A DNA stretch of 64,000 nt from Halichondria panicea (taxonomy: Eukaryota; Porifera; Demospongiae; Suberitida; Halichondriidae): contig NC_087388.1 in the NCBI RefSeq assembly GCF_963675165.1, forward strand, positions 2,582,800-2,646,799, written 5' to 3'. The notes under the pieces are model-generated. The model had not been told where the DNA came from and did no database searches. It saw only the letters and a program-made list of their open reading frames with translations. Both the position numbers and the translations under genes were made by a program. Within the stretch, counting starts at the first letter, position 1, and each line of letters starts with the position of its first letter. This document shows positions 1 to 64,000 of the stretch, in pieces.

Positions 1-1086
1 GAACGTTGCCTATTACCTGTTATTTTGAAAACACAAGTATGGCCCTTCCTCTTGAATTTGCTAGATGGTAGGTATGTAGCTTTGAAATCATCCACTTATC
101 ACCTTGTAGTTGTACATCAATTAGTGCTTTGAAGTATCCAGGTGCGCACACGCAGCCTAATACAAGTTGCTATGCGCATTTGGTATCATTCAGTAGATCA
201 GTAGGTGCACATGGCATATATTCATTAACAATTCATGTGACTTCAATGAATAACAAATAAGTTGCCATGGGTATAAATATTGCATAAAAACATGAATAAT
301 AAATTTGAAACCACACCCAATTTTCAATATTTCGTTGAGTTCCAGGTTGTTCTAATTATGAACTAAGTGGCAGTCTTGAAACAGCGGTGTCATCTAGATG
401 ATTATACTTACGACTAAACTTTATGATATGTACAGCTGTTTGCATAGACCTTGCAAAATACTAAATCAGCACTGCATTACCACAAAACCACAACACAATG
501 TTGCTATGCAAACAACATGTAGTCTTAAGCAGAGATTGGGGAGAAGTGGATATGAAACTAGATCACGTGAGCTTATGCGCTTAATGTAAAACAGAGTAAA
601 AAGTTTAGGCACTCCGCGTTGCTATAAAAATGGCGGTTTAATTTGCAAAACAGGCCCATGGGAAGCTGGATGACTCACTTGAAGAATTATGATCATAATT
701 ATAATTGACTAGCCACAGATTGTTTTAAGGTGGCAATAAAATCCAGAACGCCAGATTTCCTGGTTTATTGGCTATACTAGCCTTTGTGGGACTGTAGCAG
801 AAAGCAAGTTGGTTTTCATAAGATGTTTAGTGATGAGTTTTAATGTTAGCTATGTATTCTATGTACTTGTTGGTGGTATGAAACTCACATACAAATTATG
901 GTGAGGATCGGAAATGGAGAATGGAGAATGGGCTGGGACTAGCTTGCATATACCAGCAGATAATTATGATATACATGTAGCTACTAACCGTCCACTGAAT
1001 GTATGGAAAGCAGTGTGAAGGCTGAAGAAACTGTTAGTACGAAGTACTGCAAAGGACCTCAAACACTGACATAATATGTCAGTGTT
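1..1086. repeat. Degenerate repeat-derived DNA, no gene seen
   Basis: No convincing coding region. The first ~375 bases have an imperfect direct copy at about 1730-1955; both share a stretch running from GCCATGGGTA to TTCTAATTATGAACTAAGTG. A segment near 440-515 (GCATAGACCTTGCAAAATAC onward) recurs inverted at about 1596-1690. The 1-1955 block therefore looks like a composite of related repeat copies around the hairpin element at 1087-1493. Family unknown. Confidence 0.5.
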
Positions 1087-1493
1087 TATCAACACCTTGT
1101 GCTGAGACTTGCATGCTGAACGAAAAATTGTTACGCTAAGGAACCTGCAGATAGTTGACTCGCTCACTGTGGTCACATTTCTCGTATAAGCAGCAGGCTT
1201 AAACTATCTTTTGTGATAATATCACAAAAGATAGTTTAAGTTTAAGCAGTAAAGGTACTGCAAAGAAACAGGATATACCACAGTGAGCGAGTCAACTGTG
1301 GTCACATTTCTCGTATAAGCAGCAGGCTTAAACTATCTTTTGTGATAATATCACAAAAGATAGTTTAAGTTTAAGCAGTAAAGGTACTGCAAAGAAACAG
1401 GATATACCACAGTGAGCGAGTCAACTATCTGCAGGTTCCTTAGCGTAACAATTTTTTCGTTCAGCATGCAAGTCTCAGCACAAGGTGTTGATA
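1087..1493. mobile_element. Long hairpin element (foldback/MITE-like) with internal 129-bp tandem duplication
   Basis: The outer arms, about 85 bp each (1087-1172 and 1407-1493), are inverted copies that differ by a one-base indel in an A/T run. Between them a 129-bp unit is duplicated in tandem (1166-1294 and 1295-1423). Each unit contains a 37-base palindrome (1201-1237 and 1329-1365) with 17-base arms starting AAACTATCTTTTGTGAT. The whole segment could fold into one nested cruciform. There is no ORF of note, so this is a non-autonomous element or a foldback rearrangement; superfamily unknown. Confidence 0.7.
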
Positions 1494-3690
1494 GAGACCA
1501 TTCTCCACTTCAATCCTCCCCGGTTCCATAGTCTAGTTCTAGAAGCCATCATTGCTCATAACTATACTACATGCATGTACAATTTATACTATTTGTTTGC
1601 ATAGCAACATTGCATGACATGTATGGTGGTTTTGTGGTAATGCAGTGAAGATTTGTATTTTGCAAGGTCTATGCAAACAGCTGTACGTACATATTGTTGT
1701 AATCAATTTTTTTTTAGACCTTGTTACAAAAAACGTTGCTGTCACTTCCTCTTGAAGTCCTAGATTACATCAGTGTGTAATATACGCGCAGCCTAATACA
1801 AGATCATTCAGAGGTGCACATGACATTCATTAACATTTCATGTGACTTCAATGATAAGTTGCCATGGGTAATAAAGACATGAAATAATAATTTGAAACCA
1901 CACCCAATTGCAAAATTTTGTTGAGTTCAATGTTGTTCTAATTATGAACTAAGTGACACAGCTAGTATTAGTATTGGTGATGAGCGGATGTCATCGTGGA
2001 TCTGGTGCAGAGCCTATAACAAAGACGTGAGCCTCGCTGATCCGAAGGGGGTGGTCCGAGTGGTGACGATGGCTCTCGGCATGGGTGTTGGTGTTAGGTT
2101 GACGACACTATGGCGCACCTCGATCTTTGGAGAGGAGAGCCAACCATCTTTTGGAAACCCCCGTAGATCTGACTAACACTACAAGAATTCGTCTGACTGT
2201 AGGAGGTACATGTTGCTAAAGCTGCGACAATTGCAAGAAATCTCCTTCTGCTCGTTAAATTTTCTATTATGGTGAGTGACAACATTTATAACAATACAAT
2301 GTAACTAAAAGTTGCTACTGGCGAATCACCTCAAAAACAAAAGATGAAGGCCGTAAACCAGCCGAACCGCACACACGTGTCAGATTATAATTATGTTATA
2401 GATACATACGTCTGCTAATAATACTATCGTACACATGTCTATTTCTTCACAATCCGGAGTTTGTGGTGATCATTCAGTTTCTCTCTTAGTGGATTTGATG
2501 ATTGATGCGAAACGTGAAACGTGGAAAGGTGGGTCATCTTTGGCGGCAATAGAAAGGATATCCTGATTTTGTCGTGGAATACCTGTAGCCTTGTCAAACA
2601 ATTCTCCTACGGACACCTTGCTGCTCGCGTTATATTTCCCCAATTATTTGTGTAGGTCACAGCGGTGATGTACATGGGCTGCAGCCTCAAGTGTTGGCAT
2701 TAAAAGTGGACCCGAAGGATGCGAGGTCCGTCCCACGTTGCCTAGAATTGCAATGGTGTACCGATACCCGTTCCAAAACGCTCGATTTCGGAAGAGGCAT
2801 CTGTGTAAGAGGTTAGAGCTTGGTTAGAGCTTGGTTAGATAGATACTATGTGTGTGAGAGGTGTGAGAGAGACCTGATTAAATGCAATCGGGAACAAACG
2901 AGCGTAGGGATTTGTAAGGGACCCCTCCTGGTGAATGCATGAGGTTTGAGCGGGACTGCCGACCCTTGACATGACATGGCGTTTCCGAAAGGGTGATGCT
3001 GAAGGTGCAGCCGTGTTCACCGCAGGAGCCGAGGCAGTGTTTGGCAAAATGGACACGTGGCAGTAGGGTTGGACATTCAGACGCCAAGTGTACCGCGGGT
3101 ATAAAAAGCGAGCTGGGTATCTGCAGCTAAACATGAGGCAACTAAATCTGGTGGGCGAAGCTATCTTTCGAGCATGTCATACTGAAGCCACGCAGTGGTT
3201 TGAAAACGCTCGAGCGCCAGAGGTGAGGAGCACGTGCAGTCTGCAAACATTTGCAACCACAAGTGCCACGCGACGCTTGGTAAAATGCCTGTGAACTCGC
3301 ATCTTTCGTCCCGTGAGATGGGGGGAGCACCGCATCGGGGGGAGTGGTGGCAATGGCTCCGTGTGATCGGTGTTTCCGTCGGGGTGACCGGGAGCGAGTC
3401 TGCTGCCCGGGTAGCCAAGTGAGAGAGATGACGGTGGAGATCCAGGCTCTAAGCGCCTGAGGACTTGCCCGTTCCCCTGTAAGGCTTGTAGGTAGTCCGG
3501 AGCTCGACTTGAGCAGGCACAAAGGTAGTACAGGTTCTCTACCAAGGTAACTGATATACTGCATGTGGATGGCAACCCTACTGCGTCAATGAAAGCACCG
3601 CAGGTGCTGATGCCTCGGTGGAGCTACATAACGTAAAGCTACTAAAATGTTTTAATAGCACATGATAAACAATTTAATTTTGCTGCATGC
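1494..3690. other. Intergenic, no supported gene
   Basis: Bases 1596-1955 are diverged repeat copies related to 1-515. From about 2000 to 3575 there are several overlapping open frames on both strands, none with a recognisable domain and none longer than about 140 codons. The 2900-3500 stretch is richer in G+C than its surroundings, which explains the open frames. I see no motif that would support a gene. Confidence 0.4.
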
Positions 3691-3699
3691 AAAAACTCA

Positions 3700-3990
3700 C
3701 AGAGTGGGTAACATGATTGTTCAAGTCTAAATTTAATGGCTGCATTACTTGCAGCTCTCTTGCAGCTACCAATAGCTAGTGCAGAGCTAACTACTAAGTA
3801 GAGTAGCAACTCGGTAAACAAGTTTGGCTACGTGGAAAAGGCATTCCAAGTAAGAACTCGAGAACGAAGCACGAATAAAAATCCAAGTAAACACGACTAG
3901 AAGCCTCTCCTTGAGCAGTCTACACACACAAACACACTACCGTATACGTCGCTTGCGCACATGCGTTATTTATAACTGAAGTGATCTTGT
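3700..3990 (+). repeat. Dispersed repeat, copy A (partner at ~49.8 kb)
   Basis: Contains segments shared with 49790-50170 in the same orientation, including CTTGCAGCTACCAATAGCTA, then GTGCAGAGCTAACTACTAAG, and a downstream part with ACACACAAACACA and CTTGCGCACATGCG. The copies differ by small indels and substitutions. No coding sequence was recognised; it is a dispersed interspersed repeat of unknown class. Confidence 0.6.
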
Positions 3991-4078
3991 ACCAGGAATG
4001 GAACAGGGTAGAAAGCTAGAATTATAGCCGCCAGTTAGCTGACTCCGGTCCTAGAGCCTCGAGACCACGAGACCAGCC

Positions 4079-4252
4079 GTTCGTTATCTGAAAGAACGCC
4101 TGGTCAAGTTCTAATGTGCAACTTGAGTCAGCATCATAATGATATTCATGGGTAATACACCTTGTACGGACCTTGTGCGGGCAATTACCGGTCCAAGATT
4201 TTCCTGGACCATAGAACGAGTGCTACATTAGAACTGCGTTCTTTCAGATAAC
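4079..4252. mobile_element. Small inverted-repeat element (MITE-like)
   Basis: CGTTATCTGAAAGAACG at 4081-4097 is inverted exactly as CGTTCTTTCAGATAACG at 4233-4249. The inner flanks (TTCTAATGTG / ACATTAGAAC) are also inverted, giving a ~170-bp foldback. There is no coding potential and the target duplication is not clear. Confidence 0.45.
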
Positions 4253-4844
4253 GATTGAGGCTAGAGCTACCTGTTCTCAGCATGGTTTACTCCTGAGCTG
4301 CTGTTAGTCATACATGATAACAACATCACTACATGCACTCTCTCTTCATAATCCAGCCGAGGGTTTGCACTTTAGTGCTCTAGTTTATACCTCTTGTCAA
4401 GTGTAGGAATAGCTTCTACCCACTTGGTAAAGTAAGGAACCATCGTTAGCAGTTGGAGAGAGAATACCAACAAAATCAATTCCTAGCAAACTGCACACGG
4501 ATGGGGTGAAGTTCGGGCCTGCCGCTTTCGATTAACTTGCTGGCAAATATCACAAGTAGACACCTATAAAATAAACACATAAATATTGAGGGAAGGTGTT
4601 CCTGCTGTATACATGTAGGTGTAACAATAATACAGAACCAAGTTGACATCCCGATTAACATAATAATCGCATGTTGTCCTATTATTCACTGGGATTCGTA
4701 CACACACGTCGTCAATAACGACGTGAAATTATTGCCTTGACGACCGCACGTTCGAATAACGGCCGCGGCTAATTTTTTCACTGAAACTGCAGGCCTTAAT
4801 AACAATCAATAGTATGCACTCATAACAAGCACTGGCAAGGTTAA

Positions 4845-5490
4845 CCCTTTAACCGTCGGATTCTTAATTAACAGTGAAGTGAAATGTCTGTAAATTCTCT
4901 ATCGGGCAATAAAATTCCTAGCAACCATATACCAATAGAATGCCCATAGAATGCCCATACAACAAGGAATAAAATGGTGCAACATGTGTTGCCATAACAA
5001 CCACGGTTATTATACGCTCACCCGTTTTTATCATTTTAAATGCTCGGCGAGCGGTGAGATAAAATCCAAAAAAATTTTTTTATGGATCAGCCTATCATAT
5101 GGGATGAATGTAACAGTGCTAAGATATATCGTACAATACGTACACTGTTCATTACTATTTTAGCTATACTATACTTACACTACTGACACTACTGATATTC
5201 TAGCTATACTATACTACTTGCCAGAGTCACACAGTGAGCCCACAGTGAGCCCTCTCCTGATCTTTCACCGTCCTGGTCCATAGCGCTAGCGTCTAGGTGC
5301 ATGACGTCCTCAGTCCCAGACAGTTCAAGCTGGTAGCCTTTGGGAGGTATCCTACTATCCCCTCTCCTTCATAGGCACTGTCATCACCAGAGGAGACATC
5401 GCCATTGCTGTCCTCAAGCTCATCGGCACAAGTAAACAACCTAGCCATAGCTTCGTGCGGTAAGATGCTAATGGCCCGTGACGGTTAAAG
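4845..5490 (-). mobile_element. piggyBac-like deletion derivative, copy 1
   Basis: The left end reads TTAA then CCCTTTAACCGTCGG at 4841-4859, the classic piggyBac arrangement of a TTAA target followed by CCC. The right end has GGCCCGTGACGGTTAAAG (5473-5490), an imperfect inverted match. A related element lies in opposite orientation at 37951-38779. Only a short N-terminal reading frame remains inside (5293-5448, minus), so it cannot be autonomous. The piggyBac assignment rests on the termini and the TTAA and is inference. Confidence 0.55.
5293..5448 (-). pseudogene. Acidic N-terminal fragment of a piggyBac-like transposase
   Basis: A 51-codon frame begins with ATG at 5448 and reads MARLFTCADELED, then a Ser/Asp/Gly/Glu-rich stretch and GYLPKATS before a stop. 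The related element at 38139 on the plus strand starts with the same MARLFTCAD but breaks within about 20 codons. Short acidic N-termini upstream of a DDE domain are common in piggyBac transposases. Here the catalytic part is absent, so this is a deletion relic. It could instead be a small gene of unrelated origin, though conservation between two inverted-repeat-bounded copies favours a transposon origin. Confidence 0.5.
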
Positions 5491-5499
5491 CACTCAGCT

Positions 5500-6195
5500 A
5501 CGCCTCGTGCAATTAGTATCCTTGCCATTGCTTGTTACTCGTGCACATAATTATAGAGATTGATATTTTGATTATTATGTGCACTAAAATACAAGGACAG
5601 ATGAGCAAATCTACTAACCATTTCCTTCTTAATTCAGGCAAGTTCACCCCAGATATCATCAACATGGCAAGCGAACAGCGTTTTCTTTCTCTCTCTTCGT
5701 ATCGGATCAACAGAGCGTAGCCAGGATTTTTTGGAAGAGGGGGCAAAATACATCAGCTGCGCAGCGCCGGAATTTTGACCGGAAGCCACGCCTCTTAATT
5801 ATGACATCATAATTGACTTTTCGGCCTGATGCTTTATTTGCAGCTTTATTTGCAAGATAACTGTCTATAGATTTAGACCAGAATAGCTTAACTGCAGCAA
5901 GATTCCGAAGTGCTCAGCAAGATAATCAGTAGTCGAGATCCAGAAAAAGGGGGGGCATTTCCCCTTTGCCACACCCACTGCATCATCCTAAAATATTGAG
6001 AGATATTGAGAGAATCAAACATAGATTACGTATATGTAGTGAACACTTTACTTTATTGTATTAATGATCTTTACCATTATTGAGTCACCTTTACCAGTTT
6101 TCCGTTATTATACCATGTTACGTAATACGCAATGAATTTAATCACGCAATGCGCTACTTATTCATGTCCTACCACATTGCCTCTTTTTGTGATTC
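5500..6195. other. AT-rich spacer, no gene
   Basis: Open frames on both strands around 5510-5750 overlap each other and show no domain. A segment near 5715-5985 (GCGTAGCCAGGATTTTTTGG ... CATTTCCCCTTTGCCACACC) has the look of an old interspersed repeat. Nothing else is supported. Confidence 0.35.
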
Positions 6196-7578
6196 TTACT
6201 ATATATACTTAGACGCACACACACTGTGATCCGAACGGTAACTTCTCAGCCCAAGCTTCTCCCCAGACATGACACTGGAAGGCGGAGAACCGGACCTGCC
6301 AGAAGCTGCAGCAACCCTCTCTGCAGTCTCCATCACCTGAGGCACAGTTTACCACCAGGCGCATCACCAGACCATGTTTGACCATGTGATCAGCTCACTC
6401 AGCCCCGAATTTGCTGCTGAAGTCCGTGATCTACTCCTCCGACCTCCCACAGACAACCCCCTACAACACACTCAAGGCAGCTGCTTCTACCCAGAGGAAA
6501 CTACAACAGCTCATCAGCGGCGAGGAACTCGGCAGCTCCTCCGCAGAATGCAACAGCTACTGGGTGATCAACTGGGTGCTGACGCAGACACCCTCACGAA
6601 TGTCGTATGGTAATAGCCAAGCTAGCTGACATACACACCCGAACACTGTCTCTGGAACTCGCCAAACACGGATGAGGTGGAAAAACTCAAGGAGGAAGTG
6701 ACACGCCTTGCTGACCTTGTGGCCTCACTTACCTCGACTCACAGCTCCCGAAGCCATCGTCGCCCTCGTAGTCCCGCTCCCCTTGATGCCCCAGACAAAC
6801 CCCCCAGGAACCATGCAGCTCTCAGGCCGGGCGACAAGTGTCACCGGCCCACCTTATAGTCGCCTATTTTTTGTAAGTGATGCACACACTAATACACGAT
6901 TTTTAGTTGATACAGGTTCGGAAGTCAGTGTACTGACCGACGACGTTCTTCTGGCCATAAACGACACACCCTATGGGAAACGCTCCCTCACACTCAACCT
7001 TGGAGCTCACTACCCTGGATTTTCATCATCGCTGATGTTCAGAAATCAATCCTCGGTGCTGAACATTTTGGTTTGATGGTTGACATGTCCCACAGAAACT
7101 CCTCCACATTCAGGGTATCCACTCTGCGCACTCCTCCACATTCAGGGTATCCACTCTGCGCACTCCTCTCTGAGCGCAACACTGTACCCGAAGGATACCC
7201 CTACCTCACCCTCCTCCCCTCACTCACACAGGTTGCTGTCTCCGATGCACCGGTCAAACACAACATTGCCCACCACATTGAGACTACAGGACCACCAACC
7301 TCAGCCCGTCCCAGACCGTCTCCGTGTCGCAAAGAGGGAATTCGTTCGAGCACATGCTCCAGCTGGGCATCATCAGACCTTCCCCACGGTTCCTAAAGAC
7401 CTGTCGTGCGCCTGATCCGTATCCTGTCCTGATTTTTCTTCCTCTCTACAGGGTTCCACTATATTTTCTAAACTGGATCTCGTACGTGCCTACCATCAGA
7501 TTCCTGTGGCCCCCTCGGATGTACCCAAGACGGCGATTACCACACCCTTCGGACTGTTTGAATTTGGTACAAGTTTGA
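6196..7578 (+). pseudogene. Broken Gypsy-type retrotransposon (gag, protease, RT start)
   Basis: Several frames must be combined to follow the protein. Gag is visible at 6374-6690 (FDHVISSLSPEFAAEVRDLL in one frame, STQRKLQQLISGEELG in the next, LLRRMQQLLGDQLGADADTL back in the first, then LADIHTRTLSLELAKHG). An aspartic protease starts at about 6856 (RLFFVSDAHTNTRFLVDTGS, active-site DTG). The start of reverse transcriptase follows at 7230-7400 (VSDAPVKHNIAHHIETTGPP, HMLQLGIIRPS) and at 7455-7563 ([33 protein letters not shown]). The RT catalytic box, RNase H and integrase are missing. A 31-bp tandem duplication lies near 7101-7165. The sequence ends abruptly where the ~84-bp repeat begins. 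It is clearly a dead copy of a family different from the Gypsy at 57-62 kb. Confidence 0.8.
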
Positions 7579-7735
7579 AGAGATTCGAAAGAGACTTTGA
7601 ACCACACCGAACTCTCGCAAAGTACTCCTGTACAGTAGATCGAAGAGGTTCAGAAGAGTCAAACCACATACAGTACAGTTTGATAAATAGTCGAAGAGGT
7701 TAGGAGGAGTGAAACCACACTGTGCAAGCTTTTTA
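7579..7735 (-). repeat. ~84-bp repeat family, segment 1
   Basis: Diverged monomers containing GATTCGAAAGAGACTTTGAA, CGAACTCTCGCAAAGTACTC and AGTCGAAGAGGTTAGGAGGA. Almost the same ~160 bp occurs in direct orientation at 15488-15645, and the core recurs inverted at 21188-21272. This marks the left edge of the repeat-rich Crinkler/RHS cluster and directly abuts the truncated Gypsy remnant. Confidence 0.75.
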
Positions 7736-7944
7736 GTTGAAGGAGTTTTGCAGCAAAGGCTTCTTAAATAGAATGTGTGGGATACTGAAATCAGTTATGT
7801 TGCTCTGTCAGCTTTTGTCAGACATTGGAAATTTGAGCTGAATCAGTAGTGTCAGTACTCAGATTTCACAGAAATTGTACCTATTATTCTTCATTATTCT
7901 ATTATTCTCAAGCCTACCTATTATTCTAAAAACTATTCTGGCAT

Positions 7945-8045
7945 AGGAGTCGAACCACAACGAACACCTCTCTCTCCACTCTCCAAGTGTTTGATTGTCC
8001 ATTAGTGTAGTTCGAAGAGGTTCGGAGGGATGGAACCACAACATG
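7945..8045 (+). repeat. ~84-bp repeat family, segment 2
   Basis: One monomer with GTGTAGTTCGAAGAGGTTCG followed by GAGGGATGGAACCACAAC just upstream of the spliced nuclease-like gene. It is preceded by the related GTCGAACCACAACGAACACC. Similar monomers lie at 9110-9540. Confidence 0.7.
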
Positions 8046-8073
8046 GCCTACTCTACTACTCAACAGTGCAGAA

Positions 8074-8811
8074 ATGTCTACTACCAACGACCCTGAAAGC
8101 CAGTTACTGGGCCTGTCAACAAACATTAAAATACCGATCGATGGCGTAGAGGTAGAAACCTGCTTGGCTGTGAGTCATGAATTATATTGTGTATAGTACA
8201 AACGACCAAATATACAGGGTGTAACAGATGCAGCCATCTTAGACAAAGAAGGGAATCAAATCTTCATTGCAGAGGTATTTTTTCCCTTCTACATAATTTA
8301 TATGTACATGCATAATTATTATTTTTATTATTAACAGGCCAAAACCATTGGAAAAACGTTCAGCAATCATACCATGGGGGAGGGGCAGCTACTTGTCTCA
8401 ATGCTAGCCAGTTTTATAAACATTAAAATGAAGCATCCCGTATGGGGATTTCTCCTGTCAAGTCATAGTGTAAGTGAGGTGGTAACACTGATTATGAATA
8501 CTTTTGCACATGATGTTTACTGCCTTTGTTGCCAAGCCACACGTTGAGCTTTTATTTGCTTGGCTTTTAACCCTCCAGTTAGACATTGTCCGTGTACGTC
8601 TACTGAGTGGAGAGGTTTTAGTGACGAAATGCCCTATTGGATCATTTACAGGCTTGAGGTGTGCTTCTGTGAGTTATCGACTACATCTATACAAATCTGT
8701 ATTTGACTCTCACTTCCTGCTATGTATTGTATTTTACGCATGATGTAAACTCACTCCACCCATTCCCTCCACAGATGCAATGCAAGGAAGTCTGGATTTA
8801 AACGACTGTGA
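8074..8811 (+). CDS. Five-exon small protein with PD-(D/E)XK nuclease-like signature
   Basis: Exons read from splice signals are 8074-8169, 8218-8274, 8338-8469, 8579-8658 and 8775-8811. Each intron starts GT and ends AG. Phases agree across all joins and the chain ends at TGA (8809-8811), giving 133 residues. The middle has the order Glu (VEVETCLAG), Asp (VTDAAILDKEGNQ) and Glu-x-Lys (IFIAEAKTIG), then a helix with Gln (MGEGQLLVSML) and a hydrophobic strand (HPVWGFLLSSHS). This matches the D...ExK...Q layout of PD-(D/E)XK nucleases. The assignment is by motif only. It sits alone between repeat monomers, in a cluster where other genes carry REase-like and kinase-like domains, so it may be a stand-alone effector module. 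The start at 8074 is the first ATG in frame; an earlier exon is possible. Confidence 0.6.
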
Positions 8812-8959
8812 TACTCATCTGAGATATAGACCCAGCAGCTGTGATGAGACTGATGAGACTGGTCTGGTACCTGAACCCAGCAGCCGTGAGACTGACAATA
8901 ACCAATAGACAGATGTAGTGTACACTGTGTTCTATTCAATCTTTTTATTCCAGAAGTAT

Positions 8960-9110
8960 TAAATTATTAAATGATATACAAACTAGAGCACTAAAGTGCA
9001 AACCCTCTGGCTGGTGACGTGATAATAAAGAAACCAGAAGAGTGATAATACAGTACTGGCATGTGACTAGCAGAGCTCCACCTGGGAGGAGAAGCTGAGC
9101 AACTTTGCTT
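8960..9110. other. Short spacer before repeat array
   Basis: Follows the stop of the nuclease-like gene and probably holds its 3' end. No other signal was recognised. A poly(A) signal was not identified with confidence. Confidence 0.3.
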
Positions 9111-9545
9111 GTCGATTAGTGTAGTCCGAAGAGGTTCGGAGGGATGGAACCACAACGAACACCTGAAGAACATACTTTGCAATTGTTTACTTGTGCAGGT
9201 TCGGAGGGGTCGAAACACAACGAACACCTGAAGAACACTCTCTCAAGAGTTTACTTTTCCATTAGTGTAGTTCGAAGAGGTTCGGAGGAATCGAACCACA
9301 ACGAACTCCTCTCTCTCCAAGTGTTTGATTGTCCATTAGTGTAGTTCGAAGAGGTTCGGAGGGATGGAACCACAACAAACACCAGAAGAACACACTTTTC
9401 AAATGTTTACTTGTGCATTAGTGTAGTTCGAAGAGGTTCGGAAGGGTCGAACCACAACGAATGCCTGAAGAACACTCGTGTTTGCTTGTCCATTAGTGTA
9501 GTTCGAAGAGGTTCGGAGGAGTCGAACCACAACGTCCTCTCAGTT
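9110..9545 (+). repeat. ~84-bp repeat array, segment 3
   Basis: About six consecutive monomers with GTGTAGTTCGAAGAGGTTCG, a GGAGG(G/A)(A/T) linker and CGAACCACAACGAACACC, then GAAGAACAC...AGTGTTTACTTGTGCATT. The array runs straight into the 3' cut end of the inverted header exon at about 9540. Open frames through it are repeat artefacts. Confidence 0.8.
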
Positions 9546-9846
9546 TCTTCTATTTTCCTCTTAGTTTCTTCTATATCCCTCTTAGTTTCTTCTATATCCC
9601 TCTTAGTTTCTTCTATATCCCTCTCTCCTTGCTGAATTTGTTTCGGGATCTCCATATCCTCTGTTGATGCCATGGCGCCTTGACCAATAGCCTCCATATC
9701 CATATCTTCGTGCTCGTCGGTTGACATGATGGCACCAACACAATACAGGTTCTGTGTAGAGCAGGTGAGAATCACGTGGTCATCACTGTGTGAAATTCTG
9801 CATCCACGTGAAAAGTTTGCAGAAGAAAAGTATGGTGTAAATTGTG
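9540..9846 (-). pseudogene. Inverted copy of Crinkler/RHS-type gene header exon, truncated
   Basis: From 9846 down to about 9540 the minus strand is nearly identical to plus-strand 12181-12460, including the 5' untranslated part and the ATG (9727; MSTDEHEDMDMEAIGQGAMA). The Glu/Lys-rich heptad-like repeat (IEETKRD / IEETERK) has a different copy number in the two copies. Coding stops where the copy meets the ~84-bp repeat, so the NTPase and C-terminal domain are missing. Near-identity implies a recent inverted duplication or gene conversion. It is a dead header unless joined to other exons by splicing, for which I see no evidence. Confidence 0.75.
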
Positions 9847-10218
9847 TATGCACTTAAACATTTACCCAGATCCTACCTCAATCACTTGGAGAGGATGTTC
9901 ATCAGTTGTTCGTTTTGGTTCGACCCCTCCGAACCTCTTCGAACTACACTAATGCTGATATAATAATTGTTAATTATACATTATTATAACTACACTAATT
10001 TCTGATATAATAATTGCTAATTTGAAATTGCAAAAGGTGGGTGGGGCGGCATTGCTAGTTCTGGTTCTTCAAACAACAGAGAAGTACATTACTTCTATAT
10101 AGATATCACTGTATTCCAAAACTCTCACACACAACTCCACAAGGAAGGGTTAGGGAGTTGAGCTAAAACTGGGGCGGGGCCTAATATGCGTGAACTGTCG
10201 AGTCAGAATTAGAAACAA
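9847..10218. other. Spacer between divergent header copy and micro-exon gene
   Basis: Contains one repeat monomer at about 9910-9955 (GGTTCGACCCCTCCGAACC, inverted orientation) and a short direct duplication of TAACTACACTAAT...TGATATAATAATTG near 9955-10020. It may hold promoters for the two flanking genes, but no motif decides this. Confidence 0.35.
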
Positions 10219-11157
10219 ATGATGAATGACACATCTGATGTAAGCTAGTCTCTTATACTGTTTGCTATATTATTTGTTTTGTTATCCAGTTCACCCCTCT
10301 GTCCCAAAAGAGGTGGTAAGTTTATAGGCATGCTTATATTACTATAAGCAGTAACTTACCTAAGCTTTCAATCTCTTGCAGGATCGCATTTATGGCCAAG
10401 GCAGTAAGTAACTCTGTGCTCTCAATGTGAATTTAGTCTTTGCTATTACTCACCAGCAAGTATTAATTAAATCTCTCCTTCATTTCGTGCATAATTGGAT
10501 TCCATAATTGGGCAATTCCATACAGATATCCGCCCCTAACCTCTCAAGATCAGAAGAACCACCTACCCCCCATCTCTCGTGTGTAAGTAATAGTACTTGG
10601 GCATTAATCTCTTTACCAAGTAGACTCTGCATGCCACCTTCTTCACTTTGTGCATAATTGGATTTCATAATTTGGCATTTTCAGATGTCCACCCCTAACG
10701 TCCCAGGATTGGAACCACCTACCCGCCATTCCTTGTGTGTAAGTAGTAGTACTTGGGTATTAATCTCCTTATCTGCATGCCACCTTCTTCACTTCCATAC
10801 AGACGTCCACCCCTAACCTTCAACCTACTCCCTCGTGTGTAAGTTTAGTTGCATGATATATATTTGTGTAATTCTCATACAGACTGTCCCCCACCCTCTG
10901 CTTCCTCATGTGTATATGTTTAGTTACATAATTACAAGCATGACCGTATACCGTATTACCTCGTCATTAAGCCCACCTCGCTTACAAGCCTACCCTCTGT
11001 TTTTCTCAAAGTGTGTATACGTATATATATTTTTTTGCAGACCCCAATAGCACACAGGACACGTTGTAAGTTAAACGTGATTTCTCTCTTAAGTCACTAT
11101 TAAATGTTTATGGTTGCTCTTTTTATCCATCATCATTATCGAGCAGGTTCGAAGTAG
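10219..11157 (+). CDS. Putative micro-exon gene with repeated Pro/Ser/Thr-rich exons
   Basis: Exon-like blocks bounded by AG...GT are 10219-10239, 10290-10315, 10382-10403, 10526-10582, 10685-10738, 10803-10838, 10883-10909, 11041-11065 and 11147-11157. Lengths are 21, 26, 22, 57, 54, 36, 27, 25 and 11 nt. They sum to 279, are open in one phase from ATG and end in TAG. Blocks four to seven are related and each is a multiple of three; three of them start with S(A/T)PN and share PPTPHLSC- or PPTRHSLC-like ends, as if one exon had been tandemly duplicated. The predicted product is about 92 residues, Pro/Ser/Thr-rich, with no known domain. The last block falls in the ~84-bp repeat, so the true 3' end is uncertain. 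Transcription is unproven, but frame conservation across blocks of different length argues for a real gene. Confidence 0.5.
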
Positions 11158-12110
11158 TTGAACCAACCTGATCTCATGTGAGACCATCCAGCAGTTTGCG
11201 TTTCCTCAGTCTAGCAGTGGTTCGGGCAGGTTGGAAGTAGTGGGATCGAACCACACCGAACACCTGTACAACACCCTAACCAAGTGTTTGCCAGTCCAGT
11301 AGTGTAGTTTGAAGAGGTTCAGAAAAATCGAACCACACCGAACTCCTGTAGAACACCTTCACAAAGTGTTTGCATCTCCAGTAGTATAGTTCGAAGAAGT
11401 TCGGAAGAATCGAACCACACCGAACACCTGTAGAACACCCTCACCAAGTGTTTGCTTGTGCTGAGATTTAGGGATCGAACCACACCGAACACCTGTACAA
11501 CACCCTAACCAAGTGTTTGCCAGTCCAGTAGCATAGTTCGAAGAGGTTCGGAGGGATCGAACCACACCCAACACCCCCTATAGAACACCCTCAACTACGC
11601 CAACACTTGATTAGGGTGTTCTACAAGTGTTCATTGTGGTTCAATCCTTCTGAACCTCTTCGAACTACACTACTTCGAACCTGCTCGAACCTACTGCTAG
11701 ATCTAGGAAACGAAGACTGTGGGATGAGATAGAGGTGGTTCCACTACTTCGAACCTGTTTGAACCACTGTTAGACCGTGGAAATGAAGACTGGGATGAGA
11801 TAGAGGTGGTTCAACTACTATCGAACCACACCGAACTCCTGTAGAACACCTTCACAAAGTGTGTTTGCATCTCCAGTAGTATAGTTCACACCAAGTGTTT
11901 GCTTGTGCTGAGATTTAGGGATCGAACCACACCGAACACCTGTACAACACCCTAACCAAGTGTTTGCCAGTCCAGTAGCATAGTTCGAAGAGGTTCGGAG
12001 GGATCGAACCACACCCAACACACCCAACACACATAGAACACCCTCACCAAGTGCCGAACCCACACCGAACTCCTGTAGAACAATTTTCCTGCTTGATCTC
12101 ACATAATTTC
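11150..12110 (-). repeat. ~84-bp repeat array, segment 4, including left arm of a 405-bp inverted repeat
   Basis: About ten monomers. The minus strand reads GGTGTTCGGTGTGGTTCGAT, CC(C/T)TCCGAACCTCTTCGAAC and TACTGGACTGGCAAACACTTGG. Bases 11188-11592 are inverted with respect to 15941-16342 at close to 100 percent by eye. Bases 11640-11820 contain a variant in opposite orientation (GAACCTGCTCGAACC, GAACCTGTTTGAACC). The array ends about 190 bp upstream of the header ATG of the intact NTPase gene. Confidence 0.85.
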
Positions 12111-12295
12111 CAACCTGCCCGAACCACTGCTAGACAGCATCGAAAGGCACATAAATCAACATTTCTAGGATTCAAGAACAATTTACACCATACTTTTCTT
12201 CTGCAAACTTTTCACGTGGATGCAGAATTTCACACAGTGATGACCACGTGATTCTCACCTGCTCTACACAGAACCTGTATTGTGTTGGTGCCATC

Positions 12296-14288
12296 ATGTC
12301 AACCGACGAGCACGAAGATATGGATATGGAGGCTATTGGTCAAGGCGCCATGGCATCAACAGAGGATATGGAGATCCCGAAACAAATTCAGCAAGGAGAG
12401 AGGGATATAGAAGAAACTAAGAGGAAAATAGAAGAAACTGAGAGGAAAATAGAAGAAACTGAGAGGAAAATAGAGAGGGAAGACCCGAAATCTAAACTAG
12501 GCGAAATGCTGTTAGAACACCTAACCAGCCAAACACAACTCCTAACCAACCAGACAGAGCTCCTAACCAACCAGACAGAGGGCCTAAACAAACTGAGAGA
12601 AAGCCTGAGAAAAGAACAGCAACAGCTAAGAGAAGAACAGCTAAGAGAAAGTAAGTTGTGTTGTGTTTGTGCGTCACCTGTATTAAATTTTACTGTGTTT
12701 GTTAGTTGTAATATGAATACATTCACGTGACAATTCTTTTTTCAGCCCTAAGGATCACATGACAATTCTTCTTTTTTCAGGCTCATCAAAGCGCCCACGT
12801 TTGGAGAACCTTCCCCTACAAAAGAACTGTAAGCCTAGAGATAAATATGTGTTTTCCTTTTCCACCATTCTTAATGCTACTTGCCATTAAGTAACCTTTT
12901 GTTTTTCTACAGTGGAAAAATTTTGGATGAGCAACCCGTTGACCGATGACGATCACGACAATCACGACAATCACATAGATTTCTGTTTTGATGCTTTTAA
13001 AACTATTTTGCCTACCACAGAAAAGTTAACAAAGATGTTTGTTAGGAAGGCCTATCGTGACCTTAATGTTCTCATCCATTCTCTCTACGAAGGAAAAGAA
13101 ATAAGAAAAGTGATCGTAACTGGTACTCCGGGTGTAGGGAAAACTGTGTTCATGCTGTACCAACTGTACATGGCAAAAGTGAGGAATAAGAATGTCGTTT
13201 TGAAATGTTTAGATATTGTGGCCGCTTTTATGTCTGATCCACGTCGTGTGTTGGTTCATCTCGATCATATAGATCATATAGATATGCATACGTTGCTTGG
13301 TGCCACTTCAACATTGTATTTTTTTGACCCTGCTGCATCTGGTGAAGAGCTACGCAGTGACGTTCGGGCCTTCACAGTTGTGTTTGCCTCCACAAACCCA
13401 CGGAACTCTAAGATATTTAAAAGATCAACACATACCAAATTTTTCATGCCGATATGGACATTGGAAGAGCTCATAGATTGCCGTTTATTATGTTACCCAT
13501 CCATGACTGAGAACGAGGTTGTGACAGCACATACGATGTGGGGGGGCTCGGCAAGGTGTGTATTTTCGTTAAAAAGAGACCATAATTTACAACGACTCTC
13601 CGAATTTGTTACGTCAGCAAGTTTGTCGGATGTCCTTGCTGATATGGAAGGGTTAAAGATGAGCCGAGACTCCTTTAATAGCAGCCAATGGTTGGTCCAT
13701 ATATTCATTCAACACAACGACTACACAAAACGCTATCTGAAATGGGCGTCTGAGTATGTGATGGATTGTGTGAGCAAGGCCCTATGTAATCAAGCTATAG
13801 CGTGGAAAGACGAGAAGAACAAAATAACAGCTGGACCTATTTATGAAGGAGATGTTCAGAGGGAGCTTCTGCGTGTGGATCGAACGGAGAAATTCATAGC
13901 AAAACGCTTAGGCAAACGGAATAAATACGAGACAATAACGCCCCCTCCTAATGGTCGTATAAGATTTGCAAACACGTCTACTACATTAGGGCCAGTTAAT
14001 TCAACGCAATTGTATGTTCCAGTTGAACCAAACAAAGAAAGTGCAGACTTTGTTTACAACGAATGGATCTTTCAAGCGACTTTGGCAAAACGTCATGATA
14101 TAAAAGCCAGAGGTATCAATAGACTATCAAAACAATTTGATCGTTTATCCTGGAAAGTTTGCTTTTGTGTACCAGCCTGCAATTTTGATAATTTCAAAAA
14201 TGAGCAGAAAATTACCTTGAACGAAGAACTCCTTGAAGGAACTGACATAAAACAGTACTGTCTTCCAATTGATTACAATTGGCGATGA
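12296..14288 (+). CDS. Crinkler/RHS-type protein: coiled header, P-loop NTPase, REase-like C-terminus
   Basis: Three exons (12296-12650, 12781-12828, 12913-14288) join in frame to 592 residues. Residues 1-118 are an acidic start followed by Glu/Lys/Gln-rich coiled coil (IEETERK repeats, LLTNQTE repeats). Exon 2 supplies a basic SSKRPR patch, a possible nuclear signal. The NTPase has Walker A GTPGVGKT at about 205-212, a Walker B-like LYFFDP near 269, FASTNPRN, a WTLEEL segment and WGGSARCVF near 344, the order typical of RHS/Crinkler NTPases. The C-terminal ~100 residues have SADFVYNEWIFQATLAKRHD, matching the Asp...Gln-x-Thr...Lys/His pattern of the REase-like domain described for this class. 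Family members act as nuclear effectors or in element-element conflict. The frame is intact. The start at 12296 is chosen because an earlier in-frame GTG lies in the 5' region shared with the inverted copy. A stand-alone STAND NTPase is the alternative reading. Confidence 0.75.
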
Positions 14289-14440
14289 TTATTTATGATG
14301 CACGCTATTAGAGTCTTTGTGAAAAAGTTGTTGTTTAAATGTCCAGTAAGAAATATATTGTCCTAGTGGAGCCGAGCTGCTGTAGTAGGATGGGTAGGAT
14401 GTGAAGTAGGATGGTAGTAGGATGGTAGGATGGGTGGGAT
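14289..14440. repeat. GTAGGATG-type short repeat after NTPase stop
   Basis: From about 14375 the sequence is built of GTAGGATGGGTAGGATGTGA-like units. The same motif family appears at 15000-15140, 17220-17990, 20630-20820 and 21435-21475. Here it separates the REase-like C-terminus from the kinase-like fragment, so it lies at a domain boundary. Confidence 0.65.
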
Positions 14441-14928
14441 ACTCGATTGTGCTTCAAAGAGTTCATACTTTGTGTGAAGGCCGCGCTTGATGAGCTGCAT
14501 GGCATGAATATTGCGCACAACGATGTGCGAATGGAGAACATTTTGTTTTCTTCAAATTTCACACCAGTTTTTATCGACGTAGATAGGGCCTCGGTATCAG
14601 ATCCAACCAATTCGCACACCACTTATTTATAGGCATCATATCAAACAGCTGCATGTACGACCTCGACCACTCTGTGACATGGAGAGACGACGGTGCCAGG
14701 ACTGACCTGTTCCAGCTGGGCTGGATGGCGGCCTGGATATTGAATACCAGCACCAGCTCTAGCTCGTACCACTCACGAAAATGGAGAACGGAACCAGATG
14801 AAATTCGAACCAACAAGTTCGTTGAGTCCCTGATCACGTCCGGGAAGTTTAAAAGTGAATTGTTGGAGGATTGCGTATCGGAAGTGAAGACAATTAAACA
14901 AGTGTTGTTAGCTCGTTCATTTATTTAA
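14441..14928 (+). pseudogene. Orphan kinase C-lobe (Crinkler-type kinase cassette), frameshifted
   Basis: The first frame (about 14447-14630) reads ALDELHGMNIAHNDVRMENI, then VFIDVDRA. This is the catalytic-loop pattern H-x-D-x-R/K-x-x-x-N followed by a DFG-like D-V-D. After a one-frame shift near 14632, the second frame (14653-14928) continues with MYDLDHSVTWRDDGARTDLF, QLGWMAAWIL and a helical tail, like the region after the activation loop. The N-lobe with its glycine loop and lysine is absent. Kinase domains are a known alternative C-terminal module of Crinkler proteins. The fragment lies 160 bp after the NTPase gene on the same strand, in place for an alternative C-terminus. As it stands it is broken. 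It could instead come from an unrelated host kinase. Confidence 0.6.
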
Positions 14929-15355
14929 TTGTGTGATTATGCTCACTTTAATAGAGTCTCAAGGTCGTGAATGTTCCAAGTTGTAAATGATCCTTCTTGT
15001 ATATATGGATGAACAATTCAGTGTAGGACGTGGTAGGATGTATGATAGGGTACTTTAGGATGGATGGCTTAACAATCCAGTGTAGGACGAAGAATTAAGG
15101 TTGTAGTAGGATGCACAATCCGTGTATGACGTGGTAGGATGTGTGATAATAGATTATTATTTTATTGATTCAGCTGCATACCAGCATCATATCAGCAGCG
15201 TCCCCTTTTTATGCACATTGTTTTGTGCCGTACAACACCTCCTCAAGAAAAGTATTAATGGGTGTAACACAATGGATGTATATCAACCGGTTCAGGATCC
15301 CGAGTTACATGTATGATAGACAACATTTTGATCGCGAATTACACTTTGTACAGGA
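14929..15355. other. Spacer with GTAGGATG-type units, no gene
   Basis: 15020-15150 carries repeated pieces such as CAGTGTAGGACGTGGTAGGA and GGATGGCTTAACAATCCAGT. The rest (15150-15355) is unique and shows no supported gene. Confidence 0.45.
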
Positions 15356-17220
15356 TTAGATTGAACCACACCGAACACCTGTACAACACCCTAACCAAGT
15401 GTTTGCCTGTACGACTCTTCCGAACCTCTTCAAACTATTGTACAGCATAAATAAAGAGTATCTTGCAAGTGTTTGGTGTGGTTCGATCAAGTTTGAAGAG
15501 AATCGAAAGAGACTTTGAACCACACCGAACTCTCGCAAAGTACTCCTGTACAGTAGATCGAAGAGGTTCAGAAGAGTCAAACCACATACAGTACAGTTTG
15601 ATAAATAGTCGAAGAGGTTAGGAGGAGTGAAACTACACTGTGCAAGAGTTTGAAGAGGTTCGAAAGAGTGTCCAGTAGTGTAGTTCGAAGAGGTTCGGAA
15701 GGTTTGAACCACAATGAACACTTGTAGAACACCCTAATCAAGTGTTGGCGTGTCCAGTAGTGTAATTCGAAGAGGTTCGGAAGGATCGAACCACACCGAA
15801 CACCTGTAGAACACCCTAACCAAGTGTTTGCGTGTCCAGTAGTGTAGTTCGAAGAGGTTCGGAAGGATTGAACCACAATGAACACTTGTAGAACACCCTA
15901 ATCAAGTGTTGGCATAGTTAGAAGAGGTTCGGCACTTGGTGAGGGTGTTCTATAGGTGTTGGGTGTGGTTCGATCCCTCCGAACCTCTTCGAACTATGCT
16001 ACTGGACTGGCAAACACTTGGTTAGGGTGTTGTACAGGTGTTCGGTGTGGTTCGATCCCTAAATCTCAGCACAAGCAAACACTTGGTGAGGGTGTTCTAC
16101 AGGTGTTCGGTGTGGTTCGATTCTTCCGAACTTCTTCGAACTATACTACTGGAGATGCAAACACTTTGTGAAGGTGTTCTACAGGAGTTCGGTGTGGTTC
16201 GATTTTTCCGAACCTCTTCAAACTACACTACTGGACTGGCAAACACTTGGTTAGGGTGTTGTACAGGTGTTCGGTGTGGTTCGATCCCACTACTTCCAAC
16301 CTGCCCGAACCACTGCTAGACTGAGGAAACGCAAACTGCTGGCAAGCAAACACTTGGTGAGTGTGTTCTACAGGGTGTTCGGTGTGTTTCGATCCCTCCA
16401 ACTTTTTCGAACTATACTACTGGAGATGCAAACACTTTGTGAAGGTGTTCTACTGGAGTTCGGTGTGGTTCGATCGTTCCGAACCTCTTCAAACTACATT
16501 ACTGGACACGTAAACACTTGGTGAGGGTGTTCTACAGGTGTTCGGTGATTTGATCCCTTCGAACCTCTTCGAACTATATTACTGGACACGCAAACACTTG
16601 GTGAGGGTGTACTACAGGTGTTTGGTGTGGTTGGATCCCACCAAACCTCGTCGAACTACGCTACTGGACTGGCAAACACTTGGTTAGGGTGTTGTACAGG
16701 TCGGTGTGGTTCGATCCTTCGATCCTCTTCGAACTACACTACTGGACATGCCAAAACTTGATTAGGGTGTTCTACAAGTGTTCGGTGTGGTTCGATCCCT
16801 CACCAAGTGTTTGCGGTCCAGTAGTGTAGTTCGAAGAGGATCGGAAGGATCGAACCACGTCGAACACCTGTAGAACACCCTAACCAAGTGTTTGCGTCTC
16901 CAGTAGTGTAGTTCGAAGAGGATCGGAAGGATCGAACCACACCGAACACCTGTAGAACACCCTAACCAAGTGTTTGCGCATCCAGTAGTGTAGTTCGAAG
17001 AGGTTCGGAAGGATTGAACCACAATGAACACTTGTCCAGTAGTGTAGTTCGAAGAGGTTCGGAAGAATCGAACCACACCGAACACCTGTAGAACACCCTC
17101 ACCAAGTGTTTGCTTGTGCTGAGATTTAGGACACGTAAACACTTGGTAAGGGTGTTCTACAGGTGTTCGGTGATTTGATCCCTTCGAACCTCTTTGAACT
17201 ATATTAGTATAGATCTATTG
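15356..17220. repeat. ~84-bp repeat array, segment 5 (largest), including right arm of the 405-bp inverted repeat
   Basis: More than twenty monomers. Orientation changes inside the array: 15356-15930 reads as TCGAACCACACCGAACACC, 15941-16800 is inverted, and 16800-17120 turns back. Bases 15941-16342 are the inverted partner of 11188-11592, and 15357-15462 is nearly identical in direct orientation to 20400-20505. The consensus minus-type monomer carries GGTGTTCGGTGTGGTTCGAT, CCGAACCTCTTCGAACTA and CAAACACTTGGT(G/T)AGGGTGT. Open frames across it are artefacts of the repeat. Confidence 0.85.
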
Positions 17221-18000
17221 TCCAGCCATCCTACCATATCGTACCCTGCTCTCCCATCCTACCACGGTAAGGTATAGTAGGACATCTACATATCTGTACT
17301 AAGCAGAATGTTAACAACCCGATAAGCGTTTATGATAAGGTAGATGTTTGTAGTAGGATGGGGTGGGACGAGGTACATAGTGGAGGAATGCAGGAGGACT
17401 TGTAGGACGTGTACGATAAGGTAGGATGGCTGAACAACCCAGTGTAGGACAAAGGTTGTAGTGGATGAACAATCCAGTGTGAGGACGTGGTAGCATAGTA
17501 CCCTATCATTAGTAGTAGGATGTATGACAGGGTAGGATGGTTGAACCATCCGGACAAAGGTGGTAGTGGATGAACAATCCAGTGTAGGACGTGGTAGGAT
17601 GTATGATATTACATGTCCTACACTGGATTGTTCAGCCATCCTACCTTATCATACCCTATCATACATATCATACATCCTACAACGTCCTACACTGAATTGT
17701 TCATCCATCCCACCCCATCCTACTACAACCTTCTTCGTCCTACACTGGATTGTTCAGCCATCCTACCATATCGTACCCTATCATACATCCTACCACGTCC
17801 TACACTGGATTGTTCATCCATCCTACCCCATCCTACTACAACCTTCTCTTCGTCCTACACTGGATTGTCCAGCCATCCTACCTTATGCTCTCCCATCCTA
17901 CCATGATAGGGTTATAGTAGGACATACTACAAACATCTACCCTATCATAGGTACGATAAGGTATCCCCGTCCTACTATACATCCTACATGTGTATGATTA
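17220..18000. repeat. GTAGGATG-type repeat block with internal inverted symmetry
   Basis: Built of TCCTACACTGGATTGTTCA, GCCATCCTACC and CCTACCACGTCC units. The left half (17340-17600) is in one orientation and the right half (17610-17960) in the other, centred near 17605, so the block can fold back on itself. It lies directly beyond the 3' end of the minus-strand NTPase gene, as the 14375-14440 block lies beyond the 3' end of the plus-strand one. Confidence 0.75.
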
Positions 18001-18070
18001 ACATGCTTATTATACACTGTTTATTCACATTATTTCAACATTGTTTATTCACATTATTATTATACAAATC

Positions 18071-19650
18071 CTATTCAATTGCAACTATGTACTGATCTAT
18101 TTTGATGTTTTTTTGTGCGAGTAGTTCAGGATTTAAGATTCTCTGCTTATATTTGTACTTGGTAAGACTTGTCTTTGGTACACAAAAGCAAAAGTTCCAC
18201 GTTTTACAATCATTAAATTGCTCTGAAAGTTTAACGATACCGTGAGCTTTTATGTCATGGCTTGCTTTCAAAGTAGCTTGAAAAATCCAATTATTGCAAA
18301 CGAAGTCTCCACTTTCTTTGTTACGTTCAACTGGAACATAAAGTACATCTTGAACAAACTCGTCTCCTCTGAAGCTACCCATGTTGGAAAAGTACAAAAA
18401 GTTGATTCTAGTACAAGGGAGGGCTTTTGTTTCTGAGGTTTTTGAGGATAAGCGTGATGCAATGATTGTGTTTGTATTCCCCGTCAGCTTCAAGCGAACT
18501 GCTTCTTCATAAACCTTTCCTCCCAGAATGCAGTTAACAATATTTTTCCAACTTTTAGCGTGTTTTATTAGTGCTTCATTCACCATCCCCAGCACAAATT
18601 GAGACAGCCAATTAATGAGCCTTTTTGTGTGTCGTTGCCCTCAATGAATACATGCACCAACCATTGATGTTGATCATAAGGTTTTTCGCTCGTATGTATC
18701 CCTTCCATATCAGCAATTGTAACCTCCAAATTTTGTGAACAAAGAAAAGATTCCATTCTGGTCATATTCGCAGCTGGGGTTTTCGTAAACAAGCACCTTG
18801 CCGAGCCCCCCCAACGAGCATATTCCTTCTTAAAGCTGATTGAATCCTTGTCTGGGTAACACAATGTACGGCATTCTTCGAGCTCTTTGAATGTCCACAC
18901 TGGCATGTAATACGTGGCAAAATCACATTGTTTGAATATTTTTTGTTGCACTGGGTTTGTGGAGGCGAACACAATTGTGAAGGACACAGATCTCTTCTTT
19001 AGCTTTGATTCAGTATAATGAGGGTCAAAAAAGCACAATGTCGCCTCATTACAAAGCAACTGCGAAATATATTCCTGATCGTCAGATACGAACACACTTG
19101 GTGTAGATACAAAAGCCCACGTCTCTTCTCCAAGTTGCAAAACGACGTTCCTGCGCTTTAATTTTGCAACGTGCAATTGGTACAGCATGAACATAGTTTT
19201 TCCTACACCTGGAGTACCGGTAATGATCAGATTGTCTATTGTCTTATCAGTGTACTGCTGGCTGTTCGATCAACTTATTTATGTCGGTATAGGCCTTCCT
19301 AATAAAAAGCTTGGTCAATTTTTTTGTGTCAGGGAACATACTACTCAAGGCACGAAAATCAAAATTTAGGTGTCCTTCTACTACATCTTCCTCCTTCCAT
19401 GAATTCCAACATCTTTGAACTGTACAAAAACAAAACAAAAAAGTTTACTTGCTGAACACATATCTATCTCTAGGCTGTACTTACTTTGTATGATAGGGTC
19501 TTGCTTGCTTCTTTTAGGTGGTGGGGCTTCTACTCTTTGGCTTTTTAAACCTTTTAAACTACTTTCTAAACTTTCTAATCTACTTTCTAATCTACGGAAC
19601 TCCTTGAGTAGTAACAGTTCAGATTTCGGGTCAGTTTGTTCTTCTTTCAT
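18071..19650 (-). pseudogene. Second Crinkler/RHS-type NTPase/REase-like gene, two frameshifts
   Basis: Minus strand. The header exon (19650-19485, or an upstream ATG at 19706 in another frame) is Leu/Glu/Lys-rich and ends with a basic APPPKRSKQD patch. The intron is 19484-19420 and the main exon begins at 19419. It encodes KKLTKLFIRKAYTDINKLI, Walker A GTPGVGKT, LCFFDP, FASTNP, a WTFKELEECR segment, WGGSARC and, at the end, ESGDFVCNNWIFQATL followed by FCFCVP. It is colinear with the 12.3-14.3 kb gene but clearly diverged, so it is an older paralogue. The frame shifts just upstream of Walker A (about 19262) and again after HQWLVHVFIEGND (about 18615). Both are one-base changes; they are real inactivation or assembly indels. 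It ends at 18071 in the same REase-like domain. Confidence 0.75.
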
Positions 19651-19693
19651 ATCCCTCTCAATATCCCATCCCCCTCAACAGTTTCTTCTTGCT

Positions 19694-19785
19694 TTTTCAT
19701 AGCCATTACAGCTACTACAGTTATCTGGTCATGGTGGTTCCACGTGATCCAACTACCTCTGAGGTAGCTGTAATGGCTATGAAAA
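19694..19785. repeat. Hairpin containing the upstream start region of the second NTPase gene
   Basis: TTTTCATAGCCATTACAGC (TAC) at 19694-19715 is inverted exactly at 19764-19785, giving a 22-bp stem with a 48-base loop. The left arm contains two ATG codons on the minus strand that would be alternative starts of the header. This may be the scar of a foldback event during duplication. Confidence 0.6.
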
Positions 19786-19799
19786 TTAATATATTAGTA

Positions 19800-20510
19800 T
19801 AGATGTTCAGTGTGGCTCGATCCCTCCGAACCTCTTCGAACTATGCTACTGGACTGGCAAACACTTGGTTAGGGTGTTGTACAGGTGTTCGGTGTGGTTC
19901 GATCCCTAAATCTCAGCACAAGCAAACACTTGGTGAGGGTGTTGTACAGGTGTTCGATTCTTCCGAACCTCTTCGAAGTACACTACTGGACACGCAAACA
20001 CTTGGTTAAGGTGTTCTACAGGTGTTCGGTGTGGTTCGAACCACACCGAACTCCTGTAGAACACCTTCACAAAGTGTTTGAATCTCCAGTAGTATAGTTT
20101 GAAGAAGTTCAGAGGGATTGAACCACACTGAACACCAGTAGAACACCCTCACCAAGTGTTTGTGTGTCCAATAGTGTAGTTCGAAGAGGTTCGGAAGAAT
20201 CGAACCACACCGAACACCTTGTAGAACACACTCACCAAGTGTTTGCTTGTGCTGAGATTTAGTGATCGAACCACACCAAACACCTGTACAACACCCTAAC
20301 CAAGTGTTTGCCTGTCCAGTAGTGTAGTTCAAAGAAGTTAGGAACCACACTAAACACATGTAGAACACCCTCACCAAGTGTTTGCTTGTGCTGAGATTTA
20401 GAGATTGAACCACACCGAACACCTGTACAACACCCTAACCAAGTGTTTGCCTGTACGACTCTTCCGAACCTCTTCAAACTATTGTACAGCATAAATAAAG
20501 AGTATCCTAA
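19800..20510. repeat. ~84-bp repeat array, segment 6
   Basis: 19800-20035 is in one orientation and 20036-20500 in the other, meeting head-on at GTGTGGTTCGAACCACAC (20031-20048), a perfect 18-bp palindrome. The last ~105 bp repeats 15357-15462 in direct orientation, so the minus-strand NTPase gene lies between direct repeats. Confidence 0.85.
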
Positions 20511-21398
20511 TTGAGAATACCTTTTTAGATTGTATAATTATATAGGTACATATATGTAACTACTGATAAACTACTAAATCTAGATCGTTATAATTATATG
20601 AGCATTGTAACATTGCAATCCAGTGTAGGACGTGGTAGGATGTAGATGTTTGTAGTAGGATGGGGTAGGACGGGGTACATAGTGATGTGTTAGGAATGCA
20701 GGAGGACTTGTAGGACGTGGTACAATAAGGTAGGATAGGGTTAGGATGAACAATCTAGTGTAGGACGTGGTAGGATGTATGTTAGGCAGGATGGCTGAAC
20801 AATCCTACCACGTTCTATACTAATTAATTAGCAGAACAAGTACCCGAATGGCTACAATTCAAGTTTTGAAGAAAGACACCCCAATGCCAGAGAGGACAAC
20901 TTAATGGAGTCAATAACAAGGGTAGGCAGACAATACTGAGGGTACTCGAACCATTGTAAGCTAGCCATGGGATTTGAGAGCAACCACTTCATAGTGTGTA
21001 TTTGAGATACAATTATTCTCCTCTCCATGTCCAATAGAATAGAAAAAAACCATCTTGTTCGATTATACTATAAACTACTAAGTCCAAATGCACTTTCTCC
21101 AATAGCATACCACCCCCAACTGTATATGCACTGCCACCTACAAGTCTGAGTGTGTGCGTTGCTGTGGAGGGGTGGGGTTCATTATACTATTTCGACTATT
21201 TATCAAACTGTACTGTATGTGGTTTGACTCTTCTGAACCTCTTCGATCTACTGTACAGGAGTACTTTGCGGCACTGATATACATAAATATACCATCTGTG
21301 TAAGTATATATATACAACTAGCTAAGAAGTTCTTTAAGCATCAGCAGTAAACGTTCCATGTATGTTCGAGTAACATTCACTTTTTGTGAATAATTACT
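20511..21398. other. Spacer with GTAGGATG-type units and one ~84-bp repeat fragment
   Basis: 20615-20820 carries GTGTAGGACGTGGTAGGATG-type units. 21188-21272 is an inverted partial copy of 7590-7700/15500-15610. The remaining 20830-21180 and 21273-21398 show no supported gene. Confidence 0.5.
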
Positions 21399-21800
21399 TC
21401 AGCCACCAACATAATTATGTTGGTGGCTGAAGAAGGTTGTAGTAGGATGGGGTACGATGGGGTACTGCTGCCTTATGTCTTGTGTGATGCTGCTGTAAGC
21501 TGTACAGCCATCTGATCCATATCTTTCCCTCCACATATGTTCATCCAGGTAACTGGGTAGCTGATGGGCATGACAGCCTTTCATGGCCTTCAATTTCCTT
21601 TTGGCCGATGACCAGTAGGATTCAATGTTCCCGTAGCTGGATCAACAAAGTTGAGTGAGTGGTTCACACTTGAGTGGCTACCAACATTGGGGAGAGAGCC
21701 AACCTGGCTATAGGCACTCCACTGGTCCGAATAAATTGTTGTCCCTGCTGCAACATGGGCATTGATTATTGGGAGGAGTGTGGCTGCCCGTCGGTCTTGA
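21399..21800 (-). pseudogene. Merlin/IS1595-like (ISXO2-type) transposase fragment
   Basis: On the minus strand from about 21796, the frame reads RRAATLLPIINAHVAAGTTI, SDQWSAYSQVGSLPN, VNHSLNFVDPATG. After a one-frame slip near 21630 it continues with NIESYWSSAKRKLKAMKGCH and LPSYLDEHMWRERYG. This is the C-terminal half of the ISXO2/IS1016-type DDE domain used by Merlin transposons, with the second Asp in SDQW and the catalytic Glu in IES. The N-terminal zinc ribbon and first Asp are missing. It abuts the Copia RNase H remnant on the same strand, so one element probably landed in the other. Confidence 0.7.
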
Positions 21801-21814
21801 ACTATTTCAGGATT

Positions 21815-22790
21815 GCTTCTTACTCTTCCAGGTTACTGCTGTGCCTCCAATCTGAAACATGTAGCCAGTAGTCGACTTGTAGTCATTACAATCACCTGCC
21901 CAGTCAGCATCAGAGTAATCACTGGATTCTCCTATATCAGGTCGTGTTCTAGAGGACAGATAGAGCAGGCTGCCCACTGCAGATTAGTATATTTTTTTTG
22001 TTTTGTTTACCAACTTCAAATTAACATTGACTGGAGTGGTTTGGCCTCTTCCATACCATACTTCTTGAGTCTTAATTGGTTTGGCCTCTTCCATACCATA
22101 CTTCCTGAGAACTGAGGTAAATTGACCTATCCAAACTTTACCATCTGTGTGGTCTTGAACCACTTGTACACCGAGAAAGTAATTAAGTTCCCCGAGATCT
22201 TTCACATTGAATTTCTCTGATAGAGCTTTCTTTACTTCTGTGATTCTCTCAGAGCTTTCTCCAGCGATCACAATGTCGTCGACATCCTATTAGGAATGTT
22301 TCTCCTTCAGATGCAGAGTAAATACACGGAAAGCCCATACTCTTGAGATGAGAGTCGAGAACATAGTTCCAACATCTGGGGCTTTGTTTCAAACGGTACG
22401 GCTGTGCTTCAGTTTACAAACTAAATGTTCCTTGCCTTCCACAACAAAACCTTCTGGTTGCTTCATGTATACTTCCTCTTCAAGGTAACCATTGAGGAAC
22501 GCTGCAGTGACATCTAATTGATGTAACTTGAGACCTTTCTGAACAGAAATAGCAACCAGGCTACGAACAGATTCAAATCGAATGACGGGTTTCGTCGTAA
22601 TCCAAACCATGTCTTTGTGAAAAGCCTTGTGCAACTAAGCGCTTTCAATGCATCAGCTTTCCGTTTAAATACCCATTTGTTACCAACGGGTTTGCGGTCT
22701 TTGGGTAACTCCATCTCCTTCTGCATTGCCAGGCTCCTTCAGTAGTTCAGGGACAGTGTAGAGTCTTACTCCATAATAGTCTACTCGACG
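21815..22790 (-). pseudogene. Copia-type retrotransposon remnant: RT and RNase H part
   Basis: Read on the minus strand. The RT appears as DMVWITTKPVIRFESVRSLV, LHQLDVTAAFLNGYLEEEVY and MKQPEGFVVEGKEHLVCKLK (about 22650-22400), then FNVKDLGELNYFLGVQVVQD (about 22210-22150). The RNase H region at 21815-21960 reads SDYSDADWAGDCNDYKSTTG and YMFQIGGTAVTWKSKKQS. These are hallmark Ty1/Copia segments. Frameshifts lie between the blocks, and a short segment with KYGMEEAKPIK is duplicated near 22030-22110. The upstream linker ends near 22790, where the Crypton-like insertion begins. Part of the missing upstream region resumes at 24735-25085. Confidence 0.8.
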
Positions 22791-24734
22791 TCAGTATTGT
22801 TTCTGTTTCGACTTCTTGAGGCTTCTTCATATAGGTTATAGGCTGAGTCCAAGGTCTCTATGGGGTTTTGAGAACCGAAGGCCTGAGGCTGTAGCATCTC
22901 GAGCGTAGCGAGGGTGCTACTAAGGGCCTGAGGTTCTTAAAACTCCATAGTGACCGTTGGACGAGGCCTATAACTGATTTAGAATAGCGTAGCAACCACA
23001 AAATAAACTGCTAGCTAGCTAAACGAGTACCGTCTGGGCTTTTGTGAGCTGCCATTTTGTATTGGAAACACTTGGCATGGCTGGGGATGCTGTTCCAGTG
23101 CTACGCTTTCTACTAGCTCTCGTGCTGATAGTGAAATTGACCCAAGGCGGAGTTTAGAAAACGCAGTTGAAGCCCTACTGAGTACGAGTGGCCACAAACA
23201 AGACCAGAAACCTGAAACTGTGCCTGTGCAGCCAAGTTCAAGAAGATACACCATTCCAGTGACTGATACGGATGTAGCTAAAGCCAGAGTTGAGTCTGTA
23301 CCCAAAAAGACACGAGAAGACTCCTCTTACTGTGTGAAAGACTGGGCAAGCAACAGGCAACAAATGTCAAATGTTGAAATTCCACCACTGGCAGAGTTGG
23401 ACAAGCAAGGTCTTCAGTACTGGCTGAGTCGCTTTTTGATGGAAATCAGAACAAAGAAAGGTGCAGAGTATGCTCCAAACTCACTCCATCATATAGTTTC
23501 TGGAATTATGCGTCATTTACGTCAGAACTGCGGAAGACCAGATATCGATTTCTTCAAGGACCATGAGTTTGCAAATGAAGCGACTTCAATCTGCTGGTGT
23601 TGGCTCTGTACGTAAGCAGGCTGAACCAATTTGCCTTGAAGAAGAAGAGTTGCTGTGGGAGAAAAAACTCTTAGGAGACCACAGCCCGGACGCTCTTTTG
23701 AACACAATGGTGTTCGACTCTATTTTGCATTGCGCAGTGGAGGTGAGCACAGACAACTTCGCCATAATCCTTGCCAAATTGACTTTGTGAGCCTCGAAAT
23801 GAACGATCATTCCTCAGATACAGAGAAGACATATCGAAGAATCGTCCCGGAGGATTGAAAGGACGCAAAATCAAGCCCAAAGTAGTGGTTCACTATTCAA
23901 ATCCCGAAAATCCTCAGAGATGCTTTGTTGAGCTGTTTAAGAGATACAATAGCTTGTGTCCTCATGATCGCCCGAGCAATGCGTTCTACCTCTCTCCTCT
24001 GACAAAACCTAAACAAGATTGCTGGTTTTCCCGAGCACCTTTGGGACATAACACCTTGAAGAACATAGTGAAGAACATGTGTAAAAAAGCAGGAATACAA
24101 GGTTTTAAAACGAACCATTCACTCAGAGCCACAGCTGCAACCAGGTTGTACTCAAGTGGTGTTGACGAACAACTCATAATGGAGCGTACAGGCCATCGCA
24201 GTATCGAAGGAATCAGAGGCTACAAGCGAACTTCCTTAAAGCAGCAATTTCAGACATCCTACAGCCTCGTTTGGACATTGTGCCTGTATCCAGAAGCCAA
24301 TTCACAGAGCCATCTCTGCCTCCTCCAATGGCTGCCACCACATTTCCTTGCTCACAGGTGTCGACTAACAACATCAGCGCACCTCGCACCTCATCCTCAA
24401 GTGATGATCATGCAGGAATATTCTATATAAGTTCATGCTCAAACATATCTATAAACATTAATCATTCCAACTAACTCTGAACTCTGAACGTCATTATCAT
24501 CATTCTGTTATTATACATGCATGCATTATTATTAATTTTGTTTAGTCAATATTCAGTATGATTGTATGTATCTATGATTGTATGTATCATGTAAAAAATG
24601 TTAAATGCATGTAGTGAACATAAAATGGACCTCCATAGAAGACCTCCTCCATAGAAGACCTCTGAATGACTGAGAGGTCTCTATGAGAAATAAAGGACCT
24701 CCAAGTAACCAATCAGATTGCACCATTTGTGACA
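22791..24734 (+). mobile_element. Crypton-like element inserted into the Copia remnant
   Basis: The Copia protein can be followed on the minus strand on both sides (up to about 22790, and from about 24735), so this segment is an insertion, approximately 1.94 kb. Its sole recognisable gene is a tyrosine recombinase on the plus strand. Exact ends are unclear. Related short motifs CCATAGAGACC (22855 region) and CTATGAGAAATAAAGGACC, with two CCATAGAAGACCTC copies (24620-24710), lie near the edges. Cryptons lack conventional TIRs, which fits the absence of an obvious pair. Confidence 0.6.
23090..24430 (+). pseudogene. Crypton-type tyrosine recombinase, frameshifted
   Basis: N-terminal part 23140-23580: AELDKQGLQYWLSRFLMEIR, SLHHIVSGIMRHLRQNCGRP, DIDFFKDHEFANE. 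Next frame: MKRLQSAGVGSVRKQAEPIC, LLGDHSPDALLNTMVF, then VRLYFALRSGGEHRQLRHNP in a third frame. The C-terminal catalytic part (23855-24250) reads FKTNHSLRATAATRLYSSGV, IMERTGHRSIEGIRGYKRTS. Visible catalytic residues are Arg (LRSGGEHR), H-x-x-R (HSLR), the GH motif and the Tyr nucleophile (GYKRTS). This is the Crypton/DUF3504 class, whose relatives include domesticated vertebrate proteins. At least three frame changes (near 23600, 23720 and 23850) inactivate it, although some could be missed introns. No ATG was identified for the true start. Confidence 0.75.
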
Positions 24735-25085
24735 AGCATTTTCTAAAGGTGGGTTTGAGTCTTCTTCCAGAAAGCTCTCAACTTGATTCTCCTCCTGCTC
24801 AGGGTCGATTCCTCTTGAGGATTCATTAAAGACAACATCACGAGACAACATCACGACTGTGAATAATTTTTGAGGTGCCTAGCCTTTCCTCTGTTTAGCA
24901 TAATGCATTTCTTTGCTTTGGAATCGAGCTTCTTCCGTTGATCCTTGGGCATATGCAACACACCCAAATGCTTTAAGATGCTTCACATAGGGTTTCTTAC
25001 CAACCCAGGCTGGACAAGTGTGTGGTTCATCTAAGTCACCATCTTTGGGGTAGGTGTTGAAGAACCTAACAAAATTCCATGTCAT
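24735..25085 (-). pseudogene. Copia remnant: integrase C-terminal region and linker
   Basis: Minus strand. 25085-24950 reads CPAWVGKKPYVKHLKAFGCV and AYAQGSTEEARFQSKEMHYA, the conserved end of the Copia integrase. 24860-24740 continues with KLFTVVMLSRDVVFNESSRG and acidic linker ENQVESFLEED. It is the upstream continuation of the RT/RNase H remnant at 21815-22790, now separated by the Crypton-like insertion. A 13-base direct duplication (ACATCACGAGACA) at 24834-24858 lies inside the linker. Confidence 0.75.
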
Positions 25086-26345
25086 TTTAATTTGGACAGT
25101 CCTTAATATCCCTGAGCAATTATGAAATCAGTCCACTTTGTCTCATAGTGATGAATTATGACTTGTGGTTTTAGCTGGCACCAGGAATATAATTTTATGA
25201 ACCCTAGCTGACTGGACTGAAATTCCAACGCATTCCAACACGCTACACACGCTTGTGATATTTATGATTGTAAACACACGTACTTAAGGCTCAGAGCCAT
25301 TGTAAAGGCACCGCCACTGGTACCCCACACTTCAGACACTTCTCTTTTTCATCACTCTAATAATATACTCTGAAGACGTACAGGCAGCAGCATTCGTGCT
25401 GAGTGTTACACCATTTGTTACACCATTACACAAAATACAATGAACTTGTAAATATCATGTTGGTACAATTATATATGCAGTTGGCAACTGGAAGCGGTAA
25501 CAAAAAAAACCGAAGGAGTCTTGAGGTGAACCCACAGTATTGTCATGTACGTTGCAAGTGGTATTTACCATGTGTATCTGTTGCTTGGCAAGGAAGGTCC
25601 TATCACAGACGAATGCTGGTGACGATTCTGCATCACAGATGTCAGGTACCTTGCTTTGCTTACATGATATAAGTATTAGCAGTAGATAATTGTAGGGCAA
25701 GATGAGAATAGGAATAGGTGATATTGACAGTGATTTATTGACAGTGATTTTTACGGTGCAAGGTACCTGACATCTCCTTGTCAACCAAGGCTCACATAGA
25801 ACAGAACATACACACAGACTAGATGCACCCCTGCCTAAAAACGACACATCTTGACAGGTTGTTGCCCAAAGACGACACATCGTGCTGCACACAGAACCCC
25901 CCTGCCTAATTAATCAATAATAATTGTCACAAGCAGGAGTCCTGTCACAAGCTATAAGGAGTTGATTACTACTGCTGCTGATTTGCGATCACCCTCAGCA
26001 CCTACACAGTGTTTGGGCACAGAATTACAATGCATATCGCAGGCAAACACAAGCCAACTAATCACACAAGCCAACTAATGACAAATTGTGACCTAATCCT
26101 AGCTGGGGAGCCTATTATGTTGGGAAGAAAATGTCCTTACACAAGTAAACAGTACACTCGTAAACCCAACAAGTTTCCCCTGAAAGCAATCAACCTTAAG
26201 CAATAACCTCTGTACATGTACACAGTGAGCCTAATGAGTAGTCAGCCTAATTGAATTGTAACGGCACAAGCCTAGGCGTAGCACTGATTATTGTTAGCAC
26301 GTCTAAAGTATCATGCCACAGGCACACAAGTGGGCACCAATAGTG
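25086..26345. other. No supported gene
   Basis: Overlapping open frames near 25400-25890 on both strands show no domain. ACGGTGCAAGGTACCTGACATC near 25755 resembles an inverted match of GATGTCAGGTACCTTGC at 25637-25653, a short inverted repeat. ACAAGCCAACTAAT is duplicated at 26050-26080. Confidence 0.35.
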
Positions 26346-26349
26346 AATG

Positions 26350-26680
26350 CTACACATACACACACACAGATACACACAAGCGCGCGCGTGTGCACCGATA
26401 CGCACCGATACACACACACACGAGATACACACACGCGCGGGCAGCCACACACACGCACACACACACGCACGTACATCCGCGAGGGCACACATACAGACAC
26501 ACACACACATACACACACATACAACACACACACACACACACACACATACACTACACTACACACACTACACACACACATACACTCGCGCGGGCACACACAC
26601 ACGCACGCGCACATAAAGATGCTCACACAAGTTCACACAAGTGCACACACACACACATGCACACACACACACAAACACCA
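26350..26680. repeat. Microsatellite, (CA)n-rich with interspersed CG steps
   Basis: Long runs of ACAC with TACACA, GCGCG and GCACAC interruptions. The long open frames (plus His/Thr-rich, minus Cys/Val-rich) are simple consequences of the dinucleotide repeat and are not genes. Confidence 0.95.
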
Positions 26681-27240
26681 CTTACTTCCACTCCTGGCCT
26701 GCCTATGGGCCCAAACTTTCCAGTGCCCAGCATTCTTCACAGCTGATAACAGAATACATTGTGGATGAGACCAACAGATAGATTGCAACACTGCATGCTG
26801 AGCGTAGCTTCTGCTCGGGCTTCAACACACTGCTGGAGCCAGTATACTTTACAAGATACGTAGGTAAGTGTATAGTATTATCAGCTAGCTTAAATAATCT
26901 TTAACCTAGAAGTAGTATTCCATTAGTGATTGTAATGAGCCACAATGGTGTTGATTGAAAAACATGTGTCAATTGCTGATTTCAAGTATCAACTACGCTA
27001 ATTAATTTATGTGTTTATTTGTACAGAAGTGAAGAGGTTATAATTTTTAGTTATAGGCCAAGCATAAGAATAGGTTCATCGTAATGTTTTATTTCTATGA
27101 CCTGAATTGAATGCATTCTTGTGAGAAGTTACACCTTGCTCAATTTAGTAGGTAAACGTCGACCGTTTGTGTATGCAGATATGCCCAAATTTCAACATCC
27201 AAATACAAGAAAGAAATAACTTCAGAAAGATTATGGGATC
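26681..27240. other. Unique spacer, no gene
   Basis: AT-rich sequence without a supported ORF, RNA gene or repeat family. Confidence 0.3.
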
Positions 27241-27672
27241 CCTATATGTGACAGGCTCTGGGAAAACCAGACTATTGGAGCAGAATTTAGTATTGAGCTA
27301 CAGCTAAATTTATACCTACAGTAAAAAATCTCAAATAAAATATTATTGGTGTATAAGTATCTGCAGTCCTTCTACTACATCTCTGTAAAATCTGATGCTC
27401 TAAATCCAACTCTTTCCATCGAAACGCTTCGTCCAAACTTTCACTATTACCTTATTTTTCCTAATTAAGCAATCTTTGAGAGCCGTTTTTCTCGATACTA
27501 CATTTTACGGCTTCAAGTTTCCAACGCGCATAACTCGGGTATGAAACTAGGTATGTGAACACTAAGCATATCATTGTGTAGGCAATGCTCTGCTCTATCA
27601 CTTGGTACATTAATCAACAAAATTTTAGTCTGCTCCAATAGTCTGGTTTTCCCAGAGCCTGTCACATATAGG
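27241..27672. mobile_element. 432-bp MITE with perfect 44-bp terminal inverted repeats
   Basis: The left arm 27241-27284 starts CCTATATGTGACAGGCTCTG and ends ATTGGAGCAGA. The right arm 27629-27672 is its exact reverse complement. The interior has no coding potential. No target duplication was identified, so the superfamily is open. The perfect arms suggest it is young or under constraint. Confidence 0.85.
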
Positions 27673-28085
27673 TTAAAAAGTCATAAAAGAACAAGAAAGT
27701 TTTTTCGTATTTTTGTAACTTACAAGCTTCATTTCAGTTTATATTTCACAAAAATGTCATAAATATCACAATAATAATGGCAGGCCTGATCATATACATG
27801 ACGTCAACCGTAACACGGATGGTCCTTCCTTAATCTATGAATAGTCTTAGTTAAGTTAAGGCCTTACAACAAAATGCTTTCATGGTTTTACTCGATCAAC
27901 TAGCTACGGTCAACTTTAATAAATTAAGTAGAGTGTCATGTGACCCAAGCTCCGCCCTCACTAGTAATTGCAGACGTTTGCCACCCACGCACGTGATAAA
28001 CATTCCAAAGCGATGACTCAACGTTGAGATGTACAGCATTGGCTATGTACGAGACTGTACAACAGATCTAGATTGTCCTTTCGCA

Positions 28086-28214
28086 CTACCAAATTTGCTG
28101 GTAGTCTTTGTATCCATATTGCCCGAGTGGTAATCGATAGATTGGCATGACTGCGAGACCCTGCATTTTCAAAAACTTAAAATAGTGCACACCGTCAGTT
28201 TAAAATACTTGTTA
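28086..28214 (-). pseudogene. Helitron protein fragment (downstream part)
   Basis: The minus strand reads MQGLAVMPIYRLPLGQYGYK, then a stop at 28086. The pattern VMPI...YRLP.GQYGY is a conserved segment of animal Helitron proteins near their N-terminus. It lies immediately outside the left TIR of the P-like transposon; the upstream part of the same protein is just outside the right TIR (33166-33340). The transposon therefore sits in a Helitron remnant. It is degenerate, with flanking frames closed. Confidence 0.6.
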
Positions 28215-28221
28215 GTTGCGG
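28215..28221. repeat. Target-site duplication, left (GTTGCGG)
   Basis: GTTGCGG immediately precedes the left TIR and is repeated exactly after the right TIR at 33159-33165. The 7-bp perfect duplication shows the element moved as a unit. Confidence 0.85.
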
Positions 28222-28296
28222 CAAGAGTTCATAAGAAGAGAAGAGTATCGAACTGCCTATACTGCTACGTAAAAACTGTGCACAAAGTAACGTGAC
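28222..28296 (+). repeat. Left terminal inverted repeat of the P-like transposon
   Basis: 75 bases, starting CAAGAGTTCATAAGAAGAGA. Differs from the reverse complement of 33084-33158 at a single base (G at 28292). Confidence 0.9.
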
Positions 28297-28434
28297 ATCC
28301 TGTTAGATGCACGTGAGATAATCGCAATTGATGACGTTGCACACGAGCTTGCGCCTCATTACGCAACGCAATCACGAGTGCTAGTACTAGTAGGGCCGCC
28401 CATAGAGTGCTAGTACGAGTATCGAGTACGAGTA

Positions 28435-29949
28435 ATGGAGGATCAACTGGACTCTTTTTCTCTCTACTTAGATGATGATTGTGAAGATGTTGAGGTTGAG
28501 GTTGAAGCTGAAGAGAGCTGCAGTCAAGTTCCAGGTAAAAAATTAAAAATAAAATTCTTATTTACCATGCATATTAGACTGCTACATGTGTACATACATA
28601 TTGATAGCTAGCTACATCTCTACTGGTTGCTCTCTCCTTATATAGGGTTACCATTACACGAAAATAGTACACAGATTACAAATGCTAGCTAGTTGCTTTA
28701 CGCATTTATGCTTCACGTAATTATATATTTTCCTCTGTCAAGTTCCAGGTGGTAAAGCTGGGCGTAAGCGAGGTCGAGGCAAGGGTGGTGCTGCTGCCTC
28801 TGGATCTGCTGTGAAAAGGAAACGTCGATTGTTGAACAAGGAAGAAAAGGCTCAAGTCATGCTCTCTATATGTAATGTCGACATTCGTGACCTTCTTTCC
28901 TACGTGAAAGACACAGTTTCCGGTGAAAAACACTTAGTTGAGAGCGTTGCTAGGCAGGAGTTTTGGAAATGTCTGCAAATCTCTGAGACTTTGGTCAGTG
29001 AATTGTTGGTCAGTGAATTGTTGCGCACACTTGCAAGTTTGTTTGGTTTACTCTACAAAAACTGTGACAAGGGTAAAGACAAGTACATGAAATTCCAATT
29101 GGAGTGGCATCAATGTTGTAGTGAAAAAACTTGTCTGATGTAGGTATTGATTCCAAAAAGAAAGTGGAGCTTGCCCACTTCCAGCAGCGATGGATTGGAT
29201 ATTGTGATGGAAGCTGTGCCGACAAGCATACTAGGGATGCTGTGATGATATCAGTTTGCAGTGCTGTGTACAATTACCTTCTCAAGCGTGTGTCACAAGT
29301 TCAGCAGTCATTATTGATGGAACCCACAAGCAGTGGCATATTAAAAGGGGATATAGACTCTGTTTATTACCGTTTCTGTGGAGCAGCTCTCGCAAGCATG
29401 CTACATGCTCGATACAATAAACGTCAATCGTGTAAAAACGATCAGAGAGAAACTATAAACCAGGAAATAGAAGTGCTGAGATGTATTCAGTGTACAGACA
29501 AGGATCACATTCCTGGAGAACTAAAGTATCGTGATCGAGGACACATGTACTTCCCTTCCAAGGATTTTTTGACAGTCCTAAGGGGAATTGATAGTTGTGT
29601 CATGGAAAATGCAAACGAATCTACTTTAAGAAAGTATGGTCCCGACATGATCGATGTTGCCGTGAAGCAAGTAGAGGCTACTCAAAAGTTTCAATGCCAA
29701 TTTAAATCTTTGGTTACAAACTGTCTGTTGGAAAAGGATGGTACTGTTGATGTACTAACGTTTGACCTCGCTATTAAAGTGGTGTACAAAGAACTTTGTC
29801 GTAAACTATGCCATACTCGTCTTGGCGAATATATAAGTGCGACGCAGCAAAACTTGGCTGCTTTAAAAGGGAAGTCGACTCTTGCTGGCCAAAATTTAAG
29901 AGATGAACTATTGACATCACATGTGAACACAAAGTCATTTTTGAATTAA
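28435..29949 (+). pseudogene. Companion gene of the P-like transposon, unknown function, one frameshift
   Basis: Exon 1 (28435-28534) encodes an acidic start (MEDQLDSFSLYLDDDCEDVE). The intron ends after TTCCAG at 28748. Exon 2 begins with a basic Gly/Lys/Arg-rich patch (GKAGRKRGRGKG) and KRKRRLLNKEEKAQ, then a predicted helical protein to 29143. The frame moves by one at an A6 run (29124-29129); from 29131 to the stop at 29949 it continues with FQQRWIGYCDGSCADKHTRD, RGHMYFPSKDFLTVLRGID and a helical tail. Loss of one A from an A7 run would explain it, as would a sequencing indel. No known domain was recognised. The basic N-terminus suggests DNA or nuclear binding. Its position inside the TIRs says it belongs to the transposon. 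Confidence 0.65.
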
Positions 29950-29990
29950 AAAAAAATTTCACGTCACATGCAATAATTACATTACAAAAA

Positions 29991-32970
29991 TTAGTTCTGT
30001 TTCTCTCCTGTATATTGTTTCTTAGTTATTTGCATGCTAAGAAGGAATAGGGGCATATCTCGATAGTATTTTCCACTGTGGTGACTTGCTGAAACTGCTT
30101 TGCTACAGAGGTACTTGGCTCTAGAAGTCGTATAATTGACCGCGTCTAGCTTGTTTCCGCTTAAATACTTATACTGGGAAAACAAAGTTTCCACAGCACT
30201 TCCAGAGACTCTTAGCGGTAGCGGAACCAAATAATATCCAGGGTAGCGAATGAAAAAATCGTTGCAGAGCAGTTTGAAGCCAAACACATCAATGCGTAGG
30301 TTGTCCCAGGCTGTTGTGTATATAGATAGTGCATGTGTTTATTTATAATAATTATTATAGTGCGCATTATATAGACTTACTTTGCCATGATAGGAATAAC
30401 TTCTGTCTGGCATTACAGGGATGAAATTGTTTATCGTCTATATATAATACATTCGGTGAGTCATAATTCCAAGTAGCGTTAACAATAATATTTACATTTT
30501 TTCACCAAGTATTCATACCATTTCAAAAAGAATTGATAAAGGCTATCAATACTCTTGAGGACCTCGCTGTCGTTATCCCTGATCTTGGTGTGACAAACAA
30601 GTCCTCTCTCAAAAAGCTGATTGCATCCTTCCAAGTATAGCCTGGTAATCCCAACTGATTGGGCATCTTCAGGAGGTGGAACTTGAGATGTGTGATGAAA
30701 CAATTCCGTTAGAACCTGCTCCTGCTGCAATTCCGTGGTATATAGTGAGTAAATACATGCATGCATGTACGTATATATTACACCTGCATCACTTTAGCAG
30801 GAGCTACGTTCAACTTTGTCCATGCGTCACGTAGGACGTAAGATTCTCGGAGACGAGGTACCATTCGTGCAGCACCCAGGTTACGTCTTTCAACTTCACG
30901 TCTTTCAACTTCACGTTTGAACATGTCAATTATTGTTCTCCATCCAAAGTTAATGCCATTCATCTCAAATGACTTCGTCCCTCCTCGTTGCGAGGAATAG
31001 AGGGCATTGATCATGTTCTTTAGCTGAAATATAAATATTGGAATTAGCTATACAGGAAACAAGAAAATTTCCACTATATATACCTGATGGCTTGGACAGA
31101 TAATCCAATAAATCATTCTTCCTGGGTTGAAAGGGTTCCTAAATTCTGGCTTTACCTCATTGGTCCCAAATGCGCCCTTTACTCCACTCGTTGCCTTCAC
31201 CCGTTGCCTTCACCACAGATATATTGGGAGCAGCTGCATCACATACTAAGGCATATGTATTAAATCCATACAAATGAAATGTCTTAATAGACTCGAACAC
31301 ACACGACAAAATGAATTTGCTTTCAAGTGGACCAGAGCTTGTGAAGTATGGACCAACCACATCAAACGGTGATGTCAAATCACGCCATAAAACTTGCAGT
31401 ATGTATGCGGTTATGTATGCGGTTTGCTTTGTTCGGTAGTCTGGATCTAGCAGCTGGTAAACGTCAGTGAGAGAGGCAAGTTCTTCATGAGTCATTGCGA
31501 GTCCGACTAGCTGATGACTACGAGAATTCCACATCAACCGGCATACAACCTTTACTTCATCAAAAATCAATACACCATCACCGTGCGGTACCTTCAGTTT
31601 TTCTGCTACTCTCTGTAACTTGAACACGCTTGGCTTCTTGTGCAAGTCTTGTGTGTGAGGCTCCTATATAATAGTATAGTATAATATATAATTATATGAT
31701 AGTTGGTACTGTAACACTGACCTGCTTCATCTGCTTCATCACGAAATGCTCCTGTATATGACTGCAGTGTTGCCCGAGAGGGTAGCTGAAGAAGACCGAA
31801 GCTTTTCAACGCATCATAAGCTGCAGGAGATCTAGTGAAAACAGCTAATGCGAGCCTTATTGTTACAATGCTCCATCGATTTCTTCGACTGCCGGTCACT
31901 GCATTATACAAGGTGCATGTATTATATAATTATAATGAGCATTGATAATTATATAAGTGCTTAAAATACAATTTTTTTGTTGGTCTCCTTCAAACTCCTT
32001 CTTGACGTTTTGAAGGTCACTTTTCCACAATTCTCGAAGAGCTAGTCCAACTCCATGGTTGTCGCCATCAGTGAACATGGATTCAAGCTCCTTAGCGTTG
32101 GAGACTTTATCCACAATATCGCACATTTGGTCATGCTGATCTTCACTAAGGCTTATTTCCGTGTGTGTATAGTTCTTTAGCAGTGCTGTGCGCTCCTGTT
32201 GCATGTTCTGCCGCTTCTTCTTCAGGCTTTTCGGGGACAGGTACTTTTCAGGAAAACGTGAAGACGCATTCACATGGTGTTGTTTCTGTTCGGAGGTAGT
32301 ATTTTGCACTTTTTTCAATCTCTGATTAAGTTCATTAATTAAGCACTTGCAACCTGAACACATTACGTCAGTCATATTATTTTTCTCCAAGATGCTAGCA
32401 TTCTTTGCTAGTTTATTGCCATAGCTTACATTTGCCAGAATCGATTTGCTGGACAGGATGCACCGTACGTCTCAGTTTCTTAGGATCGTATCGAATAACA
32501 TCATGATACTTGGTTTTATACATGTCGGGATTAATCCCTGGACAGAACTTGTAACCGCCTTTCACGGAAACCTGGTCACACAATAACATGTACTCATTAA
32601 CAGTGCCAATCTTTCCCTTCTCCTTGCTAAAAAGAAGAACTTGGTAGTCATATTTGCCATCTTCTTCTAGGGTAACCCTAACCCTACTAACCAGGCCAAG
32701 AGGAGGATGATTGTGCAAGTCTTTTCTACAGCAAGTTAATGCACCAGCTCCATCTACCTTTGTGCAAATAGAAAACATAAGATCAGGATACTTCTCTTTG
32801 CCAGCTTTCTCAAACTCAGCAAGTGTAAAAGCAACAATCCTGGGCCTCTTTTCACACTCTTGGACTTGAAGGTCAGTTGTCCTTCGCTTTCCTAGCATAT
32901 GATTTGTAGCATATGATTTGTAATATCCTCCATCGTGCAGCTCGATCAGCTTTGAACGCGAGCAATTCAT
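29991..32970 (-). CDS. P-like DDE transposase, eight exons, broken by a 13-bp duplication
   Basis: Minus-strand exons: 32970-32430, 32353-31970, 31898-31722, 31647-31084, 31023-30784, 30724-30496, 30437-30381 and 30310-29991. All introns are GT-AG and all phases fit, except that a 13-bp tandem duplication (CGTTGCCTTCACC, 31189-31214) in exon 4 shifts the frame. Without it the product would be about 832 residues. Candidate catalytic Asp residues lie in GDGVLIFDEVKVV and in YALVCDAAAPN. A Glu in LRVSGSAVETLFSQYKYLSG resembles the conserved C-terminal acidic site of P/THAP9-type enzymes. Exon 8 also has TWDNLRIDVFGFK. An N-terminal Cys-rich spot (GKCCKC) is the only zinc-binding hint. The transposase would cut at the TIRs; this copy should be inactive unless the duplication is an assembly error. 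Confidence 0.7.
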
Positions 32971-33083
32971 GATTTCATCCTACGTTTCTACTAATCCCCC
33001 ACGCCCCCCACGCCCCCAAAAACGTCACGGTTAACATTTACTGGAAGATTACTAGTAATTTTACAATGTTGAATCGCGTGCTA

Positions 33084-33158
33084 GTCATGTTACTTTGTGC
33101 ACAGTTTTTACGTAGCAGTATAGGCAGTTCGATACTCTTCTCTTCTTATGAACTCTTG
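33084..33158 (-). repeat. Right terminal inverted repeat of the P-like transposon
   Basis: Reverse complement of the left TIR with one substitution (T at 33088 on the plus strand). Followed directly by the GTTGCGG duplication at 33159-33165. Confidence 0.9.
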
Positions 33159-33165
33159 GTTGCGG

Positions 33166-33840
33166 AGTAGAGGAGTAGAGGAGTAGAGTTTCTTGTACAC
33201 CAGATTGGGGAACTTCTCTATACACAACGTGCACTCCAAAGATGCCAGCTTAGAGTGAAAGTTTTGCAAATTGCATTCCACAGTGGATTCACGTTTCTCT
33301 GTTGTGTGTGCCTCTGTCTGTCTTGTTCCAAGCGTGCCTCTGTAGTAGTTACTTTACTGGCTCTGATGCTTTGACAATGTACTTACCGGAGGCTCTGCTA
33401 CTTTGAGTGGAAGCTGTATTTTGTTGTTGCCTGGCCTCAGGAGTCCCTGTAATGAACAGTGAATGTATTTACCGGAGGCTCTGCTTTGGGTGGAAGCAGC
33501 GTTTTGGTTGTTTTGGATGTATTTACCGGAGGCTCTGCTGCTAAGCAGCATTTTGTTGTAGGCGTGCCTCAGGAGTCTCTGTAATGAACAATAATTATGA
33601 ACAATAATATTGGCTAACGTTTGGTTGTATCAGCTTTGGGTGGAAGCAGCATTTTGTTGTAGGCGTGCCTGCCTGTCCTCAACAATAAGGCTAACGTTTC
33701 GTTTTGGTTATATCAGTCTCTGCTGCATTTTGTTGTCTGTAATGAACAGTGAACAATAATATCGGCTAACGTTTTGGATGTACTTACTGCTGCTTTGTTT
33801 CCTGCCCTCTTGCCTGTCGCTCTCTTGTTGTTAGTTTATC
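33166..33840 (-). pseudogene. Helitron N-terminal region with tandem repeated exon-like units
   Basis: The exon-like part 33339-33166 reads ARLEQDRQRHTQQRN in one frame and VECNLQNFHSKLASLECTLC, IEKFPNL in the next, matching the Cys-x2-Cys zinc-binding start seen in animal Helitron proteins. Upstream (33350-33840) a Gln/Ala/Ser-rich unit recurs (TPEARQQQNTASTQSSRAS and variants), bounded by ATTACAG and CCG-GTAAGTAC signals. One unit (33388-33447) is exactly 60 nt; others are 52 nt or lack an acceptor, so the array is decaying. It is continuous with the fragment at 28086-28214 if the P-like transposon is removed. Confidence 0.55.
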
Positions 33841-35100
33841 GAAATCGCGTGCCTTGTGCCTCATCTGTGCTAGCTAGCTCTTGTGCCCATGTGCAGCTTT
33901 CACGTAAAATTTGGTAAAGGGTCACGAGTACAAAAATGCCGGTCCATGACACACACACACACACACACAGACAAAATTGCATACTTCGCTTCGCTCGCCC
34001 CAATAAGTTTGTTTAGGCTTTAGGCTCAGCAGTGCACATCATGAGCCACCATTAAACATGAGCCACCATTAAACTTGTGTGTAGGTGAAGAAAACGTAGG
34101 TGAAGAAAACATTTCCCGGGAAAAGAGCGTCTGCCTCATAGACAAGTTTCTGCAGATCCTGATTGAACCGTGTCACATTGAGAACACTTATTTAGGCTGC
34201 CTTCATATAATATTAATATTGTTTTGTGTACATAATTCGATGATTGTGGATTGTGTCAAGATACCCTAGCTACGAATGTATGGTTCATAAGATAATACGA
34301 ATTTTTAAACAAAAACATGTCACTGGAGGCTGCAGGCTGCAGCAATACTCATTGATGAGTATTGCTGATGAGTATTGCTGCAGCCTTCCAGTTTTCTTCA
34401 GCTTTCCAACACACACTGCTTTGACAGAGCTAAAATATGCTGTTGACAAGTAACTCGTGTTTTGTACAATATTTACATCATTTTTAATGTCTTTAGAAAA
34501 AATAGCTACCTACCAGTTGCAGCCATATCTGTAGAGTAACACCAAATGGAACCCTTTCATGCAAGTCAAGGTGGAGTTCACAAGAAAGCTACACAATGAT
34601 TGTGGTGATGATAGTGCAACCACAAAATGGATGCGCAAAACCCAGCTGTTCATGAACAAATAGTACCAAATAGTCAAATAGTACCATTACGTAGGTAATT
34701 AGATGGTGTAACCATGGTTAGAAGTATGGCATGCACAACAGGAAATGATGTTTGTAAAACACACCCATTTTTTTATATTTCATTGCAGTTTAGTGTGGCA
34801 TGTTTGAAACAGAGAAACAGAGAAACAGAGAAACAAGTAATTTTTGTGGGGCAAAATATTCGTGGTTTTCGTGGTTGGAGGTCTGACCACAAATATTTTA
34901 CCCACAAATGAAGCCACCTTGCCTACAGTGCAGTGCAAGCCACGAAATGTCTCAATATTTGTCATGTCTCAATACTTGTCCCCCGAAACTATACGGTAAT
35001 TTCAATTCCGATACAAATATGAACCATCAACATCAACAACTGGTTTGCCTGCCTTTGTAGCCCTGAGGACAGCATTAGTCTGAGTGTTCAACATGGAAAC
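33841..35100. other. No supported gene; short (AC)n run
   Basis: A (CA)n run sits at 33950-33970. GAGCCACCATTAAACATGAG is a short tandem duplication at 34040-34072, and GGTGAAGAAAACGTA(GG) another at 34084-34110. Open frames here lack domains. Confidence 0.35.
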
Positions 35101-35109
35101 GTTTTTTTT

Positions 35110-35290
35110 TACATGAAGTAGGTACAACTATTCCTCGACAAAGAAGCCACCACCATAGTTCGGAGATAGTATGCTTTTCCAATGGCTCATTAATCCAGGG
35201 ATGTCATCTTCTGTCAATGTCTTCTGTCAATGTGACTGCCTCTTCACCTATAGATCTACTTGTGCCAGTTGTGGCCATCTGCATAATAAC
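35110..35290 (-). pseudogene. Possible transposon exon with SAP-like helix, degenerate
   Basis: The minus strand from 35278 reads MATTGTSRSIGEEAVTLTED, then after a break HPWINEPLEKHTISELWWWL and LCRG. The pattern W-L-L-C-R-G preceded by a helix occurs in N-terminal SAP-like domains of several animal transposon proteins. This is a weak, short match and the frame is broken by a 13-base tandem duplication (CTTCTGTCAATGT, 35209-35234). Confidence 0.3.
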
Positions 35291-37130
35291 AAATACTGTG
35301 TATTGCTAGGGACTAGCTAATGTGCAAATTTCGTTTAGAACTCTGCTGTAGTCCTGCTGTAGTCTTACATTTAAACACTGACTGTGGCCTCACTTTTGTC
35401 TTGTATCTGCTACACTCTTGGAAAAACTTGCATTGTGTAGCCCAACCTTTGAATATTACTATTGACCTCCTCTAAATAGCGGTTATGCGTTGCTCAAGAT
35501 CACGCAGTTTTCAATGTCAAATACTCCAGTTATCCTCACGTTTAATTAACGGTAATATTGATATTTCAGCTTCTTAAATGGAAAGGACTATTAACAAAGT
35601 CTCGCCCAAAAAACTTGCAGATTCCCAGACCCCGCTTGTACAACATCGTCGTAAATTAAACTGTTGAGAGAGAGAAAAAATTATTTATTACTTAATGTGC
35701 CTCTCTTCCACTCTTCCACAGACGAGACGAGAAGATATTGAATGTGCATTCCATCATGCCAGAATCATTAGTAACACTACCTTTGCTTTTAGGCAGCTGT
35801 CCAGACAAATTCCTCTCAGACAGCAAGGGAATGAAGACAGCAGTACGATCACATGATCGACTACTTCTTCACACTGTGACATACCGCAAATTTTTCGCGC
35901 TATAGCGCAATCTGAGCACCCTCCTACTGATAGCCAATGAGTAATAACAGGTGGTTTCTAAGACTATGTTGATTCTAAGACTATGTTGATACATGATACA
36001 TAGGCAACAGTGACAGTGGCGTCATTCTCTAACAAGGTCCCGGCCAAGAATAACAAGGTCCCAAGAATTACTTACTTGATTTTTATATTTCTCTAAGAAC
36101 AAAGAACACTCAATGGCCACATGTGTCACGAGGTCATGTAAAATAGACAGGGGCTGATTATGATTTAATTATGACGACGTGATAATAAGACGTGATAATA
36201 ATTTGTGATTTAAGATGTGATTTAAGATGTGATGGTGTGATGGTGAATTTATGATGGTATAAGGCACAAAGCTGCAAAAGAAGCCAACAAAAATATTCTG
36301 CCTACTGGTGCTGCAGTGGCGGCCACGGATCCCCCCCTTTGCTTTACTACACAGTCTACATTGATTCAATGATTGTACCTGTTGCGTACCTGTTGCGTTC
36401 AGGTTGGATCCACCACTGGGTTGGATGGAACCCCACCCGCTGAAGCGTACCAATGTAATGCTCCAGTCAGGAGAAACGTCTCTACAGAGACGGGATTGAG
36501 TAGGCGCCTGGAAAGAGAGAGCGCAAGATCATCAGTATGACAAGATCCAAGTAGGTGATCGTGTTATAGTACCAAGATAGGAAGCCCGAACAAGAAGTAC
36601 AGGTCGTAGAGTTGTGTTTTGTGAGACTATCTTCATAGGAGTGGAGTGGAGGAGTGGAGTGGAGTGGAGTGGAGTGGAGTGGAGTGGAGTGGAGTGGGAA
36701 TTGTTCATTGATTATTTGATAATTATGATAAATTAATAGAGCATGCTAGTTGCATCGCCTGGCCGACGTCACAATAGTTAATTCTTGTACCATGATGTGC
36801 TCTGACTGACCCTGCTATTCATGTACCTGGTTAAAGGTGAAGCTCCACTAAAACTACTATAAATGTTCGTAGTACAACGTGTGTGATTGTTATTGTACTA
36901 CCTCGTGCAGTGCAGTTTTATATTGAATACATACAACTGCCCTCAACATACAACTGCCATGAACGTGTCTGAAGTGTGGTGAGTGTGGGTGGTGAGTGTG
37001 GGTGTGGTGAGTGTGAATGTCCCTGAAATGACTAGAAGCTCTAATTGAAACTGGAAAAGAGGGAGTGCCTGGACAAAGATAAGCAACTTCTGCTTGACCA
37101 AGAGTTAAAAAAACATCTGGCTAAAGTCGA
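35291..37130. other. Repeat-derived spacer, no gene
   Basis: 36636-36700 is a (GGAGT)n microsatellite. A short stretch at 36525-36640 (YDKIQVGDRVIVPR in frame) resembles the end of an LTR-retrotransposon integrase but is too short to call. No other gene is supported. Confidence 0.4.
36636..36700. repeat. (GGAGT)n microsatellite
   Basis: About eleven near-perfect GAGTG/GGAGT units with one GGA interruption. Confidence 0.9.
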
Positions 37131-37133
37131 GTA

Positions 37134-37536
37134 CCGTATATGCTCGATCAGAGGCCGCTCTTGTATAAAGGCCGCACTCAAATAGTAGCCTCCCTTGCTA
37201 GCAAAATGAAACATTTAGTAGCCGCTCTCAAATAGTAGCCTCATTGAACTTCGACTCTAGCATTTCTGCACGTGGCAGCCAACAAAAATTATTACTAGCA
37301 GCTATATAGCTACATGTACGTAGCTACAAGTAGCAGCTTGTTAGTGCTTCCCTTCACAAAGACTTTATCATGGCAGAGTTCAAGTTTATGCAGGTGAAAA
37401 CAACTTTTGATGACAAACTAAATTATCTGGAGCTAATATACGCCGCTCTTGAACAGTGGCCTCTCTTGAATTGTAGCCTCCTCTTCCAGCAAAATGAAAC
37501 ATTTAGTAGCCGCGGGTCCTGATCAAGCATATACGG
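37134..37536. mobile_element. 403-bp MITE with ~25-bp TIRs and TA flanks
   Basis: The left end CCGTATATGCTCGATCAG and right end CTGATCAAGCATATACGG are inverted with one mismatch in the first 18 bases. TA dinucleotides flank both ends (37132-37133, 37537-37538), as in Tc1/mariner-type insertions. The inside has internal repeats of CTCAAATAGTAGCCTC and AAAATGAAACATTTAGTAGC (two copies each). Non-autonomous. Confidence 0.65.
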
Positions 37537-37950
37537 TAAGTCCATTGCAATAAAATCTGCACTGTGGCACTACTATACTACACACACACACACAAACACA
37601 GGCATAATCTGCGCATTGTAATCCACCCAGAGGAGGATTTGCTCATTAGGTCTCTAATTGCTGTTGTGTTAATTGCATGCCAGTCTCATGAATTAGCCGC
37701 CCTTCCTAAGTGAGAGACCTAGGAGCTATAGAGAACACTCCAGCTATAAGAAGCCATCATCTATGATTAAAAGTTATATCCAGGACCATGCATGTACCAC
37801 AGCAGAAGAGCAATGTATATACGTATATAAAAGTGGACCGTACATGCATGCTACATGCAACAAAGGCCAGCTATTGAGAAGCCTGGCTAAAATCTGACTG
37901 TGGGAGGGAGCAGCTCAATACTTGACTGAAAGTGGTCGCAAAGCAGTTAG

Positions 37951-38779
37951 CCCTTTAACCGCCACGGGCCACGATCGTGGCCCGCAATAAGTGACTTTTT
38001 TTGCGAAATTCTAAGTAGCTCGAACTACGCACATCCCTGTATAGAGGAAGAGCTGTAGAATCACGTGCAATTTAGTCTAGAATTTTCCAAGCCACGTTGC
38101 TATGTTAAAATTTCATTAGCATCTTACCGCGTACCGCTATGGCTAGATTGTTTACTTGTGCCGATGTGCTTGAACAGCAGCAATGGCGATGTCTCCTCTG
38201 GTGATGACAGTGCCTATGAAGGAGAGGGGAGAGTAGGATACCTCCCAAAGGCTACCAGCTTTATGCCAGACGCTGATGCCAGATGCTGATGAACACTGAT
38301 GAACACTGATGACATGCAGCTAGCTATGGACCAGAACGGTGAAAGACCAGGAGAGGGCTCACTGTGTGACTCTAGTATAGAATATCAGTAGTGTAAGTAT
38401 AGTATAGCTAAAATAGAATTAGCAGTAATGAACAGTCTTTATGTGAGCTTGTAAATTTCATAGATCGTTCACCGAGCCCCACCTTCTCTCTGATGTCAAG
38501 ATATAATTATCTTAGCACTGTTACTGTTACATTCATATGATGTGAAAATCAATAGGCTGATCCATGAAAAAAAATTTTTGGATTTTATCTCACCGCTGGC
38601 CGGGCATTTAAAATGATAAAATGGGTGGGCGCAATAACTGTGGTTGCTATGGCAACATATGTTGCGTTGCGTGGGCATTCTATTGGTATATGGTATATGG
38701 TTGCTAGGCATTTTATTGCCCTGGAAACCCGATAGAGAATTTCACTTCACTGTTAATTAAGAATCCGACGGTTAAAGGG
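37951..38779 (+). mobile_element. piggyBac-like deletion derivative, copy 2
   Basis: Starts CCCTTTAACCGCCACGGGCC and ends CGGTTAAAGGG, inverted ends of the same family as 4845-5490 but in opposite orientation. A perfect 18-bp palindrome GGGCCACGATCGTGGCCC lies at 37966-37983, just inside the left end. The internal frame starting at 38139 (MARLFTCAD) is broken by TGA codons. The right part (38420-38770) mirrors 4850-5165 of copy 1. The flanking TTAG/TTGT is not a clean TTAA duplication. Confidence 0.6.
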
Positions 38780-40055
38780 TTGTTCACACAGTTAATGTGC
38801 ACTCCAAAATGATCTTGTTGTTGCCAAACCAGTTCAAGATACGACCATTCTTCCTCATTAGTATTCACACCTGAGTTTGTCAATGTCGATGGATTGAATT
38901 ACAGACGGCAAATTTGGAAGTGGCAGGTGCTACATCCATAAGACGCTACATCCACAAGAAATAATATTGTTTTTTGTTTTCGGCCGTTAACGGAGCCCCG
39001 GACTATTCAGACGCAGAGTCTGAAACAGTCACACACCATACCTTTCAAGGTGATCGGTTATATCCAGAAGTACTCTGAAAAGCAAGGTGTCCCTGTACCT
39101 ATATAGAAGTACACGTTGAACCTGACAATCCTGTGACGCAATTGCGTTGTAGACAGTTCCTTTGGATACGTAGTGAAAGAAGCACGGGATGCTGTGTACG
39201 ATGCCTCATAATTACTGTAGTAACATTCAAGTGGGTCAAATATGTCAGTGACTGGTATATACCATATGGGCCCAGGTTTTTTTTTCTAACATAACAACGA
39301 AAGGTGTATGGCCATCAAATTAATGTCCACAGCAACAAGAAGAATCTATCACTGAAACTTGGGTGACGTAGAAGTACCTTATCACTTGTAGTTTAACACC
39401 TTGCAGTATCAGGAGCCAGATCTGTAAAATCGTTGCAGTGCAATCGCATGAATGCATCAACCGAAAAGTGCTGAAATCGTTCATGGAGCAGCAATGCACG
39501 GACATGCAGCCTCACAAACCAACACGATGTAGGGAGCAGAATGAAACCTTTGGGTCTACTCTACCTGTAACTAACTTAAAACGGTAGCTTTGCTGCTGTT
39601 TGTTAGCAGTGCAAGGGCATAAACGAAGGTCACCGTTTACTTCAATTTACGGATGAGGGGCGTGTCTGACAGCTATACCCCGCCCACTTAGTATTACCAT
39701 GAAATTAATGTTTCATCAACTGTCCAAAACACAGGGAGGGATATAAAAAAATACTTAAAGTGTTGATGAAGCTGCTGAACCTGTAAATAATAACATGATC
39801 ATGACAGATATGCTTCTATGTGTAATTGCAACTGACTTCTTGTATTGTGAATCGGCATACAACCAGTTCTCATCACACATTGAGGCACAAGGCACATCAT
39901 TATTAGGTGAATCTGATGGTGAATCTGATATTGTAATAATAAAATAATTAAATTCTGGCTCACAAAGTACATCAATATATGCAACTACGACAACATACGG
40001 AGGAAATGTTACTCTATAAATTGTGTAATATAAAAATAATTAACTTAAAATCAGA
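38780..40055. other. No supported gene
   Basis: AT-rich sequence with only short open frames on both strands. No domain, RNA gene or repeat family was recognised. Confidence 0.3.
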
Positions 40056-40057
40056 AA

Positions 40058-41480
40058 ATGTCACCTACGGTAAGAAACATACTTGTGGCAGCCACACGAC
40101 CTAGCCCTCTTGTACCCTTGGGCTCAATGACATCAACATGTACGTCTGTACATAACAATACAAACCGAACTTTGACCCTATTTCACAAACAAAGAACATA
40201 CGTACTCTTAGTTTTGGTGGCTGACGCACGACCAAGTCCTCTTGTACTTCACTTCTTCTGCTCAGTGACATCATCATGTAGGTCTGAGTTGGATCCCTCT
40301 GTACGTACATAACAATACTGCATGAACTTTGACCCTACTTTAACAAAGAACATACGTACTCTTCGTCTTGGTGGCTGACGCACGACCAAGTCCTCTTGTA
40401 CTTTGCTTCTTCTGCTCAGTGACATCATCATGTAGATCTGAGTTGGATCCCTCTGTATGAACTTTGACCCTACTTCACAAACAAAGAACATACGTACCCT
40501 TCGTCTTGGTGGCTGACGCGTGATCAAGTCCTCTTGTACTTTGCTTCTTCTGCTCAGTGACATCATCATGTAGGTCTGAGTTGGATCCCTCTGTACGTAC
40601 ATAATACTGCATGAACTTTGACCCTACTTCACAAACAAAGAACATACGTACTCTTCGTCTTGGCACGACCAAGTCCTCTTGTACTTTGCTTCTTCTGCTC
40701 AGTGACATCATCATGTAGACCCTCTGTACAGAACAATTGTACAGAACAATACGGCATGAACTTTGACCCTACTTCACAAACAAAGAACATGTGTGACCAA
40801 GTCCTCTTGTACTTTGCTTCTTCTGCTCAGTGACATCTTCTGCTCAGTGACATCATCATGTAGGTCTGAGTTGGATCCCTCTGTACATAACAATACTGCA
40901 TGAACTTTGACCCTACTTCACAAACAAAGAACATACGTACCCTTCGTCTTGGTGGCTGACGCGTGACCAAGTCCTCTTGTACTTTACTTCTTCACTTCTT
41001 CTGCTCAGTGACATCATCATGTAGGTCTGAGTTGGATCCCTCTGTACGTAACAATACTGCATGAACTTTGACCCTACTTACAAAGAACATACGTACCCTT
41101 CGTCTTGGTGGCTGACGCGCGACCAAGCCCTTGCTTCTTCTGCTCAGTGACATCATCATGACATCATCATGTAGGTCTGAGTTGGATCCCTCTGTACATA
41201 ACAATACTGCATGAACTTTGACCCTATACTTCACAAACAAAGAACGCTGACGCACGACCAAGTCCTCTTGTAGTTTGCTTCTTCTGCTCAGTGACATCGT
41301 CATCGTCATGTAGGTCTGAGTTGGATCCCTCTGTACGTAACAATACTGCATGAACTCTGACCCTACTTCACAAACAAACCTACTTCACAAACAAAGAACA
41401 TACGTACCCTTCGTCTTGGTGGCTGACGTGCGACCAAGCCCTCTGCTCAGTGACATCAGCAGGGGGAGATCGGCCGAGTA
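40058..41480 (-). repeat. Tandem array of exon-like units (93-nt frame-preserving blocks)
   Basis: About nine copies of a ~150-bp unit. On the minus strand each has a block bounded by an AG acceptor (GTACAG) and a donor GTACGT. Three full blocks (40206-40298, 40360-40452, 40498-40590) are exactly 93 nt. Each would encode about 31 residues like EGSNSDLHDDVTEQKKQSTR then GLGRASATKTK in phase 1. Others carry deletions (40652-40723 region) or an 8-nt insertion (40941-41041). The intervening ~57 nt reads TAGGGTCAAAGTTCATGCAG and includes TTTGTTTGTGAAG. It is either a minisatellite or a duplicated-exon gene; the charged, basic product would suit nucleic-acid binding. Confidence 0.6.
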
Positions 41481-41820
41481 GAACTGGATACACTGGCTGT
41501 ATGCAGATACAGAGTGGCTCTCCTTCCCTCACTCTGCGGGTGCGGCCCGGGCGGTGTTGTAGAAGCAGAAGTGGCCAGCACATGCGGCACCCGAAAGGCT
41601 AGTGCTAATCCCTCACCGGGTACTGAAATTTCCACAGCAGGGTCTGGTACCGGGTCGATTCTCGTGAACCATGTAGTCCATTTGCAGAATGCCGGCACCA
41701 CGTCGGCCATGGGGAGCACAGCAACGAGACAGGTCGGCTCGGAGGTCGTCTAGCAGAGCCAACGCTGTAGTTGGGACTGATTGGGTGGTAGGGGCTGTTT
41801 AGAGCTCGTAAGGACAAAGA
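41430..41820 (-). other. G+C-rich segment next to exon array; possible first exon
   Basis: Locally G+C-rich compared with its surroundings and open on both strands. On the minus strand a frame from 41583 (MCWPLLLLQHRPG) runs into a partial copy of the 93-nt unit and reaches the GTACGT donor near 41405. It could be the 5' exon of the array. The plus strand is also open (41514-41753) without a domain. I cannot decide between these. Confidence 0.3.
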
Positions 41821-41829
41821 CAGCTCAAG

Positions 41830-43620
41830 GAGTTAGATGAGTCTTTTCCAACACTCTGGCTACTGAGTCAGATACTGCGCATGCGCGGTAAGGCCAGAGG
41901 GCCAAGCCTTTGTTATCATAGCGTGTACCCGAAGTAACGCCACGGTTAGGGTACTTCCCCGTACGTTTAACTACATTAAACTACATTTAAATTCGTTACT
42001 TACAAATCAGTACTGCTGAAAACTTGAATGGAAGAACTACTCACCTGATATCATTGATATATTCCATGACAACAGAAAAGTGTGGACCAGCTACAGTTTG
42101 AAGGAACTAGATGTAATGAACAAAGCAAGTATGATAATTATATCACGTTATATTTAATTAAAGGGATGATATATCATTCCTGACTACCAAGATTATCATC
42201 ATTAACACACAGGAACAGAGGGCAACGTAACAAGCATGTCTAATCGGACTGTTGATCAGAATTTCACTGTGAGTTAATCAATTTTTATATGATCGTTCTC
42301 ACTTCCAGCCTGGATTCTTTGTGGAATGATGAGGTTCATATTAAGGTATGATACATGTACTAAAAAGATAGCATATTACACAGAATGTATTATACTATTA
42401 CATAACGTATGTGATGGAGAGAAATGCTTGGTGTTAATTTGTATGTATGCATGCATGCATAATTATACGCATGTGATAATCATGTCATACTCATAATAGG
42501 CTGATTTGGTTCTGAAAAACGTCGCTGATAAATCTGAAGGAAGGGGAAATTATTTTATTATTCCTACACATTTATTATTCCTACACAATACTCTCTTGCC
42601 AAAGGACAGTTGACTAGTCAAGCAAGGAGGGAATTGTCCAGTCTATTTCGAGCAAAGTATCCAACGATAACGCAAGTATATTGATGTTGTTTATTGATGT
42701 TGCAAAATTATCATATCAATCAAAGGAACAAGATACCGTCTTGGAACAAGATATGTAAGTACAGCACACATTGATTATCAAATTGTGTACTCTTGGTTCA
42801 TGGAGTAGAGCAATTCAACAAGGCTCAAGAATATGCATAGAAAACCGAGAGCATGTTACCCAAGCGAAAACGAGCCTCTAACCATGCTTGTGGATCTGAT
42901 CAAGCAAGCACAAAATCTTTAGATTCAACTTCTGTACAAAGACATACCACTCTCCTTTAACTTTAAAAGGAATGGTCCAAAACAAACTTATGTCTGAGCT
43001 GGGACCTCACCGTCGATCTTTCATACAAGTAGCTGTTCTCACACCGTTGACTGAGTATGTCTATGTAAGTTCACTATTATTCATGTAACAAGACCTGCTA
43101 TGGTATATAGCTGTAAACGTTTTGTTTCTCTTTATTTTCAAGCAGTTGATCAATGAATTTTCTCAAATTACGGGAAAGGGGGACCTAAATTCTACTGTTG
43201 GAAAGAATTTGAATCAAAGAGTGTTAAGAAGCAACAACAACTCACAATCCACTAGTAACACAACCTAGTAACACAACCATGCATATCTTCCAATAACAAT
43301 CGTCTTACATTTTTATTCAGTTCTGAAGATGCTAATTCTCAGAAAAAGAAGAATGCAGTACAGACGATCATTGTCAAGCTCAATGTATGTAATTGTTATG
43401 TACGAGTTTACTGATAAACTTGATACTTCGAGAATGGATTCTCATCCTGTGCATGTGTACACGCGTATATGTGGGGGGGGGGGGGGGAGTAGCAAGGTGA
43501 ACCTACATAATTATGTTAATAGCATGCACATTGGATTTGTTATAAGAGATTTGTTATAAGAGATAAAAGGTCGTGCACAAATATATACATTTATGCACTG
43601 CCTTTTGTTTTTCCGGATGT
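41830..43620 (+). other. Scattered exon-like segments of an unrecognised gene
   Basis: Segments with splice-like edges include 42212-42269 (before GTGAGT), about 42310-42345 (before GTATGA), 42501-42680 (ADLVLKNVADKSEGRGNYFI; later LTSQARRELSSLFRAKYPTI), 42970-43063 (MSELGPHRRSFIQVAVLTPL, before GTAAGT) and 43145-43250 (LINEFSQITGKGDLNSTVGK). They are on one strand and in sensible order, but stops interrupt them. They may belong upstream of the transposase-like remnant at 44-46 kb. A (G)18 run lies at 43469-43487. Confidence 0.35.
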
Positions 43621-44266
43621 CCGCGAGCTGGACCACATGGCGGAAATCCAGAGCTCGAGACCAGTACCAGATAGACCTAACACATCATGGATAAGAAAGA
43701 TGGAGGAAACTGCCCTTGAATCTGGATCAATGTACTTTGTCGTCGTTGAAAAGGAGATGTATGAAGTGGACTTGTATGAAGTGGACTCCTTCTTTGAAGC
43801 TACGTCTTTGATATCGAGTCACTGTAGAAAAGTTTGCATAGTTAGTGATATATATGTTTATGTACGTATATCTTTATAATTTTACAGCTATATCTTTATC
43901 TAGGTTTATGTACTTATAATCATAATCATAATCATCATGCTTTGTTATGTTAAGTGAGCTGGTCATTAGCATGCATGCAATAATTTTATACGCTTTTGCA
44001 TGAAGCGTAGCTATGACAACTATACACCTATACCTACCCACTACCAGTGCTTTAAACGAGCATGCTGACTATAAAAGGGCGTGCCCAGGACAGCTCCGAC
44101 CAGATGCAATGGGAAAATGGGGAAATTAAAAAATGGCAAAAGATGAATTTGTTTAAGTCTTGCAAAAAGACGCCCTTGACGTATAATACACATTCTTTCT
44201 TGATGCGCCTTCTTCCGAGTATGTGAGCTCTCGCACAAGGTAGTTCGTTCAAACCAGAACAAAAAA

Positions 44267-45921
44267 ATGGCTGAAATTTCATTTCGTGCTAGGCACGGTT
44301 TTAGGTACCAACTGGAGCTGAAGTTCGAGGCCAAGAAGACGTTCGGGGACAGAGTCTGCCCTGGCTCTCATGTCGTGCCGAGAATTCAGACAAGTTTGTC
44401 ATTTCTGTTTCACTGGCAATGACAACACCATTTGTGAGCAAAAAACATTTTCCCGTCTGTGTGCTAGTCCATGTCAGTGCCAGTCGTACGCCCACCACTA
44501 CTCTTCAGGTAACGCCTTATTAAAATTTTTAGTAGAAGGGGCACGTCCTCCGTTGAATTTCAATGTGACAATTGCGGAAGGCGTCAGTGGTGGGCTAGCT
44601 CACGAACACTAGGTGGACGATACATTGTCAACCAGAGTCATTATTTTTATTTACTTGACTTTTTGGTCCAGGACTGTGCTGGAGTTCTACCGAGTCAGTA
44701 CATCCACTTCAGTAGCGATACCGGCTTAGGAGTGCATGGTACATTTCTTCAGGTTTTGGAGTTTCTCAAATGGCATAATAATAATGTATGGTTACAGCTG
44801 CTCAAATGTGTCAGAACCGAACATCATTGTGCACAGACTCGAGAAGTTGCATGTACCAAGATAGTTCTTCCGCAGGTTCTGGAAAAGGTATCAACATGCC
44901 CATGCCTTAATTATTGTGTACATATACTGTCGTAGGTCTCAACATAGTTGAAGTAGCTCATGACAATCAACCTCTAGCGAAGAAATGCATCACTGATGAG
45001 CTGAACCTTGTGAATTCATACGACACCTGGCACGGTAAGTGATAACAACGAAGTCGGTGTAATTGTGAAGAAAATGGCGAAAATAGCCAAGAAGGCTCAA
45101 GGAAAGACCTGGTTTCCAGAGTTATCTGACAAATGAAATTGCTGAGTCACATAAATATAATCCCCATTAGGTAAAAGTACAAAAATCAACTTGTACTACT
45201 GTATGAAGAACTGTGCTCAGTCAGCAGAAAAGCTGCGGAAGGTTATGTTTACATGTATTATGTTAATTGATATTATTGTTCTTATTGTTCTGCCAAGCAC
45301 GAGGGCTGTGACAAACCTCATTCTGCCACCGTCCAGGTTACAAACCCTCTAAGATCAAAATTGAAGCTTATAAGGCGGCATGCGGAGTCATACTGTCGAG
45401 TGACGACTTTCAATTATTATTATAGATGATTTTATTTCATGCGTTGTGTTTATTTGCAGTGTCGTGACACGTTCTGGGTCGAGTCTTTCAATCACCAGCT
45501 ACTCACAAACGTACCAAAACGTATTCACTTTGGATCAAGTACTTTTGAAATGAGAACCTGACTATTATGGACTGGGTATGTTGTACTACCTACTGTATAC
45601 AATGGAATATGTATTTACATTACAGAACGAGAACGTATGTAGAGAAAGTAGTAGAGAAAGTAGACTAGTGAGCAACATGAGGAGGCCTGAACGTAGGACT
45701 GCCATGAAAGTGCTGGTGAAGAAGACATTTTTAAATTTGTGGACAATATATGGGAGTGCTACATTCAGCAAAGATCCATGGTGTCGTTTCATCTATTTAC
45801 ACAATTTGTGTACAGTGAGATTGATGATGCTGAGCAACCGTCAGAAGAGCCAACACATTGGGTTGATGATCTGACAAACGATGGTGCTCTTTTATACTCA
45901 GATGTGGACGATGAACTTTAA
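44267..45921 (+). pseudogene. Degenerate multi-exon DDE transposase (Kolobok-like)
   Basis: Blocks in order: MAEISFRARHGFRYQLELKF (44267); CAGVLPSQYIHFSSDTGLGV (about 44675); LNIVEVAHDNQPLAKKCITD then ELNLVNSYDTWHG (about 44938-45034, donor GTAAGT); VIVKKMAKIAKKAQGKTWFP, ELSDK (45060-45136); KSTKINLYYCMKNCAQSAEK (45174-45240); then CRDTFWVESFNHQLLT with VPKRIHFGSSTFEM (45461-45552), and ENVCRESSRESRLVSNMRRP (45625 on). The DTWH...K and KR-x-HF patterns, with an E in the FNH region, are those of Kolobok-type transposases common in cnidarians and sponges. Stops and frame changes between and within blocks indicate a dead copy. Family level is inference. Confidence 0.5.
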
Positions 45922-45949
45922 TGAACTTTAAAGTAAGTATGTAATAACT

Positions 45950-47470
45950 ATTACACAGTCAAATGGCCAAGGTACCGGAAGTCCATGTAAATGCCTAACG
46001 GTTAATTTAATATGCATTTCCAATTACGTCATATTGGAGAGTAAACAAAAACGAGGGCTTGAGTTTGAGGCCAGTTTAGAAGCACATGTTAGCACTACAA
46101 ACTGGAAGGGCATCATCTCAGCTACAGGTGGATATCAAGTTTGTGGATTTTAATCACGCTTGAGCTTGGCAACAAGCCAGTATGTGGATCAAGTGTCTTT
46201 ACTTCTGCTTCTGCATTATCAGTTCCCCACCAGATCACAACTTTGAAGTTGGTTATCTTGTACAGGTAGGTCTATTCTATGTTGTGAATGATTATCTAGT
46301 TGTTCTCACCGTTTCTGTGGGTTTTACGCAGCTTGAAAATTTCATGGTTTCTCAAGCTGTACACTGTACAGCAAGATGGAATAAAAAATAGTTCGTGTCC
46401 CAATTTTAAATTAGGTCTGTCAGGTCTATAGCTAAGTTGTTAATGTGCTTTATAATGAGAAAATCAGGCTTATAGGCATGCAATACCACAGTCATGGGTG
46501 AGTGGGCGTACAGTAATCAATGCTTGTGTTTTAGTGGCGCTCTAAACACACTCAGTCAGGACGTTTTTGCTGTAGTTTACAGAGCAACTCACAGTCATTA
46601 TATTCATGCAGGAAAAAATTATAGCTTTAACAGTAAAATCTGGCTGTGTATTGCTCAACGGCCAGTACCAGGATTTGAGGTGGGAGTACTCGGAGGCATA
46701 TGAAGAATGGGGGGAGACTAAAGACTGGAGAACACTATACTCAGAGGACAATTCTGATCTATTCTAGCCCTTTTACAAAGGGTCTTTTCTGCACAGAACA
46801 TTTGATTCGTCAGGATTGTGGACAGTGGATGTCACATGCTCTTTTTTGAGTGAAAACGTTTCTTAACAGATCTCATTTTGATTCCCCTGTGTATTTTAAC
46901 TTCCCAACTTCCCCGTCACATGCTCTTTTTTGAGTGAAAACGTCTCTTAACAGATCTCATTTTGATTCCCCTGTGTATTTTAACTTCCCCATTGTAGATC
47001 TACGTGGTTGCTACAAAACTGGACAACATTTCAATTTATGTGGTTAGTGTGTAAAATCATGCCCAACTTTTGTATTCTCTACCGGAATAATTATTCAGTA
47101 GAACAGCTTAAATTTTGAAATACAATGGTATTAACCTGTAAACAACCGATATACCAAGTTTGGAGTTGGTATGGGGTGGGGAACTGATTTTGCATCAGCT
47201 AATGAACAGGTAAGTCAAAACCATAAGATTTTGGTGGTTTCACAAAAGGCTCTGTGTAGAACTTGTGATATAGATATTGTTATGAAGAGGATGCAATAAG
47301 AATAAATAATATAAAATTATATATTTAGTACCTTCAAGGAATAAAATGTTACACTAAGCTAAAGTTTGTACAAAAATTGAGCTTGAAACCGCATATCCAA
47401 ATGGACAACAGGAAGTACTTCCGGTCTGAGAAATAAATTTCTGCCTTGGCCATTCGACTGTACATGGCTA
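45950..47470. other. No supported gene; 84-bp tandem duplication
   Basis: 46831-46998 contains two copies, period 84 bp, of GTCACATGCTCTTTTTTGAG...CCCCTGTGTATTTTAACTTCC, differing at very few positions. The remaining sequence has short open frames without domains. Confidence 0.5.
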
Positions 47471-50400
47471 TGATTAGCAGTTTATTTGCACTGTTATACC
47501 TTTGATCTCAAAAGGCAACACAAAAATGGATTGCATATGATTTAAACTTACTTTTAGCACACAATGAGGCATTATGTCCCTCCTGTCATTTACAGTAGTT
47601 TTGGTCAGTTTATACTTCCACACCCCTGACTTTCCCGATAGACTCCAGAACTTCGTGTACAGCCTGTACCTCTTTGTCATATTCCGCAAATCTGGTGCAG
47701 ATGCTCCTATCAACCAGCCAGGGGATGTGGCTACAACACAAGGTGTGAGAGGTGGCAAAATGGACAAGCTTTGTCTCCCCCCAGTGCTGGAAGTTCACTA
47801 CTACTACTACCACCTATAATTTAATTTACTCGTACATTATTATGTGTTAGTGTGTTAGTGACTTATGCGTTTCCGTCCACCTATAAAAAGATAACTTACG
47901 TTTACTTTTGTAATCAGGTGATCCCGCCTCTTCGCTGGAGGGAGAGCTTCTTCCCTTGATACCGTGCACCCACTTGACAACCCTGATGGTAGTACAGATT
48001 TTGTTGGATATAATAATGACAAAATTATTTTCAGATTCACCTTCTTCAATGACGTAGTTGCAATACTGAAGTGATCCTCCAGAAACTAAGTTGCTCACTG
48101 TAGCTGACCTGAACCTGAACACACATTTTATTTCCATTCTACCTACCTTGAGCCTGTCAGCTCTTAGTTACTCTTTTTTGTTGCTAATTTGTTGCTAAGA
48201 AAAAAACAACCTGGAATGTATATTCCCCTCCCCCTTGTCCTCCCCCTTGTGTTTGCGCGAATATTTAACATGTGTTTGAGTGGCTTCTGAGCGGTTTTTG
48301 TGCAAGAGATAAAAGAACTCGTTACTAAGGCTTGAATGGAAATTTCGGGGTCAAAGGTCGCGTCCTGGGCAGCTCTTTTTATACTCAGAATTCCAGAAGT
48401 GACTAATCCGGTAATTAAAGCCAACATGCTTGTTTAATAACACTATTGTGGGTGTATACGTAGTTGTAAAAGTTACACACAGTTTGGAGTTGCAGCAACT
48501 CCAAGGAAATGCAAGTACAGCACATATTAATGCTGTTAAAGCTCAAAAACCAGGTTACGGTCAACCGTTTGCTCATTAATTATTTATGAGCTAGATGTAG
48601 TGGTCTTTTCCAGCTAGAATGAGTAGAATGAGCTGGAAGTCCAGCTGAACGCAGTAGTCATTTCATGGCTCGAATAGACATTTTTACTATAAAACTTAGG
48701 TACAGCTAGTCTTCACTATATGCAGGGCGGGTCGAAGAGATATTTCGAAAAAAGGCTACTGTTTTCCTTGGCTCTGGCCGCCATTTTAAGTGGAGTTAGT
48801 CTACATATTATTATTTTGTGAGAAAAAAAACGCTTAGACCCGCCCTCCAGAATGGTAAGAAGCATCCAAGAACACAGAGCTAGAAGTGTTTTTGGAAGTT
48901 TAAAATGACTACTAGTTTTGTGGTGCTGTAAAACTCCATATATGGGTGCCATATTTGGTACAATGGGGTGTTACAATAGCACCACATTTTTAACAGTGTA
49001 GAAACTTGATTATAAGCGTATCTTTATTTTAAGCGCATGCTCGACTGCAAGCTTTTTATACTCCGCGCTTTTAAATGAAATTTTAGAATTGATTCAGCTA
49101 ATTTTGAGCTAGTTAGCTGGTGATATTCGAGACTCTCTGGGCATGCTGTTACCTGTCTGATCGTCCTTTTATTCCAAGTTCCTGTTATTAATAATTATGT
49201 ATTTATATGATGTTAAATGAACTGTAACATAATAGTATGAGGGTTGCCTGCTTGCTCACTTTCTAGCCAGCTTGCGAGTCAGCTCTCATCACAGAGACAT
49301 CGGTGGGGCTTGAAATGACTGCATTATAGGCGCATTCTCGAATATAAACGTATAGAGCTCTGCTATTGACCCTAAAAGCGCATGCACTAATAATCCAGTT
49401 TCTACGGTAGTACATGCAGGCAACTTTGGAGGGTGTGCACAGATCGATCACTGCCTAGTGAGGGATCCTAGCGAAGGTGTGGCTGTGCCTTTGAGATGGG
49501 ACATTAATGTATTCTGACAAAAAGCAATTATACAGCATACAATTTTCATCGTTACCTGACATTGTACGCCATGTTACTACGGTTCACACGACAGGTAAGT
49601 AATATGCCCATCACTCTAATGTTCGTAGTAATGCAGTTGACACAGCAATTTTTCAGTGGAAATCCATACACGTAAGTATGTTCTGGCTATAGGCCAGTCT
49701 GAAAACAATAAAAGAGGTGCCAAAGCTACACACATTATATATAATAATTATCATGATGAACATTAATTTTTGCTGCACACAAATCCACGAAATAAAATCC
49801 ATTCTACAGGCAAAATCCAGAATCACAGGCAAACTCAAAGAGTGGGTGATGATCAAACGATTGATGCAAGTCTAGCTGCATCTGCAGAGCCTTGCAGCTA
49901 CCAATAGCTAGCGTTCTAGTGCAGAGCTAACTACTAAGTAGAGTAGCAACACTCGGTGAACAAGTTTTGCTACGCACTCTTTTGAAATGAACTAAGCATT
50001 ATTTACAAATTAAAGTCCAAGAAAACATTACTAGAAACCTACAGAAACTCTTACTTGCACTTGATTGATCATTGAGCAGCTGTAGCAGTCTACATACATA
50101 CACAGACTACATACATACACAGACAGACAGACACACAAACACAATACTCGCTTGCACATGCGCACCGAGGCACAACAACAACCTGACGTATTGGCCAACC
50201 AGACAATCAAAATTGCTGGATTATGCAGACCACAGAAATACATTGGTCAACATTATATAATACATGCAGTGACAAGTCAGATGCAGTGAAAAGACAGAGA
50301 AACCAGACAGAGAAACCAGGCTGAAAACAACAACAACCTGACGTATTGGCAATCGAAATCGCTGGGAGGATATCAAATTTGCCGGCCTATAACCGAAACG

Positions 50401-50890
50401 ACCTATAATTGGTCAACCAACCCTTGGGGTCAAAGAGAGTGAAACAATTAGGAAATTTGACAAGTTCTTGAAAGAAGTTTAGATAAGCATATCAGAAGGA
50501 GGAAGCCTGATATGAAAAGTGCTACAGAGGAGGTGGCTACGCATCTTCTTTGCTAAGGGCTGATACGTAATAGCGCAATGTGCAAAATAAAAAGCAGAGC
50601 ACATCTGTTTCCATTAATCTACTATTAATTTCTACGTATGAAATTATAACCACAGCTAATCACTTTGCAGTGGAAACTCGTATAACGGACTCTCTAAATA
50701 GTCGAAAACGATTTTACGGCAAGTTTAAGTCAAGAGTATATTTCGAGGGATATAAACTAAGCTTTTCATTAAATCAGCAAAATAAAATAATACATCCGCT
50801 ATAATTATTATACGCTATAGTACGGTGGGATTAATCAGCATTGAGCTGTTCAACTGTTGCTGCTATACACTCTCATATAGGTTAGTTGAT
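47471..50890. other. No supported gene; dispersed repeat copy B and small foldback
   Basis: 49790-50170 is the second copy of the repeat at 3700-3990. 48724-48850 has GGGCGGGTC inverted as GACCCGCCC at the ends of a ~125-bp foldback. ATAAGCG/CGCATGCTCGA-type sequence at 49010-49050 and 49320-49385 resembles the CGAATAAAC-type invertebrate repeat also seen at 63355-63475. Open frames here (47474-47820, 48164-48427) lack recognisable domains. Confidence 0.4.
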
Positions 50891-50894
50891 CTAG

Positions 50895-51945
50895 GAGGTT
50901 GGACGTAGCACTGGTAAGTGTACTTATTCACTATCAGCCTCTAATCCAGTAGTCGTAAGTAAAGAGGTGGTGAAGTATTTGGTTGGACGTAGTAAAGAGG
51001 TGGTTAAGTAGTTGATCCAGCACTGGTAAGTGTAGTCATTATATTCACTAATCCAGTAGTCATAAGTAAAGAGGTACTTTATCAAGGAGGTTGCACGTAG
51101 CACTGTAAGTAAAGAGGTGGTTAAGTAGTTAATCCAGCACTGGTAAGTGTAGCCAGTAGTCTCGTAAGTAAAGAGGTGGTTGTTGGACGTAGCGGTTAAG
51201 TAGTTGATCCAGGAGGTTGGACGTAGCACTGGTATAAGTGTATAGTCATTATAATTATTCACTATCAGCAGTAGTCATAAGTAAAGAGGTGATTAAGTAC
51301 TTGATCGAGGAGGTTGGACGTAACACTGGTAAGTAAAGAGGTGGTGATCCAGCACTGGTAAACGTAGTCATTATAAATTATTTACTATTAGCCTCTAATC
51401 CAGTAATCGTAAGTGAAGAAGAGGTGGTTAAGTACTTGATCGAGGAGGTTGGACGTAGCACTGAGGTGGTTAATTAGTTGATCTAAGTATAGTTATTATA
51501 TTCACTATAATCCAGTGGTCGTAAGTAAATAGGTGGACGCAGCACTGGTAATTATAATAATTATGCCTCTAATCCAGTGGTCGTAAGTAAAGAGGTGGTT
51601 AAGTACTTGATCCAGGGGGTTGGACATAGCACTGGTAAGTGTAATTAATTATTCACTATCAGTCTCTAATCCAGTAGTCGTAAGTAAAGAGGTGGCTTGA
51701 TCGAGGAGGTTGGACGTAGGTAAAGAGGTGGTTAAGTAGCTGATCCAGCACTGGTAAATGTAGTCATTATAAATTATTTACTATTAACCTCTAATCCAGT
51801 AGTCGTAAGTAAATAGGTGGACACAGCACTGGTAAGTGTACTCTAATCCAGTGGTTGTAAGTAAAGAGGTGGTTAAGTACTTGATCCAGGGGGTTGGACA
51901 TAGCACTGGTAAGTGTAGTCATTATAATTATTCACTCTAATCTGG
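50895..51945 (+). repeat. Tandem array with paired 19-nt and 17-nt micro-exon-like blocks
   Basis: Repeats of roughly 100 bp with variable deletions. A typical unit has GAGGTTGGACGTAGCACTG (50895-50913) followed by GTAAGTG, then CTATCAG, CCTCTAATCCAGTAGTC (50938-50954) and GTAAGTAAAGAGG..TTGATCCAG before the next. The two blocks total 36 nt, so each repeat would add 12 residues (SNPVVEVGRST plus Ala) in one open phase; other phases contain TAG. It could be a minisatellite that merely contains splice-like motifs. At least ten partial or full units are visible. Confidence 0.5.
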
Positions 51946-52545
51946 TAGTCATCTGGTAGTCCAATATTAGTCGTGTTATTTTAGGATTACAATGCACTGT
52001 CATAATTATATAATCAATGGATACAGGCTTAGGTTGATTATGGTGCCACACAAGACAAGATTTCGTAACTACAATAGTGAAAAAAGAACGATAATATTCC
52101 CACTGTCCCCATGGTGTTTTTGAGTGTGGTAGGCCCCTAATATATGCAGACAACTTGGGAGAACGAGAGTGTGTGCACAGATCCACTGCGTTCTCCAGTG
52201 TCGCTGCTTTTTGTTCCTTTAGTGACGATGTGCCCGAGTATTTTGTGCCCTTGTTGATTTGATGGGACATTAATTGACTCTGCAGATCATGCATGTTCAT
52301 ATGCTTCTTTACATCATGTTTCCATGCAGCTATCTTGGTAGTATATCCGGTGGATCGAAGAGCAGTAAGGTGCAAACGGAGGCTGCAGACGCAAAGGTGG
52401 CAGATTGGAAGAATGTCATCAACATCACCAAAATCAAACTCTGGCAGATTTGGGGATTGGGCCAAGTGGCCAAGTCTCAAAGCTGAATGTGATATCTATC
52501 ACAAGCACAGACTTCGTTATTCACCGGTGAGTGTAGCTACACATG
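51946..52545 (-). other. Weak open frame with Cys/His cluster
   Basis: A 182-codon minus-strand frame (52480-51932) includes EFDFGDVDDILPICHLCVCS and TALRSTGYTTKIAAWKHDVK. The C-x2-C-x-C cluster could be part of a zinc-binding N-terminus of a transposon protein, but no family is recognised. The plus strand is also partly open (52274-52486). Strand uncertain. Confidence 0.3.
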
Positions 52546-52586
52546 TTATGTACAAACAATAATATCCCAACAAAATAATTTGCAAG

Positions 52587-53058
52587 ATGCCAACTGACCT
52601 CTCACAGGATGAAGAGAAGTTGGTTGGAAGAGCGCATGCAAGACCAAAACTGATGGACTTAAGAAGGGAACCAGCAACTCCTTCTCTCCGCTCAGAAAGA
52701 AAGAATATATTTCAAAACACCCTGATGAGCTCATCAGCTTTCTTCAGGTGGGGAGATTTGAGACGGTAAGCCTTCTACATGTTAATAATTATGCCAACTA
52801 TAACCCAGGTTCCTAATGTGCTATAGTGTGTACACGAAATACCAGCGCCAGGGAGCAGTGGTTAACATGACAATGGAGACGAAGGAAGAATTCAAGGTGG
52901 TGTCAGTCTGGGAGCACAAGGCACATGGGGCGACCAGAATAGAGAAAATATACCAGCTAATACTTGACCAATCACCAGGGGAGGTGAACAACACTGATCT
53001 AGTGTTTAGGACTGCGGCTAGGGGGAAGGTTACTCTCACCTCCTCGGGGTTGAACTAA
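52587..53058 (+). pseudogene. Possible tyrosine-recombinase-like or transposon gene fragment
   Basis: The first segment (52587-52769) is a charged stretch (LSQDEEKLVGRAHARPKLMD). After a short intron-like gap, 52824-53058 reads YTKYQRQGAVVNMTMETKEE, FKVVSVWEHKAHGATRIEKI. The order R-x-G-A-V-x-N-M-T followed by V-x-V-x-E-H-K resembles the mid region of recombinase-like proteins common in sponge and cnidarian genomes. No catalytic residues are visible. Low-confidence fragment. Confidence 0.3.
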
Positions 53059-53214
53059 CGAAGCTGGGAGACAACTTTGGGAAAAAGTTTGCTAATTTAA
53101 GAGTTGAACTAACACTGGTTTTAACGAGTGTTGCAAGCGTGCTCTTGCTAATGCCTCGTTATGCTTTCGCTCAAAAAGTATTAGTGTTATAGTAGTTTCT
53201 ATAATGAGTTTCCA

Positions 53215-54345
53215 GTCACTTCTCCTCAAGTCCCAGCAACCGGTGCTGGACCCTCCTCGTCGACTTTTCTAACGCTTTCAATAGCATTGACCGGGAAAGC
53301 ATGTTTGTCGAGCATATCCCCTCTCTCCCCCTGGATTGAAGCTTGCCAGCCTAACCTCCTGCTAGGAACCCACTCCCTACTCAGCTGCAGTGGAGTTCCG
53401 CAGGGCGATCCCCTGGTCACCCTCCAACCTATCATTGACTGCATTCAATCGAAAGTGACCCTCAACGCATGGTATATGGATGATGGCACTCTTGTAGGAT
53501 CCCCCAACGACCTCCTGTCCGTCATGAAGGTCCAGGAATTGGAATTGGCCTACACTTATATAAAGCCAAGTCTCTCCTATACATCCCGGCTGACGCTGAT
53601 GATTCAGTTCGCCAGGGTTTCTCTCTCCTCGGCTGCCCCGTCGGGCCTACATTTCAAACCCATGTAGATAAGATCAAACTCTCTTTGAACCTCACAAACC
53701 ACTCGCTCTTCCAAAAGTTGTTTCAGTCCTTCGGGCTTGCCCCCCAAGCCACGTCAACAGTACCACTCATGATTTCGTATCTTGGGCGGGCCTCTATCGG
53801 ACTGGTCTTGGCAGAAGGCTTGTTTTAAGGACTCCGCAGTGCCCCACTTCATGCCCCTGCTGCTTTTTTGGATTCATCTCTTCGCTCTGCTCCTCTGATT
53901 GAAGGTCTGCTTGGCCGCCCCCCTCCCTCCTCGGCCCCCTTGACCGAAACAGTGGCTTCCATCGCCTCTTCCTCCGACAGGCAGACCCCGGGTGCCCTCT
54001 CCGCTGCCATCGACAGCTCTGCTGCCTGTTATCCTTCAGCCCCTCTCAACTCACGCCCACGACTGGTTGAATGTCTCGGAGAGTTTCGTTCTTGTCTTTG
54101 CTACTGGCTTGGGGTCCCTCCCATTGAACAACGACCAGTTTACCTGCCCCGAGTGTCGCTGTGTTGCTGACCCCTTCGGTGACCACCAGATGGGCTGCGG
54201 GGGCAATAGTGACCGTTTCAGTCGTCACAACGCCATTTAGAGATGTGGTCTTCAAGGCCGCTCTGGGCCCTTCCATTGAAACTCGCCCTGCAGACGTCCT
54301 TCTCCCTAATTGGTCCAGCCGCTCTCGACGTCCACGTCTCATAAA
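53215..54345 (+). pseudogene. Non-LTR reverse transcriptase remnant with RLE-like C-terminus
   Basis: RT motifs spread over frames: LVDFSNAFNSIDRESMF (about 53257), SGVPQGDPLVTLQP (about 53390), LNAWYMDDGTLVGSPNDLLS (about 53460; the YxDD box is present). The 3' part (53992-54330) reads FTCPECRCVADPFGDHQMGC then DRFSRHNAIRDVVFKAA and TRPADVLLPNWS. The C-x2-C...H-x4-C cluster followed by an RHN helix and P-x-D is the order of the restriction-like endonuclease domain of R2/R4-type non-LTR elements. Several frame changes make it dead. It is cut off at about 54345 where the direct repeat flanking the Penelope-like element begins. Confidence 0.65.
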
Positions 54346-54465
54346 CTCAAACCATTGCCTTACTACCATAAAAGTATACAAAACAAAAACCCCAAAATAA
54401 AGATACACCAAAATTAATGAAGATAGTGAAATTCCACAAGTACATTACCACAATACACAAGCCTG
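54346..54465 (+). repeat. Direct repeat flanking the Penelope-like element, left copy
   Basis: ACCATTGCCTTACTACCATA...CAAAACAAAAACCCCAAAAT...ACACCAAAATTAATGAAG...CCACAAGTACATTACCACAA. An almost identical ~125-bp copy lies in the same orientation at 63230-63355. It is compatible with the pseudo-LTR arrangement of Penelope-like elements, or with a host repeat used twice. Confidence 0.7.
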
Positions 54466-54980
54466 CCCCATTACATAAAGAAACATCACATGATAATCCT
54501 AAAAATAGTCTATCAATCTCTTCTCCACCTGGCCTACCTGAAAGATGACAAGTGAACTAATGTAAGCTAAATGCATGCACACACTTTAAATACTGATATA
54601 TAATATATAAGGTATACAGTAAGTAAGAAGATGGGATGAAAATTCAGAATTGAGCATTCCGTGTAGGATGTGTGGTTGAAAGCCATCATCCACCCTATAC
54701 CCTTTGTATACCTTCTATAAACACACCCGTACATTGTACGGAACTGACTGGGTCCAGTGATTCAAAACACTTAAGAAACCAGCCAGTCGGATGTTGGTTC
54801 CTCAGCTGTCTTCCCAGTGGCAGCAACCCCTATACTTGTATAGGGGTGAGGTTGCCATACACGAAAGATCTATTCAACCTAACATTAGACCATAGAACAA
54901 TTTGCCCCAGCAGTACAAAATTAATAATTAATAGTAGGAAAAAATTTAAAATTTAAATCCTTTCTAACCACTCAATACAG
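54466..54980. other. 5' region of Penelope-like element
   Basis: No coding domain. Contains TACCCTTTGTATACCTTC, repeated ATACTTGTATAGGGGT motifs and an acceptor-like CTCAATACAG ending at 54981. A hammerhead ribozyme is known from some Penelope-like elements, but I could not identify a complete catalytic core here. Confidence 0.35.
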
Positions 54981-54981
54981 C

Positions 54982-57368
54982 TTCGAAGTCCAAACTCACC
55001 TACGTGAAAACGCCTCACTCCATAGAACGTACGTAGACCAGAAAACAAGCCTCGAGAAAATTCTTTCCTACCAAAATCTGATAGCAACCTACAGGAACAT
55101 CCCAAAACAATATAAACCGAATCTGTTAACCATATCAGCCAACGAAGACGACATCAACAGCCAGTTCCTCAGCTCATACAAACAGCTTTTCTTCGACTAC
55201 CTAACGAAAGTGATCACACAAAACACCATCAAGCTAGGAACAATCCAAAGTAAGCTAGCCAACATCATACCCCAAGCTGAAAAACATCTCGCATCACTTA
55301 ACTTATCGCCAGAACAAACAGCAGCTCTGCACAACAATTTTCTCAAACAATGCCAAGCAGACACTGACACAGAACCCAGACCAAAAATACAGCGAATCAA
55401 AAGCAAGAAAACACCTAAGCCAACCAAAGAGGGAAAACGAAAAACAACGGTGAGTCAACCAGCCCAAAAGAAACGCAAGTTATCCCACAACCAGACAAAT
55501 CCGACCAAGTGCCCAATTACATCACCCACAAATGCACAAACCCACAAATGCACAAAATTCTTTTTTATCTCTAGGCCCCCAAGCCAATTCAACACCGACT
55601 TAAGCGTACACAACTTAAGTTCAATGGATTTACAGGATACCGACCTCGCTCTTCTTAATAAAGGACTCTCTTTTTCCCCCACTCCGAACGCCCCCACCAT
55701 CACCCAACACCTCGAACTTTTAAAACAATTCGACAAATTAATATGCACAAACTTTACGTCCAATCTATGTACATGCAACCCGAAAACCACAGACAAAGGA
55801 AACAGTCAAAACCCAAGTATCACAGGACACACAAAACCCTTTAATTTACCGACGAATGAAATTTCTACCTAAACCATCACACACATCTATTACTCAAATC
55901 TACTAGGGGGAACCCATTCTAGAAGCTTACATAGACACAACAAAGAACTCCTTGAATGACCAATTACCGGCACTTTTCAAGCAACAAAAACAAATCTCCC
56001 TAAAAAACAAAAAATCGCAAAAAACCGTTTCGTAAAAAATAGAGCAGCACTCACAATCAAACCAGCAGATAAAAACTTGGGCATAGTGACCAGCGACTAT
56101 ATACAAATATGTGCATCAATACATATGTACAAGTAGACACCTTCCCAGCCACAACAATCCACCGAAATCTCCAAAACACTGAGCATTCAAGAGTACTGAA
56201 ACCTCATAAAAACCTTCACAATTTTCTTCTACCGCAACCAAATAAAACACGGACACTCAAATTCTATGGTATACCAAAAATCCATAAAAAGTTCACCAGC
56301 CTACCACCAGTCCGCCCAATAGTATCCCACTCAAACTCGCTACTAGCACCAACGGCCAAGTTTATTGATCACGTCCTTCAACCTCTCGCCCGATCACATC
56401 AAGACTTCCTTCTCAACTCCAGCTCTCTCCTTCGTATACTCTAATATATACATATCCCAGACGATGCCTTTTTGGTCACAATCGATGTAGAAAGCCTCTA
56501 CCCATCAAATCGTCTACAAGAAATGCACGCCAAAAAACATCTACTCCTGTTCGATCCTATTAAACTGTTGCACACCAATGTCACTTCGAACTTTTTCGCT
56601 TTAAACAAATCAAAGGGACAGCACAGCGATGGGAGCTGCTTTCTCACCCACCATTGCCATTTTGGAAAAGTTCATTGCATCCCAGCCCAAAAAACCACAC
56701 CTCCTAAAAAGGTACATAGTATCATTTGGGAACACTCCCTAGAAGACCTACTAACCTTCCTCTCAGCAACACTGAGATACACGTGGACATTCTCCAAAAC
56801 ATCAGTCGATTATTTAACGGGTCTCACTTTCCCAGCAACAAACCTGTTGGACACAAAAACGTTCCAAAAAACTCAAAACTTATACCAATACCTACACTTT
56901 AATTCATGTCATCCAATGTCAACATTCAAGGGCCTCATAATAGGAGAATGCAGATACGTAAGAATTAATTCGTCAAAGGACAACTATCTAGCGACCCTAG
57001 AACAGTTCAAACAAAGGCTATACAAAAGACAATAAATATCCCACAGCGCGCTCGTCAACAAAAAAACTTGAAAAATCAATTACGAACAAAGACAGAACTA
57101 CCTGAAAGAACCCACCATCGCAAATATCTCGAAGCCAAAACCAACTTTTAAGTGTCTGCCTCCACCACAAAGGCAATCATCCTACAACATTATCGTATGG
57201 TTCAGAGATTTGCACCAAGACCTAGATTTATTCCTCTAAGGCACGGAGAAGACCTAATTCGTGCAAAAATATACCCCACAGATGAACAATTCGTTGACAT
57301 GGTACTCACCACCAGCCAAGAGTTCCACAGCCTCAACACAACAGCACATCGCACAATGCTACAAGGCT
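54982..57368 (+). pseudogene. Penelope-like element ORF, N-terminal and RT part
   Basis: 54982-55872 is one open frame: a Lys/Pro-rich linker with RKTTVSQPAQKKRKL, then NLSSMDLQDTDLALLNKGLS with FSPTPNAP, the conserved pre-RT segment of Penelope-like elements. After breaks follow ALTIKPADKNLGIVTSD (56050), KTRTLKFYGIPKIHKKF and LPPVRPIVSHSNS (56240-56340), VTIDVESLYPS (56472), then TFSKTSVDYLTGLTFPATNL and YQYLHFNSCHPMSTFKGLII (56800-56940). The stretch where the RT catalytic YxDD box is expected (before IIWEHSLEDLLTF) reads KKVHS, so the active site is lost. The frame ends at the Gypsy LTR at 57368; the C-terminal domain resumes at 61912. Confidence 0.75.
57363..57367. repeat. Gypsy target-site duplication, left (AAGGC)
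   Basis: AAGGC before the left LTR, AGGGC (61907-61911) after the right LTR. This is a five-base duplication with one mismatch, the size expected for Gypsy integrases. Confidence 0.55.
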
Positions 57369-57664
57369 GTTATATCCTTGATAGCCTAGCGATACTCTAG
57401 ATCAGCCTTATAGATATATTGTTACTCTGCACTATATCTAGGGACAGGGGTTCACCTAGCATCTGAATCTGATAATGACAACTGAACACTGTGCACAAAC
57501 ACTGACTTAAATACACACAGAAACAAAACCAGTTTAACTAGAACTAAACAGGTCAGACAGGAAACCATACCTAATAATATGCATACAGAGACTACCACTA
57601 AAACCCACAAATATGTACTACTAATAATAAGGTTAAGTCTAAAGAGTTAGTCAGAGTTACCACA
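57368..57664 (-). repeat. Gypsy LTR (3' LTR of minus-strand element)
   Basis: 297 bp, TG...CA ends. Differs from the LTR at 61610-61906 at one base seen by eye (A/G within CTGCACTAT(A/G)TCTAGG). A purine-rich tract (AGAGGGGAGGAGATG on the minus strand) lies immediately internal, as expected for a polypurine tract. Confidence 0.95.
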
Positions 57665-57675
57665 TCTCCTCCCCT

Positions 57676-58752
57676 CTAAGATTGTTGGCCATATCGGTCG
57701 GGAGGTCGTGTTGTTCTATTTGAACGTCTCACGGGCATATCTTCCGGAGTTGGGTCTGCTTGCTCAGGGGAGTCGCTATTCGTTTCCGGTACTATGTAAT
57801 CGTCATCCTCCTCTGATGTAGTTATGATCGCTTGTCTATTTCTCAACTGGTCGATGTGTCTTTTCACCACTTGTCCAGTCTCCAATTCCACCATATATGT
57901 TCTGGTTCCTAGAACCTGTGAAATCTTTCCCGGCAACCATTTGTCACCTGGCCGAAAATTCTTGGCATAGACTGGATCGCCTTCTAGGTATAAGCGTTCC
58001 CTCTGCGTTTTGTCGTGGTTCACTTTCTGAGAGTTCTGTTTTTCTTCTACTCGTTTGGCTAGATCAGGATGTAACAAATCCAAATGTGTTCTCAGTTTCC
58101 TTCCTAGAAGTAGTTCTGCTGGCGTTCTTCCAGTAGTGGCATGAGGTATCGTTCGATACTTGAACAGTATTCTTGCTAATCGCAAATCAAAATCTCCTTT
58201 AGAGTTCTTTCTCAGCCCGTTCTTTATCACTTGTACTGCTCTTTCCGCCAAGCCATTCGTTGCAGGGTGATACGGGGCAGTGGTACGGTGTCTTATTCCA
58301 TTGCTTTTTGCAAATGTTTGGAATTCCTCGCTTGTGAACGATGTACCGTTATCCGAAAATATCAATTCTGGGAGACCATGAGTCGCCATCAGGTTTCTTA
58401 AAACTCGAATGGTTGCTGCTGATGATGTAGAGGCTACTGTCACTGCTTCTATCCATTTAGAATGTGCATCTACCACAACAAGGACCATCTTTCCTTCCAC
58501 TGGTCCCAAATGATCGATGTGTATCCTTGACCACGGTCTTTTAGGCCATTCCCAGGGGTGCAGTGGAGCTTCAGCAGGTGACTTTTGATTCATTTGACAC
58601 TTCTCACAGGTTTGCACTTTTCCTGTAATATCTGAATCAATTCCTGGCCACCACACGACTTGTCTCGCTAGGAGCTTCATTTTCGATATTCCGGGGTGTC
58701 CTTCATGTAATAGGGCCAGTACATCTGGTCTTCCAACCACTGGGACGATGAC
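57676..58752 (-). CDS. Gypsy integrase
   Basis: Minus strand. It begins right after a TGA at 58753-58755 in the same frame as the upstream RT/RNase H, so it is the C-terminal part of one polyprotein interrupted by a nonsense codon. The N-terminal zinc-binding part shows HEGHPGISKMKLLARQVVWW and CEKCQMNQKSP (H-H-C-C). The catalytic core has Asp in HIDHLGPVEGKMVLVVVDAH, Asp in FSDNGTSFTSEEFQ and Glu in YHPATNGLAERAVQVIK (DDE). A C-terminal segment with FRPGDKWLPGKISQVLGTRT follows, then an acidic tail. It inserts the cDNA into host DNA. All catalytic residues are intact. Confidence 0.9.
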   Translation of the reverse strand, partial: VIVPVVGRPDVLALLHEGHPGISKMKLLARQVVWWPGIDSDITGKVQTCEKCQMNQKSPAEAPLHPWEWPKRPWSRIHIDHLGPVEGKMVLVVVDAHSKWIEAVTVASTSSAATIRVLRNLMATHGLPELIFSDNGTSFTSEEFQTFAKSNGIRHRTTAPYHPATNGLAERAVQVIKNGLRKNSKGDFDLRLARILFKYRTIPHATTGRTPAELLLGRKLRTHLDLLHPDLAKRVEEKQNSQKVNHDKTQRERLYLEGDPVYAKNFRPGDKWLPGKISQVLGTRTYMVELETGQVVKRHIDQLRNRQAIITTSEEDDDYIVPETNSDSPEQADPTPEDMPVRRSNRTTRPPDRYGQQS

Positions 58753-59949
58753 TCAATTTCCCCAAAGCACACAGTCGTCAATCGTGCTGAGCTCGTCTTT
58801 TCTTTGTTGATATGGAGCTAACGCATCCTCGCTTTCTTCCCTCCATCCTTTCATTACGAATGTTCGTACTCTACTGAGTAGGGGATCACGATCTGTCCAT
58901 TTTCGAATCTGTTTCGCCGATATGGGGGATGCTTGCAAGGTTTCCAGTAACAGGACCACTTCTGCAGGAACTTTCGCTTCTCTAGGTGTGTCTGGTAGAG
59001 GTAATCTACTCAGGCCATCTGCATTTGCAATTTTCTCTCCAGGTCGGTATGAGATCGAGTACTGGTATGCACTGAGGGTTAGGGCCCATCGTCGCAGTCT
59101 AGCAGATGCCATGGCTGGAATTGCCTTGTTTTCATTTAACAAATACTGTAGGGGTTTGTGATCGGACACGATGGAAAATTTCCTCCCATAAATGTATTGA
59201 TGAAATCGTTTGACGCCAAATGTAATCGCTAGGGCCTCTTTGTCTAGCTGTGAGTACCTCTGCTCCACCTCGTTCAGGGTTCGAGAAGCAAAGGCAATTG
59301 GTTTCTCTGTACCATCCTCTTGTATGTGAGATAGCACTGCTCCCACTCCGTACGGTGAAGCATCAGCCGCCATTGTGAGGGGTTTAGACGGGTCATAGTG
59401 TTCTAGCACCGGTGACTTTGTTAGTTGTTCTTTAACCGTCTCAAAGGCTTTTCTCTCTTGGATCCCCCATTTCCATTGGGTCTTCTTTTGAAGTAACCGA
59501 TACAGTGGTGCTAGATTGCTCGATACGTCCTTGATGAACTTGCCATAGTAATTCACCATTCCTAGAAATGAGCGCAACTGTGGTACATTCTGAGGCGCTG
59601 GGGCTTCTCTGATGGCTCTGACCTTGGTCTCTGTTGGTTCTAAACCATTTGCTGAGATCGAATGCCCAAGGTATTCCACCTTGTCCAGTAGAAACTGACA
59701 CTTTCCTTTCTTCAGTGTGAGATTTTCTTCTCCCAGTCTGGTTAAGACTTTGTCGATATTTTGGAGATGTTCCTCCTCTGTTTCTCCTGTAACCAAAATG
59801 TCATCAATGTACACTACCGTCGAAGGAATGTCTCTAAGCAACCCTTCCATAGCCCTTTGGAATATGGCTGGAGCGGAGTGTACCCCGAAAGGTAGTCGGT
59901 TATACCGAAACAAACCCTTGTGGGTGTTGATCGTGACACTGTCCTTGGA
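58753..59949 (-). CDS. Gypsy reverse transcriptase (palm) and RNase H
   Basis: Minus strand, in frame with the gag-protease-RT part upstream but separated by TAG at 59950-59952. It shows FRYNRLPFGVHSAPAIFQRA, the catalytic box VVYIDDILVTG, LGHSISANGLEPTETKVRAI, LRSFLGMVNYYGKF, and RNase H with MAADASPYGVGAVLSH, SRTLNEVEQRYSQLDKEALA and FSIVSDHKPL. The end at TGA (58753-58755), where the frame continues into integrase, is another nonsense change. RT copies the RNA and RNase H removes it. The catalytic Asp pair is intact; function would require read-through of both stops. Confidence 0.9.
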   Translation of the reverse strand, partial: SKDSVTINTHKGLFRYNRLPFGVHSAPAIFQRAMEGLLRDIPSTVVYIDDILVTGETEEEHLQNIDKVLTRLGEENLTLKKGKCQFLLDKVEYLGHSISANGLEPTETKVRAIREAPAPQNVPQLRSFLGMVNYYGKFIKDVSSNLAPLYRLLQKKTQWKWGIQERKAFETVKEQLTKSPVLEHYDPSKPLTMAADASPYGVGAVLSHIQEDGTEKPIAFASRTLNEVEQRYSQLDKEALAITFGVKRFHQYIYGRKFSIVSDHKPLQYLLNENKAIPAMASARLRRWALTLSAYQYSISYRPGEKIANADGLSRLPLPDTPREAKVPAEVVLLLETLQASPISAKQIRKWTDRDPLLSRVRTFVMKGWREESEDALAPYQQRKDELSTIDDCVLWGN

Positions 59950-61581
59950 CTAAGAGTCCAAAGGAATCTGCTGATACGCATGAGCGATATCTAGCTTGGT
60001 AAATTTCTTCCCCCCTGCTAGTCGAGCAAAGAGGTCTTCGATTTTGGGTAGAGGGTAAGGGTCAAGCTTAGCCGCTTTGTTGACTGTTAGCTTGTAATCT
60101 CCACAGATTCTTATCGATCCATCAGGTTTTAACACTGGGACCACAGGTGCAGCCCAGTTAGAGAACTTCACTGGTTCAATGATTCCGTTTGCTTCTAATC
60201 GATTGAGTTCATTTTCCACCTTCTCACGTAAGGCGTACGGAACCGTTCTTGCCTTGCAGAATGTAGGAGTTGCATCTTGCTCCACTTGTAACTTTGCTTC
60301 AATGTGGGCAGCTTTTCCTAGCTCTGGACTGAATACACCTTTGTGTTTACTGAGGGTTTCCTCAACAGATGGCGGGTACTGGTGTGTGTAATGGATAGCA
60401 GCCAATTCCTTCCAATTCAATTGGAGACGCTTAAGCCAATCTCTACCCAATAGGCTAGGTCCAGAACCTTCTACTACTAGCACTGACAGAGCAGCTCGTT
60501 GTGCCTCGTACCTCACATGTACTTTTAGTGTTCCTAGCACAACCAGCTGTTGTTCGGAGTACGTACGTAGTCGTATCGTCGTAGGTTTCAATGCGACTTT
60601 TCGGAGTTGTTGAGACGTTTTGTTCTTCTGAAGTTGTCGAAATGTTTCGTTGCTGATCAGCGACATCGCTGCACCAGTATCCACTTCCATTTCCATAGGA
60701 ACCTTATTCAGTGACACATGTACCACATATGGTGGTTGGTGGTGGTTCCTTTCTTCCACATGATTGATCAGGTTTACACTGTCATCAGACTCGTAGCTGT
60801 GCTCCATGTGATGAGTAGGTTTCTTTCCTTTTTCTTGTTTTGCCTTAGCTCGGCATACCCTTGCAATGTGGCCAGGTTTCTTACAGTAGTGACATACCGC
60901 TTCCTTAAACTTGCACACTGCTGGCTGATGTTTACCACCACAGCGATAACAGTCTCTTGGCTGATCCTGCGGGGGTGTTTTGCTTGATTTCTGGTGTTTC
61001 TGTTTCCTTGACGTATACAAGACTTCACTTGTGTCGTGTCTTCGAAGGCTCTTCGTGGTCTTCTCTGCAGACTCAGATGCTTGCACTATTTCAAGTGTTC
61101 GCTTGTACGTCAGGTCAGCTTCTGTCAATAGCCTCTTCCTGTCCGTCTCTTTCCGCAATCCCACCACGATCTGATCTCGAAGTTCTTCTGTCAGTCTGTC
61201 TCCCGCAAATCCACAGTGGATTGCTAGTTTCCTCAACGCTGCATCGAACTCAGCCATACTTTCTCCTTCCTTCTGGACTCTGGTACGAAACTGAAAGCGT
61301 TCGGCGATCACTATCCGTGGAGGTTCATAGTGTCTTTGCAGTAGGGCCGTGAGCTCAGCCAATGTCTTGGTACTAGGCTTTGTGGGTAACAACAAGTCGC
61401 TCAGTCTAGCATATGTCGACGCTCCAATGGACGATAGTAGAGTTGCTACTTTCAAGTCGTCCTGTATTCTTTGAGCTGTGAAGTACAGATCCACCCTCTC
61501 CAAGTATTGTGTGATGGAATCAGTAGCTGCATTGAACTCAGTAGCTGCATTGAACTCTTGCAAGCTACCTCGAGTTGCCAT
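59950..61581 (-). CDS. Gypsy gag, protease and RT start
   Basis: Minus strand, 543 codons from ATG at 61581 to TAG at 59950. The start has an 18-bp tandem duplication giving EFNAATEFNAAT. The gag domain includes YFTAQRIQDDLKVATLLSSI and LLQRHYEPPRIVIAERFQF. Two zinc knuckles follow (CYRCGGKHQPAVC and CHYCKKPGHIARVC), then the aspartic protease with VDTGAAMSLIS. RT begins with RTVPYALREKVENELNRLEA, PVVPVLKPDGSIRICGDYK and KLDIAHAYQQIPLDS, where TAG interrupts. Gag packages RNA and the protease processes the polyprotein. There is no frameshift between gag and pol, so a single-ORF family. Confidence 0.9.
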   Translation of the reverse strand: MATRGSLQEFNAATEFNAATDSITQYLERVDLYFTAQRIQDDLKVATLLSSIGASTYARLSDLLLPTKPSTKTLAELTALLQRHYEPPRIVIAERFQFRTRVQKEGESMAEFDAALRKLAIHCGFAGDRLTEELRDQIVVGLRKETDRKRLLTEADLTYKRTLEIVQASESAEKTTKSLRRHDTSEVLYTSRKQKHQKSSKTPPQDQPRDCYRCGGKHQPAVCKFKEAVCHYCKKPGHIARVCRAKAKQEKGKKPTHHMEHSYESDDSVNLINHVEERNHHQPPYVVHVSLNKVPMEMEVDTGAAMSLISNETFRQLQKNKTSQQLRKVALKPTTIRLRTYSEQQLVVLGTLKVHVRYEAQRAALSVLVVEGSGPSLLGRDWLKRLQLNWKELAAIHYTHQYPPSVEETLSKHKGVFSPELGKAAHIEAKLQVEQDATPTFCKARTVPYALREKVENELNRLEANGIIEPVKFSNWAAPVVPVLKPDGSIRICGDYKLTVNKAAKLDPYPLPKIEDLFARLAGGKKFTKLDIAHAYQQIPLDS

Positions 61582-61609
61582 TGGTACAGTTTTATCCTCG
61601 TCGCCAATT

Positions 61610-61906
61610 TGTTATATCCTTGATAGCCTAGCGATACTCTAGATCAGCCTTATAGATATATTGTTACTCTGCACTATGTCTAGGGACAGGGGTTCACCTA
61701 GCATCTGAATCTGATAATGACAACTGAACACTGTGCACAAACACTGACTTAAATACACACAGAAACAAAACCAGTTTAACTAGAACTAAACAGGTCAGAC
61801 AGGAAACCATACCTAATAATATGCATACAGAGACTACCACTAAAACCCACAAATATGTACTACTAATAATAAGGTTAAGTCTAAAGAGTTAGTCAGAGTT
61901 ACCACA
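61610..61906 (-). repeat. Gypsy LTR (5' LTR of minus-strand element)
   Basis: 297 bp, same length as the left LTR and with one visible difference. It should contain the promoter for the minus-strand transcript. Confidence 0.95.
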
Positions 61907-61911
61907 AGGGC

Positions 61912-62358
61912 CAACACTACGCCCGTGTGAAACGTCAACCAAAACTTGTAAAAACATCAGATGTGCCACCTGTCAACACCTAAACTGTGATACTCACTTC
62001 CGTAGTACCACCAACGGAAGGACACACCCTATCAGACGATCTTTCACGTGTAAATCATCCAACGTTAATCTACCTGATTACTTGCAAAAAATGTAAAAAC
62101 AATACGTCGATCTAACAACAAAACAACTGAATTATAGAATCTGTAGACACCGATCCAACATCACCCATAATCAACCCATCTACATTAGCAGACATTTCAA
62201 TTTCAAGGATCATAATATACACCACCTCGCCGTACAAGCAATAGACCAAGCAGATAATCTCGAAGAACTAAAAAAGCTTGAACGCTTTTGGATTCTCACA
62301 TTAGATACTGTTGTTCCAAAAGGTCTAAACGTAACTATCGGCCACGGTGCATTGTAAG
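61912..62358 (+). pseudogene. Penelope-like element C-terminal GIY-YIG-type endonuclease part
   Basis: Plus strand, directly after the Gypsy right flank. In frame pieces: RCATCQHLNCDTHFRS, THPIRRSFTCKSSNVN, then after small breaks ITHNQPIYISRHFNFKDHNI, EELKKLERFWILTLDTVVPK, GLNV. The order (Cys cluster, FTCKSSNV strand, HFN..DH, then E...W...L.T..P.GLN) is the conserved end of Penelope-like proteins carrying a GIY-YIG endonuclease. The expected tyrosine motif is degraded to KQYVDL. It completes the ORF interrupted at 57367. Confidence 0.75.
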
Positions 62359-62455
62359 ATCTATGATTGATTGTATGTATGTATGTATATATGTGCTATA
62401 ATAACAAATAAACATGTAAACAACGTCTAAATAAGTATACAATATGTACATACTA

Positions 62456-62499
62456 GATGGAGAAGGGTCCCCCACCACGCGGGGGGACCCTTCTCCATC
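62456..62499. other. Strong G+C-rich hairpin after the Penelope-like ORF
   Basis: GATGGAGAAGGGTCCCCC and GGGGGACCCTTCTCCATC form an 18-bp perfect stem with an 8-base loop (ACCACGCG), about 100 bp after the end of the ORF in an otherwise AT-rich region. It could be a 3' structure recognised by the element's RT, or an independent foldback. Confidence 0.6.
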
Positions 62500-63229
62500 G
62501 GGGTCCCCCTGCCTGGTGAGGGAAAAACACACACACACACACTACTACATATTTATTTTGACTAATGCCTTGTGCTAACTCTAAGAAATGTAGAGACTAC
62601 ACACACATGTCACCTAAATGTACATGTATAAGCATTAATTAAGCGTATACCACAAAAACTAGATAAGACCCTAGCTTTTTCCCTCCAAAGTACCACAACC
62701 CAGTAGTCACATGAGATAAGTCCTAAGAGAGCCTCCATAACAAAGCCAAGTAAACTGCAGCAACCCACTCCGAAGAACATAAGATAAATGCTCTTAATAG
62801 CTAAGCATACCCAAGGTACATAAGTATACTAAATTGGGTACTATTTAAGATTGTGGATACATGAACAAGATATCCTCACACCATTGAATAGCTAGGTAAA
62901 CATACACAATATGTAATAATTATACATAATTACACTAAGCTGTGTACAAGTATCTATACTTAAGACTGTGGACGCAATGAACGAGCGGAGAGAGTTGGTA
63001 CAATCAAAGACCCTTTCCCGAATCTCAAGGTCGGGCATTCAAGTGCTTCTTTGTTTATCATTTGTCTGTGTGTTCTGTTTTAATTTTATTTTCTGTCCCC
63101 TGTGCCCCCCTCCCCCCCCCATTGCAAGTAGGGAGGCAAGTCTTTTGTAAAATACATGTACCCTGCACTTTTAAAACACCACAACCACGGTGTACGCCAC
63201 ATACAGCTTCCAGAACGCCCTCAAAACAT
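62500..63229. other. 3' flank, no gene
   Basis: Short (CA)n at 62526-62543 and a C-rich run at 63103-63120. No domain in the short frames. Probably the 3' untranslated part of the Penelope-like element plus flanking DNA. Confidence 0.35.
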
Positions 63230-63355
63230 AAACCCAAACCATTGCCTTACTACCATAAAAGCATACAAAACAAAAACCCCAAAATAATGGTACACCAAAA
63301 TTAATGAAGTTTACACATCACAATTAAGATCCACAAGTACATTACCACAATACCG
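63230..63355 (+). repeat. Direct repeat flanking the Penelope-like element, right copy
   Basis: Same orientation and near-identical to 54346-54465 (ACCATTGCCTTACTACCATA ... CCACAAGTACATTACCACAA). The space between the two copies holds the Penelope-like element plus the Gypsy insertion. Confidence 0.7.
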
Positions 63356-64000
63356 TACCCTCGCGAAAATAAGCCCATCTTGAATAAACACCCATCCCCT
63401 CTTTTGCTTCGAAGTTCTTGCACAAGGGTATTTTCACTCGATTATAAGCCCATCCAGAATAAAGAGTTTGAGCATGCGCAGTAGCTAAATGCCACATGTT
63501 GACTATTAATTTTGGTGAAGAAAGGTAGTAGCTAGTACGACTATACTCCTTGCTGGACCAAGATCAGACATATAACTTTCTCTGTATGGATCTGTTTGCC
63601 CTTGAAGATGTATATGCAGGGAACAAGCAGTCCTATATGCAGAGAAAAGAAAACACAAAGTCCAAGAAAGTTATCATACAGGCCAATTTTGCAGGTGACC
63701 TTGCCTTGGTTTTCTGAAACAAAGTACCTGATAGCTGCTCTGTAGGAGTATGACCTACCATCCTTTGGGAAGTTTCTGCTACATCTGACATCGACACAAG
63801 TGACAAGCAACGAATAGAGTCAAGAGTCCACTTCTTCATGTTCATTCTCTTGTCATGCTTTAATCAGCATTAGTTTATAACATGTTGTTGTCAATGAAAT
63901 GTTCATACTATGTATTAAAATGATCATAATTATAATTATAGAGCAAAGTGTAAACCTCAATTTGAGGCCGCGGGTGGGCATATATTCGAATGAAAACTCG
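63356..64000. other. Interspersed repeat fragment and spacer
   Basis: 63355-63475 carries CGAAAATAAGCCCATC, AATAAACACCCATCCC and CGATTATAAGCCCATCC units typical of a common invertebrate dispersed repeat. The minus-strand frames at 63541-63845 show no domain. A similar CGTATATTCTCG-type motif starts again near 63980. Confidence 0.35.

Follow-up and report, generated by a model that had tools for sequence, protein, structure and literature searches.

Closest described systems

Crinkler/RHS (CR) proteins combine a P-loop NTPase with an REase, and CR proteins in which an REase is joined to a kinase have also been described (excerpts of PMC5289972). Mobile elements of the CR-NTPase8/REase7 type, including Tribolium Medea1, are described in excerpts of PMC11342252, in which the beetle Medea1 is the one animal case named. 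Among the titles listed in a literature search, only a Wolbachia/Medea paper concerned such genes in animals, which does not imply that no others are in print.

We analyzed a stretch of 64,000 nucleotides, referred to here as the window. It probably holds a cluster of CR-like conflict genes that arose as copied blocks were inserted again and again; the genome is called animal-like on the basis of frames read by eye. In agreement with the original prediction, three related kinds of modules sit together, namely, NTPase plus REase-like, REase-like plus kinase, and REase-like alone; the latter two recur, along with both repeats described below, at C11:5.024-5.033 Mb. An animal-like genome that brings together several types of CR-like module would offer a tractable setting for asking what the nucleases target.

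Gene 1 and its relation to the CR class

The NTPase with the intact frame, gene 1, and the elements next to it are as follows.

12296-14288, plus strand: gene 1 (exons 12296-12650, 12781-12828, and 12913-14288; 592 aa), encoding a coiled-coil-like header with an NLS-like motif, a P-loop NTPase, and a REase-like C terminus
14382-14440: GTAGGATGG tandem repeat immediately downstream of gene 1
9549-9845, minus strand: inverted copy of the upstream side and header start of gene 1, 98% identical over 297 bp to 12178-12474

When spliced on paper, the three predicted exons of gene 1 join via GT..AG introns with the frame intact. The inverted header copy had been anticipated and was confirmed; no direct repeat of at least 6 bp was found at its searched edges. 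Homologues of gene 1 are P0001 to P0007 and P0010. The motif KR.[KR] occurs in the gene 1 header and was also detected in the N-terminal region of gene 2, P0003, P0006, L034, and L035 (in all, 6 of the 17 sequences in the scan, among which several are headerless; this loose pattern matches interior sites as well).

Membership in the CR class, as originally proposed, is favoured but not proven: it is suggested by architecture, motifs, and profile matches below the cut-off, and no RHS or Crinkler profile scored above its cut-off. A number of observations bear on this assignment. (i) The P-loop reads GTPGVGKT, and the homologue P0002 exceeds the Pfam DAP3 cut-off (23.7 versus 23.1 bits), the exception in Pfam, NCBIfam, and PDB sequence searches that otherwise returned nothing over cut-off for the REase and RHS parts. 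(ii) The trypanosome RHS profile TIGR01631 is the best NCBIfam match of the diverged paralogue L015 (E 0.0061) and of the homologue P0003 (E 0.036), both far below cut-off. (iii) Neither PF07999 nor PF20147 had a match at E<=1 anywhere in the genome, and the 14 control genomes were equally silent; the PF20147 result concerns the Ubl/LFLAK header, which is one header type among several. (iv) An REase fold of the C terminus is suggested by the motif ADFV..FQAT..HDIKA and by the local order of predicted elements (strands 386-389 and 392-396, helix 406-416, and strand 420-428), which span ADFV (385-388) and FQAT (394-397). Block pLDDT values of the model were 68 to 86 for residues 391-460 but 52 for residues 381-390, and Foldseek returned no match at E<=0.001. 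A second Foldseek listing, covering mainly residues 23-222, was headed by Grc3/Clp1 and mS29-type NTPases, followed by mixed chains.

Gene 1 resembles the CR NTPase-REase proteins (excerpts of PMC5289972) in having an NTPase followed by a REase-like domain, a separate N-terminal header, and an NLS-like motif, and it differs from them in that no Ubl/LFLAK header was detected, the RHS profile match is below the cut-off, and the family is small and resides in an animal-like genome. Shared with the trypanosome RHS genes are a distant P-loop profile similarity, seen in L015, and a repetitive setting; the similarity lies far below the family cut-off, and no retroelement is seen inside gene 1, whose exons are open. 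The gene 1 product is probably a nuclear nucleic-acid nuclease under the control of the NTPase.

REase-like modules with and without a kinase

14442-15339, plus strand: 5'-truncated 3' end of a dispersed REase-like-kinase element, comprising a kinase C-lobe and a 3' region with GTAGGATG units
15006-15148: GTAGGATG-type units in this 3' region
8074-8656, plus strand: small REase-like gene (exons by eye 8074-8169, 8218-8274, 8338-8469, and 8579-8656 onward)

The kinase piece, initially taken for an orphan C-lobe, is real and corresponds to the 3' portion of a longer gene of the REase-like-kinase type. This family has 22 genome matches, six of which are stop-free frames of at least 485 aa. The catalytic-loop motif and the motifs PD, (E/Q)(V/I)QSS, HND(V/I)R(L/M)EN, and (I/V)D.DR are present in all six members aligned; the match to Pfam Pkinase has an E value of 7.7e-05 (22.6 bits; cut-off 31.7), and the REase part is recognised by motif alone. 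The family probably encodes REase-like nucleases under the control of the fused kinase. The predicted fusion of a REase-like domain to a protein kinase is shared with the CR REase-kinase proteins (excerpts of PMC5289972), from which the present family differs in being a multicopy dispersed element with near-identical copies that show a nonsynonymous excess. In the copies L028 and L025, neither direct repeats of at least 8 bp at the element edges nor inverted self-matches of at least 80 bp at 80% were found.

The small spliced gene, predicted to be PD-(D/E)XK-like, was recovered with the motif D..(n)..E-A-K and has 11 matches in its own genome and none in Pfam at E<=1. One copy, at C11:5.032 Mb (L033 1849-2471), is 97.6% identical over 623 bp and lies near another kinase copy; the two differ by 7 nonsynonymous and 2 synonymous codon changes (121 codons) and at 3 of 258 noncoding positions.

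Gene 2 lies in an inserted block

18071-19674, minus strand: gene 2, a paralogue of gene 1 (44 to 47% at the amino acid level, by piece), with the frame broken in the assembly
17215-19789, minus strand: inserted block of 2,575 bp containing gene 2 and a foldback GTAGGATG array
17200-17214: 15-bp direct repeat bordering the insert, left copy
19790-19804: right copy of this repeat
17215-17990: foldback array of GTAGGATG/CATCCTAC units, with longest arms of 42 to 44 nt that are 93 to 100% complementary

Two NTPase/REase-like genes had been predicted; both are present, gene 1 intact but gene 2 with a broken frame. The C-terminal half (18071-18640) and the NTPase half (18580-19269) of gene 2 are in two different frames, and a further, separate match lies upstream of the NTPase half. 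Comparison of gene 1 with gene 2 pieces gave dN and dS values of 0.52 and 0.52 and of 0.48 and 0.81, which were left unused because they are near saturation.

Gene 2 sits in a 2,575-bp block that ends in a 15-bp direct repeat and has an unoccupied counterpart. The insert is missing from a 98 to 99% identical array on contig C1, and the window flanks, when joined, align at 504 of 540 positions to L018, which lacks it. The block provides an unoccupied-site example of a CR-like gene inserted as a unit. In addition, C1 carries a 1.34-kb piece of gene 1 together with an 11-bp direct repeat, and a mosaic at C1:5.756 Mb unites 124 bp of gene 2 (99.2%) with 331 bp of the window kinase piece (100%). 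Block insertion and fragment copying have thus taken place. No poly-A was seen at the examined edges of the insertions with 15- and 11-bp direct repeats, and their two 3' ends differ.

These data also bear on the idea that the NTPase-REase-like gene is itself mobile, as a transposase-like or Medea1-like CR element whose end is the GTAGGATG foldback. The direct repeat and the unoccupied counterpart are consistent with it, as are the mobile CR elements already described; by description, gene 1 and Medea1 are alike as animal NTPase-REases tied to insertion and mobility (excerpts of PMC11342252), and they differ in that the present genes are not known to have a killing phenotype. We consider this unlikely, since the second copy, L013, has different ends and contains the last exon only in part, none of the inverted-repeat pairs listed (25 of 38) joins one end of the block to the other, and copies are few (12 matches at about seven places in the genome search).

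A gene graveyard in a repeat-rich region, in which once-useful genes drift with no present function and blocks were put in by break repair or LINE machinery, appears rather less doubtful, although it still falls well short of the favored explanation. Broken or partial copies include gene 2, L013, the window kinase, and L017, along with several others, and the direct repeats vary in length; variable direct repeats of 11 to 15 bp fit retrotransposition or staggered-break repair. Against a graveyard, gene 1 and six kinase-family frames are still open. According to the block insertion model that we favor, gene copies and fragments around the gene 1 and kinase families would have moved as DNA blocks, with both families retaining open members.

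Repeats and the exchange of modules

7990-8083: single 82-bp-type unit ahead of the small gene
9104-9533: 82-bp repeat array
11212-12056: 82-bp repeat array
15358-17199: 82-bp repeat arrays in both orientations
19798-20506: 82-bp array, 99% identical to L018 4448-5156
20608-20822: further GTAGGATG-type units

The repeat initially noted as about 84 bp has a period of 82 in TRF and fills several arrays, and the GTAGGATG-type repeat does lie at the 3' side of both NTPase genes. The segment 14442-16229 is colinear with L019 (94.5%), and 15940-16342 and 16343-17206 are colinear with blocks of L018. A 24-mer of the 82-bp unit (at most 2 mismatches) had 62 matches in 12 merged loci, with 27 matches in the window, and a GTAGGATG 19-mer (at most 1 mismatch) had 54 matches in 25 merged loci, with 9 in the window. 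For a 16-mer, exact matches alone were counted (35, of which 15 were in the window), because the scan at one mismatch was noisy (77 matches versus 25 for the reversed control).

The original prediction regarded these repeats as dedicated recombination sites that exchange headers and C-terminal modules in the manner of a polymorphic effector. Repeats do lie between most modules, arrays on C1 and C12 have re-ordered blocks in common at 97 to 99.8%, and a CR-like match was found within 5 kb of 3 of the 12 82-bp loci (about 0.02 expected within 5 kb) and within 2 kb of 6 of the 25 GTAGGATG loci (about 0.05 expected within 5 kb). This proximity is above chance, partly from shared descent: five of the six GTAGGATG loci concerned bear pieces of one kinase element. 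At one kinase copy a degenerate 82-bp unit is found in the 3' surroundings. Nine of the 12 and 19 of the 25 loci, however, have no CR-like match inside 5 kb, and several of 14 repeat loci read by eye bear frames of unrelated appearance. The 82-bp repeat is consequently neither evenly spread nor always beside this gene family, and the notion of two dedicated repeat families does not hold. Moreover, with the gene 1 header as the sole query, no chimeric header/C-terminus combination was seen; header swapping is unsupported because the two header matches, one of them a fragment, both fall inside the window. Dedicated exchange sites are accordingly the least probable of the explanations weighed here. 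Under block insertion, the repeats would instead be by-products or landing sites, and the GTAGGATG units found 3' of the kinase element would have spread further.

Protein divergence among kinase-family copies

A new finding of this analysis is the nonsynonymous excess among three near-identical kinase-family copies. Across L028, L025, and L019, differences fall at 59 of 1261 nonsynonymous sites, compared with 5 of 362 synonymous (p=0.003) and 6 of 1437 noncoding sites (p=6.5e-14); for the L028/L025 pair alone, the values are 37.5 of 1288 nonsynonymous and 2.5 of 371 synonymous sites (p=0.006). The nonsynonymous differences form clusters, located past the putative beta-3 lysine and within what is probably the activation loop. 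This excess and its clustering suggest diversifying selection and an arms-race role, and an excess over noncoding sites is not what the drift of a gene graveyard gives. Some recent kinase-family copies would be changing rapidly, and the most likely setting is an arms race in which the opponents are invading nucleic acids, parasites, or selfish elements. For gene 1 and L013, the corresponding counts (3 nonsynonymous, 0 synonymous, and 1 noncoding differences) are uninformative.

A bolder interpretation, which we put forward tentatively and regard as possible rather than probable, is that the animal possesses a live, fast-diversifying arsenal of CR-like nucleases of the NTPase, kinase, and stand-alone types, in which strong diversifying selection acts on discrete patches of the recent kinase copies; the arsenal might serve innate conflict or allorecognition, or be a selfish killer of the Medea type, and would have spread through the genome in blocks that carry the genes. 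Near-identical kinase-type copies whose differences almost all change amino acids would help to ask what these nucleases fight.

The fast protein change of some nuclease-kinase-like relatives elsewhere in the genome resembles that of arms-race genes.

Gene structure and domain assignment

The window (C12:2582800-2646799 of a genome assembly of 131.5 Mb in 39 contigs) contains a cluster of Crinkler/RHS-like genes that is both real and unusual. Gene 1 (12296-14288, plus strand) is predicted to have three exons, separated by GT..AG introns, and to encode 592 aa. At E ≤ 0.001, we retrieved 7 protein-database homologues with a single-sequence query and 8 with an alignment query that scored only the candidates with most words in common; all are unnamed, and P0001 shares 99% identity with gene 1. 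In its own genome, the gene-1 query gave 12 matches, spread over about seven places, of which two are inside the window. The homologue P0005 resembles gene 2 (18071-19674, minus strand), a frame-broken paralogue, and lacks its frame break on the C-terminal side, showing that this part also occurs intact.

The P-loop of gene 1 is secure, as homologue P0002 exceeds the Pfam DAP3 cut-off. The putative REase assignment rests on a motif conserved in the C terminus (ADFV..FQAT..HDIKA) and on the local strand-strand-helix-strand order that covers it in a predicted model, poor elsewhere (pLDDT of 68-86 at residues 391-460, only 52 at 381-390). Homologue P0004 lacks the acid of the motif, and the gene-1 model matched no solved structure at E ≤ 0.001. 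For two relatives, locus L015 and homologue P0003, the best NCBIfam match was the trypanosome RHS model, well below its cut-off. The Crinkler/RHS label is therefore favoured for this family but not proven.

Insertion and copied fragments

A 15-bp direct repeat lies at both sides of the 2,575-bp block carrying gene 2 (17215-19789). Locus L018 (C1:8.22 Mb) matches 16343-17206 and 19798-20506 at 98-99% and lacks the intervening sequence; once the insert and a single 15-bp copy were removed, the joined flanks aligned to L018 over 504/540 with one 30-bp gap. Locus L013 carries gene-1 bases 12997-14338 at 98.96%, with an 11-bp direct repeat at the edges of the piece. Because these two pieces differ in their ends, we claim no defined transposon. 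L017 4549-5666 (C1:5.7555-5.7567 Mb) combines short pieces of gene 2, of the 82-bp repeat and of the kinase end in a mosaic, and one piece (331 bp) is 100% identical to the window. Separately, a 27-nt inverted repeat (93%) is found at 19694-19785, where the gene-2 block has its 5' end, and 15940-17206 and 19798-20506 share blocks with L018 at 98-99.8% in a different order.

Kinase-type copies

The original prediction included an orphan kinase C-lobe. The kinase piece stands; it is not an orphan, 14442-15339 being the 5'-truncated end of a dispersed REase-like-kinase element whose other copies are 93-97% alike, including:

L028 1891-3570 (C11:3.046 Mb), near-identical copy
L025 4734-6407 (C6:7.326 Mb), minus strand, near-identical copy
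L019 5303-6718 (C11:5.026 Mb), shorter, near-identical copy

In the L028 frame (559 aa), a PD..EIQSS motif is accompanied by a kinase-like domain (Pkinase E of 7.7e-05, under the Pfam cut-off). The family has 22 matches in its own genome, six with stop-free frames of at least 485 aa, of which four are diverged members (C9, C8 and two on C10). GTAGGATG units sit within the 3' region of the element, and a degenerate 82-bp unit lies ~1.35 kb beyond the L028 stop codon. A 97.6% copy of the small REase-like gene (8074-8656, plus strand) lies at C11:5.032 Mb, where a kinase-and-repeat cluster is ~3 kb away.

Follow-up is most warranted for the diversifying kinase-type copies. Across 541 comparable codons of L028, L025 and L019, changes affected 59/1261 nonsynonymous, 5/362 synonymous and 6/1437 noncoding sites (nonsynonymous versus synonymous, p = 0.003; versus noncoding, p = 6.5e-14; synonymous versus noncoding, p = 0.05). 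Excluding five codons either side of indels, L028/L025 retained 33/1238 nonsynonymous versus 2/358 synonymous changes (p = 0.013; nonsynonymous versus noncoding, p = 9e-7). Of 15 pairs, 14 shared codons; p was below 0.05 in five (L028/L025, L028/L019, L025/L019, L025/L019b and L019/L019b) and not in nine, these values being uncorrected and the pairs non-independent. In a wider comparison including diverged copies, the other 14 pairs had pN < pS, and the signal thus belongs to recent copies. Gene conversion with unlike donors would probably also bring synonymous changes, which are few. Variable codons of the three copies were clustered (18 close neighbours versus 11.2 expected, p = 0.007), with patches at codons 353-358, directly after VYKVIH (347-352), at 381-393, and at 454-475, after IDVDR (447-451); putative kinase landmarks (beta-3 lysine, activation loop) were assigned from motifs.

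Repeat distribution

The 82-bp repeat had been proposed to accompany NTPase genes. Genome-wide, it has 62 matches at 12 loci, and the GTAGGATG unit has 54 at 25. Relative to 25 Crinkler/RHS-like places (7 NTPase-type and 18 kinase-type, some of them weak), 3/12 loci of the 82-bp unit lie within 5 kb and 6/25 GTAGGATG loci within 2 kb, against 0.02 and 0.05 expected by chance within 5 kb. These counts are non-independent, as pieces of the same kinase element occur at five of those six GTAGGATG loci. The link exceeds expectation for both units, partly by shared descent, but most of their loci are elsewhere. An exact 16-mer scan of the genome gave 35 matches, 15 inside the window. Other repeat loci adjoin unrelated-looking frames, such as those named by eye as tyrosine-kinase-like and kelch-like in L022. 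A module-swap mechanism at the repeats is unproven.

L022, L023 and L024 (C6:0.517, 0.562 and 0.676 Mb), each bearing a GTAGGATG unit, are 97.8-99.6% identical across ~7-9.7 kb, and paired GTAGGATG-type matches recur at eight places ~10-55 kb apart along C17:1.94-2.16 Mb. Pfam matches elsewhere in the window include an RVT_2 (Copia-type) retroelement frame (21984-22286), a frame with a QRICH1 domain and, after it, one of DUF3504/phage-integrase type (23019-24430), which we take to be Crypton-like, and a protease/RT-type retroelement frame (59950-61611); the rest of the retroelement region 57676-61611, at 57676-59949, was assigned by eye.
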